Below, piece by piece: positions 1 to 64,000 of a stretch of DNA of 64,000 bases (position 1 is the stretch's first letter; the number at the start of each line of letters is the position of its first letter). Position numbers and translations under genes: made by a program. Source of the DNA: Candidatus Terraquivivens ruidianensis (GTDB lineage Archaea > Thermoproteota > Nitrososphaeria_A > Caldarchaeales > Wolframiiraptoraceae); the NCBI GenBank assembly GCA_023267975.1, contig JALNLA010000003.1, positions 1-64,000 on the forward strand, written 5' to 3'. A model generated the notes under the pieces. It had not been told where the DNA came from. It did no database searches and saw only the letters and a program-made list of their open reading frames with translations.

Positions 1-882
1 CTAACGTATGATAAACCAGGCGTCCACCTTCTCCCCACAACCTATTCTCGGGTCTTGGAAAAGAAAGACCGCCTTAACGCCTTGCTCTGCAAGCTTCTCC
101 AAGTCTTCCCTTATTTTCTCGGGTCGCCTGAAGGATGGCTTTCTCTTGCCGAGGAGCCTAGCATACGCATACGCTGAACCACCGCACGTAGCGCAATTCT
201 CCGTGCATCCTCTGCATATAGGTATAGACCAATGGAGACAGTACGGTGGCCTGCTCGTTGAGAATAAGATAGACTTAGGAACCAATAGGTCCAACCTAGT
301 GAAGTCAAACTCATCAAGGCTTTCTGAAGGCGTTGCTAAAGGCCCAACTATAAGCCTCCCATTCACTTTCAAAGTCGCACTTTCTACGGAAAGGTTTTTC
401 TGTCCACTCTCCAGCGTTTTCATGAGCTTCAAGAACGGCTTTTCTGCCTCGCCCCTAATCACCACATCTACGAAACTATACTTCTCAATTATCTCTTCGT
501 GAAACCTAGTTGCAGTTAGCCCTCCAAGAACTATTACTGAGTCTGGATGAAGCTTTTTACATAATTTGGCCAACTCTATAGCTCCCTGAGCGTGAGCGCA
601 CCAATGGAGGTCAATAGCGTAAACATCCCCCTTAACACTTTTGACGTGTCTTTCGACGTCGAACGTTTTATCCTGTATCATCCTCTCGCCTATGTTGTCC
701 ACTATGACTTTGTATCCATGCCTATCTAGGTATTCGGCTATGCTCAGCATACCTATGGGAGGTATTATGAACTGTTCTGTGCTTTCAGTGACCGTGTAAG
801 CTATCGGGCCCGGGAAATTTGACCTCTTTCTAAAATCGTATATAGCCGGAGGGTGGAGAAAGACGATGTCGTAGCGCTTCAT
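1..882 (-). pseudogene. B12-binding radical SAM protein, frameshifted copy (partial at window edge)
   Basis: This is the third copy of a cobalamin-binding radical SAM family that also occurs at 5574-7214 and 17023-18753. The N-terminal B12-type domain (HPPAIYDFR, LDRHGYKV, GERM, then GGLTA) and the radical SAM cysteines in CTENCATC (C-x3-C-x2-C) are intact. The frame ends at a TAG at bases 1-3 after only 293 residues, against 546 and 576 in the paralogs. Similarity stops at the DPRIG motif near base 40. A shifted frame reads GRRWTPGLSYV, which resembles the paralog's GRKYWTQLLSAL, so I infer a frameshift near bases 35-45, with the rest of the gene running off the left edge. A sequencing error is possible. 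Function is not known; the family could carry out B12-dependent radical chemistry. Confidence 0.7.
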
Positions 883-983
883 GGTCCAACCAAAGTATTG
901 AGACGAAGACTATATAGGAATGGTGGTATAATCTAAGATTAGTTTTCCAAGCGGTTTTCTTTATAAATATTTTTACGATATAA

Positions 984-1105
984 ATGAAAGAAAGGAGTTT
1001 AGTTGTATCTAGGAGAGATTTCTTGAAGATGCCAAGACGCATGCGGCATACTTCTCAGCAGATGAGCTGACCCTTGAAGACGCGGTACTACAAATAGCTC
1101 CATAA
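984..1105 (+). pseudogene. Relic short ORF with Tat-like signal motif
   Basis: An ATG at 984 opens a 28-codon frame containing VVSRRDFLK, the twin-arginine motif seen at the N-terminus of the molybdopterin subunit at 20350-23139 (ISRRDFLK). A TATA-like stretch (tttataaatat) lies about 20 bases upstream, which suits a leaderless start. The frame then loses coherence. An overlapping frame reads ADELTLEDAVLQIAP before a TAA at 1103-1105. I read this as the decayed start of a Tat-exported enzyme gene, but the match is short and could be chance. Confidence 0.3.
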
Positions 1106-1171
1106 ATCCACTAATTTTTTCATTTAATTAGTGAATCTAATTACTACCTTAATTAACTGAAGTTCTTGTAT

Positions 1172-1807
1172 CTACTTTTTTTCTTGTGCTCTGGACTTCG
1201 CCAACTCTGCGAATTTTCCAGCGAGCGCCCTGTACCTTTCGGGAGCATAACTTTCATGTAAAGAGAATCCTTTCTCAACGAACCAATTTAAGATCTCATA
1301 TGTTTCAAGCGCTATTAGGGTTTTCTTATCATCTTTCTCCCAATCCTCTTCCCATTTCCAAAACGCATCGTTAACGTGAGTGATTATTTTGTTCTGTGCA
1401 TCTACCGTAATGGCTCTTGGAAACGTATTCCTGCCATAGACGTTATAGACCAACTTCTTTAGCACAACACCCTTGAGTTCGGGAAAAGTTTCACCAATAT
1501 CTATGAACATGCCATAAGGTCCTCTCAGAACGCTCCAAGGAACTATCTGGTACTCGACACCATTAAACTCTATCTCACCGATTATATTGGCCTCATGGTC
1601 AACATAGAAGTGCATCCATCCCTTTGCCTCAATTTGTTGAAGAAGTTGCTCTATATCCGATCTCATTTTGAATATCTCCGATATAACAGCTCTTCCGGGA
1701 CATTCTAGAATTAACTTTCCCTTTAATGATCCTTTCTCGAAAGGAATTCTGCCTGCCGACATTTTCACCACAGTGTCAAACTTATCTAACTTAAGTATGT
1801 TGCTCAT
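1172..1807 (-). CDS. Conserved protein of the Mo-enzyme module, copy 1 (unknown function)
   Basis: I do not recognise this 211-residue protein as a named family. It is clearly paralogous to the genes at 9270-9845 and 18792-19409. The shared core is a beta-rich N-terminal half followed by F-P-R-[AS]-[IV]-T-V-[DE], then I-T-x-V-N-x-[AT]-F-W-x-W and an acidic helix (ALETYEILNWF) near residues 165-180. There is no signal peptide, transmembrane segment or cysteine motif, so a cytoplasmic soluble protein is likely. I chose the ATG at 1807, because further upstream the frame runs into the preceding ferredoxin gene. It follows the alpha and beta subunit genes closely and is probably in their operon. 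A dedicated assembly factor is one possible role, but this is inference only. Confidence 0.75.
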   Translation of the reverse strand: MSNILKLDKFDTVVKMSAGRIPFEKGSLKGKLILECPGRAVISEIFKMRSDIEQLLQQIEAKGWMHFYVDHEANIIGEIEFNGVEYQIVPWSVLRGPYGMFIDIGETFPELKGVVLKKLVYNVYGRNTFPRAITVDAQNKIITHVNDAFWKWEEDWEKDDKKTLIALETYEILNWFVEKGFSLHESYAPERYRALAGKFAELAKSRAQEKK

Positions 1808-1839
1808 AAAATAAAAAATTAATAAAATTTTTGGACAGT

Positions 1840-2682
1840 TTATTTTTTCTTGAAGAGCGCTATCGACCCTAGATGCACGTCCTTTCCTGTGTACACTGTT
1901 CCTATGACCTTCGGATAGTATCCATCCAACGTTATGGATACAGAATATACATGATTCCACTCAAGGTTCTTCAACCAGAAGTCTCCGAATTCGTCCGTAG
2001 TAGTTGAATAAGTCTTGCTAGTATTTAGGTCTACAGCAGTTACGGTGGCTCCTCGGAGACATTCGTCGATTTCTGGGTCGTAGATGTCTCCGGCTATGAA
2101 GGGTTTAGGCAAGTTTAGGTAATAGACCCTAGGCTTAGTACCGTACTCCGGGTGGAGCACCTCTGCATTCTTTATGAGGTCCTTCAACTCATCGTATTCC
2201 CCGAATTTTATCGCATCAGTGTGACAACTATCCACACACCTCGGGGTCTTAAGACCAGGATCGTCCGTCTTATTAGCATAATCTATGAGATGGGCACATC
2301 CTATGCATTTTTGAGCAATCTTAAGGTCATTGTTGAAGTATATTGCACCGTATGGACAGGCATCTATGCATGCTTTGCATCCGTTGCACTTGGCAGGGTC
2401 GATTATGACTAACCCATCCGCCCTCTTGTATATCGCTTTCACGGGGCATGCCGGTATGCATGGCGCATTGTCGCAATGCATGCAAGGAGTCGGAATGTAG
2501 GTTACCTTGACCTTCGGTATCGAACCCCTTTCCATCTCTACGATCTTCATCCAGAAATGTCCAGTATCTGGCTGAGGCTTAGCGTAAGGCGACCAGTCGT
2601 TGCCTACGAATTCGTCCTTACATACAAACTGGCATGAGTAACAACCAGCGCATTTTTCAACATCTATAACGAATACTTTCAT
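1840..2682 (-). CDS. Ferredoxin-like beta subunit of transhydroxylase-type molybdopterin oxidoreductase
   Basis: This 280-residue electron-transfer subunit has four cysteine groups: CAGCYSCQFVC (residues 11-21), CMHCDNAPCIPAC, CNGCKACIDAC, and CIGC with a distal CVDSC. These could bind up to four [4Fe-4S] clusters. From about residue 195 an extra domain (DPEIDECLRGATV, then TTDEFGDFWLKNL) resembles a transthyretin/CnaB-like beta sandwich with the DEFGxFWLKNL signature. The beta subunit of pyrogallol-phloroglucinol transhydroxylase carries such a C-terminal domain and is of similar size. There is no signal peptide, so it would be exported by hitch-hiking on the Tat-tagged alpha subunit. It lies 5 bases after the alpha gene, and its close paralog is at 19499-20344. 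The family assignment is good; the substrate is unknown. Confidence 0.85.
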   Translation of the reverse strand: MKVFVIDVEKCAGCYSCQFVCKDEFVGNDWSPYAKPQPDTGHFWMKIVEMERGSIPKVKVTYIPTPCMHCDNAPCIPACPVKAIYKRADGLVIIDPAKCNGCKACIDACPYGAIYFNNDLKIAQKCIGCAHLIDYANKTDDPGLKTPRCVDSCHTDAIKFGEYDELKDLIKNAEVLHPEYGTKPRVYYLNLPKPFIAGDIYDPEIDECLRGATVTAVDLNTSKTYSTTTDEFGDFWLKNLEWNHVYSVSITLDGYYPKVIGTVYTGKDVHLGSIALFKKK

Positions 2683-2687
2683 TCAGA

Positions 2688-5423
2688 TCACCCCCTCGCA
2701 AGCCAAGTTTCTGTCGTCTGGCCAGACCTCTCGTCGTACTTTTTCTTAAATGCCTCTGGATACCGCTTCGCCAGCTCGAAGACGTCCACTTTCTCAACCT
2801 CAACTAGGAAAGCGCTGACGACCATACCAAAAGCATTCTTCGAGGTGGTCTTGTACGGGCATATCAGGTTTATTGTACCACCTCTGTCAAGCCCTATCTT
2901 GCCGTCGGGATCGTAGTATACTGGATCTAACCTCTGGCCGTGGTCTATTGAAATGGCTCCCGGCATTATCCTCTCAGTCACATATGCCGCGCAGAGTATC
3001 GCACCTCTTTCATTGTAAACCTTCACGATGTCACCATGCTTGATGCCCCTTTTGGCAGCGTCTATTGGATGTATCCACATTGGGTAGTATAAGTACCCGT
3101 CTGGTCCTCTTATCTTATGCGTCGCTATCTCTGAGAGCCACATGTTGTCGTCTAGGTTGGCATGCTCCCTCCACCTCGGATGGTTAGACACGACGAGTAA
3201 CGGGTACTTCTTGGCCCTCGGATGGAAGAGGCTCTCTTGGTGTGTCTCACCGTAAGGAATCCAACGGGCGACCGGTGGCCTTTCCGGATCGTTTCCAAAG
3301 TTCTCATAAAGCCACTGGCAGAAGAACTCTATCTTTCCAGACTTAGTATTCAGACCCTGCCCTTCTGGCAGCTCCCAGTACCATCTAAACCCAGGTTGTG
3401 CGTATTCTTTCCATGTAGGGTCAACTGACACCACGTAATATTGCTTTTCCAGAAGCTCTTCCCAAGATATCAGGTCCTGAACCCCAGAGTTAGCCCAGCC
3501 TTCCTTCGCCCACTCAAAGTGCGACTTCCCGTAAGTGAAGTCGTACCCTAACTTTTCAGCCACCGTTTCGACTATCTCGACGTCACTCTTTGACTCTCCC
3601 ACCGGGTCTACGCATCGGTACTGGACATATAACATATTGTATTGCCCGCTCCCATTATCCGTCATTATGTCTATGTCATTCTCGAATGTCGTAGTGACGG
3701 GTAAAACCAAATCGGCAAAGAGGGCATCGTCTTCGAGTGTGAAGTGTTGAGCTACAAAGAATTCCACGTTGGAACTCCTGTAGGCCTTCACCAGTTCGTT
3801 TCCACCGTTCCAGCAAGTGGTCCAGCAAGGTGTTTCGGTCCAAACCATGCGCGGTGTTGGGTATCCCTCCTCTGGCGGGAATTTGTACTTAACGAACTGG
3901 TCTTGCACAGGAGCAAATGCTAATGTGGTTCCGTACCACTCGAACGGCCACGGTCCGAGTATCGCACTGGGAATAAGCGTCTTTGGTACGAAAGGCGGAT
4001 CCGCTCCTATTCCGAATATTCCTCTCGCGGCAGCTCCAGCGCTTACCGTTCTAGACGGTGTACCAAACGGCCAATTAAGTCCTCCCCACTCATGCATCTG
4101 TATCTGCTGAACCCCGGGCTTTCCTATTCCTTGCATCGCTAGACAATACGTCTCAAGCCTGGCTGGCTCCGTCGCATACTGTCCTCTTATTGTTGGACCT
4201 CCGTTGCAATGGAACATTGAGGTTCTCTTGCTGGCCCAAAGTCTGGCCAGAGCCTTGATTGTTCTACTGGGAACTCCTGAGATCTGCTCTGCCCACTTTG
4301 GCGTCTTCGGTACACCATCCTCCTCACCAAGGACGTACCTCTTGAAGTGCTCGAAACCGTACGTATGCGTCTCAACGTATTGCTTGTCGTATGTTCCCTC
4401 GGTTATCCAAACATAGGCTATGGCCAAGTATACTGTGGCGTCGGTATTGGGCCTTACAGGAATCCACTTGTCGGTGTAGGGAAGCGCAGCAGAATAGTTT
4501 AGGTCTGGAGCTATGTTGATTACCCTCTTGCCGGCCTCCTTAAGCCAGTAGCATGTTAGGCTGGCCATCCTTTGTGGGTTGTGGCCATTAGGTGTAGTCT
4601 CCGCATCACAACCCCAGAACAGAGCAAGTTCGCCATTCAGGAAGAAGTCGTAAAGTGCTAGTCGTCGATACTGATTTTGTCCTTGGCCTCCATCCATTCC
4701 CCAGACGTGTTTGGCACCCCAGTAGTAACCCTCCCAACTGTCGGGGTTCCTAGCCTGAGTTATGCATCCGCCAAAGAAGTTGCGAAGGAAGTGCCTTATG
4801 GCACCCGGCCGTGTGTGCACAGCCTTAGACTCTCCATGGAAGTCACTTTGCACAAGTATGGCGTATGGGCCGTAGGTCTCCTTTATCCTTTTGAGCTCAC
4901 TCGTGAGAATCTCTAGGGCTTCATCCCAAGATATCCTAACAAATCCGCTTATGCCTCTATTCTGGGGATTTCTCTGGTTAGGAGACTTCCTATGGTCAAA
5001 GTCAACTCTCTTAAGCGGGTACCTGAGACGAGATGGCGAGTAGACGCGCATCTTATACACCAAAGCGTAGGGAGCAACTAGAGTCTTCAGCGGCGGCTCG
5101 AATTTCTTCCCGTTCACTTCAAAGCTCCAAGTCTGGAAGTCCTTTCCAGGTTTGTACTTCCAGTCGTAGTGCAACGGTCTTATCCTTACTATTCTGCCGT
5201 TCTTCACGTCTACTGCAACACAGTTAGAAGGGCCCCAACTTCCACCACCCAAGCTCAAATTTCTTACGTACGTCTTTACCTCTGCGGCCGCTTGCTTGAG
5301 TTCTTTGAGCTCCTCCGCGGACACCTCCTTCAACAGTCCTTCTGGCAACTGCGTTGTTATCGCAAACGTAGCACCTAGAACTCCAGCGATCTGTAAAAAC
5401 TCTCTTCTAGTAACATTAACCAT
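2688..5423 (-). CDS. Tat-exported molybdopterin oxidoreductase alpha subunit, pyrogallol transhydroxylase-like
   Basis: This is the catalytic subunit of a DMSO-reductase-family molybdopterin enzyme, about 911 residues from the ATG at 5423 (a GTG four codons upstream is possible). A Tat signal VTRREFLQIAGVLGATFA opens the protein. Unlike nitrate reductases or formate dehydrogenases, the first 100 residues hold only one cysteine, so no N-terminal [4Fe-4S] cluster is expected. H196, D228, S229 and W230 (in FHG and NPDSWEG) match in spacing the active-site His, Asp, Mo-ligand Ser and Trp that I recall for pyrogallol-phloroglucinol transhydroxylase. The downstream beta gene supports this family. 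The Tat signal and nearby NapGH-type genes suggest a respiratory role outside the membrane rather than cytoplasmic transhydroxylation. The substrate cannot be read from sequence. Confidence 0.85.
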   Translation of the reverse strand: MVNVTRREFLQIAGVLGATFAITTQLPEGLLKEVSAEELKELKQAAAEVKTYVRNLSLGGGSWGPSNCVAVDVKNGRIVRIRPLHYDWKYKPGKDFQTWSFEVNGKKFEPPLKTLVAPYALVYKMRVYSPSRLRYPLKRVDFDHRKSPNQRNPQNRGISGFVRISWDEALEILTSELKRIKETYGPYAILVQSDFHGESKAVHTRPGAIRHFLRNFFGGCITQARNPDSWEGYYWGAKHVWGMDGGQGQNQYRRLALYDFFLNGELALFWGCDAETTPNGHNPQRMASLTCYWLKEAGKRVINIAPDLNYSAALPYTDKWIPVRPNTDATVYLAIAYVWITEGTYDKQYVETHTYGFEHFKRYVLGEEDGVPKTPKWAEQISGVPSRTIKALARLWASKRTSMFHCNGGPTIRGQYATEPARLETYCLAMQGIGKPGVQQIQMHEWGGLNWPFGTPSRTVSAGAAARGIFGIGADPPFVPKTLIPSAILGPWPFEWYGTTLAFAPVQDQFVKYKFPPEEGYPTPRMVWTETPCWTTCWNGGNELVKAYRSSNVEFFVAQHFTLEDDALFADLVLPVTTTFENDIDIMTDNGSGQYNMLYVQYRCVDPVGESKSDVEIVETVAEKLGYDFTYGKSHFEWAKEGWANSGVQDLISWEELLEKQYYVVSVDPTWKEYAQPGFRWYWELPEGQGLNTKSGKIEFFCQWLYENFGNDPERPPVARWIPYGETHQESLFHPRAKKYPLLVVSNHPRWREHANLDDNMWLSEIATHKIRGPDGYLYYPMWIHPIDAAKRGIKHGDIVKVYNERGAILCAAYVTERIMPGAISIDHGQRLDPVYYDPDGKIGLDRGGTINLICPYKTTSKNAFGMVVSAFLVEVEKVDVFELAKRYPEAFKKKYDERSGQTTETWLARG

Positions 5424-5465
5424 TCCATCTAACACCTTCTTTTTCAGATTTTAAGGGGCACATAT

Positions 5466-5478
5466 GCTTATAAATTTT
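5466..5478 (-). promoter_or_regulatory. Probable TATA box for the alpha-beta-unknown operon
   Basis: Read on the minus strand this stretch gives aaatttataag, an archaeal TATA-like element about 45-50 bases before the ATG at 5423. A short leader would then contain the AGGTG element found 9 bases before that ATG. The element lies in the gap between the radical SAM gene and the alpha subunit gene. Confidence 0.45.
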
Positions 5479-5573
5479 TTCATCATCACTTTATCATGTT
5501 TTTCATCTGTAGACCGTATGCTGGGATGAATAGAATGTAAGCTAAGTTTCACTAGTTCTAGGTTGTTAATTCA

Positions 5574-7214
5574 CTATATAATATTGCTAAAAAATTCTTC
5601 ATATTTTGATTTTAATTCCCTCAACTTTAACTTCTTAAGAATTTCATCCTTTAAACCCATTATGTGCTTAACTTCTCCCGCTATCGTTTTATCCACATTC
5701 AGCAATAGGCGTTGAATATAAATTTCGTGCGGATCGAACAGACGATATTTCTCTCTTTGAGAAATCACCACTTCCATGGACTCATAGATGAAACCAGTTA
5801 TCGCATCTCTATCTAGTGAATCTGTCTCATAGTTAATTCGCTGGACCCAGTGAGGCATGCTCAGGCTTTGGATGCAATCCTTAATGTTTTTAAATAGAAC
5901 ACGATATCCATACTTTTCTGGATAATCGTATCCTAAAGAGCCTGGGTCAAGGAAAACCATGTGACCCATAATGGGCCCGCCTACTGGAACACGTTCTTCG
6001 ACATCTTTAAGGAGACCTTTGTCAAGAGCTTCCCGGTCCAATTCACAAAGCGCCCCCCATAATCTCCACGTTTCTTTAACGCTTTCTTTGGTGTCAGGTG
6101 CCAACGGAAGTAGAAAATATACGGTGATCGGCATGTGATACCTGTGACATTTTTTGACAGTTGCTAGCAACGCTTCGTTAGTGTAATTGCGTCCATGTTT
6201 TTTCCTAACTTCATAAGATCCGGATTCTGGAGAGATGTTTAAGGCCATAGTCACACCTATTCTTGAGAGCTCTTTTACGTACTCTTCATCAGCTGGGTAA
6301 AACAGGTCCATAGTCAAGCGCTCAACGTCAAACTTTTCTTTTCGAAGTGCAGATAATAACTGGGTCCAATACTTTCTTCCACCCATACGTGGGTCTTGGA
6401 GAATACCTATACACTTTACACCTTGAGCGGTGAGTCGCTGTAGATCCTCAACGAGTTTATTAGGACTTCTGAAAGATGGTCTTTCCATACCAAAGTAAGT
6501 TTTATAACTATAAGCAGAGCCACCGCACGTGACACAATTATACGTGCATCCACGGCATACGAACATGCTTATATGAGGTGACGTACCCGGTGTGAAGACC
6601 GACCCCTTTGGTTCAAGAAGGTCTAACCTAGTAAATTCGAACTCGTCCAAGTTTGCGCTTGGATTCATAATAGGCGCGACTGTTATTCTACCATCTTCAC
6701 GGTAAGTTACATTAGGTGTCTCTGAAATATGTCCTCGATTTTCATACATATTCATGAATTCTAAAAGAGGTTTTTCGCTTTCTCCCCGAATAACTGCATC
6801 AATGAAGTCGAAATGTTTTATGAGCTCCTCATGAAATACTGAAGCCGTAAGGCCACCAATGATGACCAGTGACTCAGGATGTAACTCTTTGCATATCTTG
6901 GCTACTTCTATCGCACCCTGAGTATGTAAATACCAATGCAGTTCAATAGCATATACATCGGCTACATTCCTTTTTATGTATTCTTTAACGTCAAAGTAAG
7001 GGTCAGCTAACATCCTTTCGCCTAAATTATCAATTAAGACTTTGTACCCGTGTCTATCTAAAAATTCAGCTACACTAAGAATACCAATAGGGACTTGGAT
7101 GTACTGATGTGTTGTATGGATAGATACTTGGGATGCAGGTCCTGGAAAATGCACTATTTTCCTGAAATCATAAATGGCAGGGGGGTGTATAAAGAGTACG
7201 TCGTAGTGCGTCAT
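5574..7214 (-). CDS. B12-binding radical SAM protein, copy 2
   Basis: This 546-residue protein has an N-terminal cobalamin-binding-like fold (HPPAIYDFRK at 10-19, VAEFLDRHGYKV, a HWYLHTQGA segment near 93-101 in place of the classical DxHxxG, and GGLTAS near 120). A radical SAM domain follows, with the cluster cysteines C223, C227 and C230 in CTYNCVTC. The family is known for B12-dependent methyl transfers, ring contractions and other radical chemistry on SAM; no substrate can be deduced here. Two paralogs flank it in the same region. It ends 1 base before the Ig-like gene stops being read and sits just upstream of the alpha subunit gene, so it is probably part of the same functional module. 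Confidence 0.85.
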   Translation of the reverse strand: MTHYDVLFIHPPAIYDFRKIVHFPGPASQVSIHTTHQYIQVPIGILSVAEFLDRHGYKVLIDNLGERMLADPYFDVKEYIKRNVADVYAIELHWYLHTQGAIEVAKICKELHPESLVIIGGLTASVFHEELIKHFDFIDAVIRGESEKPLLEFMNMYENRGHISETPNVTYREDGRITVAPIMNPSANLDEFEFTRLDLLEPKGSVFTPGTSPHISMFVCRGCTYNCVTCGGSAYSYKTYFGMERPSFRSPNKLVEDLQRLTAQGVKCIGILQDPRMGGRKYWTQLLSALRKEKFDVERLTMDLFYPADEEYVKELSRIGVTMALNISPESGSYEVRKKHGRNYTNEALLATVKKCHRYHMPITVYFLLPLAPDTKESVKETWRLWGALCELDREALDKGLLKDVEERVPVGGPIMGHMVFLDPGSLGYDYPEKYGYRVLFKNIKDCIQSLSMPHWVQRINYETDSLDRDAITGFIYESMEVVISQREKYRLFDPHEIYIQRLLLNVDKTIAGEVKHIMGLKDEILKKLKLRELKSKYEEFFSNII

Positions 7215-7215
7215 T

Positions 7216-9060
7216 TTACTTTATCGTGATATCACGTATCTCTAAGGCGAAGTTTTCGACGAATATTTCATCAATCGTAGCGTATATGAGGTGCATAGAA
7301 CCATCGTTGATTGTGCCACCAACACCACGTGCTGCATGTTCCATCAGTTCGCCCATGGGATCCTCACCGGTTATTGTAAACGGTCCCATACCATACGCCT
7401 TGAATGTTAAGTAGATCATATAAGAATCGACCGATGTCATAACAGCTTTTGAAGCCCTAGCTATCCACTTATCGTCGCTTGTAAATTTATTGATAAACCT
7501 ATCCAAAGAATATTGCATAGGATGAGCAAGCACCAAGTCGTATACCTCACCCCTACCTACAGTAAAGTGGAGCACAGCCTCTTTAAGCTCCTTATATGTA
7601 CCATAGTCTTCGATGGCATACCCTTGTAACAAGTCGGCTTTGGGAGCGTTAATTATTGTTGGAACATATGGCTCCTTACCACCTATGTACTCCCCAGAAA
7701 CCTCGTTTTCCATGAACCTTGCATTTTTTGCCGTCCACTTGAACAGAAGGATTACGCCATTTTCTAGAGATAATGTATCGTATGGTCCTAGTGAGGTTGC
7801 GCTTTCACTTGTTATTTCCAAGGTTTTTCCTAAACTCGGCGAATAGGCAGATATACGTACAGCATATATCTCAAGGTCATTTACTTCGACCATCGAAGAT
7901 GAGAGCCCTATCCGGCTAAGAGCAAAGTCACTTATCTCCATCTTCTCAGCTACTATTCTGACACCATTTACTTCTCCACCCTTAATTGTCGGCACTGCCA
8001 CTGGGCCCTCTATTATGACGTTCTTTAACATTGCCGAGTTGAACTTTATTTCGTATTCCAGGCCAGCTATTGTTACTGGCGCTGGAGCTACTTCTATGAT
8101 TACAGTCGCAGATGACATACTATAGCTCTCATCACCTTCGAACGTTGCTGTGACCTTAACGGCTGTCTTAGTTGTCAGAACCTCTGGAGCCTTGTATGTT
8201 ACCACGGTCCCAGTTGTCGCAGATAGCGTTCCAGGACCTTCTAAACTCCACTTTATGGTTTTGCCTGTGAGTACATTTCCATCCACATCCTTCAACGTAG
8301 CAGTCAGCTCCTTGGATTCGCCGGAAACTATGGAGGCACTTGTCGGAGATATCGATAATATTGTGGCCTTCTTGGCAATAGTGCCCTTAGGCAATATAGT
8401 ACCGTAGCAAGGTTCACTGGTACTCGACAAATATCCACTCGTTCCTAAGAATTTCGCAGTTATCTTGATTGTAGTCTTGGCAGTCACCTCTGGTGCCGTG
8501 TAAGTTACGGACGGGCCTTTAACCGGAGATATCGTTCCAGGACCTTCTAAGACCCACTCTATCTGCTCAGATGGGGCTGATGGAGGTTCTAGGGTTGCCG
8601 TGAGCGTTATAGATTTACCTGACTCTACCTCAAATGAAGATGGGCTTATGACGATTGAGGTTTTAGATACTCCTGCTGGCAATATTGTTGCTGTTACTTT
8701 AGTAGAGCAACCCCAATAGTCCTTGTCTCCAGCGAAGGATACAGTTATTGTAACCTGTTTTATCTCAGATACCACTGGCGCCGTGTAAACTACCATCTCA
8801 CCAATAGCCTTATCTAATGACCCATCAGTTACTGACCACTTTAGCTCCTTTCCGGAGAGAATGAATGAATCAGAAGTAAGTGTGGCAATCAGCGTTATGC
8901 TTTTTCCTGATTCAAGTTCGAATTCTGATGGTGTCACGTTCAGCTGCGTGCTTCTTGGAATTACGATCAAACCCGTGAAGAACATGGCACCTACAGCCAA
9001 CAGTATTATGATAACTGCAGCAGCTATGATTATGATTTTTGTCCTAGTACGCAAAGTCAT
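7216..9060 (-). CDS. Membrane-anchored Ig-like repeat protein with shared C-terminal domain
   Basis: The protein has 614 residues. An N-terminal transmembrane anchor (about residues 8-31) is followed by three Ig-like/Big-type repeats starting near residues 37, 133 and 232, each with a P-x-[ST]-[FA]-x-[ILV]-x-SG-[KE]-S-x-x-L-x-ATL opening. From about residue 335 there is a C-terminal domain that I do not recognise, marked by G-x-x-x-GG-x-EPY-x-P and P-x-[EQ]-Y-x-L-[DN]-R. This domain recurs in the NapH fusion at 9965-12349 and in the gene at 23230-24935. The topology implies an extracytoplasmic location. Because all copies sit with the Mo enzymes, it may tether or cover the exported enzyme; that is inference. 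The neighbouring radical SAM gene follows within 2 bases, so they are probably co-transcribed. Confidence 0.8.
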   Translation of the reverse strand: MTLRTRTKIIIIAAAVIIILLAVGAMFFTGLIVIPRSTQLNVTPSEFELESGKSITLIATLTSDSFILSGKELKWSVTDGSLDKAIGEMVVYTAPVVSEIKQVTITVSFAGDKDYWGCSTKVTATILPAGVSKTSIVISPSSFEVESGKSITLTATLEPPSAPSEQIEWVLEGPGTISPVKGPSVTYTAPEVTAKTTIKITAKFLGTSGYLSSTSEPCYGTILPKGTIAKKATILSISPTSASIVSGESKELTATLKDVDGNVLTGKTIKWSLEGPGTLSATTGTVVTYKAPEVLTTKTAVKVTATFEGDESYSMSSATVIIEVAPAPVTIAGLEYEIKFNSAMLKNVIIEGPVAVPTIKGGEVNGVRIVAEKMEISDFALSRIGLSSSMVEVNDLEIYAVRISAYSPSLGKTLEITSESATSLGPYDTLSLENGVILLFKWTAKNARFMENEVSGEYIGGKEPYVPTIINAPKADLLQGYAIEDYGTYKELKEAVLHFTVGRGEVYDLVLAHPMQYSLDRFINKFTSDDKWIARASKAVMTSVDSYMIYLTFKAYGMGPFTITGEDPMGELMEHAARGVGGTINDGSMHLIYATIDEIFVENFALEIRDITIK

Positions 9061-9269
9061 TTTTCACCTCGTAATTGTAGAACATCCTATGACTCGCCAC
9101 TATAAATTTATTATGGAAAAGTTTTATACAAACTCAACGTTCTTAATACAGATACGACGTTCTTCAATATCAAGATACTAAAATCTAAAAAAGGCTATGT
9201 ACGCAAAGTTTTTCATAACCAGTGTACTGACTTTTTTGTTTGATGAATATTGTTTCGTAATCTTTGTTG

Positions 9270-9845
9270 TTACTTTTTAACGAGCCCTTCTAACATCTTA
9301 GATGTTTCTTTATATCTCTCGAGGTTATAATTCTCGGATAACGTTAGTTTCTTCTCGTCTATAAGCCATTTTATAACCTCATAGACTTCAAGAGCTTGCG
9401 ACAGCTTCTCCGGGTCCTTCTCCCAACCGCTTTCCCAATTCCAGAAAGCTTCATTCACATAAGTTATTAAACCTTTGGAAAGATCAACGCTTACACTTCT
9501 TGGGAAGCTTTTCGTACAGATATTTATCCTGAATATCTCTACTTCAGAAACATCCTTTATCTCCGGCCAAGTGCTAACGTCTATATCAAGTACGAAACGC
9601 GCCTCCGCTCTTGTACCAGTATGGGGGGTCCATGCTGTCGGAAACAACCTAAACGGTTTGTTTTCCACATCAACCTCAGCCACACCCCACGCCTTAGCTT
9701 CTATGTACAGAAACGTCCAGCCCTTTTCCTTTATTGCGTCAAGCCAAGAACGTATGTCTTGACGATATTTTACAATCTCGTCGGGAGCAGTTCTCATTAC
9801 CCTTATCGATACCTTACCTTTTGCATAACCAATCCACATACTCAT
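9270..9845 (-). CDS. Conserved protein of the Mo-enzyme module, copy 2 (unknown function)
   Basis: This 191-residue paralog of the genes at 1172-1807 and 18792-19409 has no recognised family. It contains the shared SFPRSVSVD, ITYVNEAFWNWE and ALEVYEVIKWLIDEKKL segments, in the same order as the other copies. It lacks signal peptide, membrane helix and cysteine pairs. Here the copy is not next to a beta subunit; it lies between the NapH fusion gene and the Ig-like gene. It may therefore serve the NapGH part of the system or simply be a displaced duplicate. The ATG at 9845 is followed directly by MSMWIGYAKGK. Confidence 0.75.
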   Translation of the reverse strand: MSMWIGYAKGKVSIRVMRTAPDEIVKYRQDIRSWLDAIKEKGWTFLYIEAKAWGVAEVDVENKPFRLFPTAWTPHTGTRAEARFVLDIDVSTWPEIKDVSEVEIFRINICTKSFPRSVSVDLSKGLITYVNEAFWNWESGWEKDPEKLSQALEVYEVIKWLIDEKKLTLSENYNLERYKETSKMLEGLVKK

Positions 9846-9964
9846 CGAAAGGTCACCACCAGAGTATTTTTAGAATTTTTTGGTGTAGTTATTATACTTT
9901 TAATCTGGATGCAGCCCTCCGAGTTTCTGTTAATTTTTGTGACAAATATCAGGTGAATAATAAG

Positions 9965-12349
9965 TTACTTATGAATAGAGGAGAGTAGTTGAACGTCTGT
10001 CAGGGAAGCTTTATCCAACTTGAAGAGGACCGTATGGACCTCCACGTTAAGTACTCTATGACAGTAATATCTTCCTATACCCCAAGACGTCCATAGATGC
10101 CATATTACGCCACCGATGCTTTCATCACCAGTAGCTTTGATAGAATAAGACCCGAACGGTCCTATGTATCTGGATGTTTGAACTATAATCTTGTAATATA
10201 TAGCGTACATTGTCATATTCTCTCCTGTCAGCTTCGTCGAGTTTAGAACAAGCCCAGCTTTGTATCCGTACTCTTTCAAGGCCCTATTCAAATGATACTC
10301 CGTTGGCATAATTATTGAGAAACCATCCGCCTCTACCTGACCCGATGTCAGCTTCATGACCTTCTTAACGAGCTCTTCATAGCTTTCGGGTGCACTCATC
10401 GCGTATTTTTGCGATAGCACCACCTCCGTGGCGGTGACCACGCTCGGCATGTATGGCTCAGACCCTCTAACATACTTTCCAACGATGCGTAATTGTATTG
10501 CTTCTAAAGCCTTACAACGCAGCATAGTGAACATGATTTCTCCGTCATTCATCTCAATCGTGCCTGATAGCGCTACCTTCTTATTGCCAGTTAATTCCAC
10601 AACCCTTCCATCCAGTATTCCCTTAAAAGATGAGGCATATATTTCAAGACCCTTTAGCATCGCTTCGGCTGCCATTAAACTAGCATTAAACATGGACATG
10701 TTGTAAACAGTTGCCTCTGCGCCTCTAATTCTTATGAATGAGAAGTTACCGATATTTATCGGTCCTTCCACAACACCATCTTTGAAGGATATCCTGCTGA
10801 ATCTGAGGTCATAACATTCTCCGGTAAGTTCGTAGAATGGTGGAGGAGTGGTGGGTTCTAAAGAGACTTTGCCGACCGCATATCCCATGCTCGGGAGGTA
10901 ACGTACATTCCCTTTGAAGAAAGCTGAGATTCTTACTTGTACTTCTACTTCGACTTCTTGAGGTGCGAAATACGTTACACTCTCACCTACGTTGTTAGAT
11001 AGACGTCCTGGACCTTCAAGCTTCCACTCAATGAGCTCTATTGGAACCTCTTGAGGTAAAACTACTGCTTTTAGGGTCACATATTCGCCTGGCTTAACCA
11101 CGAACGACTGCGGCATTATAGATGTCGTAGTAGGCTCCTGCCCAAGCGATATTACCGTGCCAACTATTGTGGTAGTTGCACCCTTATACTCCTCATCCCC
11201 GTAAAATGATGCGATGATCGTTACAGTCTTGTTTTCGTGAGTTGATGGTGCTATGTATCTCACGACGTAACCATCATTTTTATCGAAGAAACCATCTGAG
11301 GCCCACCAGACAATATCTTTGTTTGGTATCGCCGCCGCTCCGAATGATAAGTTTGCAGTAAAAGTAATGTTTCCGCCCGAGATTATTGTAAAATTTGCGG
11401 GCGTTATAGTTAGTGAGACTTCCTTTGGTGCAAGGTACATATTAGATATTGGTATAACTGTTATGAAGAATGCAAGCACTATCGCAGCAGATATGAGCAT
11501 CTTCTTTGAGGCGTTGAACCGACTTATCGTCTTAAACGTCACACCATTTTGCGGACATTTGGAGTAGCATACCAAACATTTAGTGCATTCAGCTAATTCT
11601 TTTTCTTTATACAGAGGTATTCCTTCTGGACATATTTTATCGCAGATTCCACACTCTTTGCAAGAACCTCTTTTGACTATAGGTTTAAAGAAGGGGTTCA
11701 ACTTGCTAATAATCGTCAATAAGCTTGAGACCGGGCATAGGAACCTACAGAAGAATCTATTCTCGTACAGACTCGAAGCCACAACGCCTCCAACTATGAC
11801 GGTCTCAGCAACCGCCACGAGTCCGCCCGCGGCCGACCCCCTGCATATTGTTCCTATAGGACAGACGCTACACCAAGCAGGGTTACGGGATATTATAGCG
11901 GACCCCAGCACCCCTCCAAGAACCGCGTGTTTAATGTTCTTGTTTAGTAGGGAGTTTTTTGGGGCTACTCTGTTCTTTCTTCTGGTATATGGTACGAGTT
12001 TAGCCTTGGAGAAAGCATACCCGACCAGCTCCACAACTGACCCTACTGGGCATGCCCACGCACACCAAGCTTTCCCAAACAGTATGGTGGTTATTACGAA
12101 GATAGCGATACCTGACAGAACCATCAATAAGATTCTTGTGTTGAATGTTGTCATGTTTGAGAATATTATTTGTAGCCCGCCGAGAGGCTCGATAGGAGCA
12201 AACCCATTAGCCGTGAAGCTGCAGACTGTGCCTATAACAAAAAGCACGAAGAAAACGAAGAATAGAGCCTGGGATACGTGCCTGATCCATTGCACAACAT
12301 TTTTCATATTTAGAACAGATACCAAGCCGTCATCCCTCATATGGTTCAT
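9965..12349 (-). CDS. NapH-type ferredoxin quinol dehydrogenase fused to Ig-like repeats and shared C-terminal domain
   Basis: The protein has 794 residues. The first ~280 form a NapH/NosR-type membrane unit: several transmembrane helices, CAWACPVG and CRFLCPVSS motifs on the membrane segments, and two [4Fe-4S] ferredoxin motifs (CKECGICDKICP, CTKCLVCYSKCP). A further membrane helix near residue 285 leads to two Ig-like repeats and then the same C-terminal domain as the protein at 7216-9060 (RGSEPYMPSVV, PTEYHLNRAL). NapH proteins oxidise quinol and pass electrons to a NapG-type ferredoxin. The fusion of such a unit to a large external domain is unusual to my knowledge. The start overlaps the end of the NapG-like gene by 20 bases; an internal ATG at 12340 or 12307 is possible. 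Confidence 0.8.
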   Translation of the reverse strand: MNHMRDDGLVSVLNMKNVVQWIRHVSQALFFVFFVLFVIGTVCSFTANGFAPIEPLGGLQIIFSNMTTFNTRILLMVLSGIAIFVITTILFGKAWCAWACPVGSVVELVGYAFSKAKLVPYTRRKNRVAPKNSLLNKNIKHAVLGGVLGSAIISRNPAWCSVCPIGTICRGSAAGGLVAVAETVIVGGVVASSLYENRFFCRFLCPVSSLLTIISKLNPFFKPIVKRGSCKECGICDKICPEGIPLYKEKELAECTKCLVCYSKCPQNGVTFKTISRFNASKKMLISAAIVLAFFITVIPISNMYLAPKEVSLTITPANFTIISGGNITFTANLSFGAAAIPNKDIVWWASDGFFDKNDGYVVRYIAPSTHENKTVTIIASFYGDEEYKGATTTIVGTVISLGQEPTTTSIMPQSFVVKPGEYVTLKAVVLPQEVPIELIEWKLEGPGRLSNNVGESVTYFAPQEVEVEVQVRISAFFKGNVRYLPSMGYAVGKVSLEPTTPPPFYELTGECYDLRFSRISFKDGVVEGPINIGNFSFIRIRGAEATVYNMSMFNASLMAAEAMLKGLEIYASSFKGILDGRVVELTGNKKVALSGTIEMNDGEIMFTMLRCKALEAIQLRIVGKYVRGSEPYMPSVVTATEVVLSQKYAMSAPESYEELVKKVMKLTSGQVEADGFSIIMPTEYHLNRALKEYGYKAGLVLNSTKLTGENMTMYAIYYKIIVQTSRYIGPFGSYSIKATGDESIGGVIWHLWTSWGIGRYYCHRVLNVEVHTVLFKLDKASLTDVQLLSSIHK

Positions 12350-12914
12350 GAGTTATAGAGCGTGGCGGACAGAGTATAGCACATTGCTTACACCCTATAC
12401 ATTTATCCAAATCGAAGCTTGGCCATCCTTCATTGTCAACACTTATTGCATCGAACGGACAGATAGCAACGCATATGTAGCATTTTGTACACTTTTCCTT
12501 ATCGTTTTTAGGTATGCTAATCTTAATCTTTTTTAGAGGTAAACGCTTCAGAGCACTCGTTGGACATGCATCGATGCATCTTAAACATAGCTCTGCATTC
12601 TCTCTGCTTCTCTTAAAATGTACATTTTTCTCTTCACTAGGCTCCACAAGTTGAATGTAGAAAGCACAATAGCCCTCTAGTACTGGCGTGCCTAAAGTGT
12701 AGAAGTTTAAGTAGTCGAGCTTTATTCCACCTGTTGGACAAACCTCAACACACTTACCGCACCTTATACAAGAAGAAACAAATTTGTCCTCATCTACAAC
12801 TCCAGGAGGTCTGATGGTTTTGCTTTTACCAACACCGATTAAAGTTAGTAAGGCAGTAGAGGCGAACAAGCCGATTATGGAAACGATGAAGCCTCGTCTG
12901 TTCAAGCTGAACAT
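12330..12914 (-). CDS. NapG/MauM-type periplasmic-like polyferredoxin
   Basis: This 194-residue protein starts with a Tat-like signal (NRRGFIVSIIGLFAS) and carries four [4Fe-4S] motifs: CIRCGKCVEVCP, CLRCIDACP with an upstream Cys, CTKCYICVAICP and CIGCKQCAILCP. This matches the NapG/MauM ferredoxin family, which relays electrons from membrane NapH to a terminal molybdoenzyme. It is the first gene of the run and overlaps the NapH fusion gene by 20 bases. That supports a NapGH-like unit feeding the Tat-exported molybdopterin enzymes encoded downstream. Confidence 0.85.
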   Translation of the reverse strand: MFSLNRRGFIVSIIGLFASTALLTLIGVGKSKTIRPPGVVDEDKFVSSCIRCGKCVEVCPTGGIKLDYLNFYTLGTPVLEGYCAFYIQLVEPSEEKNVHFKRSRENAELCLRCIDACPTSALKRLPLKKIKISIPKNDKEKCTKCYICVAICPFDAISVDNEGWPSFDLDKCIGCKQCAILCPPRSITHEPYEG

Positions 12915-12933
12915 CTATGAGTGTTAGAACCTA

Positions 12934-12945
12934 CATATATTTATA
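12934..12945 (-). promoter_or_regulatory. Probable TATA box upstream of the NapG-like gene
   Basis: On the minus strand this reads tataaatatat, a good archaeal TATA element, centred about 26 bases before the ATG at 12914. That spacing predicts a leaderless or very short-leader transcript for the NapG-NapH run. Confidence 0.55.
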
Positions 12946-13049
12946 CTACAGCTTAGTAATCACTAGGGCCTGAGCTAATAACAGGCACTACAGCGACTAA
13001 ATTTATTTACCTTTACTTCAACGTAGATTTGTAGCACCGGAGAAAGAGA

Positions 13050-13285
13050 ATGTCCACCATTCTTTATCCCAAATTTAAGCTCTGGTTTATTGACAAGGAT
13101 GGTAAGGCAATTTTTGGAGAAAGTCTGGCAGAGCTTTTAGAGGCAATCGAGGTACATAGGTCTGTTTTTAAGGCGTCCAGACAGCTAAGCACGCCATCAC
13201 AGAAAAACGTCTAAAACATAAACTGGTTAGTAAGCATCTGGGTGGAGTTGCTGGAGGAACGGCAGAGGGGGAAGGTTGCTCATGA
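13050..13285 (+). pseudogene. ModE-like molybdenum regulator, decayed
   Basis: The first 54 codons (FKLWFIDKDGKAIFGESLAEL, then LLEAIEVHRSV) match the N-terminal winged-helix domain of ModE-type regulators, in which a similar F-x-L-W-x-x-x-x-G-K-x-x-F-G-x-G start is typical. The frame stops at 13212-13214. A second frame from 13202 to 13285 continues with EKRLKHKLVSKHLGGVAGG, matching the LE-x-x-L-x-x-x-L-x-x-x-x-x-GG-x-x-GG part of the same domain. The helix between them (the recognition segment) is missing, so this is a deletion with frameshift, not a simple sequencing slip. ModE proteins sense molybdate, so this relic fits the molybdoenzyme neighbourhood. Confidence 0.65.
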
Positions 13286-13434
13286 AATATAGAAAGATCA
13301 AAAAACCTAGAAGAATTTTTAAAGCGTTCGCATGAATTGTGAAACGAGGACTAACCTTTACTAACTCACAGGAGTCCAGTGGATGATAATGTATTTAACT
13401 CAGCCATTTATCGTGAAGGAATCGGTGGGAGAGC

Positions 13435-13716
13435 TTGAAGGCCGAGGTTGGAAGGATATGTTTTAAGACGATGGGTAGAGAGGCCGGACAAAAATGCGTG
13501 GTTGTCAGCGTTGCCGATAAAAATTTTGTTTTGGTGACGGGCCCGAAAAGTTTAACCGGTGTTAGGCGTAGAAGGGTGAACGTTTCACATCTAGCTTTCA
13601 CACCGTATAAGTTGAACATAAAGGAGAACGCATCGGATGAGGAAGTCTTAAAAACTATACAAGAGTCCGGGCTCATAGATTTTATGAAAGAGGAGGCGAG
13701 CGTCAAGTTTGAGTAG
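13435..13716 (+). CDS. rpl14e: Large ribosomal subunit protein L14e
   Basis: This 93-residue protein matches eL14 (L14e): an SH3-like core with GREAGQKCVVV, KNFVLVTGPK and LTGVRRRRVNVSHL. The start is the TTG at 13435, with a GGTGGGAG purine-rich stretch shortly upstream. It overlaps the start of cbf5 by 8 bases, and L14e next to cbf5 is a common archaeal arrangement. Confidence 0.93.
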   Translation: MKAEVGRICFKTMGREAGQKCVVVSVADKNFVLVTGPKSLTGVRRRRVNVSHLAFTPYKLNIKENASDEEVLKTIQESGLIDFMKEEASVKFE

Positions 13717-14751
13717 AGTGGTTGAGGGGCTCATCCCACCTTGGCAGCATAAGAGAAGGACGTTGACGAGGTTTGAGGCTAAAACCGACACCAGATACGG
13801 ATACAACCCTTACGAGAGGCCCATCCGGATGCATTTGAGGCTGGGCGTCATTAACCTCGATAAGCCGAGAGGGCCTACAAGTCACGAAGTATCCTCGAGA
13901 ATAAAGGATTTGCTGGGCATCGAGCGGGCTGGTCATGGCGGGACCCTAGGAGGCTTTGAGCCTGGGGACATCCGGCCGTTTCTGGCGTGCTACCGATACT
14001 ACTAGAAGAATCTACCAAATGCGCTAGAGCAATCATGCAAACTGGAAAAGAATATGTCTGTTTGATGAGGTTGCACGGCGACGTTTCCGATGAAAGGCTT
14101 CTTGAAGCAGTAAAGCTCTTTACTGGTCAGATATATCAGGTACCGCCTGTAAGGTCATCCGTTACGAGAAAGCCTAGGATGAGGACGATATATTCGGCCG
14201 AGATAATCGAGCGGAACGGTAGGGATGTCTTGATGAGGGTAGCTTGTTCTGGCGGGACATACCTAAGGAAGTATTGTTATGACCTAGGGTTATACTTAGG
14301 ATGCGGAGCACACATGCAGGAGCTTAGAAGGACAAGAGCTGGACCATATGATGAGGAGAACTCGGTCACGCTATTGGACGTGTACGAGGCCGTTAAGCTT
14401 TACAACGAAAATGGCGAAGAGCATGCTTTGAGAGAAGTCGTTCAGCCAGTCGAAACTACGATTAAGTTCTTGCCAAAAGTTTACGTGCTGGATTCAGCCG
14501 TTGATGCTGTATGTCATGGAGCAGACTTGGCAGTAGTTGGCATATCTAAACTCGACGATGGAATAAAGCGTGGCGATGGGGTTGCCGTTATGACTCTGAA
14601 GGGCGAGTTGGTTGCGCTTGGTGATGCGCAAATGAGTACCGAGGAGATGCTGGATTCAGAGGAAGGTATTGCCGTGGATACTGAGAGGGTTATTATGGAT
14701 AGAGGTATTTACCCTGCCGTCTGGAGGACAGGTAGCAAAGATTTTAATTAA
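13709..14751 (+). CDS. cbf5: tRNA/rRNA pseudouridine synthase Cbf5, interrupted by a BHB intron
   Basis: Cbf5 is the catalytic protein of H/ACA guide ribonucleoproteins (with Nop10, L7Ae, Gar1) and also makes tRNA pseudouridine 55. The gene is read in two frames: 13709-13949 and 13970-14751, joined by removal of bases 13950-13969. The spliced product has 340 residues, the normal archaeal length. Splicing restores GHGGTLDPAVSGVLP, where the Asp (residue 81) is the catalytic aspartate of the family; its codon is split G|AT. A PUA domain ends the protein (RGDGVAVMTLKGELVALG). The unspliced frame stops at 14003-14005. The start is TTG 13709 or GTG 13718, with GGAGGCGAG upstream. Confidence 0.93.
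13950..13969 (+). other. Bulge-helix-bulge intron in cbf5 pre-mRNA (20 bases)
   Basis: The RNA can fold into a canonical BHB. Outer helix 13937-13943 with 13971-13977 (one mismatch); 3' bulge 13968-13970 (aca); 4-bp central helix 13944-13947 with 13964-13967 (including one U-G pair); 5' bulge 13948-13950 (agg); inner helix 13951-13955 with 13959-13963 closed by a 3-base loop. Cutting each bulge after its second base removes exactly 13950-13969 and restores the Cbf5 frame and catalytic Asp. Introns in cbf5 removed by the tRNA splicing endonuclease are known in Crenarchaeota. Confidence 0.88.
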
Positions 14752-14772
14752 ATCAGCTAGATTAATTAATCT

Positions 14773-14858
14773 GCCGGGGTAGCCTAGCGGATAAGGCGCA
14801 GGCCTTGAGAGCCTGTGACCCGATGAGGGTCGCCTGGGTTCGAATCCCAGCCCCGGCG
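14773..14858 (+). tRNA. tRNA-Ser (anticodon TGA)
   Basis: The 86-base cloverleaf has acceptor arms GCCGGGG/CCCCGGC, a D arm, an anticodon stem CAGGC/GCCTG around loop CTTGAGA (anticodon TGA), a long variable arm as expected for class II tRNAs, a T arm CTGGG-TTCGAAT-CCCAG and discriminator G. The long arm, anticodon and G73 agree on serine. CCA is not encoded. No intron is seen. Confidence 0.95.
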
Positions 14859-14916
14859 TGTTAAAAAGCCGTATTAGTTAGCGTAACTCATGCTAATAAT
14901 CTCTTAAATCCAGAAA

Positions 14917-16242
14917 TCATGCCTTTGTCTTCTTCCTTATATACAGTAGCGCAAGTAAGGCGGCGATTACTGATGGGATAGCGATTCCAAGGATTAGCGT
15001 CAAGCTAGCTATCTGGAGCTGTGTTCTGGTAGCTGAGAGTTCACCCTTAAGAATCGTGACTTCTTCCATCACTACTTCTAATTGAGAAGTTAAAGAAGAA
15101 ACCTGCTCTCTTGCGTATTTTAGCTCCTCCATACTCGATGCCAACTGACTCTCTAGGGTTTCTATCCTTGCCTTTGCGTCTTCGAGTTGTCTTTCCAGCT
15201 CAGCGTTTTGGTTGATTAATAAATCAACGAACGGAGAGAATGTCGCTTCATATAGGTACACCTTAGAAATCGTTGGAGGTATGGGTAAGAAACTTGTGAG
15301 CGCCAGCATCCAAGCGTTATTGAAATATACATAAATTTCTTCTTGAGAACTCGGCTGATAATCTATGTAGAACGCCAACATGAGTGCACCTTTTTTCCAC
15401 TCGTCGGGCCACTCCATCCATTCTCCGGTTTTTATCGCCGTATTGATCTCTTCTGGTAGTGTAATATTCATCGTGGCTTCTCCTGAGCTCGAGGTAAACG
15501 TTATCGGATCGAGCTTGCCAAGCATCTTGATATCCCCCCTTGTTGAGATTAGTCTAAGGTCAGCAGAATATGGCACGAGCATTTTGTTTCCCATGTCCCT
15601 GTCTTCTATTCCGTCCCATCTTACGCTAACCACGAATTCTTCTCCATTAGAATACAAGGTAAATGTAATAGCCATCTTAAGCGTAATCTCGTATCTATCC
15701 TCATCTTTCGTTACTTTTATAAGGCCATCCTTCCTTAATGGTGCCCCGACTTTAACATCTCCCTCGAAGTCATCGCTTATCAAGGCGATGATCGTGCCAT
15801 TTCTAGAAATCGTCCTTTCGGTAGCAGCGTTAGTTATACCGGCTAGCGGTGGAGCCTGACCTATTTCGTCGAGTACGTTGATGGTTATAATTCGTGAGTT
15901 AAGTACTTTAACAACTTTAATTTGATTAAAGCCCGTGAACATGACTTCGCTTACGTTGGTTTTTAGGGGTTTGTTGAATACATCGGGTATCTCGAGCTTT
16001 ATACGCTTGTTTAACTGTTCTTGAGTTATCCAGAAATAGGCCTTGCCCCACTTGTCTGTGTTAGTAAAAAAGTAGTATCCGCTGTCAAACTCGAGTCGTA
16101 TGACAGCGAAGGAGATAGGTCTATCATCTTTGCCTAAGAGTTGAATAGAAACTCCACCATAATCCTGAGCTTTTACTGGCAAAACAAGAGTCATCAGGAT
16201 AACTATCACTAAGGGCAGAACCTTTACGGTATAATTTGTCAT
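14917..16242 (-). CDS. Secreted, membrane-anchored protein with C-terminal coiled coil
   Basis: This 441-residue protein is not a family I recognise. An N-terminal signal peptide (LPLVIVILMTLVLPVKA) is followed by beta-rich sequence with a carboxypeptidase-regulatory-like start (GVSIQLLGKDDRPISFAVI). Residues about 345-405 form a coiled coil with heptad pattern (NAELERQLEDAKARIETLE, then further repeats), and a transmembrane helix with RKKTKA lies at the extreme C-terminus. The layout is that of an extracellular stalk protein held by its C-terminus, as in archaeal surface-layer or ABC-substrate-type anchors. It stands alone between tRNA-Ser and the relic region. Confidence 0.6.
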   Translation of the reverse strand: MTNYTVKVLPLVIVILMTLVLPVKAQDYGGVSIQLLGKDDRPISFAVIRLEFDSGYYFFTNTDKWGKAYFWITQEQLNKRIKLEIPDVFNKPLKTNVSEVMFTGFNQIKVVKVLNSRIITINVLDEIGQAPPLAGITNAATERTISRNGTIIALISDDFEGDVKVGAPLRKDGLIKVTKDEDRYEITLKMAITFTLYSNGEEFVVSVRWDGIEDRDMGNKMLVPYSADLRLISTRGDIKMLGKLDPITFTSSSGEATMNITLPEEINTAIKTGEWMEWPDEWKKGALMLAFYIDYQPSSQEEIYVYFNNAWMLALTSFLPIPPTISKVYLYEATFSPFVDLLINQNAELERQLEDAKARIETLESQLASSMEELKYAREQVSSLTSQLEVVMEEVTILKGELSATRTQLQIASLTLILGIAIPSVIAALLALLYIRKKTKA

Positions 16243-17022
16243 AAGATATTTTATTTAACAAACCCATATAAGATTTCGTTAGTAAAGGATGATATTGGAC
16301 CCCTCATTCCATCGTCCTTTATACGGCGTATTTCACTTTAACGCTACCCACGAAGCCTCAAACGACTATTAATAATAGGGCAACGTATAACTTACCGCCC
16401 CTTAGGCACCTCTATATCGAGGGCATGCAAAAGTATGTTTAGGCTTAAATGACCTCCATCTATTTTTGAGAAACCTCCAGAAGACGGAATAAAGAGGAGT
16501 GGCCATAATGACGTTAGACTGCGAGTTCGTAGTTTTTCAATTTCATACACATTCGTCAGCTTAAAGTCTTCTTCATTTAACAGCCATTATAGAATGCAAC
16601 ATGTATCCAACGCTTTTAATGGCTTTTCCTTCTCCTTTTCAACTTCCTCTTTCCAGTTTCATTTATATGTCTCACTCTTTTTTGAATAACATCTACTATC
16701 ATAGCGTTAGCGTATAATTTTAGTTAACACGTACGCATTAATAGTTACGCTTTTTATTGTTAGGAACGTTCCAAACTACGTAAGTGAAAAGTTTTTAAAC
16801 TGTCTCTCTTATTTTCCCGCATGTAAGACTGTTAACTTACCACTTACGACGGATGAACGCGAAACGTTTTACAGGCAATATGAATCTTGTGCGCATTGGG
16901 AAAGAGTTATGCCGTAATTTGGAATGTGTGAGGGGGCAGAGTATGGATCTCACGAAAATGTTTTTAATGGCCATTAATTCTTTTATTTTAAGGAATTAAA
17001 GCCTCTTAGACATAGTAATGAT
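16243..17022. other. 780-base gap with relic sequence
   Basis: The gap holds the relic of the unknown family described at 16515-16695. A short plus-strand frame near 16820-16920 reads PLTTDERETFYRQYESCAHW before a stop; it looks coding-like but I cannot assign it. I see no other gene, RNA or repeat here. Confidence 0.4.
16515..16695 (-). pseudogene. Relic of the module's unknown protein family (fourth copy)
   Basis: The minus strand reads INET, then after a one-base shift WKEEVEKEKEKPLKALDT, then CCIL, a stop, and WLLNEEDFKL. This lines up with THVNDAFWKWEEDWEKDDKK and LETYEILNWFVEKGFSL in the intact copy at 1172-1807. The internal stop and frame changes show it is dead. It lies just downstream of the radical SAM gene, mirroring the gene order of the intact modules. 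Confidence 0.6.
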
Positions 17023-18753
17023 TCAGGTTGTTGACTTTCTAATTTTGCATTCTTTTAAGGTTCTTTCCATTACTTGGGCTAAAAGCTTACCGTAACCATA
17101 AGGGTCAGCTATTGGTTTAAAGTATTGTAATGTAAAGTCAAACGCATACTTCAAATATTTTAATCTTAAATTCTTCTCTTTCTCACTTCTAATACTTATT
17201 ATTTTATCAATTTCTGTTTTTACTAATTTATCTACATTCAGTTGTAAGCGTTGTAGGAATATTTCATACCGATTTAGTAACCCATAGTTTTCTCTACATT
17301 GGATAGCAAATTCTATGGACTTATAGATTAAATTGATGAGTGCTTCTTTATTTAATAATTCTGTTTCATAATTGAATCTCTGATGCCAGCATGGCATAAT
17401 TAGTATTCTTAAGTGATCCTCAATCGTTCTACAGAGTAATTTGTATCCATATTTTTCTGGATAGTCAAACCCCAGGGAACCTGGATCCAAGTATATCATA
17501 TGACCCATTATTGGACCTGCTACTGGAATAAAATGTTCTAGATGTCTGAAGATCCCTTTAGAGATAGCTTCTCTATCAAGTGATGAGAGCTTCTCCCATA
17601 ACCTCCAAGTATCCTCTATTGTTTTAAAATCTTCTTTCGAAAGCCCTATCATGAAGAAGACTGTTATCGGGATATGGTATCTATGGCAGAGCTTGACGGT
17701 TTCTATTAACTGTTCATTGGTATATTCCCGTCCATGTAGCATCCTAACTTCGTAAGACCCCGTATCTGGAGATATGTTAAGAGTTACTGGTAAACGGGTT
17801 CTAAAAATATATTGCATATACTCTTCATCAGCTGGTTGGAACATGTCCATCGTTAGTCGTTCAATATCGAGATCTTCTTTTCCGAGTAGGGTAAATAGCT
17901 TTTCCCAGTAGTTTTTTCCAGCCATACGCGGGTCTTGGAGAAGAGCCACGCATCTTACATCCTGCTCAATAAGTTTTTGTAGATCTTCAATTAGTTTTTC
18001 CGGGCTCCTAAATGCAGGCTTTTCTCTACCAAAATACTTTCTATATGTATATGCAGAACCACCACACGTAACGCAATTGTAAATACACCCTCTACATATA
18101 GACATGCTAAAGTGGGAGGATGTACCTGGAGTATATATTGAAGTTTTTGGATCAAGTAAATCCAATCTCGTAAATTCAAATTCGTCCAAATTTTCAGAGG
18201 GTTTCATGAGGGGTGTAATTGCAATCTTATCATTGTTGCGGAAGGTTAAATTAGGTACGCCGTCATCGATTTTCCTCTTATTCTCATATTTTTTAAGAAA
18301 CTCGTATAAAGGTTTCTCAGCCTCCCCTCTAATAATTAAATCTATGAAAAGAAAATTTCTAATAATCTCTTCGTGGAATATCGTAGCAGTAAGCCCGCCC
18401 ATCACTACTAATGCTTCTGGATGTATAGTCTTACATAACTTAGCAACTTCTATCGCACCTTGACCATGAACATACCAATGCCACTCAATAGCATAAACTT
18501 CTGCATTTATCGATCTAATGTATTGTTCAATATCAAACTTTTCATCATAAAGCATTCTTTCGCCTAGATTGTCTACTCTTACTTTGTAGCCATTTCTATC
18601 TAGATATTCGGCTACACTTAACGTACCTTGAGGTACTTGGATATATTGAGCGGCCGTATGTATGGAAATCTGGGAAGTAGGTCCTGGAAAATGCGGTATC
18701 TTTCTAAAGTCATAGATTGCAGGCGGGTGGACAATTAACACATCAAGATTCAT
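17023..18753 (-). CDS. B12-binding radical SAM protein, copy 3
   Basis: This 576-residue protein has the same architecture as the copy at 5574-7214: an N-terminal cobalamin-binding-like domain (HPPAIYDFRK, LDRNGYKV, HWYVHGQGA, GGLTAT) and a radical SAM domain with C223, C227 and C230 in CIYNCVTC. The C-terminus is about 30 residues longer. It follows the third unknown-family gene (gap 38 bases) and so ends the second module in transcription order: alpha, beta, unknown, radical SAM. No substrate can be inferred. Confidence 0.85.
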   Translation of the reverse strand: MNLDVLIVHPPAIYDFRKIPHFPGPTSQISIHTAAQYIQVPQGTLSVAEYLDRNGYKVRVDNLGERMLYDEKFDIEQYIRSINAEVYAIEWHWYVHGQGAIEVAKLCKTIHPEALVVMGGLTATIFHEEIIRNFLFIDLIIRGEAEKPLYEFLKKYENKRKIDDGVPNLTFRNNDKIAITPLMKPSENLDEFEFTRLDLLDPKTSIYTPGTSSHFSMSICRGCIYNCVTCGGSAYTYRKYFGREKPAFRSPEKLIEDLQKLIEQDVRCVALLQDPRMAGKNYWEKLFTLLGKEDLDIERLTMDMFQPADEEYMQYIFRTRLPVTLNISPDTGSYEVRMLHGREYTNEQLIETVKLCHRYHIPITVFFMIGLSKEDFKTIEDTWRLWEKLSSLDREAISKGIFRHLEHFIPVAGPIMGHMIYLDPGSLGFDYPEKYGYKLLCRTIEDHLRILIMPCWHQRFNYETELLNKEALINLIYKSIEFAIQCRENYGLLNRYEIFLQRLQLNVDKLVKTEIDKIISIRSEKEKNLRLKYLKYAFDFTLQYFKPIADPYGYGKLLAQVMERTLKECKIRKSTT

Positions 18754-18791
18754 ACAATCCGTACCAAGATACTCTTATAAGACTTCTCTAA

Positions 18792-19409
18792 TCAGCTTTT
18801 AAGTTTTTCTATTATCTCGTTCTTAGATTCATATTCTCTAAATTTTTGTAATAATCCTCTGCATCGTTCTTCGTGCAGATTTTCATGTAACTTGAATTTC
18901 TTTTCTTCCATAAGCCACCTGACTACTTCATAGACTTCAAATGCTTTTGATAACTTCTCTTTATCTTCCATCCACTCATCCATCCAATCCCAGAACGTAT
19001 TTTCAACATATGTTATGATTTGTTTTACCAGTTCCACCGTTACAGATCTCGGGAAACTTTTTGTAGATATATTAATATGAAATTCATCTACCTCTTTTAT
19101 CTTCACTTCTGGAAAAGGCTTACCTAGCTCTACGTCTATAGAGAAACGACCTTTTGTAAACCAGTCCGCAGCATAGGGAATTATTCTTGAGGGTTGTCCT
19201 GAAAATTCCAGTTCTACAAAATATTTTCCTGTCATTTCGATATACAGATATTTCCAGCCTTTCAACGTAATCTCATCTAGTATTGATTTGTATTCAAGAA
19301 AATTCTTTAAAACTAGCTCAGGCGTTAATCTCCCATCATATTCAAGCGTTAGCTTTCCGTTAGCGACTGCTTTTTGATTAGTAATTAGAAAAGTTGGATA
19401 CCGTATCAT
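18792..19409 (-). CDS. Conserved protein of the Mo-enzyme module, copy 3 (unknown function)
   Basis: This 205-residue protein carries the signature shared with the copies at 1172-1807 and 9270-9845: KSFPRSVTVEL, ITYVENTFWDW, AFEVYEVVRWLMEEKKFKL. As in module 1 it follows a beta subunit gene (gap 89 bases). Repeated placement directly after alpha and beta supports a role tied to that enzyme. No membrane helix, signal peptide or metal motif is visible. Confidence 0.75.
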   Translation of the reverse strand: MIRYPTFLITNQKAVANGKLTLEYDGRLTPELVLKNFLEYKSILDEITLKGWKYLYIEMTGKYFVELEFSGQPSRIIPYAADWFTKGRFSIDVELGKPFPEVKIKEVDEFHINISTKSFPRSVTVELVKQIITYVENTFWDWMDEWMEDKEKLSKAFEVYEVVRWLMEEKKFKLHENLHEERCRGLLQKFREYESKNEIIEKLKS

Positions 19410-19498
19410 ATCAAACTCAAAGTAGATTTATATAAATTAACATAAATACATTTTTCTTTGAACTGATTCTTTTCAAAAAATAAATAAAGGAAGTTATT

Positions 19499-20344
19499 CT
19501 ATGGTTTCTTGTACAAAGGTATCGATCCTAAATGTACGTCTTTGTTTGTCGCTACAACTCCTATGATTTTTGGATGATATTTTGGATGTTCTATAGTTAC
19601 CCGATACATCTTATTCCATTCCAAGTTCTTAAGCCAGAAGTCTCCGAACTCATCAGTAGTATCAGTTGCGCTTACGATACCAGTTGATATATCAACTGCA
19701 TTGACCGTTGCTCCTTGAATGCATTCATCATTCTCTGGATCATATACATCCCCAGCTACGAAAGGTTTTGGAAGGTTTATGTAATAAACTCTCGGCTTCG
19801 TTCCATATTCTGGATGTAATATTTCTGCTTTTGCTATGAGGTCCTTTAATTCCTCATACTCCCCAAACTTTATAGCATCGGCTGGGCAGTTATCTACGCA
19901 TCTAGGCATCTTTGGCTGCCCTTCTCCAAGACTTACACCATCCAGCATATGAGCACATCCAGTACATTTCTGAGCAATTTTAAGTTCTGTGTTAAAGTAT
20001 ATGACACCGTATGGGCATGCATCTATGCATACTCTGCATCCGTTGCATGTAGCTGGGTCTATTATGACCAAGCCATCAGCTCTCTTGTATATTGCCTTTG
20101 GCGCGCATACAAGCATGCATGGAGCATTATCACAATGCTGGCATAGCAATGGTATGTATGTTATTACTACCTTTGGCCTGCTTCCCCTTTCCATCTCTAC
20201 TATCTTCATCCAGAACTGTCCAGTATCAGGCTGAGGTTTTGCATATGGACTCCAATCGTTCTCTACATGCTCATCTTTACATCCTATCTGGCAATCGTAG
20301 CACCCAACACATCTACTAAGATCTATGACGAATACCTTTGCCAT
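19499..20344 (-). CDS. Ferredoxin-like beta subunit of transhydroxylase-type molybdopterin oxidoreductase, copy 2
   Basis: The protein has 281 residues and is very close in sequence to the beta subunit at 1840-2682. Four cysteine groups are present (CVGCYDCQIGC, CQHCDNAPCMLVC, CNGCRVCIDAC, CTGC plus CVDNC). The C-terminal beta domain keeps TDEFGDFWLKNLEWN. It starts 5 bases after the end of the alpha subunit gene. It should form a heterodimer with that subunit and be exported together with it. Confidence 0.85.
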   Translation of the reverse strand: MAKVFVIDLSRCVGCYDCQIGCKDEHVENDWSPYAKPQPDTGQFWMKIVEMERGSRPKVVITYIPLLCQHCDNAPCMLVCAPKAIYKRADGLVIIDPATCNGCRVCIDACPYGVIYFNTELKIAQKCTGCAHMLDGVSLGEGQPKMPRCVDNCPADAIKFGEYEELKDLIAKAEILHPEYGTKPRVYYINLPKPFVAGDVYDPENDECIQGATVNAVDISTGIVSATDTTDEFGDFWLKNLEWNKMYRVTIEHPKYHPKIIGVVATNKDVHLGSIPLYKKP

Positions 20345-20349
20345 CTAGC

Positions 20350-23139
20350 TCACCCCTTAACCCATGAATCGTAGCATAGACCAACGTCTGGATGGAGCCT
20401 CTTCTTGAAACCGTCTGGATACTTCTTCATGATCTCGAATATATCGACCTTCTCGACCTCTACGAGATAGGCTGAAACGCACATCAATGGATATGTGTAC
20501 GGTACACTTGGTGCTAAGAGGTTAGTTGATCCACCCCTGTCAAGCAATACACCACCTTTCTCATCGTATGCTATAGGATCGATTCTAGAACCATGATCAG
20601 CATATACATGCCCTGGGTTAACTCTTTCGGTAACGTATGCAGCACATAGCACTGCGCCTCTATCGTTATAAACCCTCACAATATCCCCATGCTTTATACC
20701 TCTCTTAGCAGCATCTATAGGGTTAATCCATAGAGGCTCATATAGGTAACCATCAGGGCCACGGATCTTGCATGTAGGAATCTCTCTAAGCCAAGTAACG
20801 TCATCACATTGAACATGATGCCTCCACCTTACGTGATTGCTTTGTAGTATTAGTGGATACTTCTTTGCCCTTGGATGGAACAATCTCTCTTCATAGGCCT
20901 TACCATACGGTATCCAGTGGGGTATTGGTGGCCTCTCTTCTTTGAACTTAACGCCGTAATTCTCAAGATCAGCCCATTTCTCAAGACGAACAGATTTGAA
21001 CTCAATCTTGCCAGTCGGTGTGGGATGTACTCCTCCCATACCCTTACCCTCTGGTAACTCATAATACTTGGTCATGAAAGGCTTAAGACCTCGTTCACGT
21101 TTTACTTTCTCCCATTCTTCCGGTGTTGGAAACGGCATGACGAAATATTTTTTCGTCCTAACTTCATCCCAACTCATAAACTCTCTCAACGTCGTCCCCT
21201 CCCAGAAAGACCTGAACCATTCTTCAAAGGTCTTACCTCCGGTAAATTTATCTAATATGCCAAATCTTTCTGCAAGCATACAGTATATCTCGTAGTTGCT
21301 CTTAGATTCGCCTATTGGTTCAATTGCTTTCTCACCATAAAACACTATAAAGTTTTCGAACCCTGTATCCGTAACTTCTAGAGGCGTTACACAAGGAAGT
21401 ACTATGTCACAGAATAACAGATCATTCTCTAGCACATGTCCTAATCCAACATAAAATTCTACCTTCGGGCTTTTCCATGCCTCTATGAATTTATTGCCCG
21501 GGTTCCAGCATGCTGACAAACAGGTATTTTCATTCCATACCATGTGTATCTCAGGATATCCAGGCATTGGGAATTGATATTTCACAGCCTGATCATCTAT
21601 TTCTGCACCAAATGCCGTTGTACCGTACCAGCTGATAGGTGGATTAAGAATTGCTGCCCAAGTCAATGTTTTAGGTACGTGTTGGGGCTCCACTAGCCCG
21701 ACAGGAATAGAACTAGGGTGTCCAAGAATAAATAGCGCTCTTTCAGGAAGTTGGGGCAGCGTGGAGCCCCAACCAATCATACCAACATGATTAAGCTCCT
21801 GTACCCCTGGCCTTCCTATTCCCTGCATTGCTAGTAGGCATGCTTCCAACCTAGCTGGCTCAGATGCATACGGTCCCCTGATCTTCGGACCTCCGAAGTT
21901 GTTCATATATGTCGTTCTCTTAGATGCCCACAATCTTGCCAATGCCTTTATTATTCTTGATGGAATTCCCGTTATTGGTTCTGCCCATTTAGGAGTCTTC
22001 GGCACACCATCTTCTTCTCCTAGAACATACTTCTTGAAATCTTCAAACCCTACCGTATGTGTTTCTATGAATTTCTTATCATATGTCCCCTCAGTTATCC
22101 AAACGTACGCTATTGCTAGGTATAGAGCAGCATCGGTATTCGGTATTATTGGAATCCACTTTCCACCCTTGACCCAGAAGTAGTGAGCAGCACCAGCATA
22201 GTTAAGTTCAGGGGTAATCCAGATAATTCTTTTACTAATCTCCCTAAACCAAAACATCATTATAGTTGCGAAATGTCCTTGGAAACCACATGTTGTTGTC
22301 TCAGTGTCAGCATTAGTAATTATTAACTCAGCGTTATTTAAAACATCCTCTAGAACCAAGTCTTGGTCAGGTAATCCAGAGGGCCCAGGAAACCCCCATA
22401 CAAGTCTTGTCCCATAATACCAACCTTCCCAACTATCAGGATTTCTTATCGCATGTGTGCAACCACCTAGCAGTGGGAACAGGCTATGCGCATATCCATG
22501 AATAACATGTAAGTTACCGTTTTGGCCGTGCCCATCTGAGAATACTAGGCATGAGTATAGCCCATATGTATCCTTTATCCTCTTTATCTCGCTTTCAATT
22601 ATATCCAACGCTTCTTTCCATGATATTCTTACGAATCCGCTCACTCCCCTGTTTTGTGTATTCCTCTTGTCCGGTGATGCTCTATGGTCGAAGTCAACCC
22701 TCTTCAAAGGATACCTAACACGGTTAGGGTTGTATACACGTCTCTTATGTGATAATGCAAGATAAGAAGGTACACTTTTTAACGGATGTGTAAGAGTAAT
22801 GTCTCCTACCTTAAGTGTCACCTTTTTTATCTCTTCAGGTTTATATTTCCAATCCCAATGTAGCGGTCTTATTCTTATTATTCTCCCATTTTTCACATCA
22901 ATCGCACATGGTTCAAGATCATAATCTCCGAATCCACCTAATTGAAGGCTCTTTATTGTTGTTTTTATTTGTTCTGCCTCCGCTTTTAGCATCTCTGCTT
23001 CTTCCTTAGATACTTCTCTTAACAAAGATTCACTTAATGGTATTTGGATAGATGCAGCGAATGTTGCAGACAGAATCCCTGAAGTCTTTAAGAAATCTCT
23101 TCTAGAAATCATTAAAGTATTTTTCATTTCATACGACAT
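20350..23139 (-). CDS. Tat-exported molybdopterin oxidoreductase alpha subunit, pyrogallol transhydroxylase-like, copy 2
   Basis: About 929 residues from the ATG at 23139 (a GTG at 23154 is an alternative). The Tat signal is ISRRDFLKTSGILSATFA. As in the copy at 2688-5423, the N-terminal region has no cluster cysteines. H204, D235, S236 and W237 (in DGHG and NPDSWEG) keep the transhydroxylase-like active-site set. The two alpha subunits share long stretches, such as YLAIAYVWITEGTYDK and GEEDGVPKTPKWAE, but differ strongly in the substrate-side regions after residue 200, so they probably act on different substrates. A TATA box lies about 27 bases before the ATG. Confidence 0.85.
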   Translation of the reverse strand: MSYEMKNTLMISRRDFLKTSGILSATFAASIQIPLSESLLREVSKEEAEMLKAEAEQIKTTIKSLQLGGFGDYDLEPCAIDVKNGRIIRIRPLHWDWKYKPEEIKKVTLKVGDITLTHPLKSVPSYLALSHKRRVYNPNRVRYPLKRVDFDHRASPDKRNTQNRGVSGFVRISWKEALDIIESEIKRIKDTYGLYSCLVFSDGHGQNGNLHVIHGYAHSLFPLLGGCTHAIRNPDSWEGWYYGTRLVWGFPGPSGLPDQDLVLEDVLNNAELIITNADTETTTCGFQGHFATIMMFWFREISKRIIWITPELNYAGAAHYFWVKGGKWIPIIPNTDAALYLAIAYVWITEGTYDKKFIETHTVGFEDFKKYVLGEEDGVPKTPKWAEPITGIPSRIIKALARLWASKRTTYMNNFGGPKIRGPYASEPARLEACLLAMQGIGRPGVQELNHVGMIGWGSTLPQLPERALFILGHPSSIPVGLVEPQHVPKTLTWAAILNPPISWYGTTAFGAEIDDQAVKYQFPMPGYPEIHMVWNENTCLSACWNPGNKFIEAWKSPKVEFYVGLGHVLENDLLFCDIVLPCVTPLEVTDTGFENFIVFYGEKAIEPIGESKSNYEIYCMLAERFGILDKFTGGKTFEEWFRSFWEGTTLREFMSWDEVRTKKYFVMPFPTPEEWEKVKRERGLKPFMTKYYELPEGKGMGGVHPTPTGKIEFKSVRLEKWADLENYGVKFKEERPPIPHWIPYGKAYEERLFHPRAKKYPLILQSNHVRWRHHVQCDDVTWLREIPTCKIRGPDGYLYEPLWINPIDAAKRGIKHGDIVRVYNDRGAVLCAAYVTERVNPGHVYADHGSRIDPIAYDEKGGVLLDRGGSTNLLAPSVPYTYPLMCVSAYLVEVEKVDIFEIMKKYPDGFKKRLHPDVGLCYDSWVKG

Positions 23140-23159
23140 GATTGGTAAATACACTATAA

Positions 23160-23206
23160 TAACTATATAAAATTTACGTTATACGTTAACATAAATATAT
23201 ATATTA
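23160..23206. promoter_or_regulatory. Divergent promoter pair between the second alpha gene and the Ig-like gene
   Basis: Minus-strand aaattttatatag (around 23164-23174) lies about 27 bases before the alpha ATG at 23139. Plus-strand ataaatatatatat (23191-23204) lies about 30 bases before the Ig-like ATG at 23230. Both spacings fit leaderless archaeal transcripts. Confidence 0.55.
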
Positions 23207-23229
23207 CGATGTAGCTTAAAATAATTTTG

Positions 23230-24935
23230 ATGAAGCTTCGTAAAAGAACACTATTTACTATTATTATTATAATGATAATTATCGTTGTTATAGCAATCAG
23301 TGCAGCATTTATAACTGGACTGATAACCATTCCTAGAAGTACGAAGCTAACAGTTAACCCACCTACATTCGTTATAGAATCGGGCGGTACTATAATTCTA
23401 TCAGCAAAGTTGGAGTCTGAAACTTTCATCTTATCTGGGAAAACTATTGTATGGTCAGCTTCAGAGGGTATATTAGATAAGAATGTAGGGGATGTCATTA
23501 CATATACGGCACCTCTCGTTACAGAGAATAAAACCGTGAGAATAACCATTTCATTTTCCGGAGATAGAGAATATTACGGAAGCTCAACTACGATTATGGG
23601 TGTTGTAACCCCTAAAAAGGGGATTTTAACGACATTGTCAATCTCGCCTCCAACGTTTGAGTTATCTGCAGGCAGTAAAATTGTTCTAACGACAACATTA
23701 TATCCTGCTGAAACGTATTCAAACATTATCTCTTGGAGTCTTGAGGGTCTAGGAAGTATAACACCGACAGTAGGTGCCACCGTTACATATGAGGCTCCCT
23801 CTGAAGTTAAAGAGAAGACTACTGTGAGGATTACAGCAACGTTCCCGGGAACGAATGAATATTCATCCAGCATTGCTGTATCCATAGGTGAACTTACACC
23901 AACGGCTAAGATACTGGCAACGTTAGCCGTGTCGCCTGAAAGTTTTAAAGTAAATGCAGGTGAGAAAATAACTTTGACTGCAACACTAAAGGATGTTGAG
24001 GGTAACGTGTTGAGTGGTAAGACTATAACGTGGAATCTCGAAGGACTTGGAAAACTTTCGTCCACAACCGGTACATCCATAGATTACATAGCTCCAGAAG
24101 AAGTGTCTAAAGAAGTTATTGTAAAAATAAAGGCCTCGTTCGCAGGCGATGAGAAGTATACAATGAGTAGCGCATTAGTAATTGGAAGAGCTGTACCTAC
24201 TGCTGTGGTTATGGAAGAAGAGTATGTCATGAACCTTGATAGAGCTTTGCTAAAGAATTTGAAGATAGAGGGACCGTTAACGTTTGCTGGAAGAAGTGTT
24301 ATGAAGATTGTTGCTGATGGGATTGAGGCCTCAGATTTTAGTGTAACCCATGTAGGCATATCTGCAGAAAGCGCAAGCATAATGAGTGTGGAGATATATG
24401 CTACAAACTTGAAAGCATACTCGCCTGAGTTAGGGAAGACTATAGAGATAACTGGGGAAGATAAAGTATCATTAGGTCCCTATGATGTGACAACTTTTGA
24501 GGGGGCAACAATACGCTTTGTACACCTCTCCGCTAAAACAGGACATTTAGTTAATGTAAAGGTTGTTGGTGAGCACGTTGGAGGGGTTGAGCCATACATT
24601 CCAATACTGATACATACTCCAAAAGTAGAATTATCAGAAGGTTATGCATTAATTGGGCCGCAATCTTATGAGGAACTGAAGGGAGCAGTCCATTCGTTTA
24701 CAGTGGGGAAGGGAATAATTACGGACTTAGCTTTAATACTTCCAATAGAGTACTCTTTGGATAGAGAAAATAATAATGTCGAGTTTGTACCTAAATGGAC
24801 AGCAACAGCGTCAAAAGCAACTCTTACGGAGCTAATGTAGGTTACGGTGGGACAGTAACAGATGCATCAATACATATAGTCTATGCTGAAATACGTGACA
24901 TGCTTGCCGAGGATTTTGTTTTAAAAATAACATAA
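23230..24935 (+). pseudogene. Membrane-anchored Ig-like repeat protein, C-terminus broken
   Basis: This paralog of the protein at 7216-9060 keeps the N-terminal transmembrane anchor (IIIIMIIIVVIAISAAF), three Ig-like repeats and most of the shared C-terminal domain (GGVEPYIPILI, PIEYSLDR). The frame stops at 24838-24840 after KATLTELM. The next frame (24840-24935) reads GYGGTVTDASIHIVYAEI and ends like the paralog. Between KATLT and ELM about 40 residues present in the paralog are absent, so there was an internal deletion and then a frameshift. The truncated 536-residue product could still be made and anchored. It is transcribed away from the second alpha-beta module. Confidence 0.75.
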
Positions 24936-25693
24936 AGGATTAGACAACCGCTTCCTTTATTTATTTTGTGATTTGTATTAATATCTGATCGTTAGTAACT
25001 ACGCATTTTCCTAATCCGAAATATGAGATTGTAGTAGATAACATACATAGCCATGCTCTCCCTAAGTAGCTTACTAAAGTTCAGGAACAATCTTCCTGAG
25101 TGAGAAGACTTTCCATCCATTTTATCCCGAACCTATGGCAAAATAACAAAGAATAAGAAAGAGAGCCCTTGAATTATATGACGAATCCGTTGAATGCTCA
25201 TTTTATGTAACAGTTTTTACTCCATGACATCTCATGGAACCTCCGAAGTAATCGCTCTGTATGGGTAGAGTAATTTATATTACCTGCATCCAATACATTC
25301 ATTTAACTCTCAGTATAGAAAACAATCATCATTTATGTAGATGACCAAGAGCATTATGTTAAAACACGTTCGCGTAATCTATTGACAACTTTCCATGCGA
25401 TCTGGTCTAACCTGAGCCACGTTCCCAACATGTTCTTAGGAATGTTATCCGTTAAGTTGCTATAAAAGATGCTATAGTTATTACGGATACGATGCTCAGC
25501 ATCCTCTTCCTGCTAATGTCATTCGTTGTACTCAACCCCTATGCCGCTTTTATTTTATTCAAAGTCGTTATCAAAGAATTAAAAACCTTAATTCAATGAT
25601 AAACAATTTGAATCTAACCCCAAGTGCTTTTGGTTTTCTTCAGGGAAGTCATCTTAAAGGTTAAAGGCTACATTATACTTTTAATAGCTGGGT
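24936..25693. other. 760-base gap without a recognisable gene
   Basis: I find no RNA, repeat or intact gene. Two fragments look coding-like: ALELYDESVECSFYVTVF near 25170-25230 and a hydrophobic 35-codon frame from ATG 25492 to the stop at 25597-25599 (LFLLMSFVVLNPYAAFILF). Both are isolated and may be remains of decayed genes. The gap separates the accessory region from the core region. Confidence 0.4.
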
Positions 25694-26809
25694 ATGGCAA
25701 AATGCCTACTTTGTGGTAAAATCTCTAGCACAATATCTAGCAGCATCGGTTTCTGTATCGAGTGTATAAGGGCTAAGCCAGATGACGTTATCCCAATCAT
25801 AATGCAGAAACATGCTGATGCGAGAATGACGTACAACTTACCTCCCAAGCCACCCAGGGGCATGGGATTAAGGTGCACGATATGCGCCAACGAGTGTGTG
25901 TTGGGTGATGGCGAGCTTGGTTTCTGCGGCCTCAGGCATAACGTCAAAGGAAGACTCGTGTCACTCTCTACACCTGAAAGAGCGCCGCTCCACTACTATC
26001 TCGACCCGCACGTAACAAACTGTTGCGCCGCTTGGTTCTGTCCTGCCGGCACAGGTTCTGGGTATCCAAAGTATGCGTGTAGGAATGGTCCTGAATACGA
26101 ATACTATAACTTAGCGATATTCTTCTACGGATGTAACTTTGATTGTCTATTTTGTCAGAATTGGAACCATAAGGAGATAAGCACTTCGTCACAAGTCACT
26201 GCAGAAGAACTGCTCAGTGTCACCCTGAAGAATGACAGGATAACGTGCTGGTGCTTCTTTGGAGGTTCTCCAGAACCCCATTTACCATTCGCCATAAATG
26301 CTTCGCGGAAAGTTCTTGAATCCATAAAAGACAGAAGGGTCATGAGGATATGCTTCGAGTGGAACGGCTGCGGCAATGAGTACCTGGTTAAAAGGTGCGG
26401 TGAGTTGGCATTCATTAGCGGCGGAAACATAAAGTTTGACCTGAAGACCTTTGACCCTACGCTTAGCTTGGTACTGAGCGGCGTTAAAAATGACAGTGCG
26501 TATGAAAATTTCAGTATGCTGTTCAACGAGTTTTACATAGAAAGGAAGGAAGTGCCCATCCTTACGGCCACCACGCTCCTAGTTCCAGGCTACGTTGACG
26601 AAAAGGAGGTGGAGGGTATCGCTAAGTTCATATCAGAACACGATGAAAACATACCCTACAGTCTGTTAATATTTCATCCGGATTACATGATGCGCGACCT
26701 AACCATAACTCCTGCATCTCAGGTAAAGAAGTGCGTCGCTGTAGCAAAGAGGTATCTAAAAAATGTCAACATAGGAAACTTGCATCTCCTCAGCATCGCA
26801 CCACCTTAG
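25694..26809 (+). CDS. Radical SAM protein, AmrS/PflA-activase-like
   Basis: This 371-residue protein has the radical SAM cluster motif CNFDCLFC followed by QNW, typical of the AmmeMemoRadiSam/pyruvate-formate-lyase-activase-like group (COG1180/COG1313). Additional N-terminal cysteine groups (CLLCGK, CIECIR, CTICANEC with a later GFCGLR) suggest further metal sites. Its true substrate is not known. A MEMO gene occurs at 43132-43992, which is the partner type for AmrS proteins. It is convergent with the next radical SAM gene, with only 4 bases between the stops. Confidence 0.8.
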   Translation: MAKCLLCGKISSTISSSIGFCIECIRAKPDDVIPIIMQKHADARMTYNLPPKPPRGMGLRCTICANECVLGDGELGFCGLRHNVKGRLVSLSTPERAPLHYYLDPHVTNCCAAWFCPAGTGSGYPKYACRNGPEYEYYNLAIFFYGCNFDCLFCQNWNHKEISTSSQVTAEELLSVTLKNDRITCWCFFGGSPEPHLPFAINASRKVLESIKDRRVMRICFEWNGCGNEYLVKRCGELAFISGGNIKFDLKTFDPTLSLVLSGVKNDSAYENFSMLFNEFYIERKEVPILTATTLLVPGYVDEKEVEGIAKFISEHDENIPYSLLIFHPDYMMRDLTITPASQVKKCVAVAKRYLKNVNIGNLHLLSIAPP

Positions 26810-26813
26810 CAGT

Positions 26814-27920
26814 TTAAGATACAGGTTTGTAGACGATGTTCAGAGAATCTGCAAACGCGTAGGCGCTCTCCATCTCTTGAAAAGTCGGTCTGCGTGCTAT
26901 ATCAGGGTATTCATCGGGTCTCTTGGCCACGAGGTACTCGGGTCTGTATTGCTCCATTATGTTTACTAAAGCCTTGGGGCAGTTTTCGGATATCCACTTT
27001 AAGACGGGTTTGGTGCAGCAGTCCAGATGATTCGGTAGCACAAGGTGCCTGATTATCATGTCGCCAGACTCGTGTGCTATTTTATGATTCCTCGATACAA
27101 CCTCGAAGTAACGCGGAATTTTCGAGAATTTCATGGCGCAGTTGTCGTTACCGTACTTGAAGTCTGGCAACCATATGTCTATGACGTCGACCAAAAGCTT
27201 CATACTCTCTAGCGATGTGTACATATTGCTATTCCATAGCATCGGCACATTTATCTCAAGATACTTCATACCTTCGATTATTGTGTGGAGGTTCGGCGTA
27301 GGTTCGCCGCCGACGAAGTTTATGTTTAGAGCACCGGTAGTTCTCAGCTCCTTCATTATAAGTGCCAACTTTCTTCCGTTAATTTCTATGCCGTTAAGAG
27401 GATCTTGTGATATGTCCCAATTTTGGCAAAAGACGCACCTGAATGTACAGCCGGCGAAGAATATGGTTCCTGAGCCGCCATAACCTACCAATGGCGGTTC
27501 TTCTCCAAAATGATGGAACCATGTGGAGACTCTAGATCTGCTATCAACCTTACAGGCACCGAGCTTCTTGGCCTCGTATCTGTCCACCTTACACCTCCAT
27601 TCGCAAAAATGGCAACTTTTTAGCATCCTCTTAGCAATCTCAACTTTCAAGTCAAGATAACTTAAGGCCACTGGTTTAAGTTCACTCAACAACATCCTAT
27701 CAGTCTTTATATCACTCAGAACCTCATTAAACATTTTGCTGAGCCTTTCGTGCTCATCCCAAAGCCTTTCGTTTGAATCGGATTCTATGTTTACCTCACA
27801 AGGAATCCTTTTCGTAATAAGAAACTTTGCGGGTTTCAAATCATTCATAACGTTATAGTACCATCTAAGCCTCTCCCTAACCTCCCGGTTCTGCCATAGC
27901 GGTGTTGTGAACGAGCGCAT
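26814..27920 (-). CDS. Radical SAM protein, pyruvate-formate-lyase-activating-enzyme-like (COG1313)
   Basis: A 368-residue protein with CTFRCVFC followed by QNWD (radical SAM cluster) and an N-terminal pair CHFCEWRC with a following GACKV. GGEPTPNLH and LWNSNMYTS match the SAM-binding strands of the activase-like family COG1313. No glycyl radical enzyme is encoded nearby, so it is probably not a true PFL activase. The C-terminus approaches the convergent radical SAM gene. Confidence 0.8.
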   Translation of the reverse strand: MRSFTTPLWQNREVRERLRWYYNVMNDLKPAKFLITKRIPCEVNIESDSNERLWDEHERLSKMFNEVLSDIKTDRMLLSELKPVALSYLDLKVEIAKRMLKSCHFCEWRCKVDRYEAKKLGACKVDSRSRVSTWFHHFGEEPPLVGYGGSGTIFFAGCTFRCVFCQNWDISQDPLNGIEINGRKLALIMKELRTTGALNINFVGGEPTPNLHTIIEGMKYLEINVPMLWNSNMYTSLESMKLLVDVIDIWLPDFKYGNDNCAMKFSKIPRYFEVVSRNHKIAHESGDMIIRHLVLPNHLDCCTKPVLKWISENCPKALVNIMEQYRPEYLVAKRPDEYPDIARRPTFQEMESAYAFADSLNIVYKPVS

Positions 27921-27948
27921 CCAAACAATTTTGCTTAAAGGTTACTAA

Positions 27949-28560
27949 TCAAGTTATAGGCGAGTATCCTTCTAAAACATAAAATCTCACACCGCTTGCG
28001 ATGAACTCAATCGCTATCGCAGCTATAAAGACCGCCATTAACCTTGAAATGACGACAGAGCCCGTTTCTCCGAGGGAGTTGTTTATAGGCTCTATAGCCC
28101 TAAGTATCAGCCAAGTGATGAACAACACAACCATCACCGATATCACGGATGTAAGCACACCAGTCGTCTGAATGTTAACCATAGTTAAAGTTATGGCACC
28201 AGGCCCGACCAACAAAGGGAATGCAATAGGTACGACACCTATACTTCTACCGGGTAGGTGTTTTTCCTCCCACATACCATGGATGAGTATTTTGATGGAG
28301 ATTATGAGTAGTAGGAGGCCCCCCGCTATTTTGAAGCTGTGAAGGGATATGTTAAACATTGAGAGGATGCTCTGGCCAGCCAAGGCAAAGACGTTAAGCA
28401 GAACAAAAGAGATTATTATGGCCGTCCTGAACGTCCTGCGCCTTTCCTCCCGACTCATATTACTAGTCAAGCCCATAAATATCGGTACGTTACCGATGGG
28501 GTCGACTATAATAAAGAGTGCGATGATGGACTTCGCAAGTTCTTCTATCGTTATTTCCAT
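27949..28560 (-). CDS. MarC family integral membrane protein
   Basis: This 203-residue protein matches the MarC/UPF0056 family: six predicted transmembrane helices, with the IIVDPIGNVPIFMGLT and GPGAITLTMV motifs (the latter near residue 119). The family sits in the cytoplasmic membrane; no transport substrate is established. It is a single gene between two minus-strand genes. Confidence 0.88.
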   Translation of the reverse strand: MEITIEELAKSIIALFIIVDPIGNVPIFMGLTSNMSREERRRTFRTAIIISFVLLNVFALAGQSILSMFNISLHSFKIAGGLLLLIISIKILIHGMWEEKHLPGRSIGVVPIAFPLLVGPGAITLTMVNIQTTGVLTSVISVMVVLFITWLILRAIEPINNSLGETGSVVISRLMAVFIAAIAIEFIASGVRFYVLEGYSPIT

Positions 28561-28592
28561 ACATGGATGTAAATCGATTGCTAATTAAAGGT

Positions 28593-29552
28593 TTACGTAG
28601 CGCTAGAAGGTCCCGTCGATAAATCCTCAGTTGGTTTTACTTTAAACTCTATCACGACATGTTCCTTTGTTGCAGAATAAGATTTTACAACCCTTGAATC
28701 CAATAATGTGCTCGCGTAACCTAAACTAAAACATAGCTCGCTTATCTCTTTCCACAGCTCATCCTTCCCAGTTCCTCTTTTCACGAGCTCATGAAGATGA
28801 ATAGTAGTGCCTTCTGGTTTAACTGTGCTTAGAGCAGCCGGTAAGGCCTCTATCGTTCCTCCAAAATAACCCATTATAATTCTGTCTGCTATACGGCCAA
28901 GAGTTGGTGCCAATACTTTGCAATCGCCCAACATAGACTCCGCTATACCCTCGACGTTGTTGAGCGTGATGTTTATCTTAAGATATCTGTAGGCTTCTTC
29001 GTTGATCTCTATTGCATAAACCTTAGAAGGTTTTGAAATTACGGCGCACGGTATTGAGAACTGACCTATGCCAGCGAACATATCAACCACAACTTCCCCA
29101 GGTCTGACAGACCTTGCAGTCCTGAGACGTTCATAACTGTTTCCTAGACATAACATTAGCTTAGATACATCGAGCATAAATTTGTACCCGTGCTCTTTGT
29201 AGATTGTTTCAGTATTCGGGTCACCATACATCAATTCCACAACGGGCTGTCGTAGCTTGCCAGAAATACCTTGTAACCTTAAAACTGTTTTCACCGTTGG
29301 ATAAAATTCAGCAATAGCCTTACCCAGCACCTCTGAGTCAATTCCTTTATCTTGGAACCTTACGAGCGCTACGTGTCCTATAATCTTCGCTTTCTTGGGC
29401 AGGGTACGAAGATCAGCACACGTAAACTTTGACTTTAAGAATTCTCTCAAGGACGTTCGTCGTAAGGCAAGCATCCCGAACACCCTAACGGTAGCTTTGC
29501 GGCCTCTATTAGCTCTATTGCTGTTTGAATCGATTATTGTCTCACTACCCAC
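28593..29552 (-). CDS. Trm5/TYW2-family tRNA enzyme, probably Taw2 (wyosine pathway)
   Basis: The 319-residue protein has the Rossmann fold of class I SAM enzymes (VVVDMFAGIGQFSIPCA near 150-166) and the C-terminal VKSYSATKEHVVIEFKV typical of Trm5 and TYW2. Where Trm5 methyltransferases have an NPP-type motif, this has MGYFGGT, which resembles the TYW2 aminocarboxypropyl-transferase motif. I therefore favour Taw2, which acts on the modified guanosine 37 of tRNA-Phe; a Trm5 activity cannot be ruled out. It lies downstream of Spt4 with a 16-base gap. Confidence 0.65.
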   Translation of the reverse strand: MGSETIIDSNSNRANRGRKATVRVFGMLALRRTSLREFLKSKFTCADLRTLPKKAKIIGHVALVRFQDKGIDSEVLGKAIAEFYPTVKTVLRLQGISGKLRQPVVELMYGDPNTETIYKEHGYKFMLDVSKLMLCLGNSYERLRTARSVRPGEVVVDMFAGIGQFSIPCAVISKPSKVYAIEINEEAYRYLKINITLNNVEGIAESMLGDCKVLAPTLGRIADRIIMGYFGGTIEALPAALSTVKPEGTTIHLHELVKRGTGKDELWKEISELCFSLGYASTLLDSRVVKSYSATKEHVVIEFKVKPTEDLSTGPSSAT

Positions 29553-29568
29553 CTTGTCTATCGTTATG

Positions 29569-29769
29569 TTATTTGACCTTAACTGCGTAGTATCCTTCTT
29601 TCTTAATTTTTAGAAGCGTTGCAATCTCTGAAGACTCTGGTTTCAGGACGATTAAGAGGCCTTGGTATGTCGAGGCAAGATTTGTGGAGCCACATACATC
29701 ACATGTATCGTCCGATACTATCCTCTTACAGTTCCTGCAAACTCTTTCTTTAACCGACGCTTGTTTCAA
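29569..29769 (-). CDS. spt4: Transcription elongation factor Spt4
   Basis: This 66-residue zinc protein has CRNCKRIV and CDVCGSTN (two CxxC pairs) followed by a short beta domain, as in archaeal Spt4 (formerly RpoE''). Spt4 pairs with Spt5 to keep RNA polymerase processive. It overlaps the Rpo7 gene by 20 bases, the usual archaeal order. Confidence 0.9.
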   Translation of the reverse strand: MKQASVKERVCRNCKRIVSDDTCDVCGSTNLASTYQGLLIVLKPESSEIATLLKIKKEGYYAVKVK

Positions 29770-30325
29770 CTTTACTCTCAGACCCCTCCATCTTTCTTGT
29801 TTCTTCTTTTATCCACTCAATTTTACCGAGGAAGGGTTGCCTAGTTGTTATACCAATCTTGCCTGAGGCACCGCTCGTTAATGAAACTGCAACTATTCTA
29901 GCTCTGACGCTGTCCCCTACAACTAGCTTTTTTCCAGTTTTCTTTCCGGTCAGTATTGAGTGCTTTTCGTCATAATCTAAATAATCATCCATTATTTGGG
30001 ATATATGTAGTAAAGCGTCTACTGGCCCTATCCTCACGAAGGCACCAAAATCCGTAAGCTCGACTATTTCTCCCTCTACCACTTCCTGAACCTTCGGTAA
30101 ATATGTGAGAAGGGTTAACCTGTATTTGTGGTACGTCGAGCCGTCTCGTGGTAGAAGATATCCGAGCGGTTCAACATCGACATCGACTATCGCTATCACG
30201 TATCCAAGTTCATCATCAACTATTCCTTCGTAAACATTCCTCAACTGCTGCATGGCAACTTCCTTTAACGGCTTATGAAATTCTTTTGGAGGTATGCCTA
30301 TTGCCTCCTCGATCTCAAATAGCAT
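29750..30325 (-). CDS. rpoE: DNA-directed RNA polymerase subunit Rpo7 (RpoE')
   Basis: This protein of about 191 residues has an N-terminal RNP-like domain (IGIPPKEFHKPLKEVAMQQL) and an S1/OB domain (VEGEIVELTDFGAFVRIGPV), the layout of Rpo7, which forms the polymerase stalk with Rpo4. I chose the ATG at 30325, which follows GGGAGTG; a TTG four codons upstream is possible. It overlaps the Spt4 gene. Confidence 0.92.
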   Translation of the reverse strand: MLFEIEEAIGIPPKEFHKPLKEVAMQQLRNVYEGIVDDELGYVIAIVDVDVEPLGYLLPRDGSTYHKYRLTLLTYLPKVQEVVEGEIVELTDFGAFVRIGPVDALLHISQIMDDYLDYDEKHSILTGKKTGKKLVVGDSVRARIVAVSLTSGASGKIGITTRQPFLGKIEWIKEETRKMEGSESKVETSVG

Positions 30326-30403
30326 GAACACTCCCAAACACCTTATTATCGCCCATTAAACCAACTTATTATGCCGCTTTCTACTTGGCCTAATATATAC
30401 TTT

Positions 30404-30793
30404 TCAGGGGATGAAGCCCTCTACCCTTACCTTTCCTCTTTTATTGACGTAGATTACGCCGATACCAGCGCTTCTTAAATCCCTCCTTAACTTACTATCG
30501 CACGTTAAGATAGGCAGTCCCAGCGCTTTAGCTACCCTAAGCAGGACAAGGTCCACGTCCTCTTCTTTTATAGTCACATCCAACTGCTCTAACGTCTCGC
30601 AAAGAAGGAGGGCTAAACCTGCCCTCTTAGCCCTAATACTCCTACCCTTTGCAAGAGCTTTAAGCTCTTCAACAACCCTAGGTATTACAATGGGCATGAT
30701 TTTTGTGCCCAATTTCTCTTCAACTTTTGTGAGTAAGTCCATACCCAACTCTGCTATCCTTATTAAAAAGCTTGTATCGACGAGCGTTCTCAA
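30404..30793 (-). CDS. PIN-domain protein, Fcf1/Utp24-like
   Basis: A single PIN domain of 129 residues, with acidic residues in LVDTSFL, VVEELKAL, EEDVDLVLL and TCDSKL as expected for a metal-dependent RNase. It lies 7 bases after the aIF2-gamma gene and before Rpo7, a conserved archaeal order, and so is more likely an Fcf1-like ribosome or RNA processing nuclease than a VapC toxin. No antitoxin gene accompanies it. Confidence 0.75.
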   Translation of the reverse strand: MRTLVDTSFLIRIAELGMDLLTKVEEKLGTKIMPIVIPRVVEELKALAKGRSIRAKRAGLALLLCETLEQLDVTIKEEDVDLVLLRVAKALGLPILTCDSKLRRDLRSAGIGVIYVNKRGKVRVEGFIP

Positions 30794-30800
30794 GACCGGA

Positions 30801-32045
30801 CTATCTCACTATACCATAGCCTATTAATCTCCAACCAGCACCTATCTTCCTGCTTATGGTCACCTTATCGCCTACGTTGACGCATATCGGCCTTGTGAGC
30901 GTAAGCTCTACACTCGTACCTGTCTTTTTGGTCACCACACCTTTTGCCACGGCAGAATAGGCATTTATGACAAGCGGCTCCCTTTCTGCTAATGATTTAA
31001 CCTCAATATCACCTTCAAGACCGACGACTTTGCTGAAGAGCTCATACTCCAAGTGGAGATGGTACATTGTCGGTGGCAAAGCTCCTGGCTTGCCTGCAAT
31101 ATTTCCGGTCAACCCATCCGACTTTGTTAGCGATGGGTCCAGCTCCGTTTCGATGCCTGTAAGACCGCCACTCATCGCCTCTTTAACGCTCCTACCGCCC
31201 GCATGTATGTTCACAACCCTAGTGTACAACGGCTCGTACTTTTCTTGAAGGTTGTCTTGCTTCTTTGGTAAACCTGGCGCTACTTCTATCTCGTCATCTA
31301 CCTGTACCTTTCCTTGAATTATCGAGCCGCCTATGACCCCTCCCTTAAGCTCATCCGCACGTGTTCCTGGAGGGTTCACGTCAAATGACCTCAATATTGG
31401 CATCATAAAAGGCGAGTCCAGTTTTCTTTGGGGCGTGAGGATATACTTCTGGATGGCATAAAGGAGAACATCTATGCCCAAGTTATGCTGACCTGAAACG
31501 GGTATTATCGGTACACCCGCAACCTCCGAATTTCTGATAAACTCCCTAATTTCATCGTAATTCTCCAATGCTCTTTCTTTTGTCACGAGGTCGATCTTGT
31601 TTTGGGAAAATATCAGCTTGTTAATGCCCAATATCTTTACCGCATGGAAATGCTCGCTATCCTGAAGTTGGGGGAATTTGAACCTTGCATCAACTACGAA
31701 TAGCGCTCCGTCAAATAGAGACGCACTTGAAAGCATAGTAACCATTAGCGAATGGTGACCAGGACAGTCTATGAAGGAAATTGTCCTCTCGAACTCAGTT
31801 TTCGAGCCACATCTAGGGCAAACCTCTTTTGTCGTATAGTTGTACGGCTCCTCGCAAGACGGGCATCTATAGATTGGGGCGTCTGCATAGCCTACCCTTA
31901 TCGTGATGCCCCGCTTAAGCTCTTCAGAATGTCTTGCAGTCCAGACGCCACTAATGCTCTGCACAATCGTTGTTTTACCGTTGTCGACGTGACCTAACGT
32001 CCCGATGTTTACCTCAGGTTGTTTTGGTAGTATTTTGCTCGTCAT
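30801..32045 (-). CDS. eif2g: Translation initiation factor aIF2 gamma subunit
   Basis: This 414-residue GTPase has GHVDNGKTT (G1), DCPGHHSL (G3) and NKIDLV (G4), plus a zinc-binding knuckle formed by CPSCEEPYNY and CPRCGS. It ends in the two beta-barrel domains of aIF2-gamma. It binds initiator tRNA with the alpha and beta subunits, which are not in this window. The PIN gene follows. Confidence 0.95.
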   Translation of the reverse strand: MTSKILPKQPEVNIGTLGHVDNGKTTIVQSISGVWTARHSEELKRGITIRVGYADAPIYRCPSCEEPYNYTTKEVCPRCGSKTEFERTISFIDCPGHHSLMVTMLSSASLFDGALFVVDARFKFPQLQDSEHFHAVKILGINKLIFSQNKIDLVTKERALENYDEIREFIRNSEVAGVPIIPVSGQHNLGIDVLLYAIQKYILTPQRKLDSPFMMPILRSFDVNPPGTRADELKGGVIGGSIIQGKVQVDDEIEVAPGLPKKQDNLQEKYEPLYTRVVNIHAGGRSVKEAMSGGLTGIETELDPSLTKSDGLTGNIAGKPGALPPTMYHLHLEYELFSKVVGLEGDIEVKSLAEREPLVINAYSAVAKGVVTKKTGTSVELTLTRPICVNVGDKVTISRKIGAGWRLIGYGIVR

Positions 32046-32248
32046 CCAAGAGGCTTTATTGATTTATGCTGTTTATATAGATTAAACTCTCCGTTTATCA
32101 TTTCTGGCTTTATGCCAATTCTTATTTATTTTGAAGATCTATCCCTCCATACAGGTTTATAATGCGGCTTTTTTATGAATTCGCCTGGTTGGAGCATTCC
32201 ATATTTAGAGCCAAAATACTGGAGAAAGAAAGCGCAGTTATAATGGCC

Positions 32249-32671
32249 TTATTCTAAGAGCTCCTTCTCATCGAAGAATATCCTAACCTCCCTTTCGTAG
32301 GATTCTGGGCTGTCACATGCATGTATTAGGTTGTCAGTCTTGTCCAAAGCTAGGTCGCCCCTTATAGTTCCCGGATTCGCCTCGACCGGGTCGGTGGCGC
32401 CTATCATCCTCCTCACAACCTCAACAGCATTCCTACCCTCGACCACCATGAGGACGACCCTATCGCTCGTCATGAAATCTACTAACCTCTCGTAGAACGG
32501 TTTCCCTAAATGCTGCCGATAGAGCTCCTCCACCTTTTCTCTAGGAAGCTTTGCGACTTTCAGTTGGAGTATCCTTAAACCTTTCTTCTCAAACCTCGAG
32601 ATTATCTCACCAATGAGACCTCTCTTTAAACAACTCGGCTTAAGTATTATGAAGGACCTCTCCATGCACAT
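32249..32671 (-). CDS. ndk: Nucleoside diphosphate kinase
   Basis: About 140 residues. The NDK start (ERSFIILKPSCLKRGLIG), the GATDPVEANPGTIRGDLA segment and the active-site His region NLIHACDSPESYEREV are present. It transfers the gamma phosphate from ATP to other nucleoside diphosphates. It follows L24e, L7Ae and S28e in the same orientation, a known archaeal grouping. Confidence 0.94.
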   Translation of the reverse strand: MCMERSFIILKPSCLKRGLIGEIISRFEKKGLRILQLKVAKLPREKVEELYRQHLGKPFYERLVDFMTSDRVVLMVVEGRNAVEVVRRMIGATDPVEANPGTIRGDLALDKTDNLIHACDSPESYEREVRIFFDEKELLE

Positions 32672-32698
32672 TCCTGCTTCCTCCCGCTTTAAGGATGT

Positions 32699-32890
32699 TT
32701 AGGCACGCTTCTCCTTGCCGTAGAATTCTGTCCACTTAATCTTTCTAGGGTCTTTCTTATGTTCGAGCATGTAGACCCTGCACTTTCTGGAGCAGAACCA
32801 GAAAGTAGAGCCATCATTCTTTACAAACAGTATGCCACTTCCGTGCAAAAACTCTCTCCCGCAGAAAGAGCACCTGTGCATAGTCGGCAT
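32699..32890 (-). CDS. rpl24e: Large ribosomal subunit protein L24e
   Basis: This 63-residue zinc ribbon protein has HRCSFCGREFLHGSG and WFCSRKCRVYML, so four cysteines in two CxxC-type pairs, and a lysine-rich helix (KKDPRKIKW). The length fits archaeal eL24. It lies between S28e and NDK. Confidence 0.93.
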   Translation of the reverse strand: MPTMHRCSFCGREFLHGSGILFVKNDGSTFWFCSRKCRVYMLEHKKDPRKIKWTEFYGKEKRA

Positions 32891-32927
32891 AAACCCCTCG
32901 TCCTACCATCGTTTAAGTACTACTACT

Positions 32928-33152
32928 TTACTTTATCTTTTCTGCTTCACGCTCTGTATCCAGCAATAGGAGTACGTCACCAACCCTAACAGGTCCCTTA
33001 ACGTTCCTCGATATCACCCTGCCTTGGTACTTGCCTTTGAGTATTCGAACCCTAACCTGGGTCACCTCTCCCGTAACGCCCGTTCTTCCTACGATCTGTT
33101 CGACCACTGCCGGTACGGATTCCTCAACTGGCGGGGGTGCTTTCTCACTCAT
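32928..33152 (-). CDS. rps28e: Small ribosomal subunit protein S28e
   Basis: This 74-residue OB-fold protein contains [18 protein letters not shown]-like sequence, [15 protein letters not shown] and ends [12 protein letters not shown], which are typical for eS28. The L7Ae gene ends 5 bases upstream, so they are probably co-transcribed. Confidence 0.93.
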
Positions 33153-33157
33153 ACACG

Positions 33158-33550
33158 TTACCTCGGCTTACCAGACCTTATCTCAGCCACCTTCTTGGCT
33201 ATCTCGTCGATGTAACCTTTCGCATCGCCTGGTTCTGTTATGGAAATGGAACTTGCAGAGACCGATATACCAGCAACCTCACCCAGCTCCTTCTTGGAGG
33301 GGACAAACATGTACGGTATCTTCTTTTCGTCGCATAACGCAGGTAAGAAAGCAACGATCTCAGGTGGGTCAACGTCCATCGCAATCACAACAAATTTAGC
33401 CTGTCCCCTCTCGATGGACTTTATCACTTCGTTGATGCCCTTACGAGTCTTTCCTGTAAGCTTCGCTATCTTTACCGCCTCTAGAGTTGCTTTAATCAAT
33501 TCCTCGGGCGGGTTGAAAGTTACGTAATAAGCTCCAGTAGCAGACTTCAT
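33158..33550 (-). CDS. rpl7ae: Ribosomal protein L7Ae (kink-turn binding)
   Basis: A 130-residue protein with the [19 protein letters not shown] and [18 protein letters not shown] segments of L7Ae. It binds kink-turns in the large subunit, in C/D and H/ACA guide RNPs, and in RNase P. It would thus also serve the Cbf5 complex encoded at 13709-14751. First gene of the L7Ae-S28e-L24e-NDK group. Confidence 0.95.
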
Positions 33551-33663
33551 CAGCTTCTCCCCTCAGCCCGCTTACACCATTTCTCACTTGTGGATGTCAG
33601 ACTTCTATTTATCTATATATTCGTTGGGGGGTGCTCATACGAAAGGCGAGTTAACGCTTTTTA

Positions 33664-35400
33664 GTGCGCTATAAAATGGGCATGCCGATGGAAATCAGGA
33701 CGTCGATTCTCAAGTGGGCGTTAAAGAATGCCATTGAGTATGATGGTAAGGCGGCGGTAAAAGCCGTTGTATCAAAAGTTCTCGGTGAGAGACCCGAGCT
33801 TAAGGACATGATTGGAGAGGTGCTGAGGGTAGCTGAAGAGGTCGTAGCAAGCGTCAACCGAATGGAAATTGAGCAGCAGATAAGAATGCTAGAGGAGATA
33901 GCGCCAGCTTTGCTTGAAAAGCACAAACCGAAGGAGAAAAAGCTACCACCATTGCCGCATGCTGAGCCTGGCAAGGTTGTCACCAGGTTACCACCAGAGC
34001 CAAGCGGCTACATGCATATAGGACATGCGATGAGTGGTATACTGAACTACATGTACGCCAAGATGTATGATGGGAAGCTCTGGTTAAGGTTTGAGGATAC
34101 GAACCCAAGAAAGGTCAAGCCCGAGTATTACGAGAACTTTAGGGCAGGGTACAGATGGTTTGGAATAGAATGGGATTATGAGAAGTGCAACTCGGAAGAT
34201 TTGGAGCTGTACTACGAGTATGCGAGCGAACTGATAAGGAAGGGGTTCGCATACGTATGCTCCTGCAGTAAGGAAGAGATGAGTAAAGGAAGGTTTACGA
34301 TGGTCGAGTGCGTGCACAGGCAGCAACCCGTTGAGATAAATTTGTCGCTCTGGAAAGAAATGCTTTCGGGGATGTTGGAAGAAGGTTCTGTCGTACTCAG
34401 GCTTAAGGGAGACATGACAAACAAGAACACCGTCATGCGGGACCCTACGCTATTCCGCATAATCGATTATCCGCATCCAGTCGTAGGCGACAAGTACAGG
34501 GTTTGGCCAACCTATGACATAGCAGCCGCTATAGAGGACGCTATTTGCGGCATCACGCATGTCTTGAGAAGCAGTGAGTTTGCCTTACGCGATGAGCTGC
34601 AGAACTACATAAGGTCCCTGCTAGGTTTGCAAAGCCCAGTCTTCGTAGAATATTCTCGGTTTGAGTTTAAAGGTACACCCTTAGCTAAGAGGGAGATAAG
34701 GCAGCTGATAGGACAGGGAGTCGTATCCAGATGGGACGACCCAAGACTGGCAACAGTTGACGGAATAAGGAGAAGGGGGCTATTACCGGAGGCGATAAGG
34801 GAATTTACCGTATCTCAGACGGGCTTAACGTATACAAAAAGGGTTTATGCATGGGAACTCTTGTACGCCATCAACAGACGTATATTAGACCCGGTCGCAA
34901 AAAGATACTTTTTTGTCCCTAATCCAGTTTTGATAGAGGTCGAGGGCGCACCAGCGTTCCATGTCGAGCTACCCTATCATCCATCGGAACCGCTCGGAAA
35001 GAGATTGGTCTATACAGGTAACAAGTTTTACATACCAAGAAAAGACGTACACGGACTTAAGGAGGGTAGCATGCTTAGGCTCAAGCACCTATTCAACATT
35101 AAGGTGAAAGAGTTTACTGACTATATGGTAAAGGCAACGTTCGTGTGTAAAGAAGTGGTCGAGGGCATACCCATAGTCCAGTGGGTAACTGAGGACCACG
35201 TCAATGTCGAGGTTCTGGTGCCAGACATTCTCTACTTAGACGATGGGCAGCTGAACCCTGATAGCTTAAAGACAGTTTATGGGGTTGGCGAGAGAGCATG
35301 TAGAGAAATTAAACATGGTGAGAGGGTTCAGTTCGAACGTTTCGGCTTCTGCATAAGGGACGACGTAAACGCTTTACGTTTCATATTCATACACACTTAA
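33664..35400 (+). CDS. gltX: Glutamyl-tRNA synthetase (archaeal type)
   Basis: This 578-residue class I synthetase has PEPSGYMHIGHA (HIGH motif) and GTPLAKREI near residue 335-345 as the KMSKS-like loop. The C-terminal beta-barrel domains are those of the archaeal GluRS/GlnRS group. It probably acts as non-discriminating GluRS, charging both tRNA-Glu and tRNA-Gln, as in most archaea, though that is family knowledge. The start is a GTG at 33664, or an ATG at 33676. It diverges from L7Ae. Confidence 0.92.
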   Translation: MRYKMGMPMEIRTSILKWALKNAIEYDGKAAVKAVVSKVLGERPELKDMIGEVLRVAEEVVASVNRMEIEQQIRMLEEIAPALLEKHKPKEKKLPPLPHAEPGKVVTRLPPEPSGYMHIGHAMSGILNYMYAKMYDGKLWLRFEDTNPRKVKPEYYENFRAGYRWFGIEWDYEKCNSEDLELYYEYASELIRKGFAYVCSCSKEEMSKGRFTMVECVHRQQPVEINLSLWKEMLSGMLEEGSVVLRLKGDMTNKNTVMRDPTLFRIIDYPHPVVGDKYRVWPTYDIAAAIEDAICGITHVLRSSEFALRDELQNYIRSLLGLQSPVFVEYSRFEFKGTPLAKREIRQLIGQGVVSRWDDPRLATVDGIRRRGLLPEAIREFTVSQTGLTYTKRVYAWELLYAINRRILDPVAKRYFFVPNPVLIEVEGAPAFHVELPYHPSEPLGKRLVYTGNKFYIPRKDVHGLKEGSMLRLKHLFNIKVKEFTDYMVKATFVCKEVVEGIPIVQWVTEDHVNVEVLVPDILYLDDGQLNPDSLKTVYGVGERACREIKHGERVQFERFGFCIRDDVNALRFIFIHT

Positions 35401-35483
35401 CAATATTATTTGGAATCGCATACATATCTCATAACAATTCTAGCTGAGCATCTATGCATTAGCTCTCTATAAAGAGAACATTG

Positions 35484-36575
35484 CTAAAGCCTAATCTTTG
35501 GATGTTGTATGCCCCTTTGCTTAACCCATTCTAACAAACGGCCCATCACCACAACCTCTACTCTCTTAAGAGAATCGATGTTTTGGCAACCCGTCAGGAA
35601 CATGGCAGTCTTCAGCTCCGAGATAAGCCGCTTTAGCGTCGCTACGACCCTATCTGAGCTGACCACGGCATGTTGAAGCAACGGTCGGGCTATACCGGCC
35701 ATGCTTGCGCCTATTGTGAGAACTTTTGCGATGTCTAAACCATTCCTTATACCACCTGACGATATCACGGGGAGTTTTGTCAGCGCGTAAGCCTCTATAG
35801 TAGCTGCCGCCGTCGGTATCCCCCATTCTAAGAATGTCTTCCCTATAGTTGCGTTTTCGAGAAAACCCTTCTCTGAGGCCCTTATCCTCTCGATTAACGC
35901 CCAGTTTGTACCACCAGCACCGCCTACGTCTATCGCGGCCACACCTATATCCTCAAGCTTTCTTGAAAGGTCGCCGGATATTCCGCAACCGACTTCCTTC
36001 ACGATAACCGGAACCGGTAACTTCTCTACGACTTTTCTGATCGCGTCGAAGATGCCTTTGAAAGATGTAGTACCATGAGGTTGAACAATTTCGTGAAGCG
36101 GATTAAGATGTATCGCTAATGCATTCGCATCGACCATCCTGACGACTTCTTCAGCTAATTTTACACCATCTTCGACAAGCTGTACACCACCTATGTTGGC
36201 AATAAGAAAAACGTCGGGTGCGACGTCCCTTGCAACTCTGAAGCTTTCTACAAGCCCTGGGTTCTCTACTGCAGCCCTCTGACTTCCTAGCCCCATCGGT
36301 ATGTTAAGTTCTGATGCGGCCATTGCTAAGTTCCTGTTTATTACCTCTGTACCTTTTGCGCCCCCTGTCATACCTTCTATCAGGATTGGCGCAGAGAATC
36401 TTTTGCCGAGAAACTCAGTCAACGTATCCACGTCGGAGTAATTTAGCTCTGGTGCAGCACTATGTATAAGCTCTACGAATTCAAGCCACGTCGTCTTTTG
36501 CTTAAACTCGACGTCCTTATCTAAACAAATCCTTATGTGGTCCAGCTTCCTAACTTCTATATTGCTCTCACTCAT
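35484..36575 (-). CDS. fni: Type II isopentenyl-diphosphate isomerase
   Basis: This FMN-dependent enzyme of 363 residues converts IPP to DMAPP. Typical motifs are GMTGGAKGT, GLGSQRAAVENP and the C-terminal SSGGIRNGLDIAKVLTIGA phosphate-binding region. It is the last gene of the isoprenoid run and follows IPK with a 45-base gap. Confidence 0.94.
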   Translation of the reverse strand: MSESNIEVRKLDHIRICLDKDVEFKQKTTWLEFVELIHSAAPELNYSDVDTLTEFLGKRFSAPILIEGMTGGAKGTEVINRNLAMAASELNIPMGLGSQRAAVENPGLVESFRVARDVAPDVFLIANIGGVQLVEDGVKLAEEVVRMVDANALAIHLNPLHEIVQPHGTTSFKGIFDAIRKVVEKLPVPVIVKEVGCGISGDLSRKLEDIGVAAIDVGGAGGTNWALIERIRASEKGFLENATIGKTFLEWGIPTAAATIEAYALTKLPVISSGGIRNGLDIAKVLTIGASMAGIARPLLQHAVVSSDRVVATLKRLISELKTAMFLTGCQNIDSLKRVEVVVMGRLLEWVKQRGIQHPKIRL

Positions 36576-36620
36576 ACAAGCCTTAAAGTTTGAAGACTCC
36601 CTTTGATAAATACGTGACGG

Positions 36621-37403
36621 TCATGTCACTTTAACCCTAGTGCCGACGACCTTCTGCCCTTTAATTACCGCCTCTATACGACCCGGTATAAGCCCGTTGA
36701 TTATATAAACCTCTACGCCGTAACTTGCCGCGGCGAGCGCTTCCTCAACCTTGTAAAACATACCTCCGGTCACATCACCCTCAGTCGATTCATACTTTAC
36801 GGTCATATGGACCTTCTCGGTCAACTCCTCTATAAGAAAGCGCTGGGAAGTTTCCTTATCAAAACCATAAACACCGTCTACATCTACGGCAAAGATGAGT
36901 TGCTTAGCTTTAAGCTTCCTTGCTATGTATGATGCGAGGGTATCGCCGGATAGTATCGTAAACTTTAGCTTCCTATCGAACACGGCATCGCCATGCATCA
37001 CGGGTATAAGACCTATATCCATAGCCGAGAAGATCGGGTCAAAGTTGCATGTCTCTATATCGCCGTCGTTCGTCGTTATGGTGCATGATGGCGATATGCC
37101 TATTACTGGAAGGCCAGCATCGCTAAGCGCGGAGACTACGAGGTCATTAAGCTTCTTCATCGCGTTTATAGTCTCCACAAAACCCTTAAGCTGCTCAGGC
37201 CTCCGGTATCCCTTCTTTATCCCGTAGGCTTCGGCTATTGGATGACCGAACGAGCCTCCCCCGTGCACGACGAAAATGGGCGTAGGCCAACTTGACCTTA
37301 GCTCGTTGCCTATCCTTAGAACAACATCTCGGTTGAATGAAAATCGTTCTTTTTTATTCGTTATAATAGAGCCTCCAAGCTTTAGGACTATCAGTCTCCT
37401 CAT
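36621..37403 (-). CDS. ipk: Isopentenyl phosphate kinase
   Basis: The 260-residue amino-acid-kinase-fold protein starts with VLKLGGSIITNK and has VHGGGSFGHPIAEAYGI, including the His that identifies isopentenyl phosphate kinases. It makes IPP from isopentenyl phosphate in the archaeal variant of the mevalonate pathway. It sits between IDI-2 and the DUF35 gene in one orientation. Confidence 0.93.
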   Translation of the reverse strand: MRRLIVLKLGGSIITNKKERFSFNRDVVLRIGNELRSSWPTPIFVVHGGGSFGHPIAEAYGIKKGYRRPEQLKGFVETINAMKKLNDLVVSALSDAGLPVIGISPSCTITTNDGDIETCNFDPIFSAMDIGLIPVMHGDAVFDRKLKFTILSGDTLASYIARKLKAKQLIFAVDVDGVYGFDKETSQRFLIEELTEKVHMTVKYESTEGDVTGGMFYKVEEALAAASYGVEVYIINGLIPGRIEAVIKGQKVVGTRVKVT

Positions 37404-37453
37404 CTTCCTTTAGCCGTAAAATATTATAAAAAGGAGTTAATTGGTTTTGCGAG

Positions 37454-37876
37454 CTAGCCTTGCTTCGTATGCGCTTGAGCTATTATTGGTCTGAACTTGT
37501 AACCGTAGTATATGATGCCATGTTCAGATTCTTGCCCTAACATCCTAAAAGCTAGCTCTACCGGCATGCCGATTTTAACATCCTCAGGCTCGCAGTCTAC
37601 TATTTCTGCGGTAAGCCTAGTTCCATCCTCTAGCTCCACTATGGCCATAATGTATGCTCCGTAGCCTTCCTTCTCAGCTGGCAACGCATGGACAACGGTG
37701 TAAGAATATACTGCGCCAACCTGAGGAAGCTGGACAGTTTCGATTTTTTCAGAGCCACAAGTAGGGCAGACACTCCTTGGACCTATGCTGGTTTTTCCGC
37801 ACGCTGTACACTTTGAGCCCAACAACCTGTATCTTCTCTCGGCCAGCTGCCATATTCTTGGTGACTTCGGCATCAT
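37454..37876 (-). CDS. DUF35 zinc-ribbon/OB-fold acyl-CoA-associated protein
   Basis: The 140-residue protein has a rubredoxin-like zinc knuckle (CTACGKTSIGPRSVCPTCGS) followed by an OB fold (VGAVYSYTVVHALP). In methanogens such a protein holds thiolase and HMG-CoA synthase together in a channelling complex. Here it ends the thiolase/synthase pair (6-base gap), so the same role is likely. Confidence 0.9.
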   Translation of the reverse strand: MMPKSPRIWQLAERRYRLLGSKCTACGKTSIGPRSVCPTCGSEKIETVQLPQVGAVYSYTVVHALPAEKEGYGAYIMAIVELEDGTRLTAEIVDCEPEDVKIGMPVELAFRMLGQESEHGIIYYGYKFRPIIAQAHTKQG

Positions 37877-37882
37877 CTCAAC

Positions 37883-39049
37883 TCACCTCTTCTGTCTTCC
37901 GAATACATGAATCACGCATGTGCTTGCAGAGCCGCCGATGTTCTGCGTCATGCCTATCTCGGCACCAGAGACCTGTCTCTTCCCAGCCTCGCCCCTCAAT
38001 TGCTTAACTATCTCAACAACCTGCGCAATACCTGTCGCGCCTATAGGATTGCCCCTAGCCTTCAGACCACCGCTCGGGTTGACAGGTATTCTGCCGCCAA
38101 TCTCCGTCTCGCCTTCCTGTATCATCAGCCCCCCCTTTCCTTTTTCGCAGAAGCCCAAATCCTCATACGATACAATCTCCGCAATCGTGAAGCTGTCATG
38201 TAGCTCAGCGACGTCCACATCCTTGGGCTCTATCTTAGCCATGTTATATGCTTGTCTTGATGCCTTTACGACAGCGTTCAGCGTAGTTATATCGGGCCTG
38301 TCATGGAGGGCGATGCTATCTGATGCTACGCCGAGCCCAAGCACGTATATGGGGGTGTCCGTATACTTTTTTGCAATATCTGCCGAGCAGAGCACGACGG
38401 CGGCCGCACCATCTGTTACGGGCGAGCAGTCTAGGACGTGTAACGGGTCAGAAACTATAGGAGACGCAAGCACGCGCTCTACTGTGATCTCGAACTGAAA
38501 TTGCGCTAATGGATTCTTCGTTGCGTTTCTGTGGTTTTTGACGGATACCATCGCAAGCTGCTCAGGCTTTGTACCGTATTGAACGAAGTGTCTTCTGGCG
38601 ATTAGGGCAAATGCTGCTGGAAGCGTAAGTCCGAAGAACGATTCCCACTCTGCATCCATTGCCTTTGTATGCACGCTAGTAGCCTCGGGTGCTGATATGT
38701 CCGTCATCTTCTCTACACCGCCTACCATCACTATGTCGTACATGCCGGATGCGATTGCCATACAGGCTAGGTTAAACGCCATACCAGACGATGCGCATGC
38801 GCTCTCAACCCTAAAGGCAGGCTTAGATTTCAACGATAGATAATCTGCCAAAAGGGGGGCCACATGTTCCTGTCCGACAAAACTACCAGCGGAGAAATTG
38901 CCAACGAAAAGTGCCTGAACCTCATCCCTTCCCATGTTCGCATCTTTGAGGGCTTCATTCCCGGCCTCGACGAAAAGGTCCCTAAGTTGCTTATCCCACC
39001 TCTCGCCGAACTTCGTCATTCCAACACCTACGAGCGCTACCTCACGCAA
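37883..39049 (-). CDS. Acetyl-CoA acetyltransferase (thiolase)
   Basis: The 388-residue thiolase has the nucleophile Cys in ESACASSGMAF (about residue 85) and the C-terminal NPSGGLKARGNPIGATGI. It condenses two acetyl-CoA to acetoacetyl-CoA, the first mevalonate step. It lies between HMG-CoA synthase (12 bases upstream) and DUF35, the arrangement of the archaeal channelling complex. Confidence 0.92.
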   Translation of the reverse strand: MREVALVGVGMTKFGERWDKQLRDLFVEAGNEALKDANMGRDEVQALFVGNFSAGSFVGQEHVAPLLADYLSLKSKPAFRVESACASSGMAFNLACMAIASGMYDIVMVGGVEKMTDISAPEATSVHTKAMDAEWESFFGLTLPAAFALIARRHFVQYGTKPEQLAMVSVKNHRNATKNPLAQFQFEITVERVLASPIVSDPLHVLDCSPVTDGAAAVVLCSADIAKKYTDTPIYVLGLGVASDSIALHDRPDITTLNAVVKASRQAYNMAKIEPKDVDVAELHDSFTIAEIVSYEDLGFCEKGKGGLMIQEGETEIGGRIPVNPSGGLKARGNPIGATGIAQVVEIVKQLRGEAGKRQVSGAEIGMTQNIGGSASTCVIHVFGRQKR

Positions 39050-39061
39050 AACACGTTCACC

Positions 39062-40132
39062 TCACAGCACTACCTTCCCCCAGAACCTCGCATAGAGACT
39101 ATAGTCAACGTATTTCTTCTTGCTGATGTAGTCTTCAACCTTGGGTGCGAGGTCTCTCTTCCTCTCTATACCATCTGCTACCACTATGCTGAACGCATCC
39201 GACCCGGCGCCCGAGCCGAACGAGACTAGGAGTATTCTCTGACCAGGTTTAGCTTGGTCGAGTACCCTGCAAAGCCCTGTGGGTGAAGAGCCAGAGTAAA
39301 AGTTTCCCACGATGGGCGATAATAAGCCTGGCGACACCTTACTCTCGCTGAATCCTAACCTTTTGGCAACTTCGACTGGGAATGAACCATTGGGCTGATG
39401 CGGAACTATGTAATCAAAGTCCTCCGGCTTCATGTTAAGCTCCTTCATCAAGCCACTAGCAGCTGCTATTACATGTCTAAAGTACGCAGGCTCTCCCGTA
39501 AACCTTCCACCATGTCTTGGGTACTTAATTAAATCCCTTCTCCAAAAGTCTGGTGTATCCGTCCCTACTGAGTACTGTCCCTCAAAGTAGGCTATCGGGT
39601 TGCCCGACTCGTGGCCTATGATGAAAGCCGAGCCGCCTGCCGAAGCCGTATACTCCAGTATATCACCAGGCAAGGACTGGGAGCAGTCAGCGGCAACCGC
39701 AAGCCCATACTTAATCATGCCTGACCTTGCTTGGGATATGCAGCTTATGATGGCTTCCGTACCACCCTTGCAGGCAAACTCGTAATCGGCAAGCCTCACC
39801 GACATGGGTGCTCCTATCGCGGCCGCGATTATCGTTGAGGTAGGTTTAACGGCGTAAGGTTTTGACTCCGAGCCCGAGTATATCGCTCCTATGTCCTTCG
39901 GGCTCACCTCGGGCGCTCTCTTTAAAGCGTTCCTAGCAGCCTCCACCGCTATCGTGACCTGATCCTCGTCTGGTCCCTTCACGGAAATCTCTTGGACCCT
40001 TAACCCCCTCAGCGCATCTAGCGATTCGCTCCATGCATGGGCTATATTTTCTATCTTAATCCTATATCTCGGTATGTAAGAGCCATAACCCAATATTACC
40101 GTCTTTTTATCGCTGAAGGCCGTCATTGACAC
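39062..40132 (-). CDS. Hydroxymethylglutaryl-CoA synthase
   Basis: A 356-residue synthase of the archaeal type. The catalytic cysteine lies in [12 protein letters not shown] (about residue 121), with the His of [11 protein letters not shown] and the [16 protein letters not shown] segment typical of the family. It makes HMG-CoA from acetoacetyl-CoA and acetyl-CoA. It follows the HMG-CoA reductase gene by 9 bases. Confidence 0.93.
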
Positions 40133-40141
40133 CGCACCTAC

Positions 40142-41413
40142 CTAAGCAGCTCTTCCTCTCAACTTCTGTAGTATCTCAACGGCCCTGTCCAACCTTATAA
40201 CTCCATCCTTCACCATCATCTCAGCGACCTTCTCCACCTCGTCGCCGACAGCGCCAGCCATCACGGCAACGTTCTTCGCATGTAACGACATGTGACCTCT
40301 CTGGATGCCCTCGGCTGCCAATGCCCTTAATGCTGCAAGGTTCTGAGCTAAACCTACGGCTCCAACGACTTCGGCCAACTCGAATGCCGTCTTGACTCGA
40401 AGGATTTTGAGGCATATCCTTGCTAGAGGGTTCGTCTTGGTGGCACCGCCCACGATGCCTAGGGCTAAGGGCATTTCTAAAGTACCGACAAGGTCACCAC
40501 GTTCGTCCAGCTCCCACCTCGACAAAGGCTCGTACCTTCCGTTTCTTGCAGCGTAAGCATGAGCACCTGCCTCTACTGCCCTCCAATCATTTCCCGTGGC
40601 TATAACTACTGCATCGATACCGTTCATTATTCCTTTGTTGTGTGTGGCAGCCCTATACGGGTCGGCGGCCGCGAAAGCCCACGCATAGACTATACCTTTC
40701 GCAACCTCTTCCCCTCCGACGGCATCCTTTGGCACGACGGCTTTTGTCCTTACTAGTCTCCTGTCTGCTAAATTGGATATTATCCTGAGGTAGACCTTCC
40801 CACCAGTTATTTGTGAGATATAGGGAGCGACAGCCTCGGCCATAGTGTTGACAGCGTTCGCGCCCATAGCATCCTTCACGTCGACCAGAAGGTGAACGAT
40901 AAGCATGGGTCCCTCTGAAGAGTTTATTATCCTTGCCTCCAAATCCTTGGCACCGCCTCCCAAGCTTACTAAGACTGGGTCCTTCTCATTGGCAATCTTA
41001 AGTATCTCATCCTTGACTTTCAAAACATCAAACCTAGCGCCCTCGATGTTTTTGATTCCGACAACCTGCACCTGACCTATCATCACGGATTCTGTGCAAA
41101 TGGAGAGTATACCGCCACCTTCCCTCATCATCCTAGCCGCGTTGGAAGCTGCGGCGACTACCGAGGGCTCCTCGATCACCATCGGTACTAAGTATTCCTT
41201 TCCGTTTATCAAGAAGTTGGTCGCTATACCGAGAGGTAACCCAAAGGTTCCTATGACGTTCTCAATCATCCTGTTCGCTACGGACAAATCCAGCCCGCCG
41301 TGTTTCCTCAACAGCTCGACCTCTTCGGGCGTAAGGTCAGCGAACTCCGCTACGTGCTTTAGCCTCTCTTCCGGCAAGAGTTGATAGAATCGAGCTATCC
41401 TGGACGATTTCAT
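40142..41413 (-). CDS. HMG-CoA reductase, class II (bacterial-like) type
   Basis: The 423-residue enzyme makes mevalonate from HMG-CoA. The N-terminal ENVIGTFGLPLGIATNFLIN and EEPSVVAAASNAARM, and the C-terminal VGLAQNLAALRALAAEGIQRG and HMSLHAKNVA, match class II reductases rather than the class I form of most archaea. DAMGANAVNTM is also present. It opens the run HMGR-HMGS-thiolase-DUF35. This class is thought to have entered archaea from bacteria, but here it is neatly embedded in an archaeal operon. Confidence 0.9.
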   Translation of the reverse strand: MKSSRIARFYQLLPEERLKHVAEFADLTPEEVELLRKHGGLDLSVANRMIENVIGTFGLPLGIATNFLINGKEYLVPMVIEEPSVVAAASNAARMMREGGGILSICTESVMIGQVQVVGIKNIEGARFDVLKVKDEILKIANEKDPVLVSLGGGAKDLEARIINSSEGPMLIVHLLVDVKDAMGANAVNTMAEAVAPYISQITGGKVYLRIISNLADRRLVRTKAVVPKDAVGGEEVAKGIVYAWAFAAADPYRAATHNKGIMNGIDAVVIATGNDWRAVEAGAHAYAARNGRYEPLSRWELDERGDLVGTLEMPLALGIVGGATKTNPLARICLKILRVKTAFELAEVVGAVGLAQNLAALRALAAEGIQRGHMSLHAKNVAVMAGAVGDEVEKVAEMMVKDGVIRLDRAVEILQKLRGRAA

Positions 41414-41578
41414 GATATAATTTTAAAAAAACAGTCAAATAAATTTCTTATGCTTAACGCTAAAAGATATCTTTAAACGAATTTCGTACTAAAGCTTCTA
41501 TTAGGGTCATTTAAACGAAAAGGGTTTTGCAAACTATGTTTTGGAGAGAACGCAGCGTGAAGACGCTCGTAAACTACT

Positions 41579-42562
41579 CTAGCTTTTCGTAAGCCATACC
41601 CTTACGCCAGCGTTATGTTTCCTGACCAATATCGGCTGGCCGCCGCTCTCTTCTATGGCTTTACATACTGCCGCCTTTTTGTTCGATGTTGCAAGGCTTA
41701 TCATACAACCGCCACCTCCACCGCCTGTCAGCTTGCTCCCCAAAGCCCCAGCCTTCCTCGTAGCCTCTACCAGCCTGTCTAAGGATTCATGCGACACGCC
41801 TATGACCTTAAGCAACTCATGGTTCATGTTCATCAAGGCACCCAAGGTCGCCAAGTCCATTTCTCTGAAGGCCTTCAAGGCCAAGTTCGATATCCAACTC
41901 ATGACACCCATCAGCTGGCTTATACCCTCAACCCTCTTAGCTTTCTTTCTACCTACTATGGATACGAATTTGCCGGTTGAACGCTGTATTCCCGTGTTGC
42001 CCACGATTATTTCGATGTCACGATTTATCTTCTTCGGTTTGCTGTCGTCCTGTATCCTCCAAACCAAAAGGCCTCCGTAAGTTGAGACAAGCGGGTCTAT
42101 ACCAGAAGGGTTTACATGCACGTGCCTTTCAGCTTGTAACGAGAACCTCCATATCTGCTCTCTGTCAAGCTCATGGCCTAAAATTTTACTGGTAGCCGCT
42201 ACCGTCGCCACGGATATGGCTCCCGAGGAGCCCAGACCTACGGACGATGGAATCGTAGAGCATATATCTATACTTAAGCCCTTCTTCTCCTCAAAGTGTT
42301 CTAAGACCGTTTTGGCCGCTATCCTTACGGGTTCGAGAAACTTTGTAGCCTTTCTACCGCCCATTAAGGGCTTAACTTCGCTGTCCTCGTAAGTGCAGGC
42401 AAAACCCAAGTCTGAGCATATCCTTAACGACCCATCCTCTCTAGGAGATGCGGAGACCTTAACCAGTTTGTCTATAGCCATGACTATGGCGGGCACGTTA
42501 TAGACCACGAAATGCTCACCGTAAAGAATCACCTTGCCAGGCGCTACGGCCACTGCTTTCAA
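41579..42562 (-). CDS. mvk: Mevalonate kinase
   Basis: This 327-residue GHMP kinase has VAPGKVILYGEHFVVY, the phosphate-binding loop GLGSSGAISVATVAA near residue 110, and the C-terminal KLTGGGGGGCMISL. It phosphorylates mevalonate. Located upstream of HMG-CoA reductase in the same orientation, it fits the isoprenoid cluster. Confidence 0.92.
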   Translation of the reverse strand: MKAVAVAPGKVILYGEHFVVYNVPAIVMAIDKLVKVSASPREDGSLRICSDLGFACTYEDSEVKPLMGGRKATKFLEPVRIAAKTVLEHFEEKKGLSIDICSTIPSSVGLGSSGAISVATVAATSKILGHELDREQIWRFSLQAERHVHVNPSGIDPLVSTYGGLLVWRIQDDSKPKKINRDIEIIVGNTGIQRSTGKFVSIVGRKKAKRVEGISQLMGVMSWISNLALKAFREMDLATLGALMNMNHELLKVIGVSHESLDRLVEATRKAGALGSKLTGGGGGGCMISLATSNKKAAVCKAIEESGGQPILVRKHNAGVRVWLTKS

Positions 42563-42682
42563 GGGTCTGAGTTCACCTAGTCCACTGTCTTTTACGTTAA
42601 AATATCGCTTATTTTTGTTTTCGGTTTATCCATTTTTAAGTTCGAAGTTCGTAAGTATTTTGCTGAGTTTAAAGGTTGAACA

Positions 42683-43060
42683 TCATACCTGACCCTGAAG
42701 TATTCGTCTGTAGAAAGACCTCCTGACCCTGTCCACGCTCCTAAGAAGCTCTTCCCGGCTTCTGTACCTAGCCTTTACGATGCTAAGCGTCCTTTTACCC
42801 CCTTCCTCCTTTGACAGCACGTACCTGACCGTTCCGCCTGTCCCTCTGCCTCTAAAATCTTTTTCGACCTCTACCAGCATATCGTACGTGGTCCTGCCGC
42901 CGTTCGTCATGACGATGCCTATAGCAAATCCGCACCTACCAAACTTCTCGTAAAGAGCAAGCTCTTCAGCGTAATGACGGTAAGTTATCAGACCTATCAC
43001 TTTCCTATCCTCAATCTTTGTGAGCATGTCTTCAACAATGCCCTTTAAGCTCGCCTTCAT
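42683..43060 (-). CDS. Conserved protein of unknown function (125 residues)
   Basis: I do not recognise the family. The protein is basic, with a core EKFGRCGFAIGIVMTNGGRT and an arginine-rich helical end (ELLRSVDRVRRSFYRRIL). It has no signal peptide or membrane helix. It lies between MEMO and mevalonate kinase in the same orientation with gaps of about 70 and 120 bases. Confidence 0.6.
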   Translation of the reverse strand: MKASLKGIVEDMLTKIEDRKVIGLITYRHYAEELALYEKFGRCGFAIGIVMTNGGRTTYDMLVEVEKDFRGRGTGGTVRYVLSKEEGGKRTLSIVKARYRSREELLRSVDRVRRSFYRRILQGQV

Positions 43061-43131
43061 GAGATTTACAGGGCAAATGCCTATTTATATCAATAACCAT
43101 ACGAGCCTTACGAAGGCTACCTACCTTATAA

Positions 43132-43992
43132 CTACTCTATGATTATGGAGGCGTAGCCCACGACTGCCGATCTGTCGCCAGTAACGTCTCCGCTCGTTGC
43201 ATACTTTAGCAGCCTGACATTCCTGGCACCTAAAGCTTTCGATGCAGCTAGTATGGCGGCAATCGGTCCATAACCGCATGCAGTAATCCTGTGTTTGAAT
43301 ATTACATCGTAAAATCCTTCAACGTCTAATGCGCTTATGCGCTCTATCGCCATTGAGTCTTTTTTCTTAGCGACTGCGTCTGGCTCGTAATGAGTGAAAT
43401 CCGATGATGCGATAAGCAGTGCATCCTCTCCGCTAACGGATTCCGCTATCGCCCTGCCGACTTCCTCTGCCGCATCCTTATCTTGGTTTAGCATCACTAT
43501 CGGCACAAGCTTGAATTCTCCCAGCACGTACTGGAGGAATGGAAGCTGAACCTCGAGTGAGTGTTCTTCGTCGTGCGAATATTCGTCCAAGCTTACTAAG
43601 TCCGAGTTCTTCGAAATAAGCCTAACCAGCTCTGAATCAATCGACACGCTACCAAGCGGCGTGTACCATTCGCCCTCTGGGTATACGGAAACTTCAGAAC
43701 CTATGCCAGCATGGTTGGGCCCTACCATGACCACGACCTTCGGCTTCCTCCTTCCTTCGAGGGAGGTATACGAGTGGGCTGCTATGGGCCCAGAATACAT
43801 GTAACCCGCATGGGGGCATATGAGTGCGGGTATTTTTTCATATCCCCATACACCTTTTGGCAACCTTCCCGGCCCAATCGGGTGTAAAAACGCATCTTTT
43901 ATCTGCTTTATCAAAAGCTCCCGGGTACCAGCATAGAAGCTACCGGCAACGACCGGCCTGCGTATACCCATTCCTGATCTCCGGATATTCAC
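43132..43992 (-). CDS. MEMO family protein
   Basis: This 286-residue MEMO/AmrB-type protein shows ALICPHAGYMYSGPIAAHS, VVMVGPNHAGIGS and ASSDFTHYEPD, whose histidines form the metal-like site related to extradiol dioxygenases. It is the partner type of AmrS radical SAM proteins, one of which is at 25694-26809. The start is either 43992 or the internal Met eight codons later. Confidence 0.9.
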   Translation of the reverse strand: MNIRRSGMGIRRPVVAGSFYAGTRELLIKQIKDAFLHPIGPGRLPKGVWGYEKIPALICPHAGYMYSGPIAAHSYTSLEGRRKPKVVVMVGPNHAGIGSEVSVYPEGEWYTPLGSVSIDSELVRLISKNSDLVSLDEYSHDEEHSLEVQLPFLQYVLGEFKLVPIVMLNQDKDAAEEVGRAIAESVSGEDALLIASSDFTHYEPDAVAKKKDSMAIERISALDVEGFYDVIFKHRITACGYGPIAAILAASKALGARNVRLLKYATSGDVTGDRSAVVGYASIIIE

Positions 43993-44024
43993 TGCTCGCC
44001 CGTTATTAAAACTTCACATAAAGC

Positions 44025-44642
44025 CTAAGCGACTGATGGGGGCATGAAGCTTTCGGGCAGTATCTCCGCTTCCTTTTCTGGGGTAAGCAAGCCCCTCTCC
44101 ATGAGGACGCGCTTCGCCAAATACCAGAATGCGTACGGTAAGGATGACTTTCCCCTGTTGTTTATCGGAACGGCCAAGTCTATGTTGCTAAGCATGTTAT
44201 CTGTGCTGCAGAACGCTATAACAGGTATTCTCGCTATCGCCGCCTCATCTATGGCTTGGGCATCGTAGCGCGGGTCAGAAACGAGTACCAGCTGGGGCTC
44301 TATATAGTATTTTAAAACCCTGTTCGTGAACATTCCTGAACGAATCTTTTGAACAACAGGTATACAGCCGGTAAGCTCACAGAACCTCTGGACTGCCCTG
44401 ATACCATAAACGTGCGTCGATACCACGACAACCTTTTCAGGAGGGAAGAGCGAGATGAATTTGGCGGCAATGTTAAGCCTGTCAAGGGTCTTCTTTATAT
44501 CTATCAGGTATATGCCATCCTGCCTCAGCTTAAATATGAATTTCTCAGTATGTCTTACTTTAACCTTTGAGCCAACATGCATGGCATTCTTCACGAACAG
44601 CTCCATGATTTCTGCTTCTGCTGACTGCGACGATTCCAACAT
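44025..44642 (-). CDS. rps2: Small ribosomal subunit protein S2 (uS2)
   Basis: A 205-residue S2 with FVKNAMHVGSKVK, RQDGIYLIDIKKTLDRL, VLVSDPRYDAQAIDEA and PVIAFCSTDN. It ends the run Rpo3-L18e-L13-S9-Rpo10-enolase-S2, which is a standard archaeal order. The enolase stop lies directly against the S2 start. Confidence 0.95.
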   Translation of the reverse strand: MLESSQSAEAEIMELFVKNAMHVGSKVKVRHTEKFIFKLRQDGIYLIDIKKTLDRLNIAAKFISLFPPEKVVVVSTHVYGIRAVQRFCELTGCIPVVQKIRSGMFTNRVLKYYIEPQLVLVSDPRYDAQAIDEAAIARIPVIAFCSTDNMLSNIDLAVPINNRGKSSLPYAFWYLAKRVLMERGLLTPEKEAEILPESFMPPSVA

Positions 44643-45896
44643 TCATCCCTCCAACGTTGCCATTCTTAGCTTGTTACCCAAGCTTTCACCAATCCTTAAC
44701 AACTCGTTCGCCTTTGCAACCCTCTCACCGCCAACTACGCCCGACTTAATTAATTTACACTCGAACCCGACGGCTATATGGGCAAGGTGACCCTCGGGTG
44801 TCTCTCCCGACCTGTGGGATGCGACCGTTACCATACCGAGTTCCTGCGCGACTTTGCATGCTTTCCGTGTATCGGTAAGCGTACCAACTTGATTGGGCTT
44901 GATGATTACCGCGTTGGCAGCCCCAGTCTCTCCAGCCTTTTTGATAAGCGTCGCGTTAGTTACCACAAGGTCGTCGGCGCAAACTAAAACGCCCGACACA
45001 TTCTTGAGTATCTCTCTGAAACCTTCGAAGTCGTACTCTTCAACTGGGTCTTCGACATAGACCAAGTCAAACTCTCGTATGAGAGACAGTATGTAGCTTA
45101 TGTGTTCTTCCCTCGTCATGCGCTTGCCCTCATTCTCGTAAATGTAACATCCTCTCTTCTCATCCCATAAGCTTGATGCGGCCACATCCATTCCGATTCC
45201 AAGCCTTATACCCGTATGTTCCGAGACCCTATCAACAGCATCCATGACGCTCTCTAAAGCATCACGAATAAGCATGTTCGGTGCGTACGCCCCTTCATCA
45301 CCTTTTCCAAGCGGAAAGTTCGGTAGCTTCTTTTGGAGAATCTTTCCCAGTTCCTTATGGACCAAAGTGTTTGCCATTACTGCATCAAGGGGCGTCTTAG
45401 GATTGAGCGGGACGGTTAACATTTCCTGTATGTCTGGTGCGCCCTTGCCTGCATGCTTACCCCCACCCAATACGTTACCCAGCGGTAACGGAACGGTCGA
45501 AGCTTTAGGGTTCAAAAGCTCATGTAACGGTTTTCCTAAAGAATCCGAAGTCGCTAGAGCTGTCGCAAGGGATACGGCGTAGGCGAGGTTCCCACCAATC
45601 TTTTCAAACCTGTCTGTACCATCGACATCTTTAAGCACAAAATCCACGGATTCTTGTTCGAATGCGTCGAGACCTATCAAGCGTTGCTTTATAATTTTTT
45701 TAAATAGCTCGAGGGATTCTTTGACACCACCTAAAGGATAGGGAACGGCCTCCTTTATGCCTCTACTCTTGCCAGCAGGAGCTGCAGCCCTTCCTAGACC
45801 TTTAGTTGTCCTAATTTCGACCTCTATCGTCTCGTCGCCCCTGCTATCAAACACTATCCTTGCGTGAGCATCTACAATTTTTGATGGGCTGCTCAC
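44643..45896 (-). CDS. eno: Enolase (divergent archaeal type)
   Basis: This 417-residue enolase keeps GIGMDVAASSLWD, YVEDPVEEYDFEG and IIKPNQVGTLT with the catalytic Lys, and SHRSGET. The N-terminal loop differs from the common GASTG motif (here PAGKSRGIKEAV), which is known to vary in archaea. The gene starts with GTG, overlapping the Rpo10 stop by 4 bases. Confidence 0.9.
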   Translation of the reverse strand: MSSPSKIVDAHARIVFDSRGDETIEVEIRTTKGLGRAAAPAGKSRGIKEAVPYPLGGVKESLELFKKIIKQRLIGLDAFEQESVDFVLKDVDGTDRFEKIGGNLAYAVSLATALATSDSLGKPLHELLNPKASTVPLPLGNVLGGGKHAGKGAPDIQEMLTVPLNPKTPLDAVMANTLVHKELGKILQKKLPNFPLGKGDEGAYAPNMLIRDALESVMDAVDRVSEHTGIRLGIGMDVAASSLWDEKRGCYIYENEGKRMTREEHISYILSLIREFDLVYVEDPVEEYDFEGFREILKNVSGVLVCADDLVVTNATLIKKAGETGAANAVIIKPNQVGTLTDTRKACKVAQELGMVTVASHRSGETPEGHLAHIAVGFECKLIKSGVVGGERVAKANELLRIGESLGNKLRMATLEG

Positions 45897-46117
45897 GTCT
45901 TTACGTCTCCTCTCTTACCAAACTTTGACCTGAATTCCACAATCTCGTCAAAATAGTCTTCCGTAGATATGAACATCCTTCTACAGCAGTACCTCTTTAT
46001 GCCTAACTCGTCAAGAACCTTAGCCGGGCTCTCGCCCGATTCTACCTTAGCTCTGTACTCCTCCCATTTATCCGCTATGAGGGCTCCGCAGGTGAAACAC
46101 CTAATCGGAAACATCAA
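45893..46117 (-). CDS. rpoN: DNA-directed RNA polymerase subunit Rpo10 (RpoN)
   Basis: This 74-residue protein has PIRCFTCGALIADKWEEY and KRYCCRRMFIS, the zinc motif of Rpo10. It helps assemble the Rpo3-Rpo11 platform. It overlaps enolase by 4 bases and lies 26 bases after S9. Confidence 0.95.
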   Translation of the reverse strand: MMFPIRCFTCGALIADKWEEYRAKVESGESPAKVLDELGIKRYCCRRMFISTEDYFDEIVEFRSKFGKRGDVKT

Positions 46118-46143
46118 GTCAGATCAACACCAAACCTAAAGCT

Positions 46144-46545
46144 TTACCTGTATGACTTTTGCTTAAACCTCCTTGCAGACCTTCTGTTTGGCTTTTTGGG
46201 TTCAGTCCTCCGCGGGTCGTCTACCAGCAACGCACGATCATATTGTAGCATCGCCTCCCTTGCCTTTGAACTATGAGCCGCGATGGCTTTTGCTATCGCA
46301 ATCGATGTAGCATCGGCAACAGCAAGAACGCCACCGCCCGAGACTTTCACGTCAAAAGTATGCGTCTTCCAAAATTTCTCATCAAAGTACAACGGCGTCA
46401 GTATTTTTTTGATGATAATATCATGGCCAAGTCTCTCGACGGGTACGTTGTTTATCAGCACTTCGCCATTCCCATGCCTCACCTTAAGCCTCGCCACGGC
46501 CGTCTTCCTCTTTCCAACAAATATGTTTTCAACTACCTTGCTCAT
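46144..46545 (-). CDS. rps9: Small ribosomal subunit protein S9 (uS9)
   Basis: The 133-residue protein begins with FVGKRKTAVARLKV and ends with the conserved basic tail ARRFKQKSYR, which reaches the P-site tRNA. It is 2 bases after L13. Confidence 0.95.
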   Translation of the reverse strand: MSKVVENIFVGKRKTAVARLKVRHGNGEVLINNVPVERLGHDIIIKKILTPLYFDEKFWKTHTFDVKVSGGGVLAVADATSIAIAKAIAAHSSKAREAMLQYDRALLVDDPRRTEPKKPNRRSARRFKQKSYR

Positions 46546-46547
46546 GT

Positions 46548-47021
46548 TTACCTCCCACCTTTCAATTCCCTAGAGATCTGCTCAATTGTCATGTATCTTA
46601 TAAGTCTACCACTCCTGTTCCTAGTACTGGCCAGCTTAGCCTCTTCAAGAGATACAGGTTTTGTATGCTTGTATTTCTCAGGCACATCCACGTACACCTT
46701 AAGCCTGCTTGCCGCCGCCCTACCTTCGGGCTTCTTCGGAAGCATCCTCACTATAGCATACCACACTAACTTATCCGACGTTCTTGGGTACCAGACGCTC
46801 GGTCTATGTATCGACCTCTTTTGACTTCTCCCTAGGAGCATAAGATACCTTTCCAGTATGGCTTTCTTAGTTCCCGTGACGATGGTTTTCTCGGCGTTTA
46901 TGATAACGACCTTTTTACCTTGTATTAGATTCTTCGCCACGTAAGAGGCCATCCTGCCCAGCTTCAGGTTCGTTGCATCGATTACCGTTTCCTCTTGTGC
47001 ATAATCTTGGAAGCTAACCAA
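46548..47021 (-). CDS. rpl13: Large ribosomal subunit protein L13 (uL13)
   Basis: A 157-residue protein with IDATNLKLGRMASYVAKNL and KYKHTKPVSLEEAK. It overlaps L18e by 8 bases and precedes S9. Confidence 0.94.
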   Translation of the reverse strand: MVSFQDYAQEETVIDATNLKLGRMASYVAKNLIQGKKVVIINAEKTIVTGTKKAILERYLMLLGRSQKRSIHRPSVWYPRTSDKLVWYAIVRMLPKKPEGRAAASRLKVYVDVPEKYKHTKPVSLEEAKLASTRNRSGRLIRYMTIEQISRELKGGR

Positions 47022-47346
47022 TTATCTTTACACCCCTTCCACTTGGATAATTTTTTATAAAATCCTCCATAGAAAGAACAGTCCCGCCGGCTTCTATAAC
47101 CTTCTCGTACGCAGACTTAGATAGAGAGAAGGCAGAGACTGTGACGGGATGGTCTATATTTCCAAAACCCAGCAACTTGCCTGGGACGAAAACGACCTCG
47201 CCATCTTTCGTATATTTGTTCAGCTTGTAGACATTTACCACCCTTCTCGGCTTATTCGCTTCCTTTAGGATTGCCCTCCAAAACTTAGATTCCTTTGCCA
47301 ACTTCTTGACCGTGCGATACACGGGTAGGCTAATCACGTTATTCAC
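47014..47346 (-). CDS. rpl18e: Large ribosomal subunit protein L18e
   Basis: This 110-residue protein matches eL18: VFVPGKLLGFGNIDHPVTV and SAFSLSKSAYEKVIEAGG. It overlaps Rpo3 by 4 bases and L13 by 8 bases, so the three are co-transcribed. Confidence 0.93.
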   Translation of the reverse strand: MNNVISLPVYRTVKKLAKESKFWRAILKEANKPRRVVNVYKLNKYTKDGEVVFVPGKLLGFGNIDHPVTVSAFSLSKSAYEKVIEAGGTVLSMEDFIKNYPSGRGVKIIG

Positions 47347-47993
47347 ACCCCCCTGATGACGTGCGCGAGCTCACTCACCTTCTTGTTGAGTATCTTAATA
47401 GCTTCAAGAATCATCCTCTTCGGTTCCAAGAACCCGAAAGATTCTACAAAGAGTATTCTCTTCTCAGTACCTTTGGACTCATAGAGCGTCGCTATGCCTG
47501 GCTGCCATTTAGCGTGCATCTTTCCCCTTCCAACCCTTACGTAGACTTCAAGTTCTATTTTCTCACCGGGTGCCAGCTTGACGATCGGTACGTTCCCGCT
47601 TACGGGTACGACCGTCGTGTTCGGGTTCTCCGGCACCATATCCCTAGAGTAGACGGTTAGGGGCTGGTCACCTGCTTCTGCCTTTAGGACATACCTGACG
47701 ACGCATCTCTCGCAACCCAGCTTGCTACCGCATGTACACTCATCCGGCGGTACATGGTGGTCGATGTCTGAGACGAAAGGAATTAAGGATATCCTGTGGG
47801 TAAGTATCTCGTTCGTCATCCCTGAGGTGTTTTCTATGACGAGCACCTCCTCGACCGCCATCGTAGGTACCTCAGATATTATTAGTCTTCTTATGGCGTT
47901 AGCTACCGCTAAGGGTACGCCTCTGAACTCGACCTTCATTGACTTGTCGTCCGATTCCAGAAGCTCTACGGCCATACCTTCGCCGCTACTCAT
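47343..47993 (-). CDS. rpoD: DNA-directed RNA polymerase subunit Rpo3 (RpoD)
   Basis: The 216-residue alpha-like subunit has FRGVPLAVANAIRRLI and HRISLIPFVSD, plus a small zinc-knuckle-like CTCGSKLGCERC where other archaeal Rpo3 proteins may carry a larger ferredoxin-like domain. It is the first gene of the ribosomal/polymerase run. Confidence 0.94.
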   Translation of the reverse strand: MSSGEGMAVELLESDDKSMKVEFRGVPLAVANAIRRLIISEVPTMAVEEVLVIENTSGMTNEILTHRISLIPFVSDIDHHVPPDECTCGSKLGCERCVVRYVLKAEAGDQPLTVYSRDMVPENPNTTVVPVSGNVPIVKLAPGEKIELEVYVRVGRGKMHAKWQPGIATLYESKGTEKRILFVESFGFLEPKRMILEAIKILNKKVSELAHVIRGV

Positions 47994-48069
47994 ACCTTAT
48001 CGGTCACTTCCAGCCTTTTTATTAGTCGTCAGCTAAATACCTTTTCATAAAGGAGAGCCTTATTTAGGC

Positions 48070-49962
48070 TTACATTTCTTCAACGATGGGTATGCCGAGA
48101 ATCCTTAAGCAATTACCCATAGTTATTAAGTAGGCCTTGATGAGGCTTAACCTGAAGTTCATGGTATCCTCATCACCCGTTAACACGGGGCAACTTTCGT
48201 AGAAGTTATTGAAGGCCGATGCCAGGCCGTATGCATAGTTGGCGAGCTTCTTGAGGAGCATCAGTTTCACCGATTCCTCGACTATGAGTGGGAAGAGAGA
48301 TATCTCCCTAAGGAGGACCATCTCCTGCTCTTCCAGAGCTTCCCTACGTTTAACCTTCGTCTGCATTATCGGCGACTTCTCGATTATCCTGCAGGCTCTT
48401 GCGTAGGAGTACTGTAAGTAGGGCCCAGTATCTCCCTCAATCTTTAAAGCCTCTTCCCTGTCAAAGACAATTATCTTATCCGCATCACCCTTCACCAACG
48501 CGTATACGAATGCGCCGACGGCCACACTCTCCGCAATGCTTTCAACCTTCTGAGGATGCCAATCCGGATGCCTTTGGGTCGTCTCGGACATGACCTTCTC
48601 CTTTATGGAGTCTATGACCGAGTCGGCCTTCACGTATATGCCTTCCCTACCCTTCATGTGAACGAACTCTGTATCGCTAACGTCTAAACCCATCCTCTCA
48701 GCCTCCTTTGTGCTTAAGGATACGACCTCATAGGCGTAGTGTACGTACTTTGATGGTTCTGCACCGAGTAGGCCGAGCGCGTACTTTACTATCTCTTGCG
48801 GCCTCCTCTGCCTTATGTCTACCACGGCTATCGTCGTGTCAACATCCCTTATTTTAAAATCAACCTCACCGTCTATGTCCGTTATAAGTATGTCGCTTTG
48901 GTCCCTATTCTTACCGAATGGCTTATACTTGAAGTCTCTTTCAATTATTCCGAGCTTCCATGCGGCGTATGCTATGTCCCTTGCTACGTACGTAGTGGTT
49001 CCGTCGCTCTTTACGAGTACCTCGTCACCCTCCTTGCTAAGCGTTTTGTGACCCGAGAGATCAAGCATCCAACAACCTGCCTTAGGTCCAGATGTTGCGA
49101 GGTAGCAGGCATTCTTCTGCTTGAGCTTTGAGAACGTTTCTTTCCATAGCCCGAATGCGACCACGTCGCTCTCTCTGTTCAAGATGTCGTACGAGGCACC
49201 CAATCTCTGGCAGGTCTTCAGCTGCTCCTTCAAAACCCTGAGGGCTATCTCTCTACTGAGCCTGAAGCCTTCACTCAACCTATCCTCTATTTCTTTAATC
49301 AGCAGTCGTTTCCTCTCAGATAGTTCTGGCTTCTGTTCCAACAACCTATTAACCTCGACGTATATCTTGTCGCCACAGTATTCGTCAAACCTTATACCTT
49401 CTGGCGGCTCGTTTGAATATCCTAAATGTTTGATACCCAATACGATGTCAGCCATCTGGCTCCCGCTGTCGTCGATGTAGTTAGTTACTATAACACTGAA
49501 ACCAGCAAACCTGTATAACCTGGCCAGCGCGCTGCCAAGGCACACATTCCTTGCGTGTCCCACGTGCAAAGCCTTATTCGGGTTTACGCTCGTGTGCTCT
49601 ATGAGTATGCGTCGCCCCTTTCCCGTATCGGATGCGCCGTAGGCCTCGGCGAAACTTAGAACGTCTTCGATTATCTTGACCGCATATGAGGGCCAGTTAA
49701 CGTAGAAATTGATGAACCCGGGCTTAACAACCTCTACGGACTTTATGAGGCCCTTCCTTTTATCGATGACGTTCCTGGCCTTTGATGCCAAATCCATAGC
49801 AACCTCCATCGGACTTTTATGTAACCTCTTGGCAAGCTCGAAGGCAGAGGTACATGAAACTTCACCATGCTCTGGCGATTTGGGTATCTCGAGCTTCGGG
49901 TCCGACAGTCCAGCTTCCCTTAGGATTTCCGTCGATTCGGCAAGCAGCGTTTTCACGGTCAA
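48070..49962 (-). CDS. argS: Arginyl-tRNA synthetase
   Basis: This 630-residue class I synthetase has EHTSVNPNKALHVGHARNVCLG (HIGH motif) near residue 123-145 and ends with the DALR anticodon-binding domain containing LQYSYARACRI. The signature KMS loop is not obvious, as is common in ArgRS. The start is TTG at 49962 or the GTG two codons later. It stands alone before the plus-strand MFS gene. Confidence 0.93.
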   Translation of the reverse strand: MTVKTLLAESTEILREAGLSDPKLEIPKSPEHGEVSCTSAFELAKRLHKSPMEVAMDLASKARNVIDKRKGLIKSVEVVKPGFINFYVNWPSYAVKIIEDVLSFAEAYGASDTGKGRRILIEHTSVNPNKALHVGHARNVCLGSALARLYRFAGFSVIVTNYIDDSGSQMADIVLGIKHLGYSNEPPEGIRFDEYCGDKIYVEVNRLLEQKPELSERKRLLIKEIEDRLSEGFRLSREIALRVLKEQLKTCQRLGASYDILNRESDVVAFGLWKETFSKLKQKNACYLATSGPKAGCWMLDLSGHKTLSKEGDEVLVKSDGTTTYVARDIAYAAWKLGIIERDFKYKPFGKNRDQSDILITDIDGEVDFKIRDVDTTIAVVDIRQRRPQEIVKYALGLLGAEPSKYVHYAYEVVSLSTKEAERMGLDVSDTEFVHMKGREGIYVKADSVIDSIKEKVMSETTQRHPDWHPQKVESIAESVAVGAFVYALVKGDADKIIVFDREEALKIEGDTGPYLQYSYARACRIIEKSPIMQTKVKRREALEEQEMVLLREISLFPLIVEESVKLMLLKKLANYAYGLASAFNNFYESCPVLTGDEDTMNFRLSLIKAYLITMGNCLRILGIPIVEEM

Positions 49963-50064
49963 CGACTTTCTTCCCCACTTAAGACCTAAAAGCTTTGATA
50001 AATCTTTAAGAACTTATTTATTAAAGCAAGAGTAAAATGGATGCCAAATTAAAGGAGTGGGCTC

Positions 50065-51225
50065 ATGGTGACAAAATACCGCTGGGTCATACTCGCCGTG
50101 ACTGTGTTCGTAAGCGTGGTTGCGGCCATAAATTACTTTAAACCTCCGCCAATCATGCCAATTTTAATCGAGACTTTCGGGCTGAATTATGCAATGGCTA
50201 GTCTTCTGATGTCCTCCTTTTCTATCTCAGCAGTTGTCATATCGCTTCCGACGGGGACGTTAACTGAGCGTTTCGGCCCTAAAATGGTCGGGAGTCTCAT
50301 GCTCATATGCCTCACAATAGGTTCAATAGTCGGAAGCTTTGCCCCGAACTATGAAACTTTACTTACATCACGGTTCCTTGAGGGGTTTGCTTTCGGTTCT
50401 GCACTCATATTTGCACCTGCGCTAATAACTATGTGGTTTCCCCCGAATGAGTTGGGGAAGGCTTTGGGTATCTTTGCGCCCTGCGTTCCCATAGGAATGC
50501 TTCTCTCTTATGCGGTAGCACCGACACTCGTGGTAGCATCATGGCAGAACGTGTGGTGGTTTACTACTCTACTCTCGATAATCGCATGTATACTTTTCGT
50601 GGCCTTAGTTAAAACACCACCGGTCATTCTAACCGACGAAGAGAAAAAGAATGTAAGTGAGGTGGTGGGTGCTTATAAGAACGTCAACGTGTGGTTGGTG
50701 GCTTTTGGGTGGCTTTGCTTTAACTTTGCCGCCATAGGCTTCTCGACTTGGTTACCCACACATCTTACTGAAATTGGCTATCCGCTAGCAGTAGCATCGC
50801 TGGTTGCAACGATTCCAATGATTATGTGCATACCCACCGGTCCGATAGCGGGAGCGGTAGTTGACAGAATAAAATCTATGAAAAAGCCTATCGTCACGTC
50901 CTGCGTTCTTTCAGGCATCGCATTTCCACTTTACATGTATTCTGCAGGCAACCTGTGGGTACTGATCGCATACGCAATCGTCCTTGGTACAATATGGGGA
51001 TTCACACCTGCCCCTACCCTCGCTAGCTCGGGCGCATTGTTGGGACCTAGATTAGCCAGCGTTGGGCTAGGAATCATCAACTTCATGAGTAACATCGGAT
51101 ATCTCATAGGACCATTAGTACTCGGCGTTATAATCCCGATAGGTTGGTCAGTCGCCTTCGTAACGCTGTCTCCTATCTGCTTCGTTGCAGCAATCGCGGT
51201 AACCCTTGCGAAAAAACTGAGGTAA
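50065..51225 (+). CDS. MFS transporter, CynX/NimT-like
   Basis: The 386-residue protein has 12 predicted transmembrane helices in two six-helix halves. The loop after helix 2 (LPTGTLTERFGPKMVGS) and the equivalent in the second half (GAVVDRIKSMKKPIV) are the major facilitator family motifs. The substrate is unknown; the closest group I recall is CynX/NimT, anion or nitroimidazole transport. It is not in an operon. Confidence 0.8.
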   Translation: MVTKYRWVILAVTVFVSVVAAINYFKPPPIMPILIETFGLNYAMASLLMSSFSISAVVISLPTGTLTERFGPKMVGSLMLICLTIGSIVGSFAPNYETLLTSRFLEGFAFGSALIFAPALITMWFPPNELGKALGIFAPCVPIGMLLSYAVAPTLVVASWQNVWWFTTLLSIIACILFVALVKTPPVILTDEEKKNVSEVVGAYKNVNVWLVAFGWLCFNFAAIGFSTWLPTHLTEIGYPLAVASLVATIPMIMCIPTGPIAGAVVDRIKSMKKPIVTSCVLSGIAFPLYMYSAGNLWVLIAYAIVLGTIWGFTPAPTLASSGALLGPRLASVGLGIINFMSNIGYLIGPLVLGVIIPIGWSVAFVTLSPICFVAAIAVTLAKKLR

Positions 51226-51308
51226 AAAGGGTCGTTGGAAATGTAGCTACGCTTTGCGTAAAAGAACGCAAATAAGAGAGTTCCGCATAATGCTAAACTG
51301 GGCCGGGT

Positions 51309-52463
51309 ATGCCGACGAACCTGCCGGCGGAGGCAAAAGTCAAGCTGGCTAGGTACAGGGAGGCCAAGACGCACGAGGAAAAAATCAGGGCGTTAGAGGA
51401 AGCGATATCCTGCATACCCCACCACAAGCACACGGAGAAGATGCTCAGGCAACTGAAGAAGAGGCTTGCCCAGCTCAAGCGCGAGCTCGAGCACAAACCG
51501 GCAAAGGGTGGGAGGAAGGATGAGTTCAGCGTTGAGAAAGAAGGTGCAGCCCATGTTGTCCTGCTGGGTGCCACAAACAGCGGTAAGTCCTCCCTGCTCG
51601 CAAAGATTACGAACGCAAACCCCGAAATAGCCGAGTACCCCATGACGACAAAGAGGCCTATACCGGGCATGATGGTGTACGAGGATGTCGAGATACAGGT
51701 GGTAGAGCTTCCGGCAGTTTTGACGGAAGGATTGGAAGAAACCAGCATAGCGTACAAGAGCCTTGGCATGGCAAGGAATTCGGACCTCATAGCCGTCGTT
51801 CTTAACGCGTCGAACAAGCCGCTCGAGCAACTCAGGAAGATTGTCGAGATGTTGGAGGACGTTGGTGTCGTGTTAAAGAAGGAGAGGGCGAGGGTCGTCC
51901 TCGAGAAAAAAGACAGCGGCGGCATAAGACTCGTGACGTTCGGCAAGTTTCAGGGTACCGTGGATGGCGTTAAGAAACTGCTTGAGAGCGTGGGCATAAG
52001 GAATGCAGTAGTCAAGATAATCGGGGATGCAACTATAGAGGACGTCGAGGAGCAGGCGATATATGAGTTCGTTTATAAGAAGGGCCTTGTGATACTTAAC
52101 GAGTTCGACGTCAAGCCTGAACTGCCGGAGGACGTAAATGAACTGGCCGCACAGCTCGGGATTCCGCTGGTAAAGGTCTCGGCGAAGGAGGGCAAAGGAT
52201 TAGAAGAGCTGAAAAGCGTGATGTTCAATTCCTTAGGGCTCATAAGGGTCTACACGCAGAAGGACGGTGTTGTCGCAAGGAAGCCAATAGTGGTGCCAAA
52301 CGGTACGACGGTCGGCCAGCTCGCGTACCTTATCCATAAGGAGCTTGCTGAGGGCTTCAGGTATGCAAAGGTCTGGGGCAACTCAGTCAGGGTACAGGGC
52401 CAAAAAGTGGGCGCCGACCACGTGCTGCAAGACAAAGACTTGGTTGAGATATTTGCCCCATAG
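51309..52463 (+). CDS. DRG/Obg-like GTPase with TGS domain
   Basis: A 384-residue protein of the DRG type: N-terminal helical part, P-loop GATNSGKSSLLA near residue 88-98, and a C-terminal TGS domain (GVVARKPIVVPNGTTVGQLAY). Other GTPase motifs are degenerate: where DRG proteins have DLPG, this reads ELPAVLTEG, and where NKID is expected it reads NEFD. The protein might bind but poorly hydrolyse GTP. It is a single gene. Confidence 0.85.
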   Translation: MPTNLPAEAKVKLARYREAKTHEEKIRALEEAISCIPHHKHTEKMLRQLKKRLAQLKRELEHKPAKGGRKDEFSVEKEGAAHVVLLGATNSGKSSLLAKITNANPEIAEYPMTTKRPIPGMMVYEDVEIQVVELPAVLTEGLEETSIAYKSLGMARNSDLIAVVLNASNKPLEQLRKIVEMLEDVGVVLKKERARVVLEKKDSGGIRLVTFGKFQGTVDGVKKLLESVGIRNAVVKIIGDATIEDVEEQAIYEFVYKKGLVILNEFDVKPELPEDVNELAAQLGIPLVKVSAKEGKGLEELKSVMFNSLGLIRVYTQKDGVVARKPIVVPNGTTVGQLAYLIHKELAEGFRYAKVWGNSVRVQGQKVGADHVLQDKDLVEIFAP

Positions 52464-52559
52464 GACGCTGGTACCATGGGCCTATGGTCTTCTCCAGGAT
52501 TAGTTACGTTCGGCGGAAAAAAATTTTCGTGCGTATGTGAACTAATTTTTAAGGCGAAG

Positions 52560-53612
52560 CTACTTCCATACCTTGTTCGTCAGCAAGAGCGCAGCTACCG
52601 CGGCGAATATTGCCACGCCGTATAGGCCTATGCCGAAGGAAAGCACGGGGTGTGCGGGCATGCAGGAGAGCGCGTAGAAGAACGAGGCGGACTGATTGTT
52701 CATGCCATGCATGTAGGACACGAGCCAGATGCTGCCTGACTTGAGGAAGGCTAGGCCGAATATCACAGACAGTGTCACCGTGTATGCCGTCATCAGGAGC
52801 ATGCCCTCCACAGGATAGCCCGGATAGTTTTGACCCATCGATACCACGGGTGCGTGCCAGACGCCCCATATTAGACCGACGAGAAGGACGGCTTTTACTT
52901 TACCTACCATGCCCGTCAGCTCAGTTTGGAGATAGCCCCTCCAACCGTACTCCTCACCGAACGTTATTAGTAACGTAAGGAAGGGTGAGATGATTATCAG
53001 CTGAACCCCCATTAGGATAAAGACGCTCATCATCTCAGACATTCCCATTTCTGACGGGAGTCCCAGCAACTCACCTAGCCTAACCGGCGTGCCCAAGCTA
53101 AGGTTGCAGTTCAGCCATGCCATACCGCCGTAGAGCGCCACCAGAAGCGAGCCGAACAAGAAATAATGCTTAGGGTTCCCGAAAGACAGCCCTGCCCTAC
53201 GGAAAGCATCGCCGCCCACCATGAACCTGAGAGCCACTAGGACCAAAAGACCCAGACTCGTCATGGCAAACGTCAGCGTGTCCGCCAGCTCGGCGTATCG
53301 TGGTGAAATCCAAGATGCTACGGAGAATATCAGAAAGACGGCAAAGTAAAGAAGGAAGAAGTAGAAGAATAGCCTAGTTTTTTCTCGGAAAGTCCTGAAG
53401 TACATGTCGCTGTCCTTCTCAAAGAACATCTTGAGGACGATTGCCGAGAAGGCCGGCACGAGCATCATAGTTATCATGGATGTCCTAGCCTCGGCTGGCA
53501 GTTTGAAGCCGAACGCCAAGGCCATGCCTAAGTTTAAACCGTAAGTCAGAACAAAAGTTAACGTGATGAACCGGATTACCTTCTTTCGCTTAACGCTAAC
53601 CTCAGACAACAT
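52560..53612 (-). CDS. CPBP family intramembrane metalloprotease
   Basis: The 350-residue protein has eight or so membrane helices and the CPBP signature EEYGWRGYLQTEL near residue 230, with HAPVVSMGQ and MHGMNNQSAS providing further metal-site residues. The family includes CAAX-prenyl proteases and Abi proteins. The archaeal substrate is unknown. It lies alone, antisense to its neighbours. Confidence 0.88.
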   Translation of the reverse strand: MLSEVSVKRKKVIRFITLTFVLTYGLNLGMALAFGFKLPAEARTSMITMMLVPAFSAIVLKMFFEKDSDMYFRTFREKTRLFFYFFLLYFAVFLIFSVASWISPRYAELADTLTFAMTSLGLLVLVALRFMVGGDAFRRAGLSFGNPKHYFLFGSLLVALYGGMAWLNCNLSLGTPVRLGELLGLPSEMGMSEMMSVFILMGVQLIIISPFLTLLITFGEEYGWRGYLQTELTGMVGKVKAVLLVGLIWGVWHAPVVSMGQNYPGYPVEGMLLMTAYTVTLSVIFGLAFLKSGSIWLVSYMHGMNNQSASFFYALSCMPAHPVLSFGIGLYGVAIFAAVAALLLTNKVWK

Positions 53613-53707
53613 GTTTCAAAACAACACCGCCAAAAGATAAGCCTTAGCATCGTCCGAATAGAATAATCTTTATTACCAATGTGGTAGCGTGGTTTGGAGG
53701 TGGTCGT

Positions 53708-53953
53708 ATGATATACGAGACCGCTTCGCTAATACTACTTTCGCTCTCCGTAGCGTTCTCAATCCTAGCCGTTGAGGCGAATAGCCTGTACAGGTCCATC
53801 TTCGGGCTTTTCGGCATGACAGCCACCATAGGCGTTCTGTTCATACTTATGGCAGCGTATTACGTGGGTATAGCGCAACTGCTGGTTTACGCGGGTGGCT
53901 TGATCGCCCTCATGCTAATCGTCGTTTCTCTAACGGCAGGTAAAGAGAAATGA
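53708..53953 (+). CDS. nuoJ: NuoJ-like subunit, N-terminal half
   Basis: This 81-residue hydrophobic protein matches the first helices of complex I subunit NuoJ (YVGIAQLLVYAGGLIALMLIVV). I chose the ATG at 53708 because GGAGGTG lies 6 bases upstream (53695-53701). It overlaps the next gene by 4 bases (ATGA). NuoJ is a proton-channel-side membrane subunit of NADH dehydrogenase-like complexes. Confidence 0.8.
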   Translation: MIYETASLILLSLSVAFSILAVEANSLYRSIFGLFGMTATIGVLFILMAAYYVGIAQLLVYAGGLIALMLIVVSLTAGKEK

Positions 53954-54207
53954 GGTACGTAGAACTCCTGGGCTCCATATCAACACTCGTGCTCGCAGCC
54001 ATCCTCCTCTACAGCTTTGCAACCAGTCCGCCCGTCTATGAGTATTGGAACGATGCCGCGGCAAGGCTCGTAGCGCCCAACGCCTTGGAATCCGGCAAAG
54101 CCATAAGCATTTACATATGGGAGGACTTGTTTCCGGCAATAGTCGCACTGGCTATAGCTTTCTTGGCCTTTGTTATGGCCCTCGTGGTCCTGTTGAGGAG
54201 AGAGTGA
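53950..54207 (+). CDS. NuoJ-like subunit, C-terminal half
   Basis: This 85-residue protein has two membrane helices separated by a soluble loop (residues 26-60). By position and hydrophobic pattern it matches the C-terminal part of NuoJ, so nuoJ is split in two, as in some archaea. The loop sequence itself I do not recognise. It overlaps the preceding gene by 4 bases and ends 3 bases before NuoK. Confidence 0.65.
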   Translation: MRYVELLGSISTLVLAAILLYSFATSPPVYEYWNDAAARLVAPNALESGKAISIYIWEDLFPAIVALAIAFLAFVMALVVLLRRE

Positions 54208-54210
54208 GCG

Positions 54211-54528
54211 ATGTCGCTCTTTATCCTATACTACGTTCTCGTTGCGGTTCTACTCTTCATAATCGGCGTCTACACCCTGACGACGAAGAGAAGCATCATA
54301 AAGATGATAATCGGTATCGAGATAATGATAAACGCCGCTCACCTGAACTTCATAGCGCTATCGACTAACTTCCCTGGAGGTATGATAGACCCCTTCGCCC
54401 AGAGTGTCGTCCTCATATCGATGGGTGTGGGAGCGGCGGTTATAGCGCTGGCGCTCTTGCTCAGCGTTCATGTCTATAGAATGTACAAGACGCTGGACAT
54501 AACCCTCTTGAGAAAGCTGAGAAGGTAG
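54211..54528 (+). CDS. nuoK: NuoK-like complex I subunit
   Basis: A 105-residue protein with three helices and the NuoK pattern, including IIGIEIMINAAHLNFIALS with the membrane glutamate, and GAAVIALALLLSV. It closes the small Nuo group; the other complex I subunits are not in this window. Confidence 0.88.
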   Translation: MSLFILYYVLVAVLLFIIGVYTLTTKRSIIKMIIGIEIMINAAHLNFIALSTNFPGGMIDPFAQSVVLISMGVGAAVIALALLLSVHVYRMYKTLDITLLRKLRR

Positions 54529-54587
54529 CTGATGAATGAGGGATACATTTAATTTCAGGTACCTTGCGTTATTCGGCTTGAAATTCC

Positions 54588-54809
54588 ATGAGGCTGGGTA
54601 AGGCCTTCGGTATCTTTCTTATGCTGGTTTCCGTCGTCCTAGCCATGTTCTACATAATGTGGTTCTTCGGTTTCATAAGCGGCTTCGACTCCGAACTCGC
54701 CGTGAAGGTTCCGATACTGATCATAGTCCTGTTCTTCTTCTTCGTTGTAGGATGGACTGGGTATGTGATGTACACTACGCCTATGCCAAGGTCCGTCAGG
54801 AGAAGCTAA
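54588..54809 (+). CDS. Small membrane protein, two helices
   Basis: A 73-residue protein with two transmembrane segments (AFGIFLMLVSVVLAMFYIMWF and VPILIIVLFFFFVVGWTGYVM) and a basic C-terminus. I do not recognise it. It lies 59 bases after NuoK in the same orientation and could be an accessory membrane part of the same complex. Confidence 0.55.
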   Translation: MRLGKAFGIFLMLVSVVLAMFYIMWFFGFISGFDSELAVKVPILIIVLFFFFVVGWTGYVMYTTPMPRSVRRS

Positions 54810-55522
54810 GGACGGACAAGCCTTCCCTCAGGCGTTATCTCGTCCCTGATTACCCTTGAGGATGATATGGGCTTCCCGTCCTCTGCGAGGATCAACGGAC
54901 ACTCTATCATCTCTAAGGGCTTCATCAACCTCTCAGCCCTTATGGTGTTTATTTCCACAACCCTAAATGCCGTGAACGGGCTGACAGCTATCGCCTCCAA
55001 CGTGGCGTCCGTTATCGAGGGGCCGTATGGGTCATCTAACTTGACTATCGTTGCACTATCATTCCATCCGTACTTCTCCAAAACCTTTCTTAAGTTGTTC
55101 ACACGTTCGCTGTAAGGCTTTATCTCATGAGATTTCCTCATTTTCTTAGCGAGTTCGTCACTCGTCACACCTATAATCACTCTTTTACCGTTCTTAAAGG
55201 CGCTCATGAGTAACGCGATATGTCCGTAATGGATTGTATCAAACGTGCCTCCTAGGCATACGTACGCGTACTTTCGCTCGGCTGGCAAGGCCTTAAGTTC
55301 CTCCTCAAAGTCATCCGCATACATCCTCAGCTCGTCCAAGATGACCATTGCCTCGCCTAACGGTATACACAACCTCACGGCAAGCTCCTCTGCTTTTATG
55401 GACGGCTCGTTCAGAATTATTCTGTCCCTAACATAAGACTTGTGAACGGGATAAAGGCTCATGCTTTTAACAGTCTCTACAAGAACCTTCCATAAAGGAT
55501 TCTTCACATAATCCCTTCTCAA
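54806..55522 (-). CDS. coaD: Phosphopantetheine adenylyltransferase (archaeal type) with N-terminal extension
   Basis: Residues ~87-238 match the archaeal CoA-synthesis nucleotidyltransferase: GGTFDTIHYGHIALL (HIGH-type motif) and ISSSRVI near the C-terminus (the ISSTxI-like loop). It adds AMP to 4'-phosphopantetheine. The first ~85 residues are additional: a helical segment SIKAEELAVRLCIPLGEAMVIL looks like a winged-helix turn. A start later in the frame, or an unrelated leader, is possible since the first codon is TTG. Confidence 0.8.
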   Translation of the reverse strand: MRRDYVKNPLWKVLVETVKSMSLYPVHKSYVRDRIILNEPSIKAEELAVRLCIPLGEAMVILDELRMYADDFEEELKALPAERKYAYVCLGGTFDTIHYGHIALLMSAFKNGKRVIIGVTSDELAKKMRKSHEIKPYSERVNNLRKVLEKYGWNDSATIVKLDDPYGPSITDATLEAIAVSPFTAFRVVEINTIRAERLMKPLEMIECPLILAEDGKPISSSRVIRDEITPEGRLVRP

Positions 55523-55574
55523 GGTCAGACAATCTATTCCTAAGGGGCTAATAAAAATTTGGTTAGTGTGAACT

Positions 55575-56516
55575 CTATCGCAAGGTTATGTAAGAAAGCG
55601 ATTCTATTATCTTCGATGCAACCTCGACGGAGGCCTTCTCCTGCGCCTCTAAGGTCTGCGCACCTATATGGGGCGTGCATATAACGTTTGGAAGTTCGAG
55701 TAACTTCTTGTTGATAGGCGGCTCCACGTAGTATACATCTAAGGCAGCGCCCCTCAGCCTTCCAGTAACCAAGGCCTCGTAAAGAGCCTCCTCGTCTAAT
55801 ACAGCACCCCTCGACGTATTGACCAAAAATGCTCCTTGCTTTACAAAATGGATGTTGTCCTTGTTTATCAGGTTCCTCGTCGAAGACGTTAAGGAAACGT
55901 GGAGCGTTATGTAGTCGGATACCTTCAGGAGGTCCACGAGCGGGAGAACCTTTCCCGATATTTTCTTCAGAAAGTCTTCGGGTATAGGGACTACGTCGTT
56001 CAGTAGCACTTCCATACCGAACGCCCTCGTTAACTCCGCGACCCTCCTACCCACCCTTCCTGCACCGATTATGCCTACAGTCTTGCCCCTTAGCTCCACG
56101 CCTTCGTGTTTTCCTTTAGGCCAGCCACCTTTCTTCATTTCTTCGTTTAGCGAGCATATGTTTCGTGATAGGGCCAGCATGAGGCCCAAGGTTAGCTCGG
56201 CCGTAGCGTTTGCGACAGCGTCGCCAGCACAGATTACCCTTATCCCCAACTCATGGGCCGCATCTACGTCTATGTTATCCGTACCCGCTCCAACCCTTGC
56301 CACCACCTTCAGCTTCTTTGCCGCCTTCATAACATCCCTGCTTATCCTCGTCCTGCTCCTGACTATGACTACATCGTATTCGGAGATAACATTCAGCAAC
56401 GCCTCGTAGGTGATTCCATCAGCTACTGTAACCTCAAAGCCTGCATCAATTAGCATCCCTATTCCAGCTTTGTGAACTTTGTCGCAAACTAAGACCTTTG
56501 GAGGGTCGTCTATCAA
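55575..56516 (-). CDS. serA: D-3-phosphoglycerate dehydrogenase (short form)
   Basis: The 313-residue enzyme has the Rossmann loop GIIGAGRVGRRVAEL near residue 150, the catalytic Arg in NTSRGAVLDEEAL and the His in TPHIGAQT. It lacks the C-terminal ACT regulatory domain. It oxidises 3-phosphoglycerate in serine synthesis. The TrpB2 gene lies 5 bases upstream, and a class V aminotransferase occurs nearby, so a serine pathway grouping is likely. Confidence 0.9.
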   Translation of the reverse strand: MIDDPPKVLVCDKVHKAGIGMLIDAGFEVTVADGITYEALLNVISEYDVVIVRSRTRISRDVMKAAKKLKVVARVGAGTDNIDVDAAHELGIRVICAGDAVANATAELTLGLMLALSRNICSLNEEMKKGGWPKGKHEGVELRGKTVGIIGAGRVGRRVAELTRAFGMEVLLNDVVPIPEDFLKKISGKVLPLVDLLKVSDYITLHVSLTSSTRNLINKDNIHFVKQGAFLVNTSRGAVLDEEALYEALVTGRLRGAALDVYYVEPPINKKLLELPNVICTPHIGAQTLEAQEKASVEVASKIIESLSYITLR

Positions 56517-56521
56517 GCAGG

Positions 56522-57913
56522 CTACCTCAAGTACGGTAGTTCTTCAATCCATGGATAGAGCCTTTTTAACTTTTCTATAGAATCCTTTATAGCACCCTCA
56601 GGATATTCCCATTTAAGCAACTTTCCTGCTAAGAATTCGTCGTAGGCGTGCATGTCGAAGTGTCCATGGCCGCAAAGGTTGAATAGTATCGTCTTCTTCT
56701 CACCCGTCCTCTTACACTTGAGGGCCTCATCTATCACGTACCTTATCGTGTGCGAAGGTTCCGGTGCGGGTATGATGCCTTCGGTCCTGGCGAACGTCGT
56801 TGCGGCCTCAAAGATGGATACTTGGTCGTAGGCGATTGCCTTAATGAGCCCTTCCTTTGCGAGCAAGCAGAGCGTCGGTGCGTCGCCATGGTACCTTAGT
56901 CCTCCGGCGTGTATCGGTGGCGGAATGAAGTCCGAGCCGACCGTGTACATGGCCAGAAGCGGTGTCAGCCTGGCCGTGTCACCGTGGTCATAGGTGTATA
57001 TGCCTTTGGTCAGAGTGGGACACGCCATCGGTTCGGTCGCGATAAACTCCGTGTCCTTCTCAGCCTTCCTCATTACCTTGTCATAGTAGAATGGCCAGAA
57101 GAGGCCCGAGAAGCTGCTCCCACCTCCGACGCAACCAGCCACCACGTCAGGGTACTCGTCCAGCATCTCCAGCTGCTTTTTCGCTTCGAGACCTTGGACT
57201 GTCTGGTGCATCAATACATGGTTGAGTACGCTGCCCAAGCTGTACTTCGTGCCTTCGTGCGTCACGGCATCCTCGACCGCCTCGCTTATCGCTATGCCCA
57301 GGCTTCCAGGATTCTTCGGGTCGTTCTTCAGTACATTCCTGCCAGAGTTCGTCCTCTCGCTGGGGCTCGGTATTACCTCCGCGCCCCACGTTTGCATCAT
57401 TGTCTTCCTGTAGGGTTTCTGGTTGTAGCTCACTTTAACCATGTAGACCGTGCACTTTAGGTTGAAGAGCATGCAACCAAAAGCAAGGGCCGAGCCCCAT
57501 TGGCCAGCGCCGGTCTCCGTGGTCAGCCTTTCCTGCCCTTCCTTCATATTATAGTAAGCTTGCGCGACGGCTGTGTTGGGCTTGTGGGAGCCCGGTGGGC
57601 TCACGCCCTCGAACTTGTAGTATATCTTAGCCGGCGTCTTTAGGTACCTTTCAAGCCCTATCGCCCTGTATAGCGGCGTCGGCCTCCACAGGGCGTAGAC
57701 TTCCCTTACTTCTTCGGGTATTGGAATCCACCTCTCCATGCTCATCTCCTGTTTGAGTAGCTCCTTCGCGAAGACCCTCTCGAGCTTCGCCGGTGAGACC
57801 GGAGACCTCGTCTCAGGGTCTATTGGTGGAGGAAGGGGCTTTGGCAAGTCCGGTAGTATGTTATACCACTCCTTCGGTATCTCATCATCGCCGAGGACTA
57901 GTTTACGTTCCAT
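56522..57913 (-). CDS. trpB2: Tryptophan synthase beta-like protein TrpB2
   Basis: About 463 residues from the ATG at 57913, which follows an AGGGGGCGG element. The PLP lysine lies in [13 protein letters not shown], and the phosphate-binding [14 protein letters not shown] is present. The long N-terminal part and the GRNVL insertion mark the TrpB2 type, which usually works without TrpA, converting serine plus indole to tryptophan. It is adjacent to SerA, so it may use serine made there. Confidence 0.92.
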
Positions 57914-58158
57914 GCCGCCCCCTTGAATTTGAACCTCTAATAAACGTTGTGTGTAAAAACAAATGCATTCATATTGTTGAATAACGTTGTGCATCCAATA
58001 CGTACTAAGAAAATTCCAAGAAAAATCCGATGTTCGGAAAACGTGTTATCTAAGACGTATAGAATTCATATCCAATTCTTAGAATGTTTGTGCGTACAAA
58101 TGTGTGCATGTACAATATGGGGCATTTTGGGCTCGCATATAAAATTTCTTAATGAAAG

Positions 58159-58170
58159 ATTTAAAATATT
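58159..58170 (+). promoter_or_regulatory. TATA box of the aminotransferase gene
   Basis: The stretch tttaaaatatt lies about 27 bases before the ATG at 58191, so the transcript is probably leaderless. No Shine-Dalgarno element precedes the ATG. Confidence 0.5.
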
Positions 58171-58190
58171 CAACATTTTAGCTGTCACCC

Positions 58191-59330
58191 ATGCTGCTGG
58201 TAACACCCGGTCCTACGGAGCTTCACGAGCGTGTCATCGCCGCGATGTCCAATCAGGTGATTAGCCACAGGGGACCTGAACTCCAGAAGCTATATACTTC
58301 TTTGGTCGAAAAGTTCAAGAGGCTGCTCAAGACAGATGGTCATGTCTTTGTTCTCGCATGTTCTGCCACTGGCGGGATAGAGTGCGCCGTATCGAATCTA
58401 ATAGATAGGGGCGACAAGGTGCTCTCACCGGTGTTCGGCGTTTTCTCCGAGAGGTTCGCCGAGGCGGCAAAGTTTTACGGGGCTGACATTGCTTATCTAA
58501 ACATTAAACCTCAAAGCGCTCCGAACCTTGAACTCATCAAAAGGGCGCTTGACGAAAAAGTGTACGACGTTGCGTTGCTGGTTTACAACGAGACCTCAAC
58601 CGGTACGGCAAGCAGGCAGTTCCGTGAAATCGTCATGGCGTGTAAAGAGCGTGGTGTTCTAGTTGCAGTGGATGCTGTTTCTGCTGCGGGAGGGTTACCC
58701 CTCGATATCGATGCTTGGGGCATCGACGTTTGTGTTATCGGAAGCCAGAAGTGTTATGCCGGCCCGCCTGGCCTGTCGATAATAACCGTGAGCGAAGAGG
58801 CCTGGTATAAGATTAGAAGGTCTAAGAGGCCTTTCTACTTCGACCTCATTAAGTATAGGAAATTCTACGAGGAAAATCGTGAAACGCCGTTCACGCCAGC
58901 GGTCAACCTTATGTACGGAATGGACGAGGCGCTTAACATCGTTTTGGAGTATGGAGCGGATGAGTGGATAAAGAAACATCTAGACTTTGCTGATGGAATC
59001 TATGAAACCCTCGAGAAGGCCAACGTAAGACTGTTCGCAGAGAAGGAATACAGGTCGCCCACGGTCATCTCGATTTCACTACCGGACGGTGTGACGGATT
59101 CTGAGGTCCTCAAAGAGCTTAGGGTCAAGCATGGTGTGATAGCCGCCGGTGGTATGGGAAGCCTGAAGGGCTCACTCATAAGGGTCGCCAACATGGGAAA
59201 CCTGAGTGTGGAGAAGACCGTTAAGGCGTACGGTGCCATCTTGGACGTTCTGTCTTTCAAGATCGATGGAATAGACCATCGTGTCGCTGGAACTTTAGAA
59301 GAACGTCTGCGTAGGATGGGTTATCAATGA
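58191..59330 (+). CDS. Class V aminotransferase (alanine/serine-glyoxylate or serine-pyruvate type)
   Basis: This 379-residue PLP enzyme shows TPGPTELHERVIAAM at the start and VIGSQKCYAGPPGLS with the PLP lysine near residue 187. It belongs to the serine-pyruvate/alanine-glyoxylate aminotransferase group. With SerA nearby it may be used in serine-glycine metabolism. It diverges from TrpB2. Confidence 0.88.
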   Translation: MLLVTPGPTELHERVIAAMSNQVISHRGPELQKLYTSLVEKFKRLLKTDGHVFVLACSATGGIECAVSNLIDRGDKVLSPVFGVFSERFAEAAKFYGADIAYLNIKPQSAPNLELIKRALDEKVYDVALLVYNETSTGTASRQFREIVMACKERGVLVAVDAVSAAGGLPLDIDAWGIDVCVIGSQKCYAGPPGLSIITVSEEAWYKIRRSKRPFYFDLIKYRKFYEENRETPFTPAVNLMYGMDEALNIVLEYGADEWIKKHLDFADGIYETLEKANVRLFAEKEYRSPTVISISLPDGVTDSEVLKELRVKHGVIAAGGMGSLKGSLIRVANMGNLSVEKTVKAYGAILDVLSFKIDGIDHRVAGTLEERLRRMGYQ

Positions 59331-59423
59331 GTTTTTGTTAGCAAGTCAACTCAGGCTTCTTTTTTTAAAACATTTATCTTGAGACGTCTCCGATATTAAA
59401 CAAAAGCTGGAGGTGTAATTTAG

Positions 59424-60299
59424 ACGTCTGGCAAAGAGGCGCCTTTCTGGGACCACGTCAGAGAGCTGGGCATGAGGCTTAAGCGAATACTCATAGCAGT
59501 ATTCGTCGTGACGATATTCATGATGGTATTTCCTGCGGACCCTATAGCTCTCGTCGTAAACCCGATTCAGTTTTTGGAGGTATACGAGCCCATCATAGCA
59601 AGAGTACTCGCATCGATTAATGAGTACATGCTTCCTGAGGGCGTGAAACTGATAGCCGGCGAACTCTCATCACCTTTTGAGATTTGGATAGTGGCCTCGA
59701 TACTTTTTGGGTTTCTTCTGAGCATGCCCATCGTAGGTTACGAGATATACGCTTTCGTTAACCCCGCGTTTTATCCGCATGAAAGGAGGCTTATCTACCC
59801 ATTCTTGACCGCATTCATATCCCTCTTCTTCGTCGGGGTCGCATTTGCACTCTTTTTAGTTCTCCCAGCTTTGATGAGGTTCTTGGTCATGTTTGCTGTG
59901 ATGTTTAAGATAGAGGCAATCGTTACGGCCATGTCCTTCTACACTATGGTCTTCTTCACCGCCTTAGCCACGGGCATCGTCTTTACCTTTCCCGTAGTGC
60001 TCATCCTCCTCATCAGATTCGGCATAGTCGGAACGAGGCCGTTTAAGAAATACAGGAGGTACATCTATATATTCATGTACATAGTCGTGGCATTAATCAC
60101 GCCAGACGGTGGAGTAGCGGGCAACTTCATACTGCTCATACCCCTCGTTGTGATGTTTGAGGTCGCGCTCCTTATCGGGAAGAGGTACGAAAAGAAGAGA
60201 CTTATAGAGCTGTACGGTGAGCTCAAGTGTAAGTTCTGCGGTGCGGACGTTTCACCGGACGACGCGTTCTGTCCGAAGTGTGATAGAGCACTCAAGTAA
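59424..60299 (+). CDS. tatC: Twin-arginine translocase TatC with C-terminal zinc ribbon
   Basis: TatC is the membrane receptor of the Tat export pathway, needed for the two Tat-tagged alpha subunits and the NapG-like protein in this window. Six helices are predicted. The frame has an ATG at 59472, but codons upstream read KEAPFWDHVRELGMRLKR, the standard TatC N-terminus, so the protein should begin earlier. There is no ATG, GTG or TTG; an ACG at 59424 lies 8 bases after GGAGGTG, so an ACG start (or a changed ATG) is likely. The C-terminus carries an unusual zinc ribbon (CKFCGAD, CPKCDRA). TatA is not in this window. Confidence 0.85.
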   Translation, partial: TSGKEAPFWDHVRELGMRLKRILIAVFVVTIFMMVFPADPIALVVNPIQFLEVYEPIIARVLASINEYMLPEGVKLIAGELSSPFEIWIVASILFGFLLSMPIVGYEIYAFVNPAFYPHERRLIYPFLTAFISLFFVGVAFALFLVLPALMRFLVMFAVMFKIEAIVTAMSFYTMVFFTALATGIVFTFPVVLILLIRFGIVGTRPFKKYRRYIYIFMYIVVALITPDGGVAGNFILLIPLVVMFEVALLIGKRYEKKRLIELYGELKCKFCGADVSPDDAFCPKCDRALK

Positions 60300-60310
60300 G
60301 CAACGCCGCG

Positions 60311-61006
60311 CTAAACATATACTGGTAGGTTATCCTCATCAAGAACTATGGTGTTTCCCTCTGTTATGTGCATCTTTACCGCCCTGAGCTCTACGCCGTG
60401 TATCTTAGCATCGCGTAAGAGCCTTGCGACCAAAGCATCTCCCGACTCACATGGTTTGAAGCCTATAGCAGACGGATGCGCTGCAACGAACGTTATGATG
60501 CTCCTAGCACTCCTCGCTAACTCTTTCATCAAGAGGATGTGCCTTCTTCCCCTTACCGTGGGCGAATCGGGATACATGGCATACCCATCCGAAAGGTAAA
60601 CTGCGGATTTGAGTTCTAAGTAACCTTTTCCTATACCTTTCGCATAAAGCTCGTAGTCTATTCTTGAACCGTTTATCCTCACTTCTTTCCTCGCTATCTG
60701 GTAAGGCTGGAGCCACGATATCTTGCCGAGGCTGCATGCCTTCTCGAAGCTCTTAGCCTGAATATACGTGTCCACGAGTGCAACGCCCGTAACGACATTT
60801 ACTCCGACGATTGAGGCATGAGTCACGCCTCCACGCCTGAACTGGATGAGCACGCCCGAGCTAGGATATATCAGGTCTAGCAGCCTTCCAGTGTTTCTGA
60901 TGTGAGCCTTAAGCCTCTTGCCATCACGTTCTATCAGCACTGTAACCCTTGATAACCTTTTGACGACCTTTGCCGGCCATAGGTCCAATTTTAGAAGCTC
61001 GGTCAA
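60311..61006 (-). CDS. sfsA: SfsA family DNA-binding/nuclease-like protein
   Basis: The 231-residue protein shows LKAHIRNTGRLLDLIYP, an EVRINGSRIDYEL middle, and YLELKSAVYLSDGYAMYPD with PTVRGRRHILLM, all typical of SfsA. The archaeal role is unclear; bacterial SfsA is a maltose-metabolism regulator with a nuclease-like fold. It lies between TatC and IleRS. Confidence 0.88.
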   Translation of the reverse strand: MTELLKLDLWPAKVVKRLSRVTVLIERDGKRLKAHIRNTGRLLDLIYPSSGVLIQFRRGGVTHASIVGVNVVTGVALVDTYIQAKSFEKACSLGKISWLQPYQIARKEVRINGSRIDYELYAKGIGKGYLELKSAVYLSDGYAMYPDSPTVRGRRHILLMKELARSARSIITFVAAHPSAIGFKPCESGDALVARLLRDAKIHGVELRAVKMHITEGNTIVLDEDNLPVYV

Positions 61007-61167
61007 GCATTCATTATATACTTAACCATAGTAAAAGCATTGCGGATTTATGAGTATAGCTCAGAAAGAAAAGCTATATCCTACAATTAACCTCATCCGT
61101 GCAGGTGAAATGTACCGCCAAATTTAACAGTCCTTTCAGAAGGAACGGACAACGACAGGATGGAGTG

Positions 61168-64000
61168 TGACCTATTTGTCGCTTTTCCAAAGTAGATACA
61201 ATCCTAAGAAAGTTGAGGAAATGATAGCAAACTGGTGGCATGAGAGAAATATTCAGCAGAAGGTTTTCGAGGCCAACAAGAATGCACCCGTGTTCTCCTT
61301 CCTCGAAGGGCCGCCGACAGCAAATGGTTTCATGCACGTAGGTCATGCCAGGGGCAGGATATACAAGGATGTAGTGCTTAGGTACCAGACGATGAAGGGG
61401 CTCAACGTCTGGAGGAGGGCTGGTTGGGATTGCTTGGGGTTGCCGACGGAGCTAGAGGTCGAGAAAAGGCTGGGCTTTACCTCTAAGAAGAACATGGAGG
61501 CGTTTGGTCTCGAGCGGTTCGTCGATGAGGCCAACAAGCTTGTGGACTTTTACATAGACCATTGGAGGAAGGCATCCGAGAGGCTTGCGCTCTGGCTTGA
61601 CTACGAAAATGCATACGAGACAAGAAAGGAGAGCTACATGGAGCACGTCTGGGCCTTACTCAAGAAGGCGTACGAAGACGGTAACCTTGTTGAGAGCTTT
61701 AAGGTTGTTCACTACTGTCCTTCCTGCGAGACACCGCTCTCATCGCATGAAGTGTCACAGGGTTATGATGAAGTAGAAGACCCATCAGTATACGTCAAGC
61801 TACCCCTTAAACGAGATAAGGATGAGTACGTTGTGGTATGGACTACAACGCCTTGGACGCTTCCAGGGAACGAGGCCGTTGCGGTGAACCCGGATGCAGG
61901 GTATGTCAAGTGCAAGGTTGGAAACGAAATATGGATAGTAGGCGAGGAAGCGCTGGAGAGAGCTATGGGTGATATGGGCGTGGAGGACTATAAGGTGGTT
62001 CAGAAGGTGAGGGGGTCGGAGCTTGTGGGTGAAGGCTACTGGCATCCGCTCGCTGAAGAGGTTCCTGCGCATAAGGAGCATGAAAGCCCAGCCCACACGA
62101 TAGTAGCCGCATCATTCGTTACGATGACGGAAGGAACAGGATGCGTGCATACCGCACCTGCGCATGGACCAGAAGACTTCGAGCTGGGGAAGTCGTTGGG
62201 CATACCGATATTCTGTCCTATAAGACCTAACGGCACTTTCGCGGAAGAAGGCGGTGCTTACGCTGGTATGCATTTTAAGCAGGCCAGCGAGCGGGTTTTG
62301 CAGGACCTAAAGTTAAAGGGCTTGTTAGTGAAAGAAGGAAAAATCGTTCATGCTTATCCCTTCTGTTGGAGGTGCGGAACCCCGCTCATATACCTAGCCA
62401 GCCGTCAATGGTTCTTAAAGATAGATAAGATTAAGGAGAAGATGTTGGAAGAGAACAAGAAGGTGAAGTGGCAGCCTCAATGGGCTGGAATAGGCAGGTT
62501 TGGTGACTGGATAGCAAGCGCAGGGGATTGGTGCATATCCAGGACAAAGGTATGGGGCACACCACTGCCCGTTTGGATTTGCACGAGTTGCGGAGCGAAG
62601 AAAGTGGTGGGCAGCAAAGCTGAGCTTGAAAATGCCATGAAAAAGCCCGAAAAGGTTAGACTCCTAAGGCCTTGGATAGATGAGTTCGTTTTTAGGTGTG
62701 AGAGTTGCGGCGGTGAGATGAAGAGAGACCAGTTTGTCATGGATACATGGCTGGATTCTGGTGTCGCCCATTTCGCAAGCGTTGATTATCTAAGGGATAA
62801 GAGCTTATTCAACAAGCTGTTCCCTTACGATTTTATAACAGAGGCCATAGACCAGACAAGGGGATGGTTCTACACGCTACTCTTCACGTCGGTACTTTAC
62901 TTTGGAAAGGCACCCTTCAGCTCTGTGCTTAACCAAGGACATGTGCTCGATAGCGAGGGAAAGAAGATGTCGAAATCTAAGGGCAACGTGATATGGGCCA
63001 TGGATGCCTTCGATAAGTTTGGCGTTGACCCCTTGAGGCTATACTTGGTTTCAAAGGCTAAACCTTGGGATACGATTAATTTTATGCCAGCAGAGGTCGA
63101 TAGAGTTGCCGAAGACCTGAACATACTTTGGAACGTCTTTGCTTTTACAAAAACCTACTTTGACCTTGATAAATTTGACCCGGAGAGATACCAAATAGGG
63201 GCGATGCTAAGGCATGCTGACCCAGTTGATAAATGGATACTCTCAAGGATAAACTCCTTAGCGAAGTTTGTGACAAACTCACTCGAAGATTTAGAGATAT
63301 ACACGGCTGCCAGGGCCCTCAGGGGCTTCATAGTTGAGGATTTGAGTCATATTTACATCAGGAGTATAAGGCGTAAGATATGGGTGGAGAAAGCGACTGT
63401 TGAGAAGCTTACGGCTTATTCTGTGCTCTTCTATTTGATGAGAAAATTAGTGGCTTTGCTGGCACCATTCATACCATATTTGGCTGAATACCTGTTCCCT
63501 GTGGTAAAGCAAAAGGATGATCCAGAGAGCATCCACCTACTAAGGTGGCCAAAGGTTGACGAGGAGTTCATAGACCAAGAGCTTGAGGATAGCATGGTCA
63601 TCGTCCAGTCCGTATTGAGCAGCATACTTGCTGCAAGACAGAAAGCGGGAAGAAAGCTCAGGTGGCCGGTTAAGTCTGTAACGCTAGTTCCAAAGACTTT
63701 GAGGGTTAAGCAGGCCCTGAACGTATTCAGGGATTATCTGAAGTCTCAGGCCAACGCTGAGGATGTTCTGATAACGGAGGTGGGTACAAGACCGAGTTGG
63801 CTCCGTAGGAAAGTCACGCCAATTCTTTCATCTCTTGGTCCTAAGTTCGGTCCGAGACTCAGCAACGTCTTGAGGGCAATCCATTCGATTCCAGCCGAAA
63901 AGCTTGAAGACGATATGCTGGATGATGGTATGGTAAAGCTCACGCTTCAAGACGGTGCGCAGGTCGAGCTAACCAACTCCGACGTGAGTTTCTCCGACGA
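61168..64000 (+). CDS. ileS: Isoleucyl-tRNA synthetase (C-terminal end beyond the window)
   Basis: A long class I synthetase of which 944 residues lie in the window. TANGFMHVGHARGRIYKD is the HIGH motif and EGKKMSKSKGNVIWAMD the KMSKS motif; an editing domain with WTTTPWTLPGNEAVAV lies between. A cysteine group CPSCETPLSS and a later CTSCGAKK/CESCGGE pair bind zinc. The likely start is the GTG at 61168; TTG 61177 is an alternative. Confidence 0.93.

Follow-up and report, generated by a model that had tools for sequence, protein, structure and literature searches.

A NapH-type membrane protein joined to a whole anchored Ig-repeat protein with a lineage-restricted domain, beside transhydroxylase-like molybdenum enzymes in Candidatus Terraquivivens

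Background

NapGH is a menaquinol dehydrogenase, and members of the NapH family are expected to have four membrane helices and a ferredoxin part that lies in the cytoplasm. CcoG, a cupric reductase that reduces Cu(II), is bound to the membrane, holds two [4Fe-4S] clusters and has at its C-terminus a periplasmic Ig-like domain to which no function has been assigned (PMC7558416). A fusion of NapH with NapG, the MLMS-1 polyferredoxin, has also been described (PMC5449189), and the characterised transhydroxylase PgtLS is listed as cytoplasmic (PMC10100899).

Here we analyse the first 64,000 nucleotides (the window) of contig C3 of Candidatus Terraquivivens ruidianensis, whose genome of 1.30 Mb is 97% complete. 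A single minus-strand open reading frame, running from position 12349 to 9965, encodes a protein of 794 amino acids (P0001) made up of a NapH-type module, two Ig-like repeats and a C-terminal domain of roughly 290 residues, which we call X. This protein resembles NapH (TIGR02163/PRK09477) in its two CX3CP and two ferredoxin motifs and in the overlapping napG gene upstream; it differs in the added membrane helix, the Ig repeats and X, in its scores far below the curated cut-offs, and in that no quinone-synthesis marker was found in the fusion-bearing genome. The ferredoxin-membrane-Ig architecture is common to CcoG/RdxA/FixG and the fusion, CcoG having one Ig domain whereas the fusion has two Ig repeats plus X. 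Membership of the CcoG/FixG family was rejected, as P0001 scored 35.5 against a cut-off of 316.7 bits with TIGR02745 and FixG_C (PF11614) was absent from its Pfam matches at E<=1. With the MLMS-1 protein the fusion shares the joining of NapH to a further exported domain; there, however, the exported part is a Tat-dependent, cluster-bearing NapG, whereas here the added part has neither a twin arginine before its helix nor cluster-binding cysteine motifs, and NapG is a separate protein. The statement in the preliminary description that no such fusion was known is therefore too strong, given the CcoG/FixG architecture and the published NapH-NapG fusions; what is new is a NapH-type protein carrying two Ig repeats and the new domain X. 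It represents a second, apparently independent ferredoxin-membrane-Ig design and as such offers a useful comparison for CcoG.

Layout of the fusion protein

The reading frame is composed of the following parts:

11522-12349, minus strand: NapH-type membrane module, residues 1-276 (NCBIfam NapH models)
11444-11500, minus strand: added membrane helix, residues 284-302 (hydropathy 2.5; alignment to the stand-alone anchor)
11147-11425, minus strand: Ig-like repeat 1, residues 309-401 (z scores; AF2 pLDDT ~80)
10865-11146, minus strand: Ig-like repeat 2, residues 402-495 (z scores; Foldseek)
9965-10837, minus strand: domain X, residues 505-794, with the motifs GSEPYMP and PTEYHLNR (profile search, dN/dS, hhalign)

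This is the order that had been proposed for the locus, namely two ferredoxin motifs followed by a membrane helix, two Ig-like repeats and a C-terminal domain, and every element of it is present. In the NapH module, two CX3CP motifs (CAWACP and CRFLCP) and two [4Fe-4S] ferredoxin motifs (CKECGICDKICP and CTKCLVCYSKCP) can be read directly. The module matches the NCBIfam models PRK09477 (E 2.1e-20) and TIGR02163 (E 1.7e-19), yet misses the curated NapH cut-offs (73 against 234 bits and 70.3 against 213 bits), which none of the 398 genomes of the phylum passes with either model; because of these scores we label it NapH-type instead of NapH proper. Hydropathy reveals three helices in the NapH part, in addition to the added one; the expected third stays below threshold, and AF2 modelled the NapH part as a whole with low confidence. 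An extra CxxCP motif (CSVCP) lies between the third and fourth helices (window about 11858-11872, residues ~160-164 of P0001), and is also present in NapH-type proteins of two genomes of the same order (G042 and G013).

The first Ig repeat of the fusion finds its best match in the first repeat of both stand-alone Ig-X proteins described below (shuffle z of 32 and 41), and the second repeat finds its best matches in their second and third repeats (z 25-33). Assignment to the Big repeats follows from one stand-alone protein, which scores above the Big_3_5 cut-off (E 3.4e-12) and to which the fusion repeats are homologous (best z 28-41). Both repeats are predicted by AF2 as beta sandwiches, with pLDDT mostly between 70 and 90, and the second also gave Foldseek matches to Ig-like structures. 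Apart from the Ig repeats, AF2 modelled full-length P0001 poorly (mean pLDDT 46.6).

Origin and conservation of the fusion

Two further genes of the window encode stand-alone proteins of the same design as the added part:

7216-9060, minus strand: IgX1 (P0002), stand-alone anchored protein with a transmembrane helix, three Ig-like repeats and X (about 7216-8082); Big_3_5 match as given above
23227-24840, plus strand: IgX2, second stand-alone protein, with a truncated X; in-frame stop, homologous tail out of frame to 24935

Genome searches matched residues 280-488 of P0001 to residues 8-214 of P0002 at 38% identity (E about 1e-37 to 3e-37), and residues 326-573 of P0002 to the X part of P0001 (E 1e-17). 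When the proteins are aligned, residues 280-794 of P0001 correspond to an entire stand-alone protein, membrane anchor included, minus one Ig repeat (two in the fusion, three in the stand-alone proteins). The added helix and the anchor at the N-terminus of the stand-alone proteins are homologous, and a membrane helix stands ahead of the Ig repeats in every copy. From the other side, an unfused NapH of 255 amino acids, 43-44% identical and accompanied by its NapG, is found in a genome of the same order and another family (G042), and this NapH stops at about residue 276 of P0001, where the fusion begins. Since a whole stand-alone protein is matched on one side of the junction and an unfused NapH ends at the other, the fusion consists of NapH joined in frame to an entire TM-Ig-Ig-X gene, like the stand-alone gene located two genes downstream. 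The locus offers a clean example of how a membrane protein of respiratory type can acquire an outer domain through fusion with a complete neighbour.

A chimeric assembly of the junction could be ruled out. In an independent metagenome-assembled genome (MAG; L041) the same sequence extends from NapH across the helix into the first Ig repeat, and Ca. Terraquivivens tikiterensis encodes a full-length fusion ortholog of 788 amino acids, 71% identical over 783 residues, which adjoins napG and lies in the same L14e-cbf5 neighbourhood as in the window. The fusion of NapH to Ig-like repeats and a shared domain, as first noticed in the preliminary description, is hence confirmed in two species. Codon comparison with T. 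tikiterensis gave dN/dS ratios of 0.12 for NapH, 0.10 and 0.07 for the first and second Ig repeats, and 0.16 for X, these ratios being approximate as dS is high (about 1.3-2.0). With values of 0.07-0.16 throughout, constraint on the added part is similar in strength to that on the older NapH part; the join is real and is kept by selection, every part of the protein being under purifying selection.

Domain X

The three X proteins share two motifs: GxEPYxP, at position 629 of the fusion and at 461 and 453 of the others, and P-x-[EQ]-Y-x-L-[DN]-R, at positions 682, 514 and 506, respectively. The second of these had been described as PxEYxLxR; both motifs do occur in all three proteins, except that a stand-alone protein has Q in place of E. 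The X domains are 24-26% identical to one another (shuffle z = 33-37) and show no match to the Ig repeats (z 1-3), and hhalign related fused X from two species to stand-alone X from two paralogs with P = 9e-19. The sharing of the domain with the proteins at 7216-9060 and 23230-24935 likewise holds as homology, but the second of these is an open reading frame of 23227-24840 that is broken near its end: the frame opening at 23227 runs into an in-frame TAG at position 24840; the final ~30 codons, which reach to 24935, belong to a different frame, and a stretch between the two parts is absent. Unless the assembly is wrong there, IgX2 is a truncated or decaying copy.

In this genome the three copies are found within a span of 18 kb, next to two operons that encode alpha/beta pairs of molybdenum (Mo) enzymes. 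Apart from these, the X profile had two matches, the fusion of T. tikiterensis and, in a genome of another genus of the same family (G012), a relic of 48 residues; the remainder of 398 genomes of the phylum, and 44 genomes of the order and class, gave none. The relic (2581-2724 of contig C4 of G012, locus L037) is the tail of a fused-type X, read in the frame ...VVFHFWIGFEIGRICHLITSTEVHIVYFKLDK..., and shares its contig with moeA and, between 5445 and 10526, with frame-broken radical SAM and alpha genes followed by an intact beta gene. This locus is a decaying copy of the Mo cluster in another genus. Among the genomes searched, X thus occurs in two species, with a relic in a third genome; in the genome of the window it is confined to the Mo cluster.

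Searches with X returned no credible Pfam match, no carbohydrate-binding family, no PDB-sequence match at E<=10 and no match on viral contigs. An AF2 model built with four sequences is all-beta with long strands (pLDDT 70, pTM 0.73), and Foldseek comparison of this model, whose confidence is only moderate, with the PDB and viral folds gave a TM of about 0.14 at best. We therefore treat X as a new, lineage-restricted domain, without a family or fold match in the searches that we ran.

Gene neighbourhood and molybdenum enzymes

The genes around the fusion comprise an exported polyferredoxin, two Mo enzymes and accessory genes:

12330-12914, minus strand: NapG-type exported polyferredoxin, with a TAT-like N-terminus, MFSLNRRGFIVSIIGLFAS
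9270-9845, minus strand: uncharacterised 191-aa protein of a Mo-locus-associated family
5574-7214, minus strand: B12-binding radical SAM protein, TIGR04190-like, beginning 2 nt after IgX1
2688-5435, minus strand: Mo enzyme alpha1, with a TAT signal, pyrogallol-transhydroxylase-like (4v4c_A, E 2.7e-130; Ser ligand motif NPDS)
1840-2682, minus strand: Mo enzyme beta1, ferredoxin-type (4v4c_B, E 1.1e-52 over 4-274; C-terminal carboxypeptidase-regulatory-like PF13620)
20350-23154, minus strand: Mo enzyme alpha2, with a TAT signal, 54% identical to alpha1 (NPDS)
19499-20344, minus strand: Mo enzyme beta2

The napG gene lies directly upstream of napH, the two overlapping by 20 nt at the napH start. 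In the PDB, alpha1 and beta1 each find their best match in PgtLS (4v4c), with most of either chain covered, and NPDS, with its Ser ligand of Mo, is found in both alpha subunits. On these sequence grounds, both alpha/beta pairs are archaeal, TAT-signal-bearing relatives of pyrogallol-phloroglucinol transhydroxylase, and differ from PgtLS in their TAT signals and in their partner set of NapGH, Ig-X and B12-radical SAM proteins. They point to the export, by hot-spring archaea, of relatives of an enzyme that transforms phenols. The His/NPDS region is conserved in the two pairs (1840-5435 and 19499-23154).

Each alpha/beta operon includes a B12-binding radical SAM protein and an uncharacterised protein of ~200 amino acids. 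Three related radical SAM proteins are encoded in the window (5574-7214, 17023-18753 and 1-882), adjoining alpha/beta genes or a gene of the ~200-aa family; that at 5574-7214 matches TIGR04190 strongly, yet below the cut-off. The ~200-aa family has three members in the window as well (9270-9845, 18792-19409 and 1172-1960), without a Pfam or NCBIfam match. As its homologs have MobB and MobA for neighbours in both G009 and G012, and in G009 also MoeA and a NarJ-type chaperone gene, we regard it as a candidate accessory protein of the Mo enzymes.

Among the open reading frames of the cluster, NapH is the only apparent redox subunit that is embedded in the membrane, which makes it the obvious candidate for the membrane link. 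In G042, the unfused napGH genes (L036, 450-6499) are found near peroxiredoxin, ferritin-like and flavodiiron-type genes and away from the Mo enzyme of that genome, so NapGH itself is not tied to the alpha/beta enzyme.

Homologs occurring without Mo enzymes had been named in the preliminary description as evidence against a link with the enzyme, and T. tikiterensis nominally provides such a case: in its MAG, which is 96% complete, no PF00384 protein was detected, though the fusion is kept. The same MAG carries MobA and MobB, which serve bis-MGD enzymes. Its NapH contig is only 7.4 kb long and stops soon after a transposase gene that lies downstream of napH; the radical SAM gene and the hypothetical gene are a few hundred bases from the end of their contig. 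The presence of MobA and MobB, and contigs that end at the locus, make an assembly gap the likely cause of the missing Mo enzyme, so that its absence is suggestive without being decisive. The earlier designation of the NapH part as a quinol unit is unsupported and doubtful, since G000 and G004 yielded no PF02621, the futalosine marker, and no MenD above cut-off. NapH may accordingly exchange electrons with something else.

Proposed role of domain X

The Ig repeats and X would be carried to the cell exterior by the added helix, because the same helix anchors the stand-alone proteins, whose N-terminus is inside. The Ig repeats would then act as spacers and X as a docking module which, on NapH and on the stand-alone tether alike, would recognise the same partner, for which the exported alpha/beta enzyme is the likeliest candidate, or would bind another X. 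Such docking could hold the enzyme at the membrane beside NapG and NapH, so that electrons might pass between alpha/beta and NapG and NapH. Enzymes of this kind often have a membrane anchor subunit; docking would replace this subunit, which is missing from the cluster.

We regard this reading, in which NapH and the tethers share a docking partner for X and the alpha/beta enzyme is the likeliest one, as quite possible, if somewhat short of probable. Docking is favoured by the occurrence of X both on a redox membrane protein and on an anchored protein beside TAT-exported alpha/beta subunits, by its confinement in this genome to the Mo cluster, by a relic beside an alpha/beta operon in another genus, by the TAT-like signals of alpha and NapG, and by the lack of another apparent membrane-embedded redox subunit in the cluster. 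It is disfavoured by T. tikiterensis, which keeps the fusion without a detected PF00384 protein, by the position of the unextended napGH of G042 away from its Mo enzyme, and by the broken state of IgX2, the third X copy. With no match to its fold, structure does not favour protein binding by X over binding of substrate or cell wall. The broader proposal, that X is a lineage-specific outer docking domain which couples exported transhydroxylase-like Mo enzymes to NapG/NapH in place of an anchor, and is used on a redox protein as well as on separate tethers, is more tentative and on balance doubtful. It would suggest how archaea in which the conventional anchor subunit is lacking could keep exported Mo enzymes at the cell surface; in any case, the locus adds an uncharacterised domain.

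X might instead bind a target other than the enzyme, for instance a substrate (phenolic or polymeric), the S-layer or glycans of the cell wall; the Ig-X proteins would then be surface or substrate-capture proteins whose function was carried onto NapH. A layout of Ig spacers leading to a beta domain at the end is typical of surface proteins, and the Ig-X proteins, with their predicted all-beta, long-stranded X (pLDDT 70), conform to it; the relationship of the enzyme to pyrogallol transhydroxylase makes phenolic substrates possible, and the fusion persists in T. tikiterensis, where a Mo enzyme went undetected. We nevertheless find this somewhat unlikely: substrate binding is less obvious for a domain on a redox membrane protein, X matches no carbohydrate-binding family, and its occurrence tracks the Mo cluster. 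That same T. tikiterensis unit, present and under selection, would also fit a NapGH-Ig-X that serves another redox partner or process, for example oxidative stress or metal reduction, its adjacency to the Mo operon being coincidental or a relic. The NapGH of G042 indeed sits beside peroxiredoxin and ferritin-like genes, and CcoG, with its ferredoxin clusters and C-terminal Ig-like domain, is a cupric reductase (PMC7558416). However, the same X is found on a stand-alone protein directly upstream of the radical SAM-alpha-beta genes, the G012 relic shares its contig with alpha/beta genes, and T. tikiterensis has MobA and MobB while both of its cluster contigs end near the locus, so that its Mo enzyme may simply be unassembled; we consider a different partner equally improbable.

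The fusion could, finally, be an accident in which a napH stop codon was lost beside an Ig-X gene, the product being tolerated and X having no special role on NapH. The junction is a simple end-to-end join with a paralog two genes away, and genes have decayed elsewhere in the cluster (IgX2 and the G012 operon). This is very unlikely, as both species keep the full 794- or 788-aa form with Ig and X parts constrained about like NapH (dN/dS 0.07-0.16), and the X of the fusion has diverged from the stand-alone X at ~75% of positions, which indicates that the fused form is old.

Other NapH-type extensions

Among the near-full-length NapH-type matches in the 398 genomes of the phylum, as distinct from frames of 400-600 codons matched over the ferredoxin part alone, none other carries a C-terminal Ig-X extension. 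Two long frames, in G033 (645 codons) and G126 (505 codons), were considered as NapH-Ig-X fusions and rejected, since they carry N-terminal extensions: extra helices in G126, and a YtkA-like Ig domain plus helices in G033. The G033 protein and its homolog in G029 (451 codons) have further membrane segments past the ferredoxin part. An N-terminal Ig domain on a NapH-like protein, as in G033, is another route to a similar design. The G033 gene (L096; contig C110, 1392-3311), from the same order, encodes a NapH-like protein with an N-terminal signal peptide, a weak YtkA-like Ig match and extra helices.
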